Assembly: GCA_002791575.1 (NCBI GenBank)
Contig: PFXI01000040.1
Location: 35,114-67,590 of the forward strand
Reading direction: 5' to 3'
DNA length: 32,477 nt
DNA from: Zetaproteobacteria bacterium CG_4_9_14_3_um_filter_54_145
GTDB taxonomy: Bacteria > Pseudomonadota > Zetaproteobacteria > Mariprofundales > Mariprofundaceae
The position numbers and the translations under genes were made by a program. The notes beneath the pieces are model-generated. The model had not been told where the DNA came from, searched no databases, and saw only the letters and a program-made list of their open reading frames with translations. Of this stretch, positions 1 through 32,477 are shown one piece after another (position 1 is the stretch's first letter; every line of letters begins with the position of its first letter).

Positions 1-1
1 A

Positions 2-712
2 TTAAGTTCTGATTCTCAGCATTTGTTGGTCGCGTGTCAGCCTAAATCGGGATCAACCTACCTTACGAGAATAATCAGTTGTTTGCCTGATTTTAGAACA
101 GCGAGTCTTGTTCCTGGTTATGGTCGAAGGGAACAGGAGCTTGATGCTTCTTTATTAGCATCATTTCATTCATCTAATTATGTAGCTCATCACCATGTTC
201 GATATTCTGAAGCGACTGGAGTTTTACTGAATCGTTTCCACGTAAAACCAGTTGTACTCGTCAGAGATATTTTTGATATTGTAGTCAGCCTCAGAGACCA
301 TTTTCGCCGTGAAAGTGTTGAAAGTTCAATGGGGTTTGTCTTCCCTTATATGAAAGATTGGCCTGATGCCCAACTGGAAGGTTTTATAGCCCGGATGATC
401 GTACCGTGGTATTTCAACTTTTACCTTTCCTGGCTGGAGTGTGAAAACAGGTTTATGCTCAATTATGAAGATCTCAGGACCGATGCGTTTTCTGCTGTCA
501 TGTCCATTAACGATCATTTCTCATTAGGGTATGATTCTGTAGCAATAAACCGGGCTGTTGAGCTTGCTAATTCTTCGTTTACAAGGAAAAACCAGGCTAT
601 AGCAGGAAGAGGCGCAAGCTTGGATGCTGCTACAAAAGATGCTATATATGTGATGGCATCCTATTATGACGGCGTCGACTTTTCTCCAATGGGCATCTTT
701 CCAAATGAGTGA
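2..712 (+). CDS. Sulfotransferase-like protein (5' end outside window)
   Basis: Probable PAPS-dependent sulfotransferase that would add sulfate to a sugar or other acceptor in the glycan pathway. The motif PKSGSTYL near the visible N-terminus matches the 5'-phosphosulfate-binding loop of the family, and VLVRDIFDIVVSL about 70 residues later resembles the 3'-phosphate-binding segment. The frame stays open upstream to the window edge, so the TTG at 23 is probably not the true start; about 236 residues are visible. The phosphosulfate loop lies close to the N-terminus in this family, so only a short piece is likely missing. The gene is AT-rich and lies 24 bp before the flippase gene on the same strand. 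Family assignment rests on motifs; the acceptor is unknown. Confidence 0.72.
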   Translation, partial: LSSDSQHLLVACQPKSGSTYLTRIISCLPDFRTASLVPGYGRREQELDASLLASFHSSNYVAHHHVRYSEATGVLLNRFHVKPVVLVRDIFDIVVSLRDHFRRESVESSMGFVFPYMKDWPDAQLEGFIARMIVPWYFNFYLSWLECENRFMLNYEDLRTDAFSAVMSINDHFSLGYDSVAINRAVELANSSFTRKNQAIAGRGASLDAATKDAIYVMASYYDGVDFSPMGIFPNE

Positions 713-736
713 TGCTCTGACACACGGGATTGCTTA

Positions 737-2245
737 ATGCCGCTGATTAAAGGCAATGTTATTGCCAATATGGTTGGAAATGGGTGGGCGGCAATGGTGT
801 CAATTGCCTTTCTTCCTTTATATATCCACTTTATTGGTATTGAATCGTATGCCTTGGTTGGTTTTTATGTTGCCATGCAAGCAATACTGTCTCGACTTGA
901 TATGGGATTAACAGCTGTGATGTCGAGAGAGCTGGCACGCCTTTCGGCAACTGAAAATGGTGAACAAGCCATGAGGGATTTGGTTCGAACACTTGAATTG
1001 GTATGCTGTTTGCTGGCCGCAGTCATCGTGATAATAATGGCGAGCATTGCTCCCTGGGTATCGCAACACTGGTTTAATGGCAGTACCCTTTCTGCTGCAG
1101 TTATTCATCAATCAGTTGTGCTCATGGGCATAGTCATAGCGCTAAGGCTGCTTTATGGTTTTTATTGCAGTGGTTTGCTCGGATTGCAGCGGCAAGTGCT
1201 GCTCAATAAGGCCAAGGTGCTTTTGGAGACCATAGTTGCACTTGGTAGTGTGCTGGTGCTGTGGAGGATATCTCCGACTATTGAGGCATTTTTCATGTGG
1301 CAAGCGATTGCAGGGGGCTTTGCTGCATTGACCATGGCATGGCTATTGTGGAAGGCATTGCCAAAATCCGGGAAGCCTATGCTCCGTTTGGATATTCTAA
1401 GAACGGTTGCCCGTTTTGCCGGCGGCGTAAGCCTGGCAACCTTAACTGCTTCGGTTTTCATTCAGGTGGATAAACTGATGCTGAGTGCAATGCTGCCAAT
1501 TGAGGTGTTTGGTTTCTACGCTTTGGCATCGGCAGTTTCTATGGGAAGTATGTTTCTTGTCAGTGCTTCTATATTTTCAGCCATGTACCCGGCATTCACC
1601 CAGCTTATTGCAAGTCAGAATGAAGTCTCTTTGACTCAATTGTATCATAAGGGAAGTCAGGCAATGACGGTGCTTTTGGTTCCAGCTGCATTGGTAATAT
1701 CATTCTTTTCCAAAGATATTCTGGAAGTGTGGACTCAGAATAGCGCGCTTGCCACTCAGGTTGCGCCAATTCTCAGTGTGATAGTGGTTGCAGCAGCGTT
1801 CAGTGGAATAAGGTATTTGGCCTATGCGCTTCAACTGTCCCATGGTTGGACCAGGTTGACAGTGTTTTCTAATTTGATTGCAATAGTGTTTCTTTTTGCA
1901 GCACTTCAAATAGTTGTGCCCTTAAGTGGGGTGCAGGGGGCGGCACTGGCATTTTTGATCGTGAATGCACTTTATACATTTTTTTATGTATATATCATGC
2001 ACCGTAAAGTTCTGAAGATGGAGTTTTATAAATGGCTTTCTGCTGATTTTATTCTTCCGTCAGTTGCCGCTTTTTCAATTGTCCTGTGCTTCTGGTTGTT
2101 AAAACCGATGGATATGAACGATCTTAGCAAGTTAATGTGGATATTATTAGCGGAGGGACTTTCCACGTTGGCAGCGGTAATGTTTGCTCCGGTAGTCAGG
2201 CGGGAGATGACCTCGCTGTATAATGCTATTTTTGCCAACCGCTAG
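737..2245 (+). CDS. Wzx-like polysaccharide flippase (MOP superfamily)
   Basis: A 502-residue integral membrane protein with about 12-14 hydrophobic segments along its whole length, the size and layout of Wzx/RfbX-type flippases. These move undecaprenyl-pyrophosphate-linked oligosaccharides across the inner membrane. The N-terminal helix pair (residues 5-60) and the repeated polar/hydrophobic pattern fit the MATE-like MOP fold. The ATG start follows the sulfotransferase by 24 bp, and a GT2 gene starts 32 bp downstream. Sequence alone does not reveal the substrate. The fusion protein at 7601-10501 carries a second flippase-like domain of the same superfamily, so the locus has two candidate exporters. 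Confidence 0.85.
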   Translation: MPLIKGNVIANMVGNGWAAMVSIAFLPLYIHFIGIESYALVGFYVAMQAILSRLDMGLTAVMSRELARLSATENGEQAMRDLVRTLELVCCLLAAVIVIIMASIAPWVSQHWFNGSTLSAAVIHQSVVLMGIVIALRLLYGFYCSGLLGLQRQVLLNKAKVLLETIVALGSVLVLWRISPTIEAFFMWQAIAGGFAALTMAWLLWKALPKSGKPMLRLDILRTVARFAGGVSLATLTASVFIQVDKLMLSAMLPIEVFGFYALASAVSMGSMFLVSASIFSAMYPAFTQLIASQNEVSLTQLYHKGSQAMTVLLVPAALVISFFSKDILEVWTQNSALATQVAPILSVIVVAAAFSGIRYLAYALQLSHGWTRLTVFSNLIAIVFLFAALQIVVPLSGVQGAALAFLIVNALYTFFYVYIMHRKVLKMEFYKWLSADFILPSVAAFSIVLCFWLLKPMDMNDLSKLMWILLAEGLSTLAAVMFAPVVRREMTSLYNAIFANR

Positions 2246-2277
2246 TCGGCATGAAAGAAAAATGGAGTTGATTAAAA

Positions 2278-3117
2278 ATGTCTAGGGACGAGTTGGTTTC
2301 AATCGGGCTTCCGGTTTATAACGGTGAGGGGCACTTGCGTCAGGCATTGGATTCCCTGTTGGCGCAGAGTTACCCGAATATTGAAATCATTGTTGCTGAT
2401 AATGCATCTGACGACAGTACCCAATCTATCATTGATGAATATATAAGTAAGGATGGCCGAATTCGATATTACAGGCATGATAAAAATATGGGCGCAACTG
2501 CCAACTTCGATTTTGTATTAAAGAAGGCTAACGGCGAGTATTTTATGTGGGCGGCTTTTGATGATGTTTGGGATCCACATTGGGTCGCATCAATGCTTAA
2601 AGGCTTTGAAAGAAAAGGTGTTGTACTTTCCTTCGGGAGAGTTGCGGCAGTTGATTTGGATGGTCGGGTAATTCGAGACTGTACTGCCTTTCATTTACCT
2701 GAAAATAGACTGCTCCGATTGGTAAAATATTTTTGGCTGGAAGAGTACAGCGGAAAAGCCTGTTTAATTTACGGTTTATTTAAAACCAGATTTCTTTTGC
2801 AAAGGAAACCTTTTTCCAAGTTTAGGGCTCAAAATTTTTCAGATATGCTGTTTGTGTTTAGTTGTCTGAACCATGGGCTGGTTTATATTGACCCTTCAGT
2901 GCTATTTTATAAACGGATGCCTCCAGAGAAGTCAGGGAAAGCCTCAGTCATTTCACGCATCTGGAATTCAGTGTTCAAGATGGACCGGATAAACTATTAT
3001 ATTGGCCATGTGAGTGAGGCAAACGCTACTCTGGATAGAGCAGTTTTATTATTACTGTTGCCTCTAAAATATGTAAAAGCGGTTCTTTCGAATATTATTC
3101 GTACAATGACCCGATGA
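2278..3117 (+). CDS. GT2-family glycosyltransferase
   Basis: A 279-residue GT-A fold enzyme that would transfer a sugar from a nucleotide donor to a lipid-linked glycan at the cytoplasmic membrane face. The N-terminus shows the GT2 pattern (VSIGLPVYNGE at residues 7-17, then IIVADNASDDST at 38-49). The acidic metal-binding pair is D95-D96 in AAFDDVWD. The C-terminal 80 residues are basic and partly hydrophobic, suggesting membrane association. Its stop overlaps an ATG at 3114 (ATGA), which opens a 32-codon ORF. Base composition is AT-rich like its neighbours. Donor and acceptor cannot be inferred. Confidence 0.88.
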   Translation: MSRDELVSIGLPVYNGEGHLRQALDSLLAQSYPNIEIIVADNASDDSTQSIIDEYISKDGRIRYYRHDKNMGATANFDFVLKKANGEYFMWAAFDDVWDPHWVASMLKGFERKGVVLSFGRVAAVDLDGRVIRDCTAFHLPENRLLRLVKYFWLEEYSGKACLIYGLFKTRFLLQRKPFSKFRAQNFSDMLFVFSCLNHGLVYIDPSVLFYKRMPPEKSGKASVISRIWNSVFKMDRINYYIGHVSEANATLDRAVLLLLLPLKYVKAVLSNIIRTMTR

Positions 3118-3212
3118 AGGTTTTTATGCAGACACTTATTAACGGTGCTTCCATTATAGGTTCTCAGTTTTGCGTGCTTGGCTCTGGCAAATTTTTCGCT
3201 AGCGATCAATAA
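3114..3212 (+). CDS. 32-codon ORF coupling a glycosyltransferase to an acyltransferase
   Basis: This short ORF begins with an ATG overlapping the stop of the preceding GT2 gene (ATGA) and ends with TAA one base before the ATG of the acyltransferase at 3214. That geometry would allow translation to pass through it into the acyltransferase, which has no good ribosome-binding site of its own. The segment [11 protein letters not shown] faintly resembles the glycine-rich N-terminus of NAD-dependent sugar epimerases, so it could be a gene remnant. I see no recognised domain, and it may simply be chance. Coding status is uncertain. Confidence 0.25.
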
Positions 3213-3213
3213 C

Positions 3214-3738
3214 ATGCAGTTTATAATCAATCTTTTTTTGGCGCTTTTGAGAACGGTAAGAAAGCTCAAGTTCTTCTTGTTTAGGCTAGCCTTGAAAATG
3301 ATTCTTGGTTCTCTTGGAAATGGTGGGTACATCTGTCCCGGAGTTGTGATCAGGTCCCCAAAAAATGTTTTTATCGGAGATGATGTCTCTATTGCTCCAG
3401 GCGTAGTCATTGATGCTTCAGCTAAAGGCAGCGTTAGTATCGGAGATCGTTGTGCAATAGCAGCAGGGACAAGGATTGTAACGTACTCCCATGATCCTGA
3501 GGTTCTTCCCATATCCAAGGTGAGTGTTTATAAGTCAGTTGAAATTGGCAATGATGTTTGGATTGGCACAGCAGTCGTTATCTTGCCCGGAGTGACAATA
3601 CATGATGGAGCTATTGTGGCAGCCGGCGCAGTGGTAACCAGGGATGTGGAACCGGATTTTATGGTTGCCGGAGTGCCTGCTCGCAAGGTCAAACAACTTG
3701 ATAGCAGGGAAAACAGATTTGACAACGGAGAACAATAA
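3214..3738 (+). CDS. Hexapeptide-repeat (left-handed beta-helix) acyltransferase
   Basis: A putative O- or N-acetyltransferase of the WcaF/maltose-acetyltransferase type, which moves an acetyl group from acetyl-CoA to a sugar. After a hydrophobic and basic N-terminal helix (residues 1-40), the protein shows the hexapeptide pattern: [46 protein letters not shown] and [14 protein letters not shown], then the common ending VAGVPARKV. The active-site histidine is probably the one in YSHDPE. I prefer the ATG at 3214 (174 aa). An upstream in-frame TTG at 3178 would add 12 residues but has no Shine-Dalgarno support, while the 3214 start sits one base after the stop of the coupled mini-ORF. Confidence 0.85.
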
Positions 3739-3805
3739 AGCTGAATGACTACACTTGCCTTTCAATTTGAATACTATCTAATCTTGCAACTATGCTGGAG
3801 GAGAA

Positions 3806-4543
3806 GTGAAGCCTGATTATAAAAGCGTATATTATGACTATCAGACCAAGGCTCGAGGGTTGCTGGCAAAAGAGAGTCTGACAGCGCGTTTTGAGCAGCT
3901 TGCTAGGTGGTATGATGGCAGGTTAAGCCCGCACCTTCCGAAGGACAAACAGGCGCGTTGTCTGGATGTGCCGTGCGGTTTTGGGAATTTTCTCTACTTC
4001 CTGAATGGAAAGGGGTATCAAAACATTCAGGGTATTGATCTGGATTCGAAGCAGGTTGAGCTGGCAAAACTGGTTGGTTTACCAGCCGAGCAGGGTGATG
4101 CCTTTCAAATCCTGTCCGGTGAAGGAGCTTCGTTCGATCTGGTTACTTCGCTTGATTTCATAGAACATCTGGATAAAGACAAAGTGCTCGAATTTCTGTC
4201 ACTCATATACAATGGTCTGAAGCCAGGTGGGACTATAATCCTCAGGGCACCTTGTGGTGACGGGCCGTTTGGAGCCCATGATGCCTGGAACGACCTGACC
4301 CATCAGTGGGGTATGACCTCCAATGTTGTACGGACATTGCTTGAAATGCATGGTTTTGAGAACGTGAAAATTCTCGATGAACGGCCGCAACCCGGAAGTA
4401 TTGTTGATACCGTACGCTGGTTGGTATTCTTTCCTGCGAAAATGATAGCGGATGGATTCTGCATGGCGCTAGGTATGCGCCCTCCTGCAATCTGGACGCG
4501 TTCCATGATTGCCATAGGTCACAAGCCGACCACAGCCAAGTGA
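3806..4543 (+). CDS. Class I SAM-dependent methyltransferase
   Basis: A 245-residue Rossmann-fold methyltransferase. Motif I is CLDVPCGFGNF (residues 52-62), the acidic residue binding the SAM ribose is in GIDLDS (76-81), and the LVTSLDFIEHLD segment corresponds to motif IV. A C-terminal hydrophobic, basic stretch (about 195-215) suggests membrane contact. The GTG start is supported by a strong GGAGGAG at 3797-3803. The stop overlaps the GTG start of the next gene by four bases, so the two are probably translationally coupled. In this context it would methylate a sugar or the glycan end, a role known for chain-terminating methyltransferases in O-antigen loci. That role is inferred. Confidence 0.85.
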   Translation: MKPDYKSVYYDYQTKARGLLAKESLTARFEQLARWYDGRLSPHLPKDKQARCLDVPCGFGNFLYFLNGKGYQNIQGIDLDSKQVELAKLVGLPAEQGDAFQILSGEGASFDLVTSLDFIEHLDKDKVLEFLSLIYNGLKPGGTIILRAPCGDGPFGAHDAWNDLTHQWGMTSNVVRTLLEMHGFENVKILDERPQPGSIVDTVRWLVFFPAKMIADGFCMALGMRPPAIWTRSMIAIGHKPTTAK

Positions 4544-5760
4544 AAATCCTCTGTGTCTTCGGGCAGTATAACTACGGTGATCCCGAGCGCGGCCTTGGAT
4601 ATGAATATTCTAATTTTATTCCTGCGCTGAAGAACCTCGGGCATGAGGTGCTATTTTTTGAAAGCCTGAATAAATCGAAATACGTTGATTATGCGGATAT
4701 GAATAGGCAATTGCTGCAGATAGTTGAGGCGGAAAAGCCGGATCTGATCTTCTGTGTGCTGATGACCTACGAAATCTGGCTGGAGACCCTGCAACTTATT
4801 CGCGAAGGCAGTAATGCAGCATTAATTCACTGGGCCACTGATGATTCATGGAAGTATGAACAGGCTTCACGTTTTTTGGCGCCGATGTTCGATGTCCATG
4901 CAACGACCTACCCCTCAGCTATGGCAAAGGCTAAAAAGGATGGGCTGGATAATGTTGTGCTAAGTCAGTGGGCTGCGGATTCATCCCGTATGGCACCGCC
5001 TCTTAATGCGGGACAGTGTCGTTACAAGGTCAGCTTTGTTGGTTCAACGTATGGTAATCGTCAGCAGTGGGTCGAGGATTTAAAGCAGCGCGGTATCCAG
5101 GTGGATGCATTCGGATACGGCTGGCCGAATGGACCGGTGGCAGCAGAAGAGATAGCCGTGATTATGCGGGAGTCTCAAGTCAGCCTTAATTTTGGTGATT
5201 CAGGTGTGGTGATTGAGGGTGGTAAAGCGGTGCGCAGCCGGCAGATCAAGGCGCGTATATTTGAAGTGACAGGAGCCGGCGGGCTGCTGGCGACCGAGAG
5301 TGCTGCCCATCTGGATGCTTTTTTTGTCCCGGGTGAGGAGATCGTCGTATTCAGTGATATCGATGATCTGGTAGAAAAAATTGAATACTTGCTTGCCCAT
5401 CCGGACAGGCGTGATGCCATAGCGCAGGCAGGGTATGCAAGAACCGAGGCCGAACACAGTTACGAGTCCCGTTTTGAACCGCTGATTAAACAGGCAATGG
5501 CACGCAGGGAAATGCGCCCGGCTGCAAAACAAGGTATTGATTTTGATCGCTTTGGCATGATCGAAGCATCACATCGCCCGCATCTGCTGTTGCACCTGCT
5601 CAAGCTGATGCTATTGCTCCCTTGTTTGTTGGTATGGGGGAAGCAGCGCGGGCCACGTGCTGCCAGGCGTTTTCTGTTCGAGTTTAGCTGGCGATACTTG
5701 GGGAAGAAAACCTATTCTGCTACGAATTGGGCGGGGCGAGTTTTTTACAAAGAGAGTTAA
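4540..5760 (+). CDS. CgeB-like glycosyltransferase (GT-B fold)
   Basis: A 406-residue protein similar in layout to the CgeB/'glycosyltransferase family protein' group. The N-terminal Rossmann domain starts ILCVFGQYNYGDP and includes ALIHWATDDSW (residues about 91-101), a characteristic segment of this family. The C-terminal nucleotide-binding half carries FEVTGAGGLLATE, then a FFVPGEEIVVFSD segment and a helix of the type that ends many GT4-like proteins. A basic, hydrophobic tail of about 50 residues follows. It starts with GTG inside the stop of the methyltransferase gene. Members in surface-polysaccharide loci are presumed sugar transferases; donor and linkage are unknown. Confidence 0.78.
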   Translation: MKILCVFGQYNYGDPERGLGYEYSNFIPALKNLGHEVLFFESLNKSKYVDYADMNRQLLQIVEAEKPDLIFCVLMTYEIWLETLQLIREGSNAALIHWATDDSWKYEQASRFLAPMFDVHATTYPSAMAKAKKDGLDNVVLSQWAADSSRMAPPLNAGQCRYKVSFVGSTYGNRQQWVEDLKQRGIQVDAFGYGWPNGPVAAEEIAVIMRESQVSLNFGDSGVVIEGGKAVRSRQIKARIFEVTGAGGLLATESAAHLDAFFVPGEEIVVFSDIDDLVEKIEYLLAHPDRRDAIAQAGYARTEAEHSYESRFEPLIKQAMARREMRPAAKQGIDFDRFGMIEASHRPHLLLHLLKLMLLLPCLLVWGKQRGPRAARRFLFEFSWRYLGKKTYSATNWAGRVFYKES

Positions 5761-5800
5761 ATGCATAGTCTGCTAGCCTTGCAACTAGACGGGAGTTGAT

Positions 5801-6712
5801 ATGAATGTTCTGGTATTGGGCGGAAGCGGGTTTATCGGTTCGCATGTGGTGGATCACCTGCTTGCAGCCGGTCACAGGGTGCGTGTGTTTGATCGCGCGC
5901 CGGAGCGTTACCGCTCGCCGTTAAAGCAAGTTGAATACAGACTTGGTAGTTTTGACGATACATTTCAGGTGGCCGAGGCACTGCAAGGTATGGATGCTGT
6001 ATGTCATCTGATCAGTACCACGGTACCCGGAACATCCAATCTCGATCCTGTCGCTGATGTGCAAAGCAACCTGATCAATACACTGTCACTACTTGAGCAG
6101 ATGAGAAAAAAAAGTTTACGCAGAATACTCTATCTCTCATCCGGCGGTGCAGTTTACGGGAATCCTGAACTCTCTCCTGTCAGCGAAAGCCATTCACTGA
6201 ATCCGATCAGTTCATACGGCGTTGTGAAGGTCGCTATCGAAAATTACTTGAAAATGTATCAGCAGCTGTATGGGTTTGAACCTATTATCTTGCGCCCATC
6301 CAATCCTTATGGCTCCAGGCAGGGACATGCCGGCGTGCAGGGCTTGATCGGAACGTTGCTTGCCAGAGCGCTGGCAGGCGATGCGTTGGAAATCTGGGGC
6401 GATGGCTCTGTTGTTCGTGATTACATGCATGTCACCGATCTTGCCCGCTTATCTGTTGCGGCACTGGAGAGTGGGCGTTGCGGCGTGTTTAATGCCGGCA
6501 GCGGTCAGGGCCACTCAATTCATGATATTATTGATCAGATCCGTAATGTCACCGATGAACAATTGCAGGTAAGCTACAGTGAAGGTCGCTCCTTTGATGT
6601 GAAAGAGGTCGTGCTCGATATCAGTCATGCCAAAGCAGTGTTCGGGTGGCAGCCCGAGATATCGCTGTCCGACGGCATTCACGAACAACTGAAATGGTTG
6701 AAGTCGTTGTGA
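5801..6712 (+). CDS. NAD-dependent sugar epimerase/dehydratase (extended SDR)
   Basis: A 303-residue extended short-chain dehydrogenase of the GalE/WbpP type, converting one NDP-sugar into another in the cytoplasm. It has the NAD-binding glycine motif GGSGFIG at residues 7-13, the catalytic serine region YLSSGGAVYG (111-120), the YxxxK pair Y139/K143, and RPSNPYG followed by a substrate-binding region. The start has GGGAG about 6 bases upstream. It is probably a UDP-hexose(NAc) 4-epimerase, but 4-reductase or dehydratase activity cannot be excluded from motifs alone. It lies 40 bp after the CgeB-like gene and 40 bp before another GT2 gene. Confidence 0.83.
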   Translation: MNVLVLGGSGFIGSHVVDHLLAAGHRVRVFDRAPERYRSPLKQVEYRLGSFDDTFQVAEALQGMDAVCHLISTTVPGTSNLDPVADVQSNLINTLSLLEQMRKKSLRRILYLSSGGAVYGNPELSPVSESHSLNPISSYGVVKVAIENYLKMYQQLYGFEPIILRPSNPYGSRQGHAGVQGLIGTLLARALAGDALEIWGDGSVVRDYMHVTDLARLSVAALESGRCGVFNAGSGQGHSIHDIIDQIRNVTDEQLQVSYSEGRSFDVKEVVLDISHAKAVFGWQPEISLSDGIHEQLKWLKSL

Positions 6713-6752
6713 TGCGGGTATGTGAATATAACGACTCAGGATTGTTCAGATT

Positions 6753-7595
6753 ATGCAGCCACGCGTAACGATAGCGCTGCCGGTCTATAACGGCGGGGCT
6801 ACGCTGAAACTCGCAGTCCACTCCGTTTTGCAGCAGAGCTTCACCGACTGGGAGTTGATCATCCTCGATGATGCATCCACAGATAACAGTCTGGAGGTGA
6901 TGCGTTCCTTTGATGATCCGCGCATCCGTTTGGTGGAAGGGGAGCACAATCTGGGTCTTTCTGCACGCCTGAATATGGCTGTGGATATGGCTTGCGGTGA
7001 TTACTTTGCCCGCATGGACCAGGATGATATCAGTCTTCCACTTCGATTGGGGAAACAGCTCGGTTACCTTCAGAAACATGGCGAAGTCGACCTTCTGGCA
7101 ACCAATTATGCAGCATTCAATGATAAACATGAGTGGCGGGGCAAGTTGTCTGTGCGACTGGGGCATGAAGATATTTGTCGCAGCCCGTGGAGCGGCTTCT
7201 ATATGCCACATCCTACCTGGATGGGTAAACTGACATGGTTTAAAAGACACCGTTACCACAGCTATGCTGATGGCGCTGAAGATCAGAACCTGTTGCTGCG
7301 TAGCTATGCCGAAAGCTGTTTTGCCTGTCTTGATGAAGTGTTGTTGGCTTACAGGCAGAATGAGCGTCCACTCAAACACAAGCTGAGAGCCCGGTTCAGG
7401 TATGCTCAATCTGCATTTGCTTCTTGTCGGGCGTGTGATGTCTGTCACATGGCGATTAAAGTGTTAATTGTACAGTTGGCCAAGGGCTTTGTGGACATGG
7501 TAAGCTCATGGTCCCCTTGGGAGCAAAGGGGACTGGTGCCACTTACAGATGAAGAAACTCGCTATCTTAATAGCGTTATAGAGGACTTAAAATAA
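6753..7595 (+). CDS. GT2-family glycosyltransferase
   Basis: A 280-residue GT-A fold glycosyltransferase. It starts VTIALPVYNGG (residues 5-15), continues LIILDDASTDNS (35-46), and has the DxD-type motif MDQDD with D89, D91 and D92. The segment GAEDQNLLLR further on matches the usual ED catalytic-base motif, and a cysteine-rich stretch (SCRACDVCHM) lies near the C-terminus. The gene ends 5 bp before the large fusion gene, so the two are probably cotranslated. It would add one sugar to the lipid-linked oligosaccharide; its specificity is unknown. Confidence 0.88.
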   Translation: MQPRVTIALPVYNGGATLKLAVHSVLQQSFTDWELIILDDASTDNSLEVMRSFDDPRIRLVEGEHNLGLSARLNMAVDMACGDYFARMDQDDISLPLRLGKQLGYLQKHGEVDLLATNYAAFNDKHEWRGKLSVRLGHEDICRSPWSGFYMPHPTWMGKLTWFKRHRYHSYADGAEDQNLLLRSYAESCFACLDEVLLAYRQNERPLKHKLRARFRYAQSAFASCRACDVCHMAIKVLIVQLAKGFVDMVSSWSPWEQRGLVPLTDEETRYLNSVIEDLK

Positions 7596-7600
7596 ACCTT

Positions 7601-10501
7601 ATGGAAACGAAGCTCGCCAGGCACTCTGTCTCGGCAGTATTGCCCTTGTGGGTGGCGTTGTTCTGCTTTGCTACCGTGATGGGGCTGCTCTTTCAGAAAT
7701 TAATTCTCCCCGCTATCCCTTCCATGCATGCAGGCCTTGGCTTGATGAACAATGATGCAATCTACTTTCATCATGTTGCGGAATTGATGGCTGCCAATAT
7801 CCAGGCGAACGGATGGAGCTGGGATGCTATCTGGCCGCATGCACAGGGGGCGACGGGAAACGTGGTTGTACTTGCCATAGTGTATGCACTGTTTGGCGCC
7901 GACCCCTCACTGATTTTGCCCGTTAATGCTGCGCTGCATGCCACTTCAGGCATTCTACTCCTGCTGATCGTGCAGCTGCTTTGCCCGGGCAGGATAGGCC
8001 AGGCTGCCGGTATTGTCGCGGCCACGCTGTTTGTGATCCTGCCTTCGGGTCTGAACTGGTACGCACAGGTGCATAAGGATGGATATGCGATCGCAGGCAC
8101 GCTGCTAGTATTGTATGCGTGGCTGCGTTTTTTCTATCACCATACAGGTGCGCGCTCTGTTGCAATCTTTATTTTGGCCAGCCTTGCAGGTGTTGCGCTA
8201 ATTCTGTTTGTGCGCCCCTACAATACCGTTTTTCTGACGCTGGCAACGACCCTGTGGCTGGTTGCCGTTGCCACACTTGCCCTGCTTCGCTCCGAGTTTC
8301 GGAACAGGAAGAGGTATTTATTTGTTTCGATTGGTGTCTGGTTGTTGTTTGCAATACTTGCAGCCACATATGGCCATAGCGCGGCGCAGGACTCTAATGC
8401 TTACAGTCATTGGAGCGGAGCATCCCAATCTGAGGCTGAGGTTTGTACAAAATGGCACTGGCAATCCAGCTCCCTGCTACCGGCTTCGCTGGAAAAATAT
8501 GCTGAAACTGCTGCCAGAACGCGCGCAGGGCTTATATGTGCGCATTTTGATGCCTCATCCAACATTGACCGGGAACGCTTGCCACGCAGTGTCAGCGAGA
8601 TTGTCGCCTATATGCCGCGCGTATTTGCCGTTTCTCTGCTTGCCCCATTTCCCGATATGTGGTTTCCAATGAGTGCCACGCGCCTGGTGGGCGCGCTGGA
8701 GATCTTGATCTGGTATCTGCTTATTCCCGGTTTTTTTCTGGCAATCAGATATTATGGCTCACAAGGGATGGCCCTCTGCCTGCTCTTTGCGCTCTGTTAT
8801 CTTGCCATTTATGGTTTTACCATAGGCAATGTGGGAACCCTGCACAGAGTTCGTTATCCATTTCTGTTGCTGTTCATGGCCATTGGGTTGCTTGGCTGGG
8901 CCGGCCTGATTGCAAAAAGTCGTTTGTATCAAGAACGAATAAAAGGCTGGTTAACCACTGATCGAGGTAACATTATTTCGATTGAAGAGGTGTTGGCAAC
9001 CGTGGCTGACAGCGATAAGGCTGAATCGAATAGCTCTCTGAGAAAGAAAGCTATTGGTGGAGGCATACTTGTTTCAGCTATTACAATGCTCTCATTTCTA
9101 GGATTCTTTTTTCGCGATGTCCTGATGGCGCATCAATTCGGCATCAGTGAGCAGATGGATGCTTTTTTTGTAGCCATGCTGATCCCGATGTTTATGGTCA
9201 ATGTGTTTGGCCAGTCTTTCGGCTCGGCAAGTGTCTCCCTGTATATGCGTGAACGTCAGCAGGGGGAGAGTCACGGGGCGGATGTGGTTCGCCGCCTCTC
9301 TTATATGATAACATTGTCGCTGCTGGCACTGAGTCTATTGCTAGCACTACTTGCGCCTGTAGTGCTACCCTTGCTGGGCTGGAACTTTTCTGCCGATACG
9401 ATTGAACTGTCACGCTATCTTTTATATGGTGCACTCCCCCTGTTGTTGTTCAGCGGCATGGTTGTGCTGGGTAATGCCATACTTAGTGCTCGCATGCACT
9501 TTTCGGTGCCGGCTTGGTCGCAGGCGGTTGTGCCGATATTCGCCATAGCAGCACTGCTGGTTGCAGGAGAGAAACTGGGCATTGCTGCAGTGCTGATCGG
9601 CATGGTACTTGGCCAGCTTGTAAACCTTGTTCTGGTGCAGATCTATCTCAAACGTGACCGCTTGAGCGTCATGCCGAAGCGGAACCGGGAGATCACCCTG
9701 CCCGAAGGTAGTAAGAAACTGTTTCTCTCGCTCGTGATGGCGGCGATATTTTTGCAGATCTCATTGCTGATAGATAATGGCATGGCTTCCAGCCTGGAGG
9801 TTGGCAGCGTCGCCTCGCTCGGTCTGGGCTATAAAGTAGTTTTTTTTGTCACCGGTGTCATTGGTACCGGCATTTCGATGGTGTTGCTACCATATTTTGT
9901 GAGTTTTATCGTAAAACGGGATGTCATTTCTGCAAACAGAGAGCTGTCGGTGCTGATGTCACTGGCAACAATGCTCGGTATGATCACCAGTGTGACTGTA
10001 TATTATGCTGCCCCCCCGATGATACGGTTGCTGTTTCTTGGCGGAGAGGTTGACGTTCAGGATATCAATACGGTGATTCGGGTCATACATATGGGCATAT
10101 TGCAGGTGCCATTTTTTGCCTGTCAGCTGATCCTGATTAAGTATGCGACCGCTTCGCATGATAACAGGTCAATTCTTGTCTCTGCGGTTGTCGGTACGGT
10201 TGTAAACATAGCCCTTAATTATATTCTGATGCAACGCATGGGCGTAAGCGGTATTGCTGCTGCAACGACCCTCTCTATGTTCTGTAGTGCAGCAGTGTTG
10301 TTATGGATGGTTCATCGTCAGGGCAATATGTCATGGCTGGATGTGTTGCTCTCCGGTCTGGTATGGATTCTGTTTTTAACCATGATGTTGTGTATCCATT
10401 TTCAGAGTTACTCCGGCGTGGTTGTCTCTGTCATTGCTATGTTACTGGCGAGCTTTATATTGAACTTTGAAAAGGCATCGATAAATAGCAAGCCTGCTTA
10501 G
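7601..10501 (+). CDS. Fusion of a GT-C-like membrane glycosyltransferase with a MurJ/MviN-like flippase
   Basis: A 966-residue polytopic membrane protein with two recognisable halves. Residues 1 to about 455 have about 9-10 hydrophobic segments. A first-loop motif, NNDAIYFHHVAELM, matches the acidic D-x3-Y-h pattern of ArnT/PMT/RgtA-type GT-C enzymes, and HKDGYAIAGTLL follows later. A polar linker (about 456-483) leads to a MurJ/MviN-type half, with FFFRD at residues 502-506 and DAFFVAMLIP from D520. The single frame is open throughout, with no internal stop. GT-C enzymes use polyprenyl-phosphate sugars on the periplasmic side, and MurJ-type proteins flip lipid-linked sugars. I infer a coupled flip-and-transfer role. 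Several residues essential in E. coli MurJ are replaced. Confidence 0.8.
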   Translation: METKLARHSVSAVLPLWVALFCFATVMGLLFQKLILPAIPSMHAGLGLMNNDAIYFHHVAELMAANIQANGWSWDAIWPHAQGATGNVVVLAIVYALFGADPSLILPVNAALHATSGILLLLIVQLLCPGRIGQAAGIVAATLFVILPSGLNWYAQVHKDGYAIAGTLLVLYAWLRFFYHHTGARSVAIFILASLAGVALILFVRPYNTVFLTLATTLWLVAVATLALLRSEFRNRKRYLFVSIGVWLLFAILAATYGHSAAQDSNAYSHWSGASQSEAEVCTKWHWQSSSLLPASLEKYAETAARTRAGLICAHFDASSNIDRERLPRSVSEIVAYMPRVFAVSLLAPFPDMWFPMSATRLVGALEILIWYLLIPGFFLAIRYYGSQGMALCLLFALCYLAIYGFTIGNVGTLHRVRYPFLLLFMAIGLLGWAGLIAKSRLYQERIKGWLTTDRGNIISIEEVLATVADSDKAESNSSLRKKAIGGGILVSAITMLSFLGFFFRDVLMAHQFGISEQMDAFFVAMLIPMFMVNVFGQSFGSASVSLYMRERQQGESHGADVVRRLSYMITLSLLALSLLLALLAPVVLPLLGWNFSADTIELSRYLLYGALPLLLFSGMVVLGNAILSARMHFSVPAWSQAVVPIFAIAALLVAGEKLGIAAVLIGMVLGQLVNLVLVQIYLKRDRLSVMPKRNREITLPEGSKKLFLSLVMAAIFLQISLLIDNGMASSLEVGSVASLGLGYKVVFFVTGVIGTGISMVLLPYFVSFIVKRDVISANRELSVLMSLATMLGMITSVTVYYAAPPMIRLLFLGGEVDVQDINTVIRVIHMGILQVPFFACQLILIKYATASHDNRSILVSAVVGTVVNIALNYILMQRMGVSGIAAATTLSMFCSAAVLLWMVHRQGNMSWLDVLLSGLVWILFLTMMLCIHFQSYSGVVVSVIAMLLASFILNFEKASINSKPA

Positions 10502-10506
10502 GGGCG

Positions 10507-10538
10507 TCTGAACAAGAGCAGCTGCATATCTGTTCAGA
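10507..10538. repeat. 8-bp inverted repeat (TCTGAACA / TGTTCAGA)
   Basis: Perfect 8-bp arms are separated by 16 bp between the fusion gene and the GT4 gene. No T-run follows, so it is not an obvious intrinsic terminator. It could be a regulator-binding dyad or a weak stem-loop at the boundary between the two glycan gene blocks. Confidence 0.4.
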
Positions 10539-10566
10539 ACGTTACAACTTCTATCTGGGTGAATGG

Positions 10567-11700
10567 GTGATAAAACGAATCTGTATTGTGGTTGCAAGCG
10601 AAATGACCGTAAAAGCGTTCCTGAAGCAGCAGATCATTGCGTTAAGTGAACGTTATGATGTGACGCTTGTTGTGAATACCCAACAAGCAGATTTTGCCGG
10701 GCAGAATGATTTGCAGGTCAAAGTTATCCCCCTTGCCATAGAGCGGGCTATTAATCCGGTGGCTGATTTGCGGGCGCTGTTTCAATTGATTCGCTTGTTC
10801 CGCACGCACAGGTTTGATCTTGTGCATTCGGTGACGCCGAAGGCTGGGTTGCTTGCCATGTTGGCAGCAAAGGTGGTTGGGGTACCCTTCCGTATTCACA
10901 CGTTTACAGGTCAGGTTTGGGCAACAAGGCAGGGTTTTCCCCGGCTGTTATTGAAGATGATGGATCGCTTGCTAGCCGTGTCGGCGACACACTTGCTGAC
11001 GGACAGCTTTACTCAGCGACAGTTCCTGATCGATCAGGGCATCTCTGGCAGCGAGAAATTGATAGTGCTGGCCGATGGCTCTATCAGTGGAGTGGATACC
11101 GACAGGTTCATGCCGGATAGCAGTGTCCGTTCTGACATGCGCAGGCAACTGGACATCTGCGAAGGTGATGTGCTTCTGCTGTTTCTGGGACGGTTGAATC
11201 GCGATAAAGGCGTTCTTGATCTGGCCGCGGCATTTGCCACGGTTGCTGTGAATCTGCCCCGATTGCATCTGCTTCTCGTCGGCCCGGATGAAGGCGGATT
11301 GCAGATGATTGTGAAAACAACCTGTGCTGAATACCTCCAGCGCGTTCATTTTATCGATTATACCGACAAACCCGAATCCTGTTTTGCGGCAGCCGATATA
11401 TTCTGTTTGCCAAGCTACAGGGAAGGCTTTGGTAGCGTTATTATTGAGGCGGCAGCATGCGGCATACCTGCGATCGGTTCGAGAATATACGGGATATCTG
11501 ATGCGATCAGGGAAGGGGAGACAGGCCTGCTGTTCGAAGCGGGCAATACCGACCAATTGGCCGCTACTATTGAAGTGATGACCACCGATTCGGCGTTGCG
11601 CAGTCAGCTGGGAAAAACCGCATTTGAACGCGCGCGTGATGATTTTCCGACGAAACGACTGGTTCAGGCATGGCTGGATTATTATGATGGACTGCAATGA
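10567..11700 (+). CDS. GT4-family glycosyltransferase, PglA-like
   Basis: A 377-residue GT-B enzyme. The N-terminal domain has the motif HSVTPKAGLLAMLAA followed by RIHTFTGQVWATR, typical of the PglA/WbpX-like group that extends undecaprenyl-pyrophosphate-linked acetamido sugars. The C-terminal domain has FLGRLNRDKGVLDL, then PSYREGFGSVIIEAAACG, the E-x7-E nucleotide-sugar motif of GT4. The start is a GTG with only a weak ribosome-binding site. The stop overlaps the ATG of the PglC-like gene (ATGA). In Campylobacter PglA adds GalNAc to UndPP-diNAcBac. The context here supports a second-sugar role, but the exact sugar is not known. Confidence 0.85.
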   Translation: MIKRICIVVASEMTVKAFLKQQIIALSERYDVTLVVNTQQADFAGQNDLQVKVIPLAIERAINPVADLRALFQLIRLFRTHRFDLVHSVTPKAGLLAMLAAKVVGVPFRIHTFTGQVWATRQGFPRLLLKMMDRLLAVSATHLLTDSFTQRQFLIDQGISGSEKLIVLADGSISGVDTDRFMPDSSVRSDMRRQLDICEGDVLLLFLGRLNRDKGVLDLAAAFATVAVNLPRLHLLLVGPDEGGLQMIVKTTCAEYLQRVHFIDYTDKPESCFAAADIFCLPSYREGFGSVIIEAAACGIPAIGSRIYGISDAIREGETGLLFEAGNTDQLAATIEVMTTDSALRSQLGKTAFERARDDFPTKRLVQAWLDYYDGLQ

Positions 11701-12290
11701 AACGTTTGTTTGATCTTGTGGCCGCAATCAGTGGCCTTTGTCTGTTGTGGCCGATGCTGCTGCTGTTGGTACTACTGGTGAGAATCAAGCTGGGCTCTCC
11801 GGTGCTGTTCAGGCAACAGAGGCCGGGGTTGCATGGACGGCCGTTTTATATTTACAAGTTTCGCAGCATGACCGATGCAAAGGATGCTGCCGGTCAGCTA
11901 CTGCCGGATGCTGACCGGTTAACCGCATTCGGTGTTTTTTTACGCAGGTTCAGTCTGGATGAGTTACCGCAGCTGATTAATGTGATCAAGGGCGATATAA
12001 GCCTTGTTGGACCAAGAGCGCTATTAATGGAGTATCTGCCGCTCTATGACACCGATCAGGCACGGCGCCATGATGTGCGGCCGGGAATCACCGGTTGGGC
12101 CCAGGTGAATGGCCGTAATGCTATCAGCTGGGAAGAAAAATTTGCCTATGATATATGGTATGTGGAGCACCACTCTTTTCTGCTTGATCTGAAAATACTC
12201 TGGATGACGTTGTTGAAAGTGGTGCGTTCAGAGGGAGTGGCGCAGTCCGGCCATGCAACGATGGAAAAATTCCGGGGGAATTCCAGATGA
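11697..12290 (+). CDS. Initiating phosphoglycosyltransferase, PglC-like
   Basis: A 197-residue small monotopic phosphoglycosyltransferase. It transfers a sugar-1-phosphate from a UDP-sugar to undecaprenyl phosphate at the inner membrane, starting the glycan. It has one N-terminal re-entrant membrane helix (residues about 4-30), the KFRSM motif (54-58), and the catalytic Asp-Glu dyad D88-E89 in SLDELPQL, followed by GDISLVGPRAL and RPGITGWAQVNGRN. The length matches PglC rather than the long WbaP form. Overlaps of four bases with both neighbours indicate tight coupling. The adjacent acetyltransferase and aminotransferase favour UDP-di-N-acetylbacillosamine as donor. Confidence 0.9.
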   Translation: MKRLFDLVAAISGLCLLWPMLLLLVLLVRIKLGSPVLFRQQRPGLHGRPFYIYKFRSMTDAKDAAGQLLPDADRLTAFGVFLRRFSLDELPQLINVIKGDISLVGPRALLMEYLPLYDTDQARRHDVRPGITGWAQVNGRNAISWEEKFAYDIWYVEHHSFLLDLKILWMTLLKVVRSEGVAQSGHATMEKFRGNSR

Positions 12291-12922
12291 ATCAGTTGCT
12301 CATTCTTGGGGCTGGCGGACATGGCAAGGTGATGGCTGAAGCAGCAGAAGCGGCAGGTGCGTGGCAACATATCGCGCTGCTGGATGACCGACATGCCTTG
12401 CTTGACGGTACGCTGCGCTGGCCGGTGCTGGCGAGCATCGAAGAGGCTGGGCGTTTTGTCTCTGAATATTCACATGCCATTGTGGCTGTGGGTGATAGCA
12501 GACGACGAATGGCATGGCTTAATCAGCTGAGTAGTTTCGGTTTTCTGATTCCCACGCTGATCCATCCGGCTGCATGGGTTAGCCCCTCGGCATCACTGGG
12601 TGAAGGCAGTGTCGTGATGGCCAATGCTACGCTACAGGCGGATATCCGCCTGGGGCGCGGATGCATTGTGAATACAGGTGCAAGTATCGACCATGATTGC
12701 AGCATAGGTGACGGTGTGCATATCTGTCCGGGAGCAAGCCTTGGTGGTGAAGTAATGATCGGCCATGGTAGCTGGCTCGGTATCGGCTGCGCGGTGATTC
12801 AAGGTGTGCGTATCGGCGGGAAAGTGACCGTCGGGGCGGGGGCCGCAGTGATTAGTGACATTGGAGAAGGTCTGACCGTTGTCGGTGTGCCGGCAAGAGA
12901 GATCTCCCGAGGGATGAAATGA
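12287..12922 (+). CDS. PglD/NeuD-family sugar acetyltransferase
   Basis: A 211-residue enzyme expected to N-acetylate the 4-amino group of a UDP-4-amino-4,6-dideoxy sugar using acetyl-CoA. An N-terminal Rossmann-like domain (LILGAGGHGKV at residues 5-15) binds the UDP-sugar. The C-terminal left-handed beta-helix carries the catalytic histidine H136 in GASIDHDCSI and a second conserved histidine, H145. The end has the VGVPAREI motif common to the family. It overlaps the upstream PglC-like and downstream aminotransferase genes by four bases each (ATGA). NeuD-type sialic-acid acetyltransferases are close relatives, but the neighbours make PglD the better call. Confidence 0.87.
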   Translation: MNQLLILGAGGHGKVMAEAAEAAGAWQHIALLDDRHALLDGTLRWPVLASIEEAGRFVSEYSHAIVAVGDSRRRMAWLNQLSSFGFLIPTLIHPAAWVSPSASLGEGSVVMANATLQADIRLGRGCIVNTGASIDHDCSIGDGVHICPGASLGGEVMIGHGSWLGIGCAVIQGVRIGGKVTVGAGAAVISDIGEGLTVVGVPAREISRGMK

Positions 12923-14088
12923 CTATGGGGTTTCCTGTGTGGCCTGAATATGCCGAGGATGAGATTGCAGCGGTTGAAGCAGTTTTACGGTCGGGTAAAG
13001 TAAATTACTGGAGCGGTGATCAGGGCAGTTGCTTTGAGCGGGAGTTTGCAAGCTATGTTGGCACTGCATATGCCATTGCTCTGGCCAACGGCACGCTGGC
13101 GCTGGAAGCTGCGCTCTATGCGCTGGCTATCGGAGAGGGAGATGAGGTGATTGTGCCGGCTCGAACCTTTATCGCTACAGCCAGTAGCGTGGTGATGTGC
13201 GGAGCCACACCGGTGGTGGCTGATATTGATCCGCGCAGCGGTAATCTGACACTGGAAACTATTGATGCCGCCCGCACCGAAAAAACAAAGGCGATCATTG
13301 TTGTACATCTTGGCGGCTGGCCATGTGAGATGCCTGCGGTGATGGCTTATGCTGAACTGCACGGCCTGAAGGTCATCGAAGATTGCGCACAGGCGCATGG
13401 TGCTGAAATCAATGGGCGAAAAGTAGGTTCATTCGGTCATGCCTCAGCCTTTTCATTCTGTCAGGATAAAATCATCTCCACCGGTGGTGAAGGTGGCATG
13501 CTGGTGACAAACGATCCGGATATATGGCATAAAGTGTGGTCATTGAAGGATCATGGGCGTGATTATGATGCGGTGTTTCATTGCGAACATGAACCAGGCC
13601 ATCGCTGGCTATGTACCACTTTCGGAACCAACTGGCGACTGACTGAAATGCAATCAGCCATTGGCCGTATCCAGTTACAGAAATTACCCGGGTGGCTGGC
13701 CATCAGACGATCTCATGCCACGATGTTGATTGATGGCTTGGCAGGGGTTGCGGGGTTGAATGTGCATTCTCCGGATAAAGGCGTGCTGCATGCCTGGTAC
13801 CGGTTTTATGCATGTATCGATGCAGGCCTGCTACGGGAGGGCTGGAATCAGGATCGTATTATTGAAGCGATTGTTGCTGAAGGTGTGCCCTGTTTTCATG
13901 GTAGTTGTTGCGAGATTTATCGGGAGGCAGCTTTTGACGACTTGCCGGACGATCGTTACCCGCTGCCCAATGCACATCTTGCTGCCCGTGCCAGCCTGGC
14001 GCTGTTGCTGCACCCGACGTTGAAGGAAAAAGATATTGAGAGAACAATTGCAGTAGTGAGGAGTGTGTTTGAACGTGCAGTGGCCTGA
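12919..14088 (+). CDS. DegT/DnrJ/EryC1-type aminotransferase, PglE-like
   Basis: A 389-residue PLP enzyme that would convert a UDP-4-keto-6-deoxy sugar to the 4-amino sugar with glutamate as donor. The PLP-binding lysine is K184 in FCQDKIISTGGEGG, ANGTLALEAAL (56-66) contacts the cofactor, and EDCAQAHGA (154-162) has the aspartate that pairs with the pyridine nitrogen. The start ATG overlaps the acetyltransferase stop. The dehydratase it would need is encoded at 15832-17694 in the same direction. Related enzymes can make perosamine or other 4-amino sugars, so bacillosamine remains an inference from the gene set. Confidence 0.9.
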   Translation: MTMGFPVWPEYAEDEIAAVEAVLRSGKVNYWSGDQGSCFEREFASYVGTAYAIALANGTLALEAALYALAIGEGDEVIVPARTFIATASSVVMCGATPVVADIDPRSGNLTLETIDAARTEKTKAIIVVHLGGWPCEMPAVMAYAELHGLKVIEDCAQAHGAEINGRKVGSFGHASAFSFCQDKIISTGGEGGMLVTNDPDIWHKVWSLKDHGRDYDAVFHCEHEPGHRWLCTTFGTNWRLTEMQSAIGRIQLQKLPGWLAIRRSHATMLIDGLAGVAGLNVHSPDKGVLHAWYRFYACIDAGLLREGWNQDRIIEAIVAEGVPCFHGSCCEIYREAAFDDLPDDRYPLPNAHLAARASLALLLHPTLKEKDIERTIAVVRSVFERAVA

Positions 14089-15343
14089 TGTTTTTCCAGC
14101 ATGGCAGGGGACTAAATCCTTAGCACTGATTCTGTTGTGTATGGCCATGCTCTGCTTTCCATTTTCAGTTGCAGCAACCAATGTCGCCCTCGGCTTGATG
14201 CTGGCGACAGGAGTGCTAACCGGGCTCTGGTGGCAAGGTGTGGCTGCATTATGGCATGGTTACAGGGTATTGAGCCTGGCGATAGCAGCTTATCTTGGCC
14301 TGGTTATCATTGGACTGTTGTGGAGTCTCGACCCGGCCTGGGGTATGAAGATTCTTGGCCGGCACTGGTTCTGGATGATTCTTCCGGTCATCGTGATGTT
14401 ACTATCGGATGTAAAGAACAGGTCAATATTATTATTTTTCGTCTCGCTGGGCCTGTCCCTTAATCTGATCTACTGCGTACTGCAGATATTTGATGTTGTA
14501 TCAATCACATTGGTAGGTGGATCATCCTCAAGCAATCCTACCGGACATATCGGCCATACCAGCTTCGGATTTATCTATGGGATTTGGGCCGCATGGCTGC
14601 TGCATACGGGGTTGCTCTGCCGTAATAAACTGAGCTGGTTGCTATGGGGGCTGGCTTCATGGGCAGTAGTGATGGTGTTTCTGGCTCAGGGGAAAAGCGG
14701 ATATATTGTTACGCTGGTGGTCGTATTGTTTGTCGCGATCAGGTGGTTACATGAAACTGGAGGCAGGAGGATGTTTGTAATATTGGCATCTGTGCTGCTT
14801 CTACTGTTCATGGCATTGGCGCTGGGGCCAGGAAAGGAACGTGTAGTGGGCACTTGGCAGGCACTTACAGGTACCGTACAGAAGCAGTTGAATACGGATG
14901 AGATTGTAGCTGTTTCTTCCGCCACGGCGCGTATGGAGTGGTGGAAAATGAGCTACCATATCTGGCTTGAACAGCCGCTTATGGGCGTGGGAACCGGTGG
15001 CTTCCCGAAAGCGGTGGTTGATTGGCAGGCCACCCATATCGACGAAGGTGAATTTGCAGTGGCACTGGTACATCCGCATAATCAATACCTGTTGGTGATG
15101 GTGCGTTGGGGGGTGATTGGCTTAGTCTTATTGCTGGCGCTGCTCTACTTCTGGATTCGTGCGGGGGCAGCCCGTTCGTGGCAGCATTCAGTAGCGATGC
15201 CTCTGGTTACCCTGACAGGGGTCGCCCTACTCGTGCATGGCTTGTCATCATCGAGTCTGGAAGAGCATTTCTCAACAATTTTTGCACTTGTACTGGCAGG
15301 GACAGGGCTCTCCGAAAACATCTTCTCTGATGACGCTGCCTAG
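14063..15343 (+). CDS. O-antigen ligase / O-oligosaccharyltransferase (Wzy_C family)
   Basis: A membrane protein of about 420 residues with some 10-11 hydrophobic segments and a large periplasmic loop. The loop includes ARMEWWKMSYHIW, GVGTGGF and the diagnostic PHNQYL motif of the Wzy_C family. Such proteins transfer an undecaprenyl-linked glycan to lipid A-core (WaaL) or to protein (PglL). I cannot separate these two roles from sequence alone. It overlaps the aminotransferase gene. The exact start is uncertain: GTG 14063, TTG 14069 and GTG 14075 are all in frame, and GAGGAG at 14058-14063 favours one of the latter two. Confidence 0.82.
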   Translation: MCLNVQWPDVFPAWQGTKSLALILLCMAMLCFPFSVAATNVALGLMLATGVLTGLWWQGVAALWHGYRVLSLAIAAYLGLVIIGLLWSLDPAWGMKILGRHWFWMILPVIVMLLSDVKNRSILLFFVSLGLSLNLIYCVLQIFDVVSITLVGGSSSSNPTGHIGHTSFGFIYGIWAAWLLHTGLLCRNKLSWLLWGLASWAVVMVFLAQGKSGYIVTLVVVLFVAIRWLHETGGRRMFVILASVLLLLFMALALGPGKERVVGTWQALTGTVQKQLNTDEIVAVSSATARMEWWKMSYHIWLEQPLMGVGTGGFPKAVVDWQATHIDEGEFAVALVHPHNQYLLVMVRWGVIGLVLLLALLYFWIRAGAARSWQHSVAMPLVTLTGVALLVHGLSSSSLEEHFSTIFALVLAGTGLSENIFSDDAA

Positions 15344-15372
15344 CTGGTAGGGCTGAAACAATCGATACCTGC

Positions 15373-15403
15373 TTGCCACGCAATTTATTTTTCCTGCTAT
15401 AAT
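15373..15403 (+). promoter_or_regulatory. Extended -10 promoter for the comEA-like gene
   Basis: TGCTATAAT at 15395-15403 is a full-consensus -10 with the TGn extension. A -35-like TTGCCA lies at 15373-15378 with a long 19-bp spacer, which the extended -10 could compensate. The leader to the ATG at 15464 would be about 50 nt and ends in AGGAGG (15453-15458). Confidence 0.65.
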
Positions 15404-15463
15404 AGTTTGGCTGCTGGCCGCCGGTTTCGGGGCAACAGCTATTTTAATGTGCAGGAGGAAAAT

Positions 15464-15763
15464 ATGAAATTGAGAGCTGTGATGGCCTCATTTTTTCTTG
15501 CTATGATGATTGTAACTGCACCGGCTATTGCCGGTGATCAAATGGTGGATATTAATACTGCTACGGTTGAACAACTACAGGTTGTCAGCGGTATTGGTGA
15601 GAAAACTGCCATGGCAATTGTTGCATATCGTGATGAATTCGGGGCATTTAAATCAGTGGATGAACTGGTTCACGTCAAGGGTATCGGTGAGAAAAAACTG
15701 GCCGGGATAAGGAAATTTCTGCAAGCAGGGAAACAGGATGGTGAACAGAACCAACTGGATTAG
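15464..15763 (+). CDS. Secreted ComEA-like helix-hairpin-helix protein
   Basis: A 99-residue protein with a signal peptide (MKLRAVMASFFLAMMI followed by an AIAG cleavage region). The mature part is essentially one (HhH)2 domain: VDINTATVEQLQVVSGIGEKTAMAI and then FKSVDELVHVKGIGEKKL. This matches the short periplasmic ComEA form that binds incoming DNA during natural transformation. The ATG at 15464 has AGGAGG 5 bases upstream; an in-frame upstream extension to 15407 has no such support and would hide the signal peptide. The gene has its own promoter and terminator, so it is independent of the surrounding glycan genes. Small HhH proteins of this type are common in Proteobacteria, and not all act in DNA uptake. 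Confidence 0.88.
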   Translation: MKLRAVMASFFLAMMIVTAPAIAGDQMVDINTATVEQLQVVSGIGEKTAMAIVAYRDEFGAFKSVDELVHVKGIGEKKLAGIRKFLQAGKQDGEQNQLD

Positions 15764-15772
15764 ATAAACTGG

Positions 15773-15814
15773 CGCGGCAATTATCAGGATAGAGATTGCC
15801 GCGTCTTCATTTTT
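15773..15814 (+). terminator. Rho-independent terminator after the comEA-like gene
   Basis: A perfect 9-bp stem (CGCGGCAAT at 15773-15781 with ATTGCCGCG at 15795-15803) has a 13-nt loop and is followed by a T-rich tail (TCTTCATTTTT). It ends 18 bp before the next start codon. Confidence 0.7.
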
Positions 15815-15831
15815 ATGAAGCATAGGCTACT

Positions 15832-17694
15832 ATGAGTAAGCTTCTTTCCCTGAGAAATCGCTGGCTGGTGATTGCACACGATCTGCTGTGGATACCACTG
15901 GCCATCTGGGCATCCTTCTGGTTGCGTTTCAACCTGAGTGAGGTGCCGCCAATCTACCTGCAGCCGCTGCACCTGCTGATTACGATTTCTATACCATTGC
16001 AACTACTCGTTTTCTGGTATTTCGGCCTCTATCGGGGCATCTGGCGCTTTGCTTCTATTCCCGATCTGCTGCGCATCCTTCAGGCTGTGCTTGCCGGTGT
16101 GCTGCTCAGTTTTATTCTCATGTTTGTGCTGCAGCGACTGGAAGGGATCCCACGTTCCGTGCTGGTACTCTATCCGGTGATTCTGGTGATGGGGCTGGCT
16201 ACGCCCCGGCTGTTTTATCGCTGGCTGAAGGATCGACATTTGAACCTGAAAGTTTCTGAGCGCAAGCGCGCACTGCTGATCGGTGCCGGTCAGGCCGGCG
16301 AACTGCTGGTGCGCGATCTGCTGAAGTCCGGACCATATGTGGTGGCCGGTTTCTTGGATGATGCCGAGCGCAGGCAGGGGCAGGAGATTCATGGCGTACG
16401 TGTGATCGGTAAGCTTTCCGACCTGGAAAAGGTGGTCAGTCGCCATGGTGTAGAGGTGGTGCTGCTGGCCATTCCATCGGCATCGCATCAGACCATTCAG
16501 TCTGTTGTGCGGCGTTGCCAGCAGATGCATGTGCAGTGCCGGATTTTGCCATCGGTTGCCGAACTGGCCGATGGCCGGGTGGAGGTGTCGCGCCTGAGAT
16601 CCGTGCAGATTGAAGACCTGCTTGGACGTGATACGATCGAGCTGGATTATGCAGGTATTCATCAGCTGATTGCAGGGCAGACGGTGCTGGTTACCGGAGC
16701 CGGCGGATCAATCGGTTCCGAGTTGTGCCGGCAGATTTTACATCAGAAGCCTGCGGCGCTGCTGCTGCTCGATCATGGCGAATTCAATCTCTACACGATT
16801 GATCTTGAGCTGAAACCGGCAGGGGAACAGTCGGGCGTCGCGGTCTCCGCCATTCTTGGCGATATTCGCGATGAAGTGCGCATGCGCTGGCTTATCGAGC
16901 ATTTCCGGCCAGCCATTATATTTAATGCCGCGGCCTATAAACATGTACCTCTGGTCGAAGAGAATCCGGCCGAAGGTATCAAAACCAACGTGCTGGGTAC
17001 CTGTCAGCTGGCTGATCTGGCGGTCGAGTTCGGCGTAAAGAAATTTGTACAGGTCTCCACCGATAAGGCGGTGAATCCGACCAATGTTATGGGGGCCTCC
17101 AAGCGTACGGCGGAAATTTATTGCCAGAACCTGAATCGCAGAGCAGAGACAACCGCCTTTATCACGACCCGTTTTGGTAATGTGCTGGGCTCTGCAGGTT
17201 CTGTGGTGCCTCTGTTTCGCAAGCAGATAGAGGCTGGTGGGCCGGTCACTGTGACGCATCCGGATATTACCCGTTATTTCATGACCATACCGGAAGCGGT
17301 CAGCCTGATTCTGCAGGCGGGCAGTATGGGCCATGGCGGCGAGATATTCGTACTTGATATGGGCAAGCCGGTGAAGATTGTGGAGCTGGCAGAACAGATG
17401 ATCCGCCTGACAGGGCTAGAGCCGGGTCACGATATCGAAATCCGGTTTACGGGTTTGCGGCCGGGTGAAAAGTTGTATGAGGAGTTGTTCCATGACTCTG
17501 AAAAGCTTGCGGCTACAGGACATGCGAAGATCATGCTATCCGGCAGTCGTGAGGTGGATTGGCAGCTTATGCAGCAGGGCTTGCAGAGCCTGCGTGAAGC
17601 CTGTGCAACGCGTGATATCAACCTGCTGCATCGTAACCTTAAACAGCTGGTGCCGGAATTTTCATCCGGGTTGCTCAAGGATGGAGCGAGCTGA
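15832..17694 (+). CDS. Membrane UDP-sugar 4,6-dehydratase, PglF/WbpM/FlaA1-type
   Basis: A 620-residue enzyme of the long membrane-bound family converting UDP-GlcNAc to its 4-keto-6-deoxy derivative, the first step to bacillosamine. It has four N-terminal membrane helices (residues about 10-125), then a Rossmann-like segment (LLIGAGQAGE, about 149-158). The SDR domain has TGAGGSIGSE (about 286-295) and STDKAVNPTNVMGASKR (about 408-424). In that last motif Met replaces the usual catalytic Tyr, as is normal for WbpM/PglF enzymes. The start at 15832 is right behind the comEA-like terminator with only a weak ribosome-binding site, so its promoter is unclear. It supplies the substrate for the aminotransferase at 12919. 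Confidence 0.92.
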   Translation: MSKLLSLRNRWLVIAHDLLWIPLAIWASFWLRFNLSEVPPIYLQPLHLLITISIPLQLLVFWYFGLYRGIWRFASIPDLLRILQAVLAGVLLSFILMFVLQRLEGIPRSVLVLYPVILVMGLATPRLFYRWLKDRHLNLKVSERKRALLIGAGQAGELLVRDLLKSGPYVVAGFLDDAERRQGQEIHGVRVIGKLSDLEKVVSRHGVEVVLLAIPSASHQTIQSVVRRCQQMHVQCRILPSVAELADGRVEVSRLRSVQIEDLLGRDTIELDYAGIHQLIAGQTVLVTGAGGSIGSELCRQILHQKPAALLLLDHGEFNLYTIDLELKPAGEQSGVAVSAILGDIRDEVRMRWLIEHFRPAIIFNAAAYKHVPLVEENPAEGIKTNVLGTCQLADLAVEFGVKKFVQVSTDKAVNPTNVMGASKRTAEIYCQNLNRRAETTAFITTRFGNVLGSAGSVVPLFRKQIEAGGPVTVTHPDITRYFMTIPEAVSLILQAGSMGHGGEIFVLDMGKPVKIVELAEQMIRLTGLEPGHDIEIRFTGLRPGEKLYEELFHDSEKLAATGHAKIMLSGSREVDWQLMQQGLQSLREACATRDINLLHRNLKQLVPEFSSGLLKDGAS

Positions 17695-17708
17695 AGCCGC
17701 AGGCGCCT

Positions 17709-19826
17709 GTGCTATGCATTGAGGTTGCTGTATTTTCTCCGCTGCCGGGTTGCTTCAGCTATAGCTGGCCGCCTGAGTTCGGTGAAGCGGTTGTCGGCAT
17801 GCGTGTACAGGTGCCATTTGGCAACGGTACCCGAACCGGTGTGGTGCTGCGTTTGTCTGAAACCATGCCTGACAATGTTGAGCTCAAGCCGGTGGCAGAC
17901 CGGCTGGACAGAGAGCCGCTGTATGATGCTGCACGCGTGCAGTGGGTGGAAAGGGTACGGCGCTATTATCTGTCCAGCCAGGGTGATGCGTGGCAGACGG
18001 TACTGGCATGGGCGGCACATGATCAGGTGCGCTCCTATCGCTGTCCCGATGTTGCGGTGCTGGCCGCGGCAGAGCCTGCTCTGGCCGCGGCCTTCAGCAA
18101 CAGGCGAGCGCTATCACTGAAAACCATTGCAGCCAGAGTTGAGCCCTGTGCACTGCGCCATAGCCTTAATGCCGCCTGTCAGGCGGGTGTGCTTGAAGAG
18201 GTGATCCACGAGCCACTATTGCAGCAGAATGAAAACACGCCGCCACCCCTTACCCTGACGGATGCGCAGGCAGCTGCTTTGCAGTCGCTGGTTGATGCGC
18301 GTGGTTTTCAGCCATTTTTGCTCTTTGGACGTACCGGCTCCGGTAAAACCGAGGTCTATCTGCGAGCAGCAACCCGGTCGATCAGCCGTGGTGGCCGGGT
18401 GCTGGTGCTGGTGCCGGAGATCGGCCTGACACCGATGTGGATAGCGCGCTTGCAATCGCGCTTTGCGCGTGTGGCGGTATGGCACTCGGCTCTAAGCGAG
18501 CGGGACCGGCTGGCGGTGCGCCAGCATCTGGCCCAGACGGATATCCTCATCGGTACGCGCTCGGCGCTGTTTCTGCCGTTGCCGGATCTGGCGATGATCG
18601 TTGTGGATGAGGAGCACGATAACAGCTTCAAGCAGCAGGATGGCATGGCCTACTCGGCTCGTGACATGGCTGTACTGCTGGCGCAGCAGCTGGATATTCC
18701 GATTGTACTCGGATCGGCCACACCCAGCCTGGAGAGCTGGCGGCAGGCCCAGACGGGGCTTTATAAGCGCATTGACCTGCCCTCCCGGATTGCCGATCAC
18801 ACGCAACAGATCAAGCCGGAGATTATCGATATGCGTGTTGTCGACGGGCCTGTGTCACCGGCCCTTCTCGCAGCCATGCAGCAGACTCTGGCTGCCGGTG
18901 ATCAGGCTATTCTCTTTCTCAACAGACGCGGTTACTCCCCATCCCTGCAATGTACGGCCTGTGGCGATGTACCGCAGTGCCCGGCCTGCTCTTTGAGCCT
19001 GACACTGCACCGGCGGGCCGGCCAATTGCGCTGTCACAGTTGTGGCTTCATCCGGCGCGTACCGCGCTCATGCGAGAGTTGCGGTGAAGCGGCACTAATG
19101 CCGATGGGTGAGGGTACGGAAAGGATCGAGGAGTGGCTGCAGGAGCATCTGCCCACGCTGCGCTTCTCCCGCTTTGATCGGGATGTGGTGACCAGTCATG
19201 CGCGCCTGAGCGAGATTCTGGCGGCATTTGAAAGCCGTGAGCTCGATTGCTTGCTGGGTACTCAGATGCTGGTTAAGGGCCATGATTTTCCACATGTCAC
19301 GCTGGTCGGTGTCATCAATGCGGATCAGGGTATGAATATGCCGGACTTCAGGGCAGGGGAGCGCTGGTGGCAGCAGATGACGCAGGTGACCGGACGTGCA
19401 GGCCGCGGTGAAAAAGCCGGCCGTATGCTGATCCAGACGCGTATGCCGGAGGCGGCATGGCTGACGCGTATTGCCGAGGCGCAAGCCGAAGCGACCATGA
19501 CGGCTGAGCTGGAGTTGCGTGAGATGTTGCAGTATCCGCCATTTGCACGCTGGGTGCGGGTGGTGTTTTCCGCCATGCGGGCAGAGCGGGCCGATCAGGC
19601 TGCCACGGCCTTTGCCGAGAGTTGCCGTACTATTCCGGAGCTGATGGTGAGTGGCCCCATGCCTTGTGTGATGGAGCGGCTGGCCGGGCGTTTCCGCTTC
19701 GAAGTGCTGCTGCGTGACACTACGCGTCAGCTGTTGCCATGGAAGTTGATGCCGGTGCTGGAATCGCTGAAGATTCCATCCGGCGTGCGTCGCCGCGTGG
19801 ATGTGGATCCGCAAGATATGATGTGA
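17709..19826 (+). CDS. priA: Primosomal replication-restart helicase PriA
   Basis: A 705-residue superfamily 2 3'-5' DNA helicase that reloads the replisome at stalled forks. It has an N-terminal 3'-DNA-binding domain (residues 1-105), Walker A GRTGSGKTE (about 206-214), the DEEH box (about 298-302), and a zinc region with eight cysteines between about 415 and 459 (CTAC, CPAC, CHSC and CESC pairs). The helicase C-terminal half includes GTQMLVKGHDFP and QVTGRAGRG. The start is a GTG 14 bp after the dehydratase stop. The last codons and stop overlap the first copy of a palindromic repeat. Confidence 0.96.
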   Translation: MLCIEVAVFSPLPGCFSYSWPPEFGEAVVGMRVQVPFGNGTRTGVVLRLSETMPDNVELKPVADRLDREPLYDAARVQWVERVRRYYLSSQGDAWQTVLAWAAHDQVRSYRCPDVAVLAAAEPALAAAFSNRRALSLKTIAARVEPCALRHSLNAACQAGVLEEVIHEPLLQQNENTPPPLTLTDAQAAALQSLVDARGFQPFLLFGRTGSGKTEVYLRAATRSISRGGRVLVLVPEIGLTPMWIARLQSRFARVAVWHSALSERDRLAVRQHLAQTDILIGTRSALFLPLPDLAMIVVDEEHDNSFKQQDGMAYSARDMAVLLAQQLDIPIVLGSATPSLESWRQAQTGLYKRIDLPSRIADHTQQIKPEIIDMRVVDGPVSPALLAAMQQTLAAGDQAILFLNRRGYSPSLQCTACGDVPQCPACSLSLTLHRRAGQLRCHSCGFIRRVPRSCESCGEAALMPMGEGTERIEEWLQEHLPTLRFSRFDRDVVTSHARLSEILAAFESRELDCLLGTQMLVKGHDFPHVTLVGVINADQGMNMPDFRAGERWWQQMTQVTGRAGRGEKAGRMLIQTRMPEAAWLTRIAEAQAEATMTAELELREMLQYPPFARWVRVVFSAMRAERADQAATAFAESCRTIPELMVSGPMPCVMERLAGRFRFEVLLRDTTRQLLPWKLMPVLESLKIPSGVRRRVDVDPQDMM

Positions 19827-19870
19827 ACCCGTCCTGGGTTCACACCCTTCGGGCAGCCTGAAGGCTGTCC
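19815..19870 (+). repeat. Composite two-hairpin repeat, copy 1
   Basis: The order is a GATATGATG lead, a 6-5-6 hairpin (GAACCC/GGGTTC, 19825-19841), the spacer ACACCCTTC (19842-19850), and an 8-4-8 hairpin (GGGCAGCC, TGAA, GGCTGTCC; 19851-19870). It begins within the last codons of priA and includes its stop. Confidence 0.7.
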
Positions 19871-19889
19871 AATCCGGCTGTCCTGCCGG

Positions 19890-19946
19890 ATTGTGATGTG
19901 AGTCCATGTATGGGGCTACACCCGTAGGGCGCGCTAAAGCGCGTCC
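19890..19946 (+). repeat. Composite two-hairpin repeat, copy 2
   Basis: The order is an ATTGTGATG lead, a weaker 6-5-6 hairpin (AGTCCA/GGGGCT with one mismatch, 19901-19917), the spacer ACACCCGTA, and an 8-4-8 hairpin (GGGCGCGC, TAAA, GCGCGTCC; 19927-19946). The second hairpin has a G-T pair at the same position as copy 1, although the inner stem bases differ on both sides. Confidence 0.7.
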
Positions 19947-19947
19947 A

Positions 19948-19971
19948 CCATTGTGCAGGAGAGCACAATGG
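19948..19971. repeat. Perfect 9-bp hairpin with AGGAGA loop
   Basis: CCATTGTGC pairs with GCACAATGG around a 6-nt loop. It is directly behind repeat copy 2 and has no T-run, so it is not a standard terminator. Confidence 0.65.
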
Positions 19972-19995
19972 CACGCCCAAGCGTCCTGCAAGGGT

Positions 19996-20015
19996 GGCGC
20001 ACATGGATGTGCGCC
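19996..20015. repeat. Perfect 9-bp palindrome with 2-nt centre
   Basis: GGCGCACAT and ATGTGCGCC flank GG. It is 20 nt overall, the same length as the second hairpin of the composite repeats, and may be a diverged solitary copy. Confidence 0.6.
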
Positions 20016-20036
20016 ATGAATGTTCTATCCTGAAAA

Positions 20037-20092
20037 ATTGTGATGCAGGCACTTCGTGTGCCTACACCCGCAGGGCGCACCTATGGTGGGTC
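20037..20092 (+). repeat. Composite two-hairpin repeat, copy 3
   Basis: The order is an ATTGTGATG lead, a 6-5-6 hairpin (AGGCAC/GTGCCT, 20047-20063), the spacer ACACCCGCA, and a degenerate second hairpin (20073-20092) in which an inner CACC/GGTG stem and outer GGC/GTC pairs remain. Confidence 0.65.
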
Positions 20093-20165
20093 AATCTGAA
20101 GTCGCTCTATCGCGTAGCGGGATAGGTCGCTACTTGCTCCTGCCGGATTGTGATGTAAGTATTGT

Positions 20166-20302
20166 TTTCACCGCAGAGTAAGGCAAATTGTTTGTCTTTA
20201 ACGCGTAATGAAACAGTGAGCATATCGTCATGAAGCCAGCTTTCCCACGGATAACTATAGGAATGCTTTTCCGCTGTCTCCTTTTAGTCCCCTGCGGTGA
20301 AA
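20166..20302. repeat. 137-bp segment bounded by 11-bp inverted repeats
   Basis: TTTCACCGCAG (20166-20176) and CTGCGGTGAAA (20292-20302) are perfect inverted repeats around an AT-rich interior with no ORF of note. This is the size and form of a small non-autonomous (MITE-like) element. No target-site duplication is evident, so mobility is only a possibility. The ychF stop lies 17 bp beyond the right end. Confidence 0.45.
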
Positions 20303-20318
20303 GCTTTTGACTGTGTGT

Positions 20319-21413
20319 CTAAACGTTGAAGCGGAAGTGGAGGACATCGCCGTCCTGAACGACGTACTCCTTGCCTTCGAGGCGCATCTTGCCCGCTTCC
20401 TTGCATTTGGCCTCACCACCGAGCGTGACGAAGTCATTATAGGTAATGGTTTCCGCGCGGATGAATCCCTTTTCAAAGTCATTGTGGATTACGGCAGCCG
20501 CTTTCGGCGCGGTATCGCCGCGATGAATAGTCCACGCGCGTACTTCCTTGACGCCGGCCGTGAAGTAGGAGATCAGATCCAGCAGTGTATAGGCCTCGCG
20601 GATCACTGTGTTCAGGCCGGGCTCGGAAAGGCCGAGGTCACTGAGGAACTCGAGCTTTGACTCTGCATCCATCTCAGTCAGCTCAGACTCGATCTGGGCG
20701 GATACCACAGCTACGCGGGCACCCTCTTCAGCGGCAAAGCCGCGTACTTTTTCAACATATGCATTGCCATCGGGCAGCGAGCCATCATCGACATTGGTAA
20801 TGTAGAGAACCGGCTTGCCGGTCAGCAGCCACAGATCCTTCAGCTTTGCCACTTCGTCTGTGCTCAGCTTCTGACGGCGTACGGTGATACCGTCTTCCAG
20901 TGCCTTGAGCACCTTCACTTGCAGATCAAGCAGGGCCTTGGCTTCCTTGTCACCACTCTTGCATAGTTTTTCCGTGCGTTGCGTAGCCTTCTGGACAGTC
21001 TCCATATCCTTGAGCATCAGTTCGGTATCAATAATCTCAATATCGGAAAGCGGATCAATTTTACCAGCCACATGCGTGACGTTCTCATCGTCAAAGCAGC
21101 GTACGACATGCGCGATGGCGGAGCATTCACGGATATTGGCCAGGAATTTATTGCCTAAACCCTCACCGCTTGCCGCACCGGCAACGAGACCGGCGATGTC
21201 GACAAACTCAACCACGGCGTGCTGCATGGCCTGCGGTTTAACAATGGCTGCCAGTGCATCCATGCGTGTGTCCGGAACAGGTACGATGCCGACATTCGGA
21301 TCGATTGTGCAGAACGGGTAGTTGGCAGCTTCCGCACCACCGCCGTTCAGTGCGTTAAACAGGGTGGATTTACCAACGTTCGGCAGACCAACAATTCCAA
21401 TACTCAGTGCCAT
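20319..21413 (-). CDS. ychF: Ribosome-associated ATPase/GTPase YchF (OLA1 family)
   Basis: A 364-residue Obg-related P-loop NTPase, usual length for the family. It binds ribosomes and has roles in translation quality and stress responses. It has the G1 loop GLPNVGKST (residues 9-17), DIAGLVAGAASGEGLGN as the switch II/G3 region, TNVDD in place of the G4 NKxD motif (a change linked to ATP preference in this family), and a C-terminal TGS domain ending VQDGDVLHFRFNV. The ATG has GAGG upstream. It is the last gene of the - strand operon behind pth and converges on priA. Confidence 0.96.
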   Translation of the reverse strand: MALSIGIVGLPNVGKSTLFNALNGGGAEAANYPFCTIDPNVGIVPVPDTRMDALAAIVKPQAMQHAVVEFVDIAGLVAGAASGEGLGNKFLANIRECSAIAHVVRCFDDENVTHVAGKIDPLSDIEIIDTELMLKDMETVQKATQRTEKLCKSGDKEAKALLDLQVKVLKALEDGITVRRQKLSTDEVAKLKDLWLLTGKPVLYITNVDDGSLPDGNAYVEKVRGFAAEEGARVAVVSAQIESELTEMDAESKLEFLSDLGLSEPGLNTVIREAYTLLDLISYFTAGVKEVRAWTIHRGDTAPKAAAVIHNDFEKGFIRAETITYNDFVTLGGEAKCKEAGKMRLEGKEYVVQDGDVLHFRFNV

Positions 21414-21434
21414 GATGCTAACCTCATTTTTTTT

Positions 21435-21484
21435 ACCACAGTGCTATCCGCGCAGAGGGACAGCGCCGATTGCTTCTCTGTGGT
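21435..21484. repeat. Inverted repeat between pth and ychF (ACCACAG / CTGTGGT)
   Basis: Seven-bp perfect arms (21435-21441 and 21478-21484) with TT(C)ACCACAG-like ends resemble the TTTCACCGCAG ends of the segment at 20166-20302. The interior includes CGCAGAGG. It would form a stem-loop in the pth-ychF message. Confidence 0.4.
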
Positions 21485-21487
21485 GAA

Positions 21488-22063
21488 TTATTTTGGCTGT
21501 AACGCCAGGTGAATGCGGTTGGCCGCTTGCGGCAGCTCTCCGTTTAAAATGGTATCGATCTCGTTAAGCAGTGCGGCAAAGACGCGCGCCTCATCGGCCC
21601 GATCGCCTTCTTCCGCGCGGCCCAGAACCCACGGTGTGATGTCGCCGTGAGCAGGTCTGCCAATGCCTATTTTGGCGCGTGCATAGTTGCTGTCCGGCAG
21701 GTGCTGGTTGATGGAGCGCAAACCATTATGGCCGCCGTGGCCACCGCCGTGTTTCAGGCGCAGTTTGCCGACAGGCAGATCCAGATCATCATAAACAACA
21801 ATGATCTGATCCGATGGCACTTGATAATAGCGGGCCATTGCTGCCACCGACTCACCGCTGTTGTTCATGAATGTCTGCGGTTTTACCAGTAGTACACGCC
21901 CGTCATTTCTGTTCCACGTGGCGGTTTCAGCATGAAAACGAGGGGCCGCGTCAAAACGCAGCCCCTCTGATTTCGCTAGCAGATCGAGAAAACGAAAGCC
22001 GATATTGTGGCGTGTTTCTTCGTATTTCCCACCGGGATTTCCCAGTCCGACAAGCAGTTTCAC
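21488..22063 (-). CDS. pth: Peptidyl-tRNA hydrolase
   Basis: A 191-residue enzyme that releases peptides from peptidyl-tRNA after premature drop-off. It opens with VGLGNPGGKYEETRHNIGF, which contains the catalytic histidine and the conserved Asn. QTFMNNSGESV and YDDLDLPVGKLRLKHGGGHGGHNGLRSI are the other family signatures. The start is a GTG 9 bp after the rplY stop, with a possible GAGG inside the rplY end. The pair rplY-pth followed by ychF is a widely conserved order in Proteobacteria. Confidence 0.97.
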   Translation of the reverse strand: MKLLVGLGNPGGKYEETRHNIGFRFLDLLAKSEGLRFDAAPRFHAETATWNRNDGRVLLVKPQTFMNNSGESVAAMARYYQVPSDQIIVVYDDLDLPVGKLRLKHGGGHGGHNGLRSINQHLPDSNYARAKIGIGRPAHGDITPWVLGRAEEGDRADEARVFAALLNEIDTILNGELPQAANRIHLALQPK

Positions 22064-22072
22064 GATGGCCGA

Positions 22073-22687
22073 TTAAGCCTCGGCTTCGCCTTCTGCTACA
22101 TCTACATCATCAGAAGTATCTACTTTCTGCGCTGAAACATTCAGGATGGTAAAGTTGACTTCATGATGAACGACCGCGCCTTCTGGCAGGGTAATGTCAT
22201 CAATATGGACGGTGTCGCCGATTTCAAGGCCGGCGCAGTCAATTTCGATATGGGCAGGAATAGAGTCGGCACGGCTGGTTACTTCCAGGCTATGGCGAAT
22301 CAGGTCAACCAGGCCACCCTGGGCAACGCCCGGGCACTTGTCTTCGTTGATGGCAACAACAGGTACGTCGATAGTGACGTTATCACTGGATGATACACGC
22401 AGAAAATCCAGATGAGTTACGGTATCCTTGATCGGATCCCACTGCGTATCCTTGAGCATGACAGTGTTCTTGCCGCGTGAGCCCTTTACTTTCACTTCGA
22501 GCATGGATGTGTGGAACTCTTCTTTATCCAGCATGTTGCTGATGGCAAAGAACTCCATGGAGATAGACAGGTCCGGCTTGCCGCCGCCATAAATAATACC
22601 CGGAATCTTTCCGGCACGGCGCAGACGGCGTGATGCGCTGCGGCCACTTGTTTCGCGAAGATCAGCTTCGACAATAAAATCAGACAT
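22073..22687 (-). CDS. rplY: 50S ribosomal protein L25/general stress protein Ctc
   Basis: A 204-residue long form of L25, with the N-terminal 5S rRNA-binding domain (residues 1-95, including RRLRRAGKIPGIIYG) and a C-terminal TL5/Ctc beta domain, ending in an acidic tail (DDVDVAEGEAEA). It binds 5S rRNA in the large subunit. The ATG has a strong GGAGG. A stretch of about 280 bp separates it from prs, much longer than the other spacers of this operon, and it could carry leader-based control. Confidence 0.96.
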   Translation of the reverse strand: MSDFIVEADLRETSGRSASRRLRRAGKIPGIIYGGGKPDLSISMEFFAISNMLDKEEFHTSMLEVKVKGSRGKNTVMLKDTQWDPIKDTVTHLDFLRVSSSDNVTIDVPVVAINEDKCPGVAQGGLVDLIRHSLEVTSRADSIPAHIEIDCAGLEIGDTVHIDDITLPEGAVVHHEVNFTILNVSAQKVDTSDDVDVAEGEAEA

Positions 22688-22957
22688 GTTGTCCTCCAGT
22701 AATGCACCGTCGGGTTATCCCGGGGCGGCGTGCGCTATTAGACAGCCAGCTTGTATCAGCCCTGCTGCGCGCGGTCGCGCACTCTAGTGCCGGCCAACCA
22801 AATGTCCATGCGGTTTTTTGCTTCTTCTTCAGTGGGTTGTCTGGGTCACCCAGATTTATGCAGGTTCATGGCCCTTGGCGGCGCTGTTGCTGAGCGGCCG
22901 ACAGCGATGATTGATTCTATGCGAATGATGCGTTCATCGCCTGCATGCAATCAGACG
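22688..22957 (-). promoter_or_regulatory. Structured prs-rplY intergenic region, possible rplY leader
   Basis: No protein gene is seen here. Read on the - strand it contains several potential stems: GCGAATGATGCGTTCATCGC region (22921-22940), CTGGG/CCCAG (around 22841-22853), GCAC/GTGC just before TGCGCG/CGCGCA (22766-22781), and CGGG/CCCG (around 22711-22722). Such density suggests an RNA leader or a prs terminator/rplY attenuator. No stem is followed by a clear T-run on the - strand. Confidence 0.35.
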
Positions 22958-22986
22958 ATTATACGCTTACTCGTAGAGACTGCTAA
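22958..22986 (-). promoter_or_regulatory. Possible rplY promoter overlapping the end of prs
   Basis: TATAAT on the - strand (22958-22963) lies just past the prs stop. TTAGCA (22981-22986, four of six matches to the -35 consensus) lies 17 bp upstream. If used, it gives an rplY leader of about 260 nt. Confidence 0.38.
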
Positions 22987-23914
22987 TAGAGCGGGCATCA
23001 TAGATGCGACTGATGGCTTCGCCCATCAGTGGAGCAATGGTAATGATGCGTACTTTCTCGGTTTTCATGATTTTCGACGGTTGCAGGATGCTGTCGGTGA
23101 TCACCAGCTCATGCAGCTGGGATTTTTTCAGCCGGTCAGCGGCGGGACCTGAGAGCACGCCGTGTGATGCATAGGCGCTGACCTTGGTCGCACCACGTTC
23201 CAGCAATGCATCGACAGCACTGCACAGGGTGCCGGCAGTATCCACCATGTCATCGATCAGAATACAGTGTTTACCTTCAACGTTACCGATGATGTTCATC
23301 ACTTTTGCCACATTCGGGGCAGGACGACGTTTGTCCACGATAGCCATATCCACATGCAGTCGGCTGGCCAGCGCGCGGGCGCGTACCACGCCGCCAACAT
23401 CCGGAGATACAATCATCACATCATCCATGCTGTTTTTTTCCTGAATATCCTTGGCAAACAACGGGATGGCAAAGATATTATCCACCGGGATATCAAAGAA
23501 GCCCTGAATCTGGGTGGCATGCAAGTCCATCGTCAATACGCGTGTGGCACCGGCGCGGGTAATCAGGTCGGCCACCAGCTTGGCGGAGATCGGCGTGCGC
23601 CCGGCACTCTTTCGATCCTGACGTGCATAACCGAAGTACGGGATGACTGCACAGATATTACGTGTGGAAGCTCGCTTGGCCGCATCAATGAAGATCAGTA
23701 GCTCCATCAGGTTGGCGTTGGCCGGCTTGCTTGTGCTCTGGATGAAAAATGCATCGTGGCCGCGGATGGTCTCCCTGATTTGCAGGAAAATTTCACCATC
23801 GGAAAAACGTTCGAAATAGAGATCGCCCAACGGGTGGCCGATATGATTACAGATATTCTCTGCCAGTGGCGGGTTCGATGTGCCGGAAAAAAGCCGAAGC
23901 TTCTGGTGAATCAT
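22967..23914 (-). CDS. prs: Ribose-phosphate pyrophosphokinase (PRPP synthase)
   Basis: A 315-residue class I PRPP synthase, making 5-phosphoribosyl-1-pyrophosphate from ribose-5-phosphate and ATP for nucleotide, His and Trp synthesis. It starts LRLFSGTSNPPLAENI. It has the ATP-binding segment (YFGYARQDRKSAGRTPISAKL), the divalent-metal signature VLTMDLHATQIQGFFD, and the PRPP-binding loop CILIDDMVDTAGTL. AGGAG precedes the ATG. A tRNA-Gln gene lies 65 bp upstream on the same strand, an arrangement shared with several Proteobacteria. Confidence 0.97.
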   Translation of the reverse strand: MIHQKLRLFSGTSNPPLAENICNHIGHPLGDLYFERFSDGEIFLQIRETIRGHDAFFIQSTSKPANANLMELLIFIDAAKRASTRNICAVIPYFGYARQDRKSAGRTPISAKLVADLITRAGATRVLTMDLHATQIQGFFDIPVDNIFAIPLFAKDIQEKNSMDDVMIVSPDVGGVVRARALASRLHVDMAIVDKRRPAPNVAKVMNIIGNVEGKHCILIDDMVDTAGTLCSAVDALLERGATKVSAYASHGVLSGPAADRLKKSQLHELVITDSILQPSKIMKTEKVRIITIAPLMGEAISRIYDARSISSLYE

Positions 23915-23951
23915 CGGTAATCACTCCTGTTGTGGTGCGTCTGTCCTTTCT

Positions 23952-23972
23952 CGCACACAGGGTCTGTGTGCG
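23952..23972 (-). other. 9-bp hairpin between tRNA-Gln and prs
   Basis: CGCACACAG and CTGTGTGCG flank a 3-nt loop. There is no U-run on the - strand after it. It could be an RNA-processing signal separating the tRNA from the prs message, or a weak attenuator. Confidence 0.5.
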
Positions 23973-23979
23973 TGCTGCC

Positions 23980-24054
23980 TGGCTGGGACGGCAGGATTCG
24001 AACCTGCGCGTGACGGGATCAAAACCCGCTGCCTTACCGCTTGGCTACGTCCCA
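23980..24054 (-). tRNA. tRNA-Gln (anticodon UUG)
   Basis: The 75-nt - strand sequence folds as a complete cloverleaf: acceptor stem TGGGACG with CGTCCCA, discriminator G, and an encoded CCA. The D-arm contains AGCGGTAAGGC, the anticodon stem-loop is CGGGT-TTTGATCCCG type with TTG as anticodon, and the T-arm has GGTTCGAATCC. A T at position 1 is typical of bacterial tRNA-Gln. It is located between ispE and prs, as in related genomes. Confidence 0.97.
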
Positions 24055-24094
24055 GTATAGTGGTAGTCGGCTTACAAGCCAGCTACCGGTGATC

Positions 24095-24955
24095 TCATGT
24101 CAACAATTGCACCGGATGTCGGCTGCAAATGCTGCCGGTATGCGTCCAACTTGCCAGATGTTGCGTTTGCAATGTCTGCGCAATATCCGCTGCCTGTTGA
24201 GGGTTGCGAAACAGCCCGATACAGGCCGAACCGCTACCACTCATCCATGCCTGATCACTGTGCTGCCGCATCTGTGCGAGCAGATGGGCCAGTGGCTGAC
24301 TCATGCTGCATGCGGATGCTTCCAGATCGTTATGGCCGAGGTCATCAATACCGCGGCGGATGGTATCCACCCCCTCAGGGCCGGTCAATGCAGGATGCAC
24401 GCTGTCAAAATGTTTGAAAACAGCGGCGGTGGAGAGACCGCTGCCCGGCCATGCCAGCAGCATGGTCTGATCCGGCAGTGGCAAAGGGTAATCACACAGG
24501 CGCTCACCGATGCCGCGCGCAATGCTTGCCTTGCCATACAGAAAGCAGGGAATATCGGCACCAAAGGGGGTGGCAAAGCCAATCATCTCATCCCTGCTGA
24601 TATTGATGTCCCAGAGTTTGTTGGCTGCCATCAGGGCTGTGGCGGCATCGGATGAGCCGCCCCCCAATCCAGCCTGTTCGGGGATCTGTTTGTCGATATG
24701 AACTGCCAGCCCCTGTTTGATGCCATGGCGCAGTTTGAATGCAGTCAGTACGCGGTGCACCAGATTGGCTTCACCACCCAGATGCGGACGGGAGCAACTG
24801 ACACTGATCTGCTCACCAGACGTGAAGTGCAGCTGATCGCTGGCCTCGCTGAAAGCGAAAGCAGTATCCAGCTCATGCATGCCGTCGCTCCTGATGCGGG
24901 TGATGGATAGATAGAGATTGATTTTTGCCGGCGCCGGCAGTGTCAGTTCAATCAT
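24095..24955 (-). CDS. ispE: 4-diphosphocytidyl-2-C-methyl-D-erythritol kinase
   Basis: A 286-residue GHMP kinase acting in the MEP pathway to isopentenyl diphosphate: it phosphorylates the 2-hydroxyl of CDP-methylerythritol. It has the N-terminal PAPAKINLYL, the ATP-binding GLGGGSSDAATAL loop, and a GADIPCFL segment with the catalytic aspartate. The start ATG overlaps the stop of the LolB-like gene by four bases. The gene product makes the precursor of undecaprenyl phosphate, the carrier used by the glycan genes upstream, but this proximity is probably the conserved core order. Confidence 0.96.
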   Translation of the reverse strand: MIELTLPAPAKINLYLSITRIRSDGMHELDTAFAFSEASDQLHFTSGEQISVSCSRPHLGGEANLVHRVLTAFKLRHGIKQGLAVHIDKQIPEQAGLGGGSSDAATALMAANKLWDINISRDEMIGFATPFGADIPCFLYGKASIARGIGERLCDYPLPLPDQTMLLAWPGSGLSTAAVFKHFDSVHPALTGPEGVDTIRRGIDDLGHNDLEASACSMSQPLAHLLAQMRQHSDQAWMSGSGSACIGLFRNPQQAADIAQTLQTQHLASWTHTGSICSRHPVQLLT

Positions 24956-25491
24956 TGGATGATCAATGTTGCTTTGCGGCCGTGTGCGATATCGCTCATC
25001 AGCAGTCGCTGGTTATCAGCGTACCAGTGCAGGCGGATCAGGTTGCCGCCGCGCCTGCTCTCCCATTGGTTCTGCCCGTGGGCGTGGAAGTCGGCAGGCA
25101 TCTGCCCGCTCAGAATGGCGGCGAGACGCGCGGGGTGTATGAATATACCGTGTTCTGCCAGCTGTGCGGTTGTGATCGAGCGCCACGCATTGCTGCTGCC
25201 ATCTCGTATATACATCAACCGGCCTTGCCAGCGAAATTCAATCACGGTATTGCTGGCAGCATGGGTAAGTCGCAACGTACCGTGAGCGGCTGTGGGTGCA
25301 TCCCAGTCCACCAGTACCTGCCAGCGATGTGCCGGCTCAATAACAATCAGACGGGCTGAAAAGGTGCTGAATGGTCCTATGCTGCTTCTGTGTGTCCTCT
25401 CTGTTATCGGCGTGGCGCAGCTAGCCAGAAACAGCGCAGTGAGCAGATAAATCAGCCACTGTAGATGGCTAGAACGAGGATTCAGGCGCAT
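24952..25491 (-). CDS. lolB: Outer-membrane lipoprotein LolB-like
   Basis: A 179-residue lipoprotein. The signal peptide ends in the lipobox LASC (cysteine about residue 25). The mature part fits LolB in size, hydrophobic beta pattern and a WQVLVDWDAP-like segment. LolB accepts lipoproteins from LolA and inserts them in the outer membrane. The ORF is open up to 25566, but that start lies inside the upstream TPR gene and would add a charged cysteine-containing stretch before the signal peptide, so I use the ATG at 25491. Sequence similarity is weak; position next to ispE is the strongest support. Confidence 0.72.
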   Translation of the reverse strand: MRLNPRSSHLQWLIYLLTALFLASCATPITERTHRSSIGPFSTFSARLIVIEPAHRWQVLVDWDAPTAAHGTLRLTHAASNTVIEFRWQGRLMYIRDGSSNAWRSITTAQLAEHGIFIHPARLAAILSGQMPADFHAHGQNQWESRRGGNLIRLHWYADNQRLLMSDIAHGRKATLIIQ

Positions 25492-25522
25492 CTGTTTCTC
25501 ACGCTGACAGAGGAGAGAGCGA

Positions 25523-27259
25523 TCACGGTTTGATTGCCGGCAGACCATCATGCATTTTTTGTTCAATCAGGTGCGGGTGCTCTGATTTCAGCTCCAGTGC
25601 CTTCTGCCAGGCAGCGCGCGCGGCTTCTGTGTCACCGTGCCGCCACAGCATATCACCATAGTGCTCATGGATGACACTGTCATCGCCAACCTGTTTGATG
25701 GCCTGTGCCTGTGTTTTGACTGCCTTTTCATAGTTGCCGCTTTGATAATAGACCCAGGCAAGCGAATCCAGATAATAACCGTCATTCGGCTTAAGTTGCA
25801 GCGCACGCAGAATCAACGCCTCGGCCTTGTCCAGTTCAATGCCCTGCTCGGCATAGGTATAACCGAGGAAGTTCAGTGCCTCGGTATATTGCGGGCTGTG
25901 TGTCAGTACGCGGTTCAGTGTGCTTTCAATCTGTGCATAGTTTTTAAAGTGTTCAAATGCCACCGCGCGGTTAAATAGCAGTTGCGGCGGCAGTTTTTTC
26001 AGTTTCAACAAGGGTTCTGTTTCATCCAGCATCAGCTTGTACTGCTTGCGGTTCAGTCTCAGGGTGGAGAGTAACAGATGAGCATCCAGCTGCTGCGGCT
26101 TTTCTTTCAGAATCGCCAGCATCCTTGCCTCGGCCTGATCCAGCTTATCTTCCTGTACATCGATGGCGGCCAGACGAATTTGCGCCTGGATATGCATCTC
26201 GGAGCCCGGTCTGATTTTCTCATAGATGGATTTGGCTTCAGGGCGCTGCTCCAGCGCTTCCAGACTTGCAGCCAGATAAAAGCGGTTTCCGTCTTCCGGC
26301 TGCAATTCCAGCAGTTTGCGGAAGGTTTGTGCCGCCTGTTCATAGTCCTTGTGCTGAAAGTAGAGCATGCCCAGTGGACGCAGTGTCTCCGGCTCACTGC
26401 CTGCATGCTCGACGGCATTGCGATAGACCAGAATGGCTTCCGCCAGTCGTTTTTTCTCTATGAGGAATGTTGCCAGTGCCTGGCTGATGCGAATGGCTCC
26501 CGGGTGGTCGTCCAGAAATGTGCGCAGCAGCCTCTCCGCTTGCTCTTCGTCTTTCTGCTGGGCGGCGAGTCCGCTGAGCATCAGTACGGCTGTATCATTG
26601 TCAGGCATGAGTTTACGCATACGCAGTAATGATGTTTTTGCAGCAGCCAGCTCACCTTTTTTGATCAGCAACTGAGCCTGCAGCATACGCAAGCCGGGGG
26701 ACTCATGTTGTTTGATGCCGCTTTTGATTGATGCCAGCGCATCATCCAGGCGACCCAGTCCGCCCAGAATACTTGCCTGCATGGTGCGCGCAGTATCATC
26801 GGCAGGGTGATCTTTGAGGAATGTCTCCAGTTTCTGCAACGCCAGTTGCGGCTGGTCGCGTGCAATGAAAATGCGCATCTGCGCCAACTGCAGCTGTTGG
26901 CGCTGCTCATCCGCTACGGCTTTATCAGCAAGCATTTGCGCGATATGCAGCTCTGCCTCATCGACCCTGCCGGACTGCATCATCAGGTTCACCAGTTGCA
27001 TATGGGGATTGATCGCTTGCGGCTCTTTACTGATCAGGGCTGTCAGTAGCTCCAGCGCCATCTCGCGGTTGCCTTCAGCCATGGCTTTCTGGGCGGCCAG
27101 ATAGAGAAAATCCGGCTGCAATTCGTTCAGGTTAGTCGTTGCCTGCGCTGGTTGTTGGGTGGCTGTTTTGACGGTTACAGGTGATGGGGATGCGGCCGGA
27201 TTGAGTGCGCCACAGGCGCTCAGTCCCAACAGTAAGATCAAAGCAAGCAGCTGTTTCAT
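25523..27259 (-). CDS. TPR-repeat lipoprotein
   Basis: A 578-residue protein with a lipoprotein signal peptide (MKQLLALILLLGLSACG, lipobox LSAC) and, from about residue 45 to the end, a long array of tetratricopeptide helices. Examples are the LGMLYFQHKDYEQAAQTFRKLLEL, ALNFLGYTYAEQG and DSLAWVYYQSGNYEKAVKT type segments. TPR arrays make protein-protein scaffolds, and this one is probably attached to the outer membrane facing the periplasm. Its start overlaps the JAMM peptidase stop (ATGA), and 31 bp separate it from the LolB-like gene. The partner is not known. Confidence 0.88.
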   Translation of the reverse strand: MKQLLALILLLGLSACGALNPAASPSPVTVKTATQQPAQATTNLNELQPDFLYLAAQKAMAEGNREMALELLTALISKEPQAINPHMQLVNLMMQSGRVDEAELHIAQMLADKAVADEQRQQLQLAQMRIFIARDQPQLALQKLETFLKDHPADDTARTMQASILGGLGRLDDALASIKSGIKQHESPGLRMLQAQLLIKKGELAAAKTSLLRMRKLMPDNDTAVLMLSGLAAQQKDEEQAERLLRTFLDDHPGAIRISQALATFLIEKKRLAEAILVYRNAVEHAGSEPETLRPLGMLYFQHKDYEQAAQTFRKLLELQPEDGNRFYLAASLEALEQRPEAKSIYEKIRPGSEMHIQAQIRLAAIDVQEDKLDQAEARMLAILKEKPQQLDAHLLLSTLRLNRKQYKLMLDETEPLLKLKKLPPQLLFNRAVAFEHFKNYAQIESTLNRVLTHSPQYTEALNFLGYTYAEQGIELDKAEALILRALQLKPNDGYYLDSLAWVYYQSGNYEKAVKTQAQAIKQVGDDSVIHEHYGDMLWRHGDTEAARAAWQKALELKSEHPHLIEQKMHDGLPAIKP

Positions 27260-27765
27260 AAGCTGTTGTCACTGTCGATATGGACAGGCGTAAAACGATT
27301 GCCTTCATCATTGATGCACCAGCAGCGGATATCAGCAGCCTTGCTGTCGCAGACGCTGATGATCGGATAGGCAAAGCCTTCCCATGCACTGCCCAGGTCG
27401 GTCGGTGAGGGACGGGCAGGGCAGTCGGGATGGGAGTGGTAGACGCCGATAATTTCACTGCCGCTACCGCGCAATTCGCGGTCAATAGCCTGATAGCCGG
27501 CCGGATCCAGATCGAAGCGGTCGGCGGCGCGCTCGCTGTTGAGGTTGGCGACCGCCCTGATGCTGCTGACATGCCAGTCGGAGTTGGTGATCTTGCCGAT
27601 CAGTAGACCGCATATTTCCAGAGGATAGCCGGATTCTGCCTCGCTGCGCATTTGATTCAGCGTGTCGGCGCTGATCAGCAGGTGAGCGGGCGCAGCTGTA
27701 TCATCCAGGACCGCCTGATATGCCGGGCTGCGAAATCGTTCGGGTTCGTGCATCGCTGTCGTCAA
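27256..27765 (-). CDS. JAMM/MPN+ (M67) metallopeptidase
   Basis: A 169-residue zinc isopeptidase-like protein with the complete JAMM signature: E50 in PLEICGLLIG, H110 and H112 in VYHSHPD, and S120 and D123 in PSPTD, giving HxHx7SxxD. Family members cleave isopeptide or related bonds, and some bacterial ones process sulfur-carrier proteins of the ThiS/MoaD type, none of which is visible nearby. The TTG start at 27765 has GGAG 7 bases upstream; an internal ATG at 27753 has none. The stop overlaps the TPR lipoprotein start. Confidence 0.88.
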   Translation of the reverse strand: MTTAMHEPERFRSPAYQAVLDDTAAPAHLLISADTLNQMRSEAESGYPLEICGLLIGKITNSDWHVSSIRAVANLNSERAADRFDLDPAGYQAIDRELRGSGSEIIGVYHSHPDCPARPSPTDLGSAWEGFAYPIISVCDSKAADIRCWCINDEGNRFTPVHIDSDNSL

Positions 27766-27800
27766 TAGAGTGCTCCGTGACTGTTGATGGAATAGTCGAA

Positions 27801-27832
27801 TGGCAAGCCTATCGCTTAGCGGTGACTTGCCA
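27801..27832. repeat. 7-bp inverted repeat upstream of the JAMM gene
   Basis: TGGCAAG and CTTGCCA flank an 18-bp centre that itself contains CGC-TTA-GCG. It lies in the divergent region between the JAMM gene and the DUF4399 lipoprotein gene and may be an operator or a leader hairpin. Confidence 0.4.
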
Positions 27833-27870
27833 AGCCTCGTCGTTTATCCATAATGGCTTTAACTTGGATT

Positions 27871-27883
27871 GTTTATGCATCAT
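27871..27883 (+). repeat. 13-bp direct repeat GTTTATGCATCAT, copy 1
   Basis: It matches 28001-28013 exactly, starting 130 bp apart, in the 280-bp divergent region at 27766-28045. The core ATGCAT is palindromic. The rest of this region holds no gene. Confidence 0.6.
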
Positions 27884-28000
27884 TGAGATGATTGCGCCGG
27901 ATATTTGTTTGTAGCGACGTGAAGAGAGCGTTCGTGGCAGCACAGCAGATAACGGATGGATAGTTTGTTGCGGACAAATGGACAACAAAGACGCAATAGA

Positions 28001-28013
28001 GTTTATGCATCAT
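28001..28013 (+). repeat. 13-bp direct repeat GTTTATGCATCAT, copy 2
   Basis: Second copy, about 30 bp before the start of the DUF4399 lipoprotein gene. Flanking bases are not shared with copy 1, so only the 13-bp core repeats. Confidence 0.6.
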
Positions 28014-28045
28014 CCGGGTTAAGGACAAAAGGGGAGGTTCCAATC

Positions 28046-28456
28046 ATGAATATTAAGCGATCATTTGCCCGCCTTGCGCTTGTCGCTGTTGCCTGTGCGC
28101 TGATAAGTTGCTCTGAAGAGAAGGGGGCGCATGTTGCGATTGTGCAGCCGGTTGACGGGGCCACAGTTGATCGGTCGTTCAAGGTGGTGATGTCGGTTGA
28201 GGGGAAGACCGTACACAAGACTGGTGAAAGAGCACCTGATTCCGGGCACTTTCTGCTGGTGGTTGATGGCGGTTATCTGCCGATGGGCGAGGTGATGATC
28301 AGTGACAGGGAGCATCTGAGTTTCGATCAGGGCGAGACAGAAACGACGTTGCACCTCTATCCCGGCAAACATACGCTGACATTACAGTTTGCCAAAAGTA
28401 CCGGTCAATCCTATGGGCATGCGCTGAGTCACTCGATTGCCGTTAATGTGAAGTGA
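28046..28456 (+). CDS. DUF4399-like lipoprotein
   Basis: A 136-residue protein with a lipoprotein signal peptide (lipobox ISCS, cysteine about residue 22). The mature part has the DUF4399 pattern: IVQPVDGATV, then SGHFLLVVD, a PMGEVMISDREHLSFDQGETETTL segment, and YPGKHTLTLQFA. The function of the family is unknown; it has a small beta-sandwich look. The ATG at 28046 is chosen because GGGGAGG sits 8 bases upstream and the signal peptide begins there; the frame is open to 27956 but without support. Its stop overlaps the start of the NfeD-like gene by one base. Confidence 0.82.
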   Translation: MNIKRSFARLALVAVACALISCSEEKGAHVAIVQPVDGATVDRSFKVVMSVEGKTVHKTGERAPDSGHFLLVVDGGYLPMGEVMISDREHLSFDQGETETTLHLYPGKHTLTLQFAKSTGQSYGHALSHSIAVNVK

Positions 28457-28926
28457 TGGATGCCATTGTAACCAACGATTACTATGTTTGGGGCACACTG
28501 GCCGTGCTGCTGCTGCTGGCTGAAGCCGCAACATTCACCTCTGTTGCACTGGTGTTTTCTATCGCGGCCTCTGTGGTTTTTCTCAGTCTGCTGCTGGCCG
28601 GCATGCCGGAATCCGTGGCAGGGCAGTTGTTGCTGTTCACTGTCTCCGGTATTGCCTTGTATTTCCCGATCCGTCGCTTTCAGAAAAATACAGCCACGTT
28701 GAGCACTACGGGCGATGTGGCTGCATCTCTTGCTGATGCACCCGCTGGCACGGTGAAAAGTATCGACGAGGGCGGCTGCAGTGGCAGGGTTGTACTTGCA
28801 CATGCATTTCTGGGCGGGCGTGAGTGGATGTTTACATCAGAGTTGCCAATGCAGGTCGGCGAGGCTGTCGATATCATTGATGTGCGCGGTAATATTATCA
28901 TGATCAACAAGAAGAGAGGGGAATAA
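28456..28926 (+). CDS. NfeD-like membrane protein
   Basis: A 156-residue protein with two to three N-terminal membrane helices (residues about 10-75) and a C-terminal OB-fold domain (about 90-150, with GTVKSIDEGGCSGRVVL and VDIIDVRGNIIMI). This is the short NfeD form (YbbK/YuaF-like), which pairs with SPFH proteins in membrane microdomains. The SPFH gene follows 2 bp later. The ATG is part of a TGATG overlap with the lipoprotein stop; a GTG one codon earlier is an equal possibility. Confidence 0.86.
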   Translation: MDAIVTNDYYVWGTLAVLLLLAEAATFTSVALVFSIAASVVFLSLLLAGMPESVAGQLLLFTVSGIALYFPIRRFQKNTATLSTTGDVAASLADAPAGTVKSIDEGGCSGRVVLAHAFLGGREWMFTSELPMQVGEAVDIIDVRGNIIMINKKRGE

Positions 28927-28928
28927 CC

Positions 28929-29789
28929 ATGGATGAGATCTCGGCAGGGACGCTGTTTATGCTCTTTATCGGCGCGGTACTGGCCATCGCTGTGGCGCTT
29001 GGTGTGCGTATTGTGCCGCAGGGCAGTAATTATGTGGTGCAGCGGCTGGGTAAATACCTGAAGACCTTGCCGCCGGGTTTGAACTTTATTATCCCGTTTG
29101 TCGATGATGTGGCTGCCAGGGTTACAACGAAGGAGATTGTACTCGATATTCCGGGGCAGGAGGTGATCACCAAGGATAATGCTGTGATCATTGCCAATGC
29201 AGTTGCCTTTATTCAGGTCACAAGGCCCGATCAGGCGATATATGGTGTGGAGAATTATGAGCAGGCCATTGTGAATATTATCCAGACCACGCTGCGCAGT
29301 ATTATCGGCGGCACGGCGCTGGATGATGCCCTCTCCTCGCGTGAGGAGATTCGCGTCAAGCTCAAGGATGGTATTGCCGACAATATCACCGATTGGGGCA
29401 TTACGCTGAAGAATGTGGAGATTCAGGATATCAAGCCCTCGACCACGATGCAGCAGGCGATGGAGGCTCAGGCTGCTGCCGAGCGCCTGCGCCGGGCAAC
29501 AGTGACCAAGGCGGATGGTGAGAAATCAGCCGCCATTCTCGAGGCTCAGGGCCGGATGGAGGCATCCAAGCTGGATGCGGAAGCGCAGGTGATTTTGTCT
29601 AATGCCTCAAGAGAAGCGATCGAAAATGTGACCGGCGCCATGCAGGATAAAGAGCTGCCCGCAATGTATCTGCTGGGCCAGCGCTACATCGATGCCATCG
29701 GTGCAATCTCGGCATCGGAAAATGCCAAGACCATTATCATTCCGGCTGATCTGCCGGCTGCCATTCGCGGTATGCTGGGTAAGGGTTAA
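28929..29789 (+). CDS. SPFH/stomatin-like protein (QmcA/slipin type)
   Basis: A 286-residue band-7 protein with one N-terminal membrane helix (residues about 6-26), then the SPFH domain (QGSNYVVQRLGKYLKTLPPGLNFIIPF and the VTTKEIVLDIPGQEVITKDN segment). An alanine- and glutamate-rich coiled coil follows (about 175-225, MEAQAAAERLRRATVTKADGE type). Stomatin-type proteins form oligomeric membrane platforms; NfeD is the usual partner and is encoded directly upstream. The C-terminus IIIPADLPAAIRGMLGKG is typical. Confidence 0.94.
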   Translation: MDEISAGTLFMLFIGAVLAIAVALGVRIVPQGSNYVVQRLGKYLKTLPPGLNFIIPFVDDVAARVTTKEIVLDIPGQEVITKDNAVIIANAVAFIQVTRPDQAIYGVENYEQAIVNIIQTTLRSIIGGTALDDALSSREEIRVKLKDGIADNITDWGITLKNVEIQDIKPSTTMQQAMEAQAAAERLRRATVTKADGEKSAAILEAQGRMEASKLDAEAQVILSNASREAIENVTGAMQDKELPAMYLLGQRYIDAIGAISASENAKTIIIPADLPAAIRGMLGKG

Positions 29790-29821
29790 AAGGCCGGGTT
29801 GCACTGCCAACGGGTGCGCTT

Positions 29822-29847
29822 GCCGGCATGTCGCCGGGCTTGTTTTT
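29822..29847 (+). terminator. Possible terminator after the SPFH gene
   Basis: A 5-bp GC stem (CCGGC at 29823-29827 with GCCGG at 29833-29837) is followed by GGCTTGTTTTT. The stem is short but the T-tract is convincing; it lies 33 bp past the stop. Confidence 0.45.
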
Positions 29848-29881
29848 AAGGCGCGTTTGTTGATGCCTGTGTGAGCTGTTG

Positions 29882-30805
29882 TCAGGTCTGGGCTTGTGGC
29901 GTGACCGGATCGACATGGGTCATCAAATAGAGTACCGGATGCTTGGCTACTACATTAGTTGCAACAAGCTCGGCGATCTCATGCCCTTCGGTGACCGTCA
30001 GGTTGCCATCAATTTCCAGATGCACATCAGCCAGAATCATATCACCGGTTTTGCGCGTTTTCAGATCATGAAAGCCCTGTACGCCACTCGTCGCACTGAT
30101 GGTTTTTGCAATCGCTTCGATCTGCTCTTCGGCAGCGGATCGGTCCATCAGGTCATGTAGTGCATTCCAGAAAAAACTCCAGCCCATTCTGCCGACCATG
30201 AAGCCGACAATCAGCGCGGCTATCGGGTCGAGCAACGGATAACCCAGCAGGTTGCCGCCGATACCCATGGCAACGACCAGTGAGGAAGCGGCATCCGAGC
30301 GGGCATGCCATGCATTGGCTACCAGCATACTGGAGCGCACGCGTTCGGCCACAGCCAGCATATAGCGAAACAGCAGTTCCTTGGCGATCAGGGCGCCCAT
30401 CGCCACCCATAATGCGGCCAGATGTACGGTTGGAATGGTATCCGGTGTTTGCAGCTTGTGCGCGGCAGCCCAGGCCATGCCGCTACCTACGGCCAGTAGT
30501 AAACCACCAAGTACCAGTGATGCGCCATTTTCATAGCGCTGATGGCCGTAATGATGCTCGTTATCGGCCTCTTTTTTGCTGTGGTGTGCGGCCAGCAGTA
30601 CAACAAAATCGGCTACCAGATCGGAGAGAGAGTGTATGCCATCGGCAATCAGTCCCTGTGAGCCGGAAAAGAGACCGGTCGTAACCTGGGTAATGGATAG
30701 CCACAGGTTGACGGTCACGCTGGTCCATGTGGAGCGTTTGGTGGCGGCTTGCCGTTCTGCTGAATGATCGTTGCTGTCCGGTTCGACCAGATCCTGAATG
30801 TGCAT
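29882..30805 (-). CDS. Cation diffusion facilitator (CDF) metal transporter
   Basis: A 307-residue inner-membrane metal/proton antiporter of the CDF family, exporting Zn, Fe, Mn or related cations. It has six membrane helices after a polar, acidic N-terminus. Metal ligands are suggested by IADGIHSLSDLVAD in helix 2 (HxxxD) and NAWHARSDAASS in helix 5 (HxxxD). The C-terminal cytoplasmic domain has HDLKTRKTGDMILADVHLEIDG. A histidine-containing loop (SKKEADNEHHYGHQRYE) joins helices 2 and 3. The ATG at 30805 has GAGGA upstream; a TTG at 30808 is less likely. The HxxxD in helix 2 differs from the DxxxD of FieF, so metal specificity is open. Confidence 0.92.
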   Translation of the reverse strand: MHIQDLVEPDSNDHSAERQAATKRSTWTSVTVNLWLSITQVTTGLFSGSQGLIADGIHSLSDLVADFVVLLAAHHSKKEADNEHHYGHQRYENGASLVLGGLLLAVGSGMAWAAAHKLQTPDTIPTVHLAALWVAMGALIAKELLFRYMLAVAERVRSSMLVANAWHARSDAASSLVVAMGIGGNLLGYPLLDPIAALIVGFMVGRMGWSFFWNALHDLMDRSAAEEQIEAIAKTISATSGVQGFHDLKTRKTGDMILADVHLEIDGNLTVTEGHEIAELVATNVVAKHPVLYLMTHVDPVTPQAQT

Positions 30806-30944
30806 CAAAAGAGTTCCTCGCCTGCGCGTTGCTGGCGAGCATCATAGCTCCTATTCTTAAGTGAACCTGAATGTGGGTGAAGTAGGCTAGGTGTCTTGGC
30901 CTGTGTGGGACGGGTGAGTGGAGTGGTATTGTGTCGGCACCAAC

Positions 30945-30976
30945 AAAAAAAGGGAAGGCATAAGCCCTCCCTTTTT
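30945..30976 (-). terminator. Strong terminator of the rplM-rpsI operon
   Basis: On the - strand AAGGGAGGGC pairs with GCCTTCCCTT (one G-T pair) around TTAT and is followed by a run of seven T. The + strand also ends in TTTTT, so it could act in both directions. It lies 20 bp past the rpsI stop. Confidence 0.88.
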
Positions 30977-30995
30977 AAGGTCGATATGAAAAAGC

Positions 30996-31388
30996 TTAAC
31001 GCTTGGAGAACTGCGGAGCGCGACGAGCTTTCTTCAAGCCAGCCTTCTTGCGTTCAACCTTGCGGGAGTCGCGAGTCAGGAAGCCGGCTGCTTTCAGCTG
31101 CGGACGAAGACCGCTATCGTATGTCAGTAGTGCACGAGCCAGGCCGTGGCGAATAGCGCCAGCCTGACCGGAAACGCCGCCGCCGAATACATTGACTCGA
31201 ATGTCAAAACGGCCGCTCAGTTCGGTTTCGTCCAGAGGCAACAGGGCCTGCTGGCGGATAATGTCGATCGGGAAGTAGTTTTCCACTTCACGGCCATTGA
31301 CCAGTACCTGACCTTTGCCGGCCTGAATGATTACACGGGCTACGCTGCGTTTGCGGCGGCCGGTGCCGCGATAGATTGTCTCTGCCAT
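30996..31388 (-). CDS. rpsI: 30S ribosomal protein S9
   Basis: A 130-residue protein of standard length. It has [21 protein letters not shown] at the N-terminus, the [20 protein letters not shown] signature, and the basic C-terminal tail ending APQFSKR whose last Lys-Arg contacts P-site tRNA in the decoding centre. It is located 21 bp after rplM in the conserved L13-S9 operon. Confidence 0.98.
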
Positions 31389-31409
31389 TGTATTGATTCC
31401 TCTGTACTA

Positions 31410-31841
31410 TCAGTTCAGTTTCATTGCTTCAGGCTGCTGTGCTGTGTGTGGATGTTCGCCACCAGCATAAACCTTCAGCTTTTTCAGCATGGAACGGCCC
31501 AGTGGACCCTTTGGCATCATGCCTTTGACGGCGGCTTCGATGATGCGTTCCGGATGTTTTGCGCGCTGCTTTTCCAGCGTAATGCTCTTCAGGCTGCCAA
31601 CAAAACCGGTATGGTGATAGTAGATCTTAGCCTGCTCTTTGTTGCCGGTTACGCGAATCTTTTCAGCATTGATAACTACAATGTGGTCGCCGCAATCAGC
31701 ATGAGGGGTGTATTCCGGACGGTGTTTGCCGCGCAAAACTGTGGCAATCTCTGTGGCCAGACGGCCCAGTACAAGGTCAGTAGCGTCAACAATAAACCAT
31801 TTTCGTTCAATATCGCCAGGGCGAACAGTCCAGGTTGCCAT
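31410..31841 (-). CDS. rplM: 50S ribosomal protein L13
   Basis: A 143-residue protein of typical length. It has [33 protein letters not shown] at the N-terminus, [15 protein letters not shown], and the signature [31 protein letters not shown]. It is an early-assembling large-subunit protein and first gene of the rplM-rpsI operon, preceded by GGAGATG and a near-consensus promoter about 75 bp upstream. Confidence 0.98.
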
Positions 31842-31914
31842 TTAATTCATCTCCAGTGTGCATTTGTCTGACCAACCCGATAAAAAAGCGTGGTTTGTCA
31901 TGCAAAGGCGGCGC

Positions 31915-31942
31915 ATTATAGGAGAGGCAGGAATGATGTCAA
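31915..31942 (-). promoter_or_regulatory. Near-consensus sigma-70 promoter of rplM-rpsI
   Basis: The - strand has TTGACA (31937-31942), a 16-bp spacer and TATAAT (31915-31920): both hexamers are perfect. The bases after the -10 are GC-rich (GCGCCGCC), a discriminator type associated with ppGpp-sensitive stable-RNA and ribosomal promoters. The leader is about 65 nt. Confidence 0.82.
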
Positions 31943-31970
31943 TTGTCGTTTGTCTGTTTTATGCAGAGTT

Positions 31971-31984
31971 GCATGCATGCATGC
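31971..31984. repeat. Short ATGC simple repeat
   Basis: GCATGCATGCATGC, about 3.5 copies of a 4-bp unit, lies in the divergent region between rplM and the channel fragment, upstream of the rplM promoter. Confidence 0.7.
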
Positions 31985-32107
31985 CTGTCGGAGAGGTGGA
32001 TTGTGGCTGGCTGAATCTGGATATTGCGGTTTTATGGCCTGTTTTTTGCTTTCCATTTTCGGGATTATAAGTGCGTACCTGTAAACAGGGTGCAGCATGG
32101 AGGATAT

Positions 32108-32404
32108 ATGATGGATAAGTTACATGCTCAGGTCGATCAGGGGCGATCGCTAACGGGCTTGCGCCTGTGGCTGAATGTATTGCTGTTCGAGGTCGAAACG
32201 ACGGCAGGGCACGTATTTAATATTTTTATGCTGCTGCTGATTGCCGTCGCAGTGTTGGCGTCGATGGCCAATACGGTGACGGAGGTGCATGCAGAGTGGG
32301 GTGCGCAGATTGATGCATTTGAGTACTGGGTGCTGGTCATTTTTGCGGTTGAATACGTGGTGCGCGTTTTTGGTGCCCGCAATCGTTGGCACTATCCTGA
32401 ATAA
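32108..32404 (+). pseudogene. Truncated ion-channel-like protein (N-terminal fragment)
   Basis: A 98-residue ORF with GGAGG just before the ATG. The sequence matches the start of bacterial voltage-gated-type (Ion_trans) channels: a cytoplasmic N-terminus, TM S1 (FNIFMLLLIAVAVLASMANTV) and TM S2 (FEYWVLVIFAVEYVVRVFGARNRWHYP). Family members continue through four more helices and the pore filter, about 250 residues in all. Here a TAA comes right after HYPE, and the 73 bases left in the window show no continuation in any frame. It is either a disrupted gene, perhaps by an inserted element beginning near 32395, or a standalone fragment. Confidence 0.6.
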
Positions 32405-32477
32405 TTCATAAACCTTTCAGGCGACCGATTAATATTGTTCACAAAATGGTTTAGTCTTATGCAATCGCCGTTATTTC

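Follow-up and report, generated by a model that had tools for sequence, protein, structure and literature searches.

The DNA analyzed here, a window of 32,477 nucleotides (G000:C111:35114-67590) from a draft zetaproteobacterial genome of 2.85 Mb in 124 contigs, carries a gene whose single product joins a membrane GT-C enzyme to a MurJ-like flippase. The gene (7601..10501, + strand) is a 966-amino-acid frame with an ATG start and no internal stops. We count the fusion as real because the joined gene recurs, in the same frame, in seven other genomes. Our preferred reading, to which we give a probability of roughly three in four, is that the product is one bifunctional inner-membrane protein, a flippase and a GT-C enzyme acting in O-antigen-type polysaccharide assembly, for which we infer transport, catalysis and the hand-over of substrate from one half to the other.

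The frame divides into three parts, all on the + strand. The N-terminal GT-C domain (residues 1-450; 7601..8950) was assigned from an AlphaFold2 model, its Foldseek matches in the PDB and PMT_2 matches in intermediate sequences. The C-terminal MurJ-like flippase domain (residues 489-949; 9065..10447) was assigned by PF03023 and TIGR01695, and its matches among PDB sequences are the solved MurJ structures. Between them lies a linker (residues 451-488; 8951..9064) that is predicted to be cytoplasmic and is poorly conserved, as its omega values indicate, while always remaining in frame and free of stops. A sequence-only reading of this DNA had described 966 open codons joining two membrane modules, and this is borne out by the open frame and the assignment of both halves. 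Neither a frameshift nor separate genes were found at the linker, which is crossed in one frame in eight genomes, G000 included, and three proteobacterial groups have homologues that carry the two halves in a single chain. A full-chain AlphaFold2 model built from six sequences reached a pLDDT of only 50.7, too low to be of use, and was set aside.

Full-length fusions were recovered from seven genomes (G000, G048, G071, G072, G400, G402 and G608), where they are 963-974 amino acids long and stop-free. The eighth, in G063, is truncated by a contig end, although its frame still spans the linker. The carriers comprise five Mariprofundaceae, G000 among them, the gammaproteobacterial MAG G400, G608 from the same order as G400, and G402, a MAG titled Deltaproteobacteria. 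Identity to the G000 fusion is 80% for G048, 78% for G071, 77% for G072, 63% for G400 and 40% for G402; the G608 fusion is 57% identical in the N-terminal half and 71% in the C-terminal half. The arrangement is rare, occurring in 5 of the 74 genomes of the family search, in 2 of 210 genomes of the order of G400 (G400 and G608) and in G402 alone among 395 genomes of its phylum sample. Against the three nearest relatives, omega was 0.10-0.13 for the N-terminal half and 0.08-0.11 for the C-terminal half; for the stop-free linker, omega against the zetaproteobacterial relatives was 0.20-0.40. All these values are rough because synonymous sites are near saturation. The ratios indicate purifying selection on both halves, strong on the C-terminal one. 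Additionally, none of the four full-length zetaproteobacterial linkers contains an in-frame ATG ahead of the first flippase helix.

Unfused relatives of the GT-C half, at approximately 25-30% identity, occur in G413, G694, G639, G1204 and G1337. Profiles were needed to find them, as a broader single-sequence search over the phylum returned none. The relative in G639 (L048:8754-10069, contig C1) is split over two frames encoding 104 and 377 amino acids, which is a frameshift or a sequencing error. In G1173 (L066, contig C24), separate genes at 4557-5867 and 9107-10378 encode, respectively, a distant relative of the GT-C half and a flippase of the MurJ family. No other flippase was seen in that glycan locus, which presents an unfused counterpart of the GT-C/flippase pairing.

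Direct sequence comparison of the N-terminal half returned little. The sole direct Pfam match of residues 1-452 was DUF6541, at 19.9 bits and under its cut-off of 29; no curated GT-C family matched above its cut-off, and PF04932 (Wzy_C) did not match at all. A profile of this half gave no significant match to PDB sequences, and hhalign of the profile against E. coli ArnT alone did not detect homology. No plasmid relatives of the half were found, and a fold search among viral proteins gave no match at E ≤ 0.001. We then modeled the half with AlphaFold2 on a 30-sequence alignment of standalone and diverged relatives gathered by profile searches, which yielded a mean pLDDT of 90.9 and a pTM of 0.91. 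The first 23 PDB matches of this model in Foldseek are GT-C enzymes only: STT3 of the human and yeast OST, archaeal AglB, ArnT, DPY19, ALG9, ALG12, Pmt4, the Emb and Aft arabinosyltransferases and PimE. The best E value was 7.9e-4, and the best 14 matches had a probability of 1.00. In contrast, WaaL (7tpg), which stands for the Wzy/WaaL fold, reached a probability of only 0.21. TM-scores of the PDB matches were modest, about 0.5 by query length, so that the assignment is one of fold class and not of close kinship. Independently of the model, two relatives that profile searches connect with the half score above the PMT_2 cut-off of 26.1 bits (L050 with 29.5 and L062 with 38.8). Thus, by predicted fold and through intermediates, the N-terminal half is a GT-C protein without a direct family match, and the earlier call of such a domain is supported on those grounds.

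That call had rested on an acidic first-loop motif, NNDAIYFHH. The motif contains D52 (7754..7756, +), an acidic residue of the first periplasmic loop that at least 90% of the 30 sequences share and that the model places at the start of the helix following TM1. By analogy with GT-C enzymes, D52 is probably the catalytic residue. P148, P351 and G412 also reach 90% conservation or more in this set, while R416 (8846..8848, +) is the sole invariant residue in that alignment of GT-C relatives. A second motif, H158-K159-D160 (8072..8080, +), lies in a later predicted periplasmic loop and is invariant in the six fusions aligned. In a 12-sequence set, K159 and D160 are at least 90% conserved, and Q156, R308 and N410 are invariant. 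From the helix limits of the model and the distribution of positive charges, we infer a topology of ten spans with both ends cytoplasmic and the conserved polar residues periplasmic. Such cytoplasmic ends fit the cytoplasmic N-terminus of MurJ.

The C-terminal half matches the MurJ family PF03023 over residues 509-949 with 181.9 bits (E 2.2e-53; cut-off 27.4). Its match to TIGR01695, over residues 489-949, scored 185.1 bits and fell short of the equivalog cut-off of 235.55. In E. coli MurJ, the cavity residues R18, R24, R52 and R270, together with D39, are essential (PMC4790310). All five are kept in 17 of 17 canonical MurJs that we aligned. In the fusions, the positions of R18, R24, R52, R270 and D39 read F, R, V, K and D in 7 of 7 proteins compared; the equivalent of R24 is R505 (9113..9115, +). 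A separate canonical MurJ is encoded elsewhere in G000, G399 (=G072), G400 and G402. A maximum-likelihood tree, in which deeper placement is limited by long branches, unites the fusion flippases in a single clade (99/99) apart from canonical MurJ. The cavity residues, the tree and the separate canonical MurJ led us to reject a duplicate lipid II flippase, and on this comparison of sequences the flippase half of the fusion is predicted not to flip lipid II. The earlier MurJ/MviN call for this half therefore stands as a family match, whereas "MurJ-like" does not here mean a lipid II flippase, given the absence of R18 and R52 and the grouping of this half with a flippase of an exopolysaccharide-type locus.

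The sister of the fusion clade (99/99) is a MurJ-like flippase from an exopolysaccharide-type locus of G050, a genome of the same genus. This nearest relative of the fused flippase (L110:8958-10346, contig C7) matches PF03023 with 226.7 bits and has no arginine at R52; the 19 kb read of that locus showed no other flippase.

The fusion gene lies in a glycan locus. From the 5' side, the window encodes a sulfotransferase, Wzx, a GT2, an acetyltransferase, a methyltransferase, a glycosyltransferase, an epimerase and a second GT2 ahead of the fusion, and, after it, a GT4, an initiating sugar-phosphate transferase, a PglD-like protein, an aminotransferase, a Wzy_C protein and a CapD/PglF-like protein. 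A Wzx had already been noted in the locus, and PF01943 confirms a separate MOP-type flippase there (737..2245, +; 44.8 bits). Three conserved neighbors precede the fusion on the same strand: a Glyco_trans_1_2 glycosyltransferase (4540..5760, +), homologues of which stand beside the fusion in G048, G072, G400 and G608, an NAD-dependent epimerase (5801..6712, +), and a GT2 glycosyltransferase (6753..7595, +; PF00535) that ends 5 bases ahead of the fusion. The GT4 glycosyltransferase (10567..11700, +) is directly downstream in every fusion locus read. It is followed by the PglC-like initiating sugar-phosphate transferase (11697..12290, +; PF02397), the PglD-like acetyltransferase (12287..12922, +; PF17836, with TIGR03570 above its cut-off), a DegT-type sugar aminotransferase (12919..14088, +; PF01041), the Wzy_C protein, a polymerase or ligase (14063..15343, +; PF04932, 65.8 bits), and the CapD/PglF-like 4,6-dehydratase (15832..17694, +; PF02719). 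The Wzy_C and aminotransferase genes overlap by 26 bases.

Some genes bear on the product itself. The sulfotransferase-domain gene ahead of Wzx (23-712; PF00685) has a counterpart in the G402 locus, which contains a sulfotransferase of PF17784, and the glycan may be sulfated. The locus starts just upstream of the window (L017:10397-17001; G000:C111 about 28396-35000) with a nucleotidyltransferase, a 4,6-dehydratase, an RmlC-type epimerase and a C-methyltransferase (PF08484), genes whose predicted functions suggest that the product contains a deoxysugar that is branched or C-methylated.

Gene order around the fusion is kept in its relatives. The series of glycosyltransferase, epimerase, GT2, fusion, GT4 and initiating transferase is found in G048, G072 and G400, and even G402 retains the gene order that runs from the fusion through the CapD-like gene. 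A GT4 is also downstream of the unfused GT-C in G694, G639 and G1204. Past the G400 locus come genes for a lipid A acyltransferase and an ABC exporter. In G402, LPS core genes, among them those for an HldE-like kinase, a Kdo transferase and an ABC exporter, lie about 17 kb upstream of the fusion. These lipid A and LPS core neighbors support an O-antigen-type product. Wzy_C genes also occur in the G048 and G063 loci and are absent from the same spot in G072, G400, G402 and G608; the gene thus comes and goes within an otherwise kept order. A separate Wzx is kept in every fusion locus readable far enough. Lastly, G400 and G608 encode a protein of 505-518 amino acids with about nine spans upstream of the fusion locus (L114:12632-14185 and L115:14382-15896). 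We compared these as alternative polymerase candidates; neither matches a Pfam family, and their similarity to the GT-C half does not exceed chance.

In the preferred reading of the fusion as a bifunctional assembly protein, the C-terminal MurJ-like domain would move an undecaprenyl-linked glycan out of the cytoplasmic leaflet and into the periplasmic one. The GT-C domain at the N-terminus would take the flipped, lipid-linked glycan as donor and form a glycosidic bond at the periplasmic face, with the single chain holding the flippase exit beside the transferase active site. That the flippase feeds the GT-C in this way is plausible. Speaking for the reading are the GT-C fold with its PMT_2 intermediates, the MurJ family match, the open frame in eight genomes, the selection on both halves, the charged cavity residues kept in the flippase half, the exopolysaccharide-type locus of its nearest relative, the lipid A and LPS core neighbors, and the place of the GT-C in loci that show no other polytopic protein besides the flippase. 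The kept Wzx counts against this reading, since a second flippase needs a second substrate or another reason. As for substrate, we lean slightly toward an Und-PP-oligosaccharide, used in a polymerase-like or en bloc manner, over an Und-P-monosaccharide donor. Two versions of the preferred reading differ on this point, and the probabilities we attach to them are shares of its overall figure, not additions to it.

The version that we hold to be the stronger candidate, while still giving it less than even odds, casts the GT-C half as a repeat-unit polymerase or OST-like ligase to which the flippase half brings an Und-PP repeat unit. Apart from the flippase, the portions read of the G402 and G400 loci and of several unfused loci encode no polytopic protein but the GT-C, which stands where a polymerase would be expected, in loci that offer no other candidate. 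Additionally, the only Wzy_C protein of the G402 genome sits among the LPS core genes, as expected of a ligase, and STT3 and AglB, which use lipid-PP-oligosaccharides, are top fold matches. However, a complete Wzx is kept, the GT-C_A fold differs from the known Wzy/WaaL fold, and Wzy_C is present in some zetaproteobacterial loci; in the loci that carry it (the window, G048 and G063), polymerization need not fall to the GT-C. The most specific form of this proposal, in which one chain is both translocase and transferase and its MOP flippase passes the lipid-linked glycan to an attached GT-C_A repeat-unit polymerase in O-antigen-type loci, we consider rather unlikely.

Somewhat less probable than the polymerase or ligase version as a whole is a three-component branching system. 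Here a GtrB/DPMS-like enzyme would supply an Und-P-monosaccharide for the flippase half to flip, and the GT-C half would add the sugar as a side branch to a backbone made by the separate Wzx and Wzy. This version accounts for the second flippase kept beside Wzx, and ArnT is among the best fold matches of the N-terminal half. Searching with an approximate GtrB query (92% identical to E. coli YfdH), we found full-length GtrB-like matches outside the locus in G000, G048 and G402. In contrast, G072 (incomplete), G400 and G608 gave only weak partial matches, and none of the six genomes searched encodes a GtrB-like Und-P-sugar synthase within the fusion locus. Nor was a small GtrA/GtcA-type flippase seen among window ORFs of at least 120 amino acids; the flippases known for Und-P-sugars belong to the small GtrA/GtcA or ArnE/F proteins and not to the MOP proteins (PMC7389260).

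Outside the preferred reading, the flippase half might have stopped transporting and instead support the GT-C half as its scaffold or as a platform that binds lipid. Loss of R18 and R52, essential for lipid II, the change of R270 to lysine and the presence of Wzx in the locus would agree with this. We regard it as improbable, as the C-terminal half is under strong purifying selection, related MurJ-like proteins (L110, L066) appear as sole flippases of glycan loci, and the kept R24 and D39, with a positive charge at R270, argue for retained transport of a charged lipid. An assembly error or frameshift that merged two genes has a negligible chance even though G000 is a draft genome, and was ruled out by the related genomes: eight assemblies in all cross the linker in an open frame.

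The hand-over of lipid-linked glycans from flippase to enzyme is hard to study because the partners are usually encoded apart. Here a MOP flippase and a GT-C are joined by nature, and the fusion, which is conserved in several proteobacterial groups, offers a fixed one-to-one pair for cryo-EM and reconstitution. It draws attention, too, to a family of small GT-C proteins that Pfam does not name and that stand where a polymerase would be expected in O-antigen-type loci. If the polymerase version is true, it would be an undescribed class of polymerase joined to its own flippase. The open-access literature that we searched yielded no account of a GT-C joined to a MOP flippase, which does not prove that none exists. 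Both parts come from known fold families; as far as we have seen in that literature, the novelty lies in their covalent pairing.

Each part has its known counterpart. The C-terminal half resembles the MurJ lipid II flippase (PF03023/TIGR01695) in its family match over the whole half and in keeping R24, D25 and D39, but it lacks R18 and R52, has a lysine at R270, scores below the TIGR01695 cut-off and sits behind a GT-C domain in a genome with a separate canonical MurJ. Mycobacterial MurJ (MviN) carries a fused pseudokinase domain and is similar in joining MurJ to another domain; there, however, a regulatory soluble domain follows a true lipid II flippase, and no GT-C is present. With the GT-C_A enzymes (ArnT, STT3/AglB, PMT, DPY19), the N-terminal half shares its predicted fold and an acidic residue right after the first membrane helix. 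It differs in its length of about 450 amino acids, in having no direct family match, in its fusion to a flippase and, compared with STT3, in lacking the large periplasmic domain.

For the pairing itself, three-component glycosylation of the Gtr/GtcA type, with a GT-A, a flippase and a GT-C, places flippase and GT-C in series (PMC7389260). The fusion would follow the same logic, a flippase and then a GT-C acting on an undecaprenyl-linked sugar, but Gtr/GtcA systems use separate proteins, a small GtrA/GtcA flippase and an Und-P-sugar synthase of a kind missing from the fusion locus. MprF is a flippase-synthase fusion (PMC8131360) and, like the protein described here, combines in one chain a flippase for lipids with an enzyme from its own pathway, although the folds differ and the MprF synthase acts before the flip, on phospholipids.

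Follow-up and report, generated by a model that had tools for sequence, protein, structure and literature searches.

GT-C glycosyltransferases of the GT-C_A class carry a conserved aspartate in the first periplasmic loop, and the oligosaccharyltransferases STT3 and PglB are marked by a C-terminal periplasmic domain with the motif WWDYG. The Campylobacter pgl N-glycan pathway (genes PglF, E, D, C, A, K and B) brings together a bacillosamine-type lipid-diphosphate sugar, a GT4 enzyme, a flippase of the ABC type and a GT-C enzyme, and in archaea the flippases Agl23 and, likewise, AglR belong to the MOP group and have a separate GT-C partner. In the accessible part of PMC11182771, Agl23 is named as a putative hexose-phosphate-dolichol flippase, which would supply lipid-linked sugars for glycosylation on the outer face.

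MurJ (MviN) belongs to the MVF family of the MOP superfamily. R18, R24 and R270 are described as cavity arginines essential in E. coli MurJ (PMC9973255, accessible text), and the TM1 and TM8 residues R24, D25 and R270 are reported to meet the diphosphate, contacts that are proposed for both MurJ and the teichoic acid flippase TacF in the available portions of PMC11706664 and PMC13385700. Here we describe a protein in which a MurJ-type flippase is fused to a GT-C protein, known parts in a new combination that is the larger finding of this work. In our literature searches, which covered titles and the opening parts of abstracts, none of the papers listed describes a flippase/GT-C fusion.

Architecture and distribution of the fused protein

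The fusion is encoded by a single open reading frame in the 32,477-nucleotide stretch of zetaproteobacterial DNA that we analyzed, here called the window (Table 1). It matches the Pfam MurJ model PF03023 at 181.9 bits, above the gathering score of 27.4, and scores 185.1 against the NCBIfam MurJ equivalog TIGR01695, below its cutoff of 235.55. Foldseek aligned E. coli MurJ (9ukv) to the MurJ-like half with an E value of 3e-13 and a TMt of 0.76, and the model has a predicted 14-helix MOP fold between residues 470 and 963. At an E value of 0.001, only the MurJ and MatE models match the fused protein, and the Wzx (PST family) model Polysacc_synt PF01943 does not. The full-length model reached a pTM of 0.57. 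If the chain is read as 10 plus 14 helices, the polar motifs of the GT-C half would face outward and the linker would lie in the cytoplasm, an arrangement compatible with a MurJ half whose N terminus is cytoplasmic.

Table 1. Features of the fused protein and its neighbors in the window
Feature	Coordinates	Strand	Evidence
Separate Wzx-type MOP flippase	737..2245	+	PF01943, 44.8 bits
GT2 glycosyltransferase	6753..7595	+	PF00535; closest NCBIfam EpsE, 113.6 bits, under cutoff
Fused membrane protein, 966 aa, GT-C half plus MurJ-like half	7601..10501	+	Single ORF; 24 hydropathy segments
GT-C half, residues 1-452, 10 TM helices as read from model	7601..8956	+	Model and structure comparison
Asp52, first periplasmic loop, candidate catalytic Asp	7754..7756	+	Asp in 10/10 fusion members covering site
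Lys159-Asp160 of HKDG motif, periplasmic end of TM4	8075..8080	+	Invariant, 11/11
Arg205 (RPY motif), periplasmic	8213..8215	+	Invariant, 11/11
Arg416-x-Arg418, periplasmic end of last TM of GT-C half	8846..8854	+	Invariant, 11/11
Linker, predicted cytoplasmic	8957..9046	+	pLDDT <50 at 441-473; topology count
MurJ-like half, residues 483-966, 14 helices in model	9047..10501	+	PF03023, 181.9 bits; Foldseek to 9ukv
Phe499, site of E. coli R18	9095..9097	+	Alignment
Arg505-Asp506, E. coli R24-D25, kept	9113..9118	+	Alignment
Asp520, E. coli D39, kept	9158..9160	+	Alignment
Val533-Asn534, sites of E. coli R52-R53	9197..9202	+	Alignment
Tyr744-Lys745, sites of E. coli D269-R270; Lys invariant	9830..9835	+	Alignment
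GT4 glycosyltransferase, adjoins fusion	10567..11700	+	PF00534; homologue in 9/10 other loci
PglC-type phosphoglycosyl transferase	11697..12290	+	PF02397, 215.7 bits; homologue in 10/10 other loci
NeuD/PglB/VioB (PglD-like) sugar acetyltransferase	12287..12922	+	TIGR03570, 223 bits, above cutoff 160.8
PglE/PseC-like sugar aminotransferase	12919..14088	+	PF01041; PseC model under its cutoff
Wzy_C/O-antigen ligase-like protein	14063..15343	+	PF04932, 65.8 bits
PglF/CapD-like nucleotide-sugar dehydratase	15832..17694	+	PF02719, 404.9 bits

The initial annotation had called the N-terminal half GT-C, and fold comparison bears this out. The model of residues 1-455 (pLDDT 76.5, pTM 0.81) gave VIA Z scores of 19.3 to AglB, 19.2 to ArnT and 17.7 to PglB, at 10 to 14% identity in the structural alignments, and the 50 fold matches listed, of which 19.3 was the best Z, are GT-C enzymes or GPI-transamidase chains by their titles and our own reading. 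In Foldseek, the best E value was only 0.0045; WaaL ranked 49th with a probability of 0.12, a placing that excludes nothing. Consistent with a GT-C assignment, an aspartate is present in the first loop (D52) in all members that cover the site. Unlike ArnT, AglB and PglB, the half carries an HKDG motif, placed in its second outer loop, and lacks a soluble C-terminal domain: the periplasmic domain of the STT3/PglB type is absent, the last GT-C helix being followed by a short linker into TM1 of the MurJ half, and WWDYG is not seen in the translation. Sequence searches returned little for the N-half of the window's protein, with no Pfam PMT or PMT_2 match at an E value of 0.1, DUF6541 as the only Pfam hit (below cutoff), and two profile matches among solved chains (E values of 0.62 and 1.2). 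PMT_2 does match 1 of 11 fusion N-halves (E value of 0.00015). No homologues of the N-half were found in the plasmids or the viral contigs searched, and unfused homologues do occur, next to GT4 genes, at two loci (L067 and L068).

The fusion occurs in zeta-, gamma-, beta- and 'delta'-proteobacterial metagenome-assembled genomes (MAGs), within glycan clusters. All 10 other loci encode it, one being cut at its 5' end (L017) and three further loci (L004, L005 and L006) holding the same proteins as L008, L009 and L010 and being counted once. The fusion C-halves form one clade (support 100/99; 11 of 31 rows) in a tree from which 20 canonical rows were omitted to limit its size, and which contains only 8 paralogs and carries a long-branch warning. 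At locus L012, the GT-C half is conserved (63%) whereas the flippase half that follows it has diverged (34% to that of the window), and the two remain fused.

Charged residues of the MurJ-like half

The initial annotation had placed F499, R505, D520, V533 and GYKVVFF (from residue 743) in the fused protein, where all of them are found, and had proposed that arginines essential in E. coli MurJ are lost. HMMER alignment to solved MurJ chains, including E. coli 6cc4 and Thermosipho 5t77, is gap-free through TM1, and a MAFFT alignment of 51 rows, numbered by E. coli K-12 MurJ, places no arginine at the lost sites. In the latter, R18 corresponds to F499, R24 to R505, D25 to D506, D39 to D520, K46 to L527, R52 to V533, R53 to N534, E57 to Q538, D269 to Y744, R270 to K745 and E273 to F748; K46, R53, E57, D269 and E273 are altered beyond the residues originally listed, and one residue is absent after the E57 site. 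The MurJ-like half resembles MurJ in its 14-helix fold, its PF03023 match and its R24, D25 and D39 sites, but differs from it in the changes at R18, K46, R52, R53, E57 and D269, the lysine at R270, the attached GT-C half, the setting in a glycan cluster and the score under the NCBIfam MurJ cutoff.

These changes are no local accident, as the same pattern recurs in all 12 fusions (that of the window included). Site 18 is phenylalanine in nine, asparagine in two and tyrosine in one, and arginine in none; site 52 is valine and site 270 lysine in 12 of 12, and R24, D25 and D39 are kept throughout. Thus, of the three essential arginines, R18 is absent from every fusion, R24 is present and R270 is replaced by lysine. 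By comparison, stand-alone MurJ proteins have R18, R24 and R270 in 52/52 cases and R52 in 50/52, with glutamine in the other two; these comparators are 51 loci plus E. coli MurJ, all but the last being MurJ by score and not by functional test. Among them, 30 were taken from the top of the score ranking, which makes them a biased control, and 20 were added by hand, 7 of these belonging to fusion genomes and 13 to lower-scoring rows. Since the lysine at site 270 retains the charge and is invariant, R18 and R52 are, as judged from the alignments, the real losses among the arginines originally named. The change at R52 is weak evidence, because the presumed true MurJ proteins of two fusion genomes (L079 and L080) are also without R52 and because Burkholderia cenocepacia MurJ is reported to function despite removal of the charge at that site (PMC4790310, available text). 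Neither R52 nor D269 alone can serve as a non-MurJ marker, as the presumed MurJ proteins of the L015 and L016 genomes (L080 and L079, respectively) lack both.

The triad reported to contact the diphosphate, R24-D25-R270, persists as R-D-K in all 12 fusions. In this respect the MurJ-like half recalls TacF, for which a positive TM1/TM8 pair that meets the diphosphate and a head group read in the cavity are proposed in the accessible part of PMC13385700; TacF belongs to another MOP family (PST), and the likeness is one of proposed logic, not of residue alignment.

Proposed cargo and reaction of the fusion

A second MurJ is encoded elsewhere in the same genome (C119), scoring 409.8 bits against 185 for the fused protein and retaining every residue that the initial annotation named, so the fused protein is not the only MurJ of its genome. 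Separate MurJ proteins above 300 bits are present in 7 of the 10 other fusion genomes, all of which are MAGs by title, so that the three without one may reflect gaps. Together with the loss of R18 and the sub-cutoff MurJ score, this supports the earlier proposal of a different substrate, and the MurJ-like half is probably not the lipid II flippase of the cell. That it is instead an ordinary MurJ duplicate still flipping lipid II, its arginine losses neutral as in Gram-positive MurJ, seems very improbable, given the separate MurJ, the setting in a glycan cluster and the fact that R18, R24 and R270, present in every comparator, never occur together in the fusions; the precedent in its favor is a Streptococcus pyogenes homologue that still serves E. 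coli although only three of its eight charged residues occupy similar places (available portions of PMC4790310 and PMC4990322). The same precedent makes it too strong to say that residue loss proves a new cargo, and the functional Gram-positive MurJ proteins that keep few of these charges (PMC4790310, available text) also count against the explanation we prefer.

We favor, with modest confidence, the view that the protein combines flipping and transfer in one chain, as part of a pathway for surface or protein glycans; the MurJ half would flip a short polyprenyl-diphosphate glycan and the periplasmic GT-C half would act on it. The fusion lies beside a PglC-type phosphoglycosyl transferase, which alone in the genome matches PF02397, and a GT4 enzyme, which points to a polyprenyl-diphosphate route, and homologues of these recur in 10/10 and 9/10 of the other fusion loci, with the acetyltransferase in 8/10 and the aminotransferase in 7/10. 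The neighborhood resembles the Campylobacter pgl pathway, a likeness drawn from gene kinds alone, but its flippase is MurJ-like, not of the ABC type, and joined to the GT-C enzyme. In the proposed scheme, the dehydratase, aminotransferase and acetyltransferase would make a bacillosamine-like UDP-sugar, which the PglC-type enzyme would load onto polyprenyl phosphate to give a polyprenyl-diphosphate sugar, and the neighboring GT4 (and GT2) would lengthen it. The MurJ-like half may then flip the product by MurJ-type alternating access, R505, D506 and K745 holding the diphosphate, while the lipid II contacts made by R18 and its neighbors in canonical MurJ would be gone. The GT-C half, with a periplasmic active site, may use the flipped product as donor (to protein, lipid or a growing chain) or as acceptor. 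This explanation draws on the residue pattern of the fusions set against that of the comparators, the retained R-D-K, the separate MurJ in this and most other fusion genomes, the recurrent neighbors, the GT-C fold (VIA Z of 19), the single clade, the topology and, at L012, halves that have diverged unequally yet remain fused. Against it, a separate Wzx lies in four clusters (window, L011, L013 and L014) and the L014 genome has one PF02397 and one PF00953 enzyme, which leaves one flippase too many for one visible non-murein diphosphate glycan. Unfused GT-C homologues also imply that fusion is not needed for the role of that half, and ArnT, a monophosphate-donor enzyme, matches it as well as oligosaccharyltransferases do. 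A bolder version, in which the glycan would be handed directly to the GT-C half in a channeled 'flip-and-ligate' machine replacing separate Wzx and Wzy or oligosaccharyltransferase, we put forward tentatively and consider doubtful.

The initial annotation had gone further, suggesting as a possible cargo a polyprenyl-monophosphate sugar that would feed the GT-C half. In the full form of this model, the GT-C half would use that sugar as donor to decorate a glycan flipped by the separate Wzx. Many of the matched GT-C enzymes (ArnT, Pmt, ALG and DPY19, judged partly from entry titles) do use lipid-monophosphate donors, ArnT ties for best fold match, and the Wzx in four clusters would suit this arrangement. 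The genome also encodes a GtrB-like synthase (27% identity over query residues 2-301 of 306; E value of 4e-36), and a GtrA search of the genome returned none, a soft negative, as its control also gave no signal in the E. coli genome although K-12 has a gene annotated as such a translocase. Agl23 offers a precedent, its proposed cargo being a dolichol monophosphate sugar (PMC11182771, accessible part). In that archaeal system the genes are separate. The step to a monophosphate cargo is not supported by our data and is in our view unlikely, since R-D-K still occupies the diphosphate-contacting sites and the neighbors are of the polyprenyl-diphosphate-sugar kind. No polyprenyl-phosphate-sugar synthase was recognized in the cluster, the adjacent GT2 scoring 16 bits to ArnC versus 113.6 to EpsE, and the GtrB-like gene is on a different contig, where its neighbors look by eye like lipopolysaccharide core genes. 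It appears less likely still that the preferred explanation takes the sharper form in which the GT-C half either polymerizes the same diphosphate glycan, standing in for Wzy in the cluster, or serves as its oligosaccharyltransferase. The top fold matches include AglB, STT3 and PglB, and Wzx and the fusion are the only polytopic ORFs of the L011, L013 and L014 clusters within the stretches seen (the L013 stretch stops 4.5 kb beyond the fusion, and in L011 a third polytopic ORF, 19484-21271, is found on the far side of a lipid A acyltransferase gene). However, the window and L008 also have a Wzy_C-type gene, L015 and L016 carry further polytopic proteins, the N-half is without the STT3/PglB-kind domain, and WaaL ranks low in Foldseek.

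The fusion joins two steps that are usually read from separate proteins, so that the cargo of a MurJ-like flippase could be inferred from its partner. It also provides a natural variant set that could help to separate the residues that meet the diphosphate (R24, D25 and R270, charge kept) from possible lipid II readers (R18 and its neighbors, lost), and so bears on what determines the specificity of MOP flippases. As annotation, a 'MurJ' label that derives from a PF03023 match inside a glycan cluster is unsafe. A PHROGs search with the fused protein returned one unnamed family, which matches the C-half only.

The fused protein and its relatives

The C-terminal half of the fused protein matched the Pfam MurJ family (PF03023) at 181.9 bits, with a cut-off of 27.4, and the fusion scored 185.1 with the NCBIfam MurJ equivalog model, below its cut-off of 235.55. 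On the N-terminal half, Pfam returned only DUF6541, under its cut-off. An AlphaFold2 model of this half, built from an 11-row alignment (pLDDT 76.5, pTM 0.81), matched GT-C enzymes (AglB, Z 19.3; ArnT, 19.2; STT3, 18.9; PglB, 17.7; Pmt4, 17.4), consistent with its initial annotation as a GT-C half; Foldseek E-values for the model were weak (best 0.0045, probability 1.00). Because the oligosaccharyltransferases and ArnT tied, the fold cannot tell diphosphate from monophosphate donors. Our ten-helix assignment would place D52, K159-D160, R205, R340, R416, and R418 in the periplasm and the linker in the cytoplasm, and the whole protein has 24 hydropathy segments, as expected for 10 + 14 helices. 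The best match of the full-length model (pLDDT 75.7, pTM 0.57), in which the relative placement of the two halves is not trustworthy, was E. coli MurJ (TMt 0.76).

The GT-C half was found in 5 of 100 genomes of relatives, counting the window's own and one partial match, and in the same 5 among 398 proteobacterial genomes. Scanning genome contigs gave 10 loci, by title three zetaproteobacterial or Mariprofundaceae, three gamma-, three delta-, and one betaproteobacterial MAG. The named loci closest to the window suggest that it is itself zetaproteobacterial, near Mariprofundaceae. Both halves lie in one ORF at all 10 (L017 is cut by a contig end), and these fusions are 36 to 80% identical to the window's. 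In a 31-row tree, 11 fusion C-terminal halves form one group (support 100/99) beside L048, a stand-alone MurJ-like protein. The fusion L012 is 63% identical to the window's in the GT-C half but only 34% in the flippase half, the corresponding values for the fusions L011 and L013 being 57 to 59% and 70%; the L012 flippase half looks to have been exchanged within the fused group. A search of 148 genomes around L015 also gave two homologues of the GT-C half, L067 and L068, that are unfused and more distant; each has a GT4 gene directly after it, an arrangement shared by most of the fusions. A Polysacc_synt_3-type flippase lies in the same stretch as L067, and the end of a MurJ-family gene lies at the edge of the stretch taken for L068. 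The L068 homologue is split over two overlapping reading frames, which may reflect gene disruption or a fault in the assembly. Our literature searches, mainly outside subscription journals, turned up no account of a protein that joins GT-C and MurJ halves. The parts are of known kinds; what is new is their combination, which is conserved among proteins as little as about 36% identical.

Features of the fusion locus and of related loci
Feature	Position	Strand	Detail
Fused ORF	window, 7601-10501	+	966 residues
Equivalent residues, E. coli to fusion			R18 to F499, R24 to R505, D25 to D506, D39 to D520, K46 to L527, R52 to V533, R53 to N534, E57 to Q538, D269 to Y744, R270 to K745 (51-row alignment with E. 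coli K-12 MurJ, L057)
Upstream genes			GT2, epimerase, another glycosyltransferase, methyltransferase, Wzx
Downstream genes			GT4, PglC-type phosphoglycosyl transferase, NeuD/PglB/VioB acetyltransferase, DegT aminotransferase
Further downstream			Wzy_C-type protein, CapD/PglF-type dehydratase
Second MurJ of the window's genome	C119:5695-7008		409.8 bits
Stand-alone MurJ-like protein	L048:8956-10347		window's own genus
Fusion	L012:9863-12871
GT-C homologue	L068:8683-10073		two frames
GtrB-like polyprenyl-P-sugar synthase	L072:8112-9083		own genome
Hydrophobic protein	L072:5060-6424		454 aa
Run of unknown bases	L073, ~18604		short; just before the window's first base

Cavity residues of the MurJ-like half

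The alignment of the fusion to solved MurJ chains is gap-free in the TM1 region. The residues and numbering of the initial annotation, which had reported the arginines of sites 18, 52, and 270 as replaced, proved correct on the window translation, and the 51-row alignment restored no conserved Arg at these sites. Our first control of 32 rows (the 30 MurJ loci with the highest scores among 120 proteobacterial genomes, the own genome's MurJ, and E. coli MurJ) was biased toward good scorers; 20 comparators were added, 7 from fusion-bearing genomes and 13 lower-scoring rows, for a total of 52. R18, R24, and R270 are present in all 52, R52 and E57 in 50 each, D39 in 50 (Glu in 2), D269 in 49, and D25 in 47 (Glu in 5). 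The 12 fusions (the window's and L007 to L017, L007 being without most of the GT-C half) carry Phe (9), Asn (2), or Tyr (1) at site 18, Val at site 52 and Lys at site 270 without exception, and all retain R24, D25, and D39. This pattern is more than chance. At 21 sites, nine tenths or more of the 32 comparators have a charged residue; four of these sites, R24, D25, D39, and R270 (as Lys), retain the charge in at least 9 of 11 fusions. E781, R827, and K847 (window numbering) carry a charge in all or nearly all fusions, a constancy that the comparators do not share, and are possible candidates for new cargo contacts.

Eight non-fusion PF03023 matches of mixed nature (98 to 309 bits) also vary at these sites. 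L048, set in a polysaccharide-type cluster, has R18, Lys at 24, Ile at 52, and Lys at 270, and L050, whose surroundings show no evident glycan cluster, carries Phe at 18 and Glu at 52. Arginine loss is therefore not special to the fusion. The presumed true MurJ proteins of the L016 and L015 genomes (L079 and L080, respectively) are without R52, R53, E57, and D269 and keep R18, R24, and R270.

The fusion is not the only MurJ-family protein of its genome: a separate MurJ keeps R18, R24, D39, K46, R52, R53, E57, D269, and R270, with Gln for E273. A second MurJ above 300 bits accompanies the fusion in 7 of the 10 other fusion genomes; none was found in G155, G156, and G160, and all 10 are MAGs by title (judged by matching contig positions, G155 and G156 are the same genomes as G016 and G049 of the relatives' set, 86% and 69% complete).

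Gene neighborhood and probable cargo

Homologues of the PglC-type gene occur at all 10 other loci, of the GT4 gene at 9 (upstream in L015; the L016 contig is short upstream), of the acetyltransferase gene at 8, and of the aminotransferase gene at 7, by script ORF calls; a gene may have been missed where ORFs overlap, and not all flanks are long. The PseC and PseB models gave scores under their cut-offs, and the identity of the cluster's sugar is an inference. PF02397 matches no other gene of the genome than the PglC-type one, and PF00953 has two matches, both elsewhere. The run of unknown bases bordering the window falls inside a sulfotransferase-like ORF.

In previous work, the cavity arginines essential to E. 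coli MurJ are named as R18, R24, and R270 (PMC9973255), and the pyrophosphate is reported to contact a triad, R24-D25-R255, in Thermosipho MurJ, R255 being R270 in E. coli (PMC11706664); the same TM1/TM8 logic is proposed for TacF, with further experiments called for (PMC13385700). In the fusions the triad is kept as R-D-K, and R18 and the TM2 charges are lost. The economical reading is that the protein still grips polyprenyl diphosphate and that the site for the lipid II head group has been rebuilt. Because a PglC-type enzyme is encoded next door, the expected cargo would be a short polyprenyl-PP glycan, which the MurJ-like half would flip and the GT-C half, active outside, would use as donor or acceptor.

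The initial annotation had proposed a changed substrate, possibly a polyprenyl-monophosphate sugar feeding the GT-C half. The loss of R18 and the TM2 charges agrees with the former; the retained R-D-K triad and the PglC-type neighbor make a monophosphate cargo less favored. On its side, a Wzx-type flippase is also present in four clusters (the window's, L011, L013, and L014), and the L014 genome has one PF02397 and one PF00953 enzyme; two flippases per cluster would be explained by a second kind of lipid-linked cargo. The own genome also encodes a GtrB-like polyprenyl-P-sugar synthase, in a region resembling, by eye, LPS core genes. No GtrA was found in that genome, a soft negative since the same search was silent in the E. 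coli control, despite a gene annotated as bactoprenol-linked glucose translocase in K-12. Nor are the two cargo classes sharply separable, because, in yeast, loss of a diphosphate flippase was suppressed by a putative archaeal hexose-P-dolichol flippase and not by Thermosipho MurJ (PMC11182771). Given the Wzx genes, the GtrB-like gene, and the unsharp cargo classes, we put flipping of a polyprenyl-PP glycan for use by the GT-C half only slightly above even chances and consider a monophosphate cargo unlikely. The hydrophobic protein listed in the table is encoded near the GtrB-like synthase.
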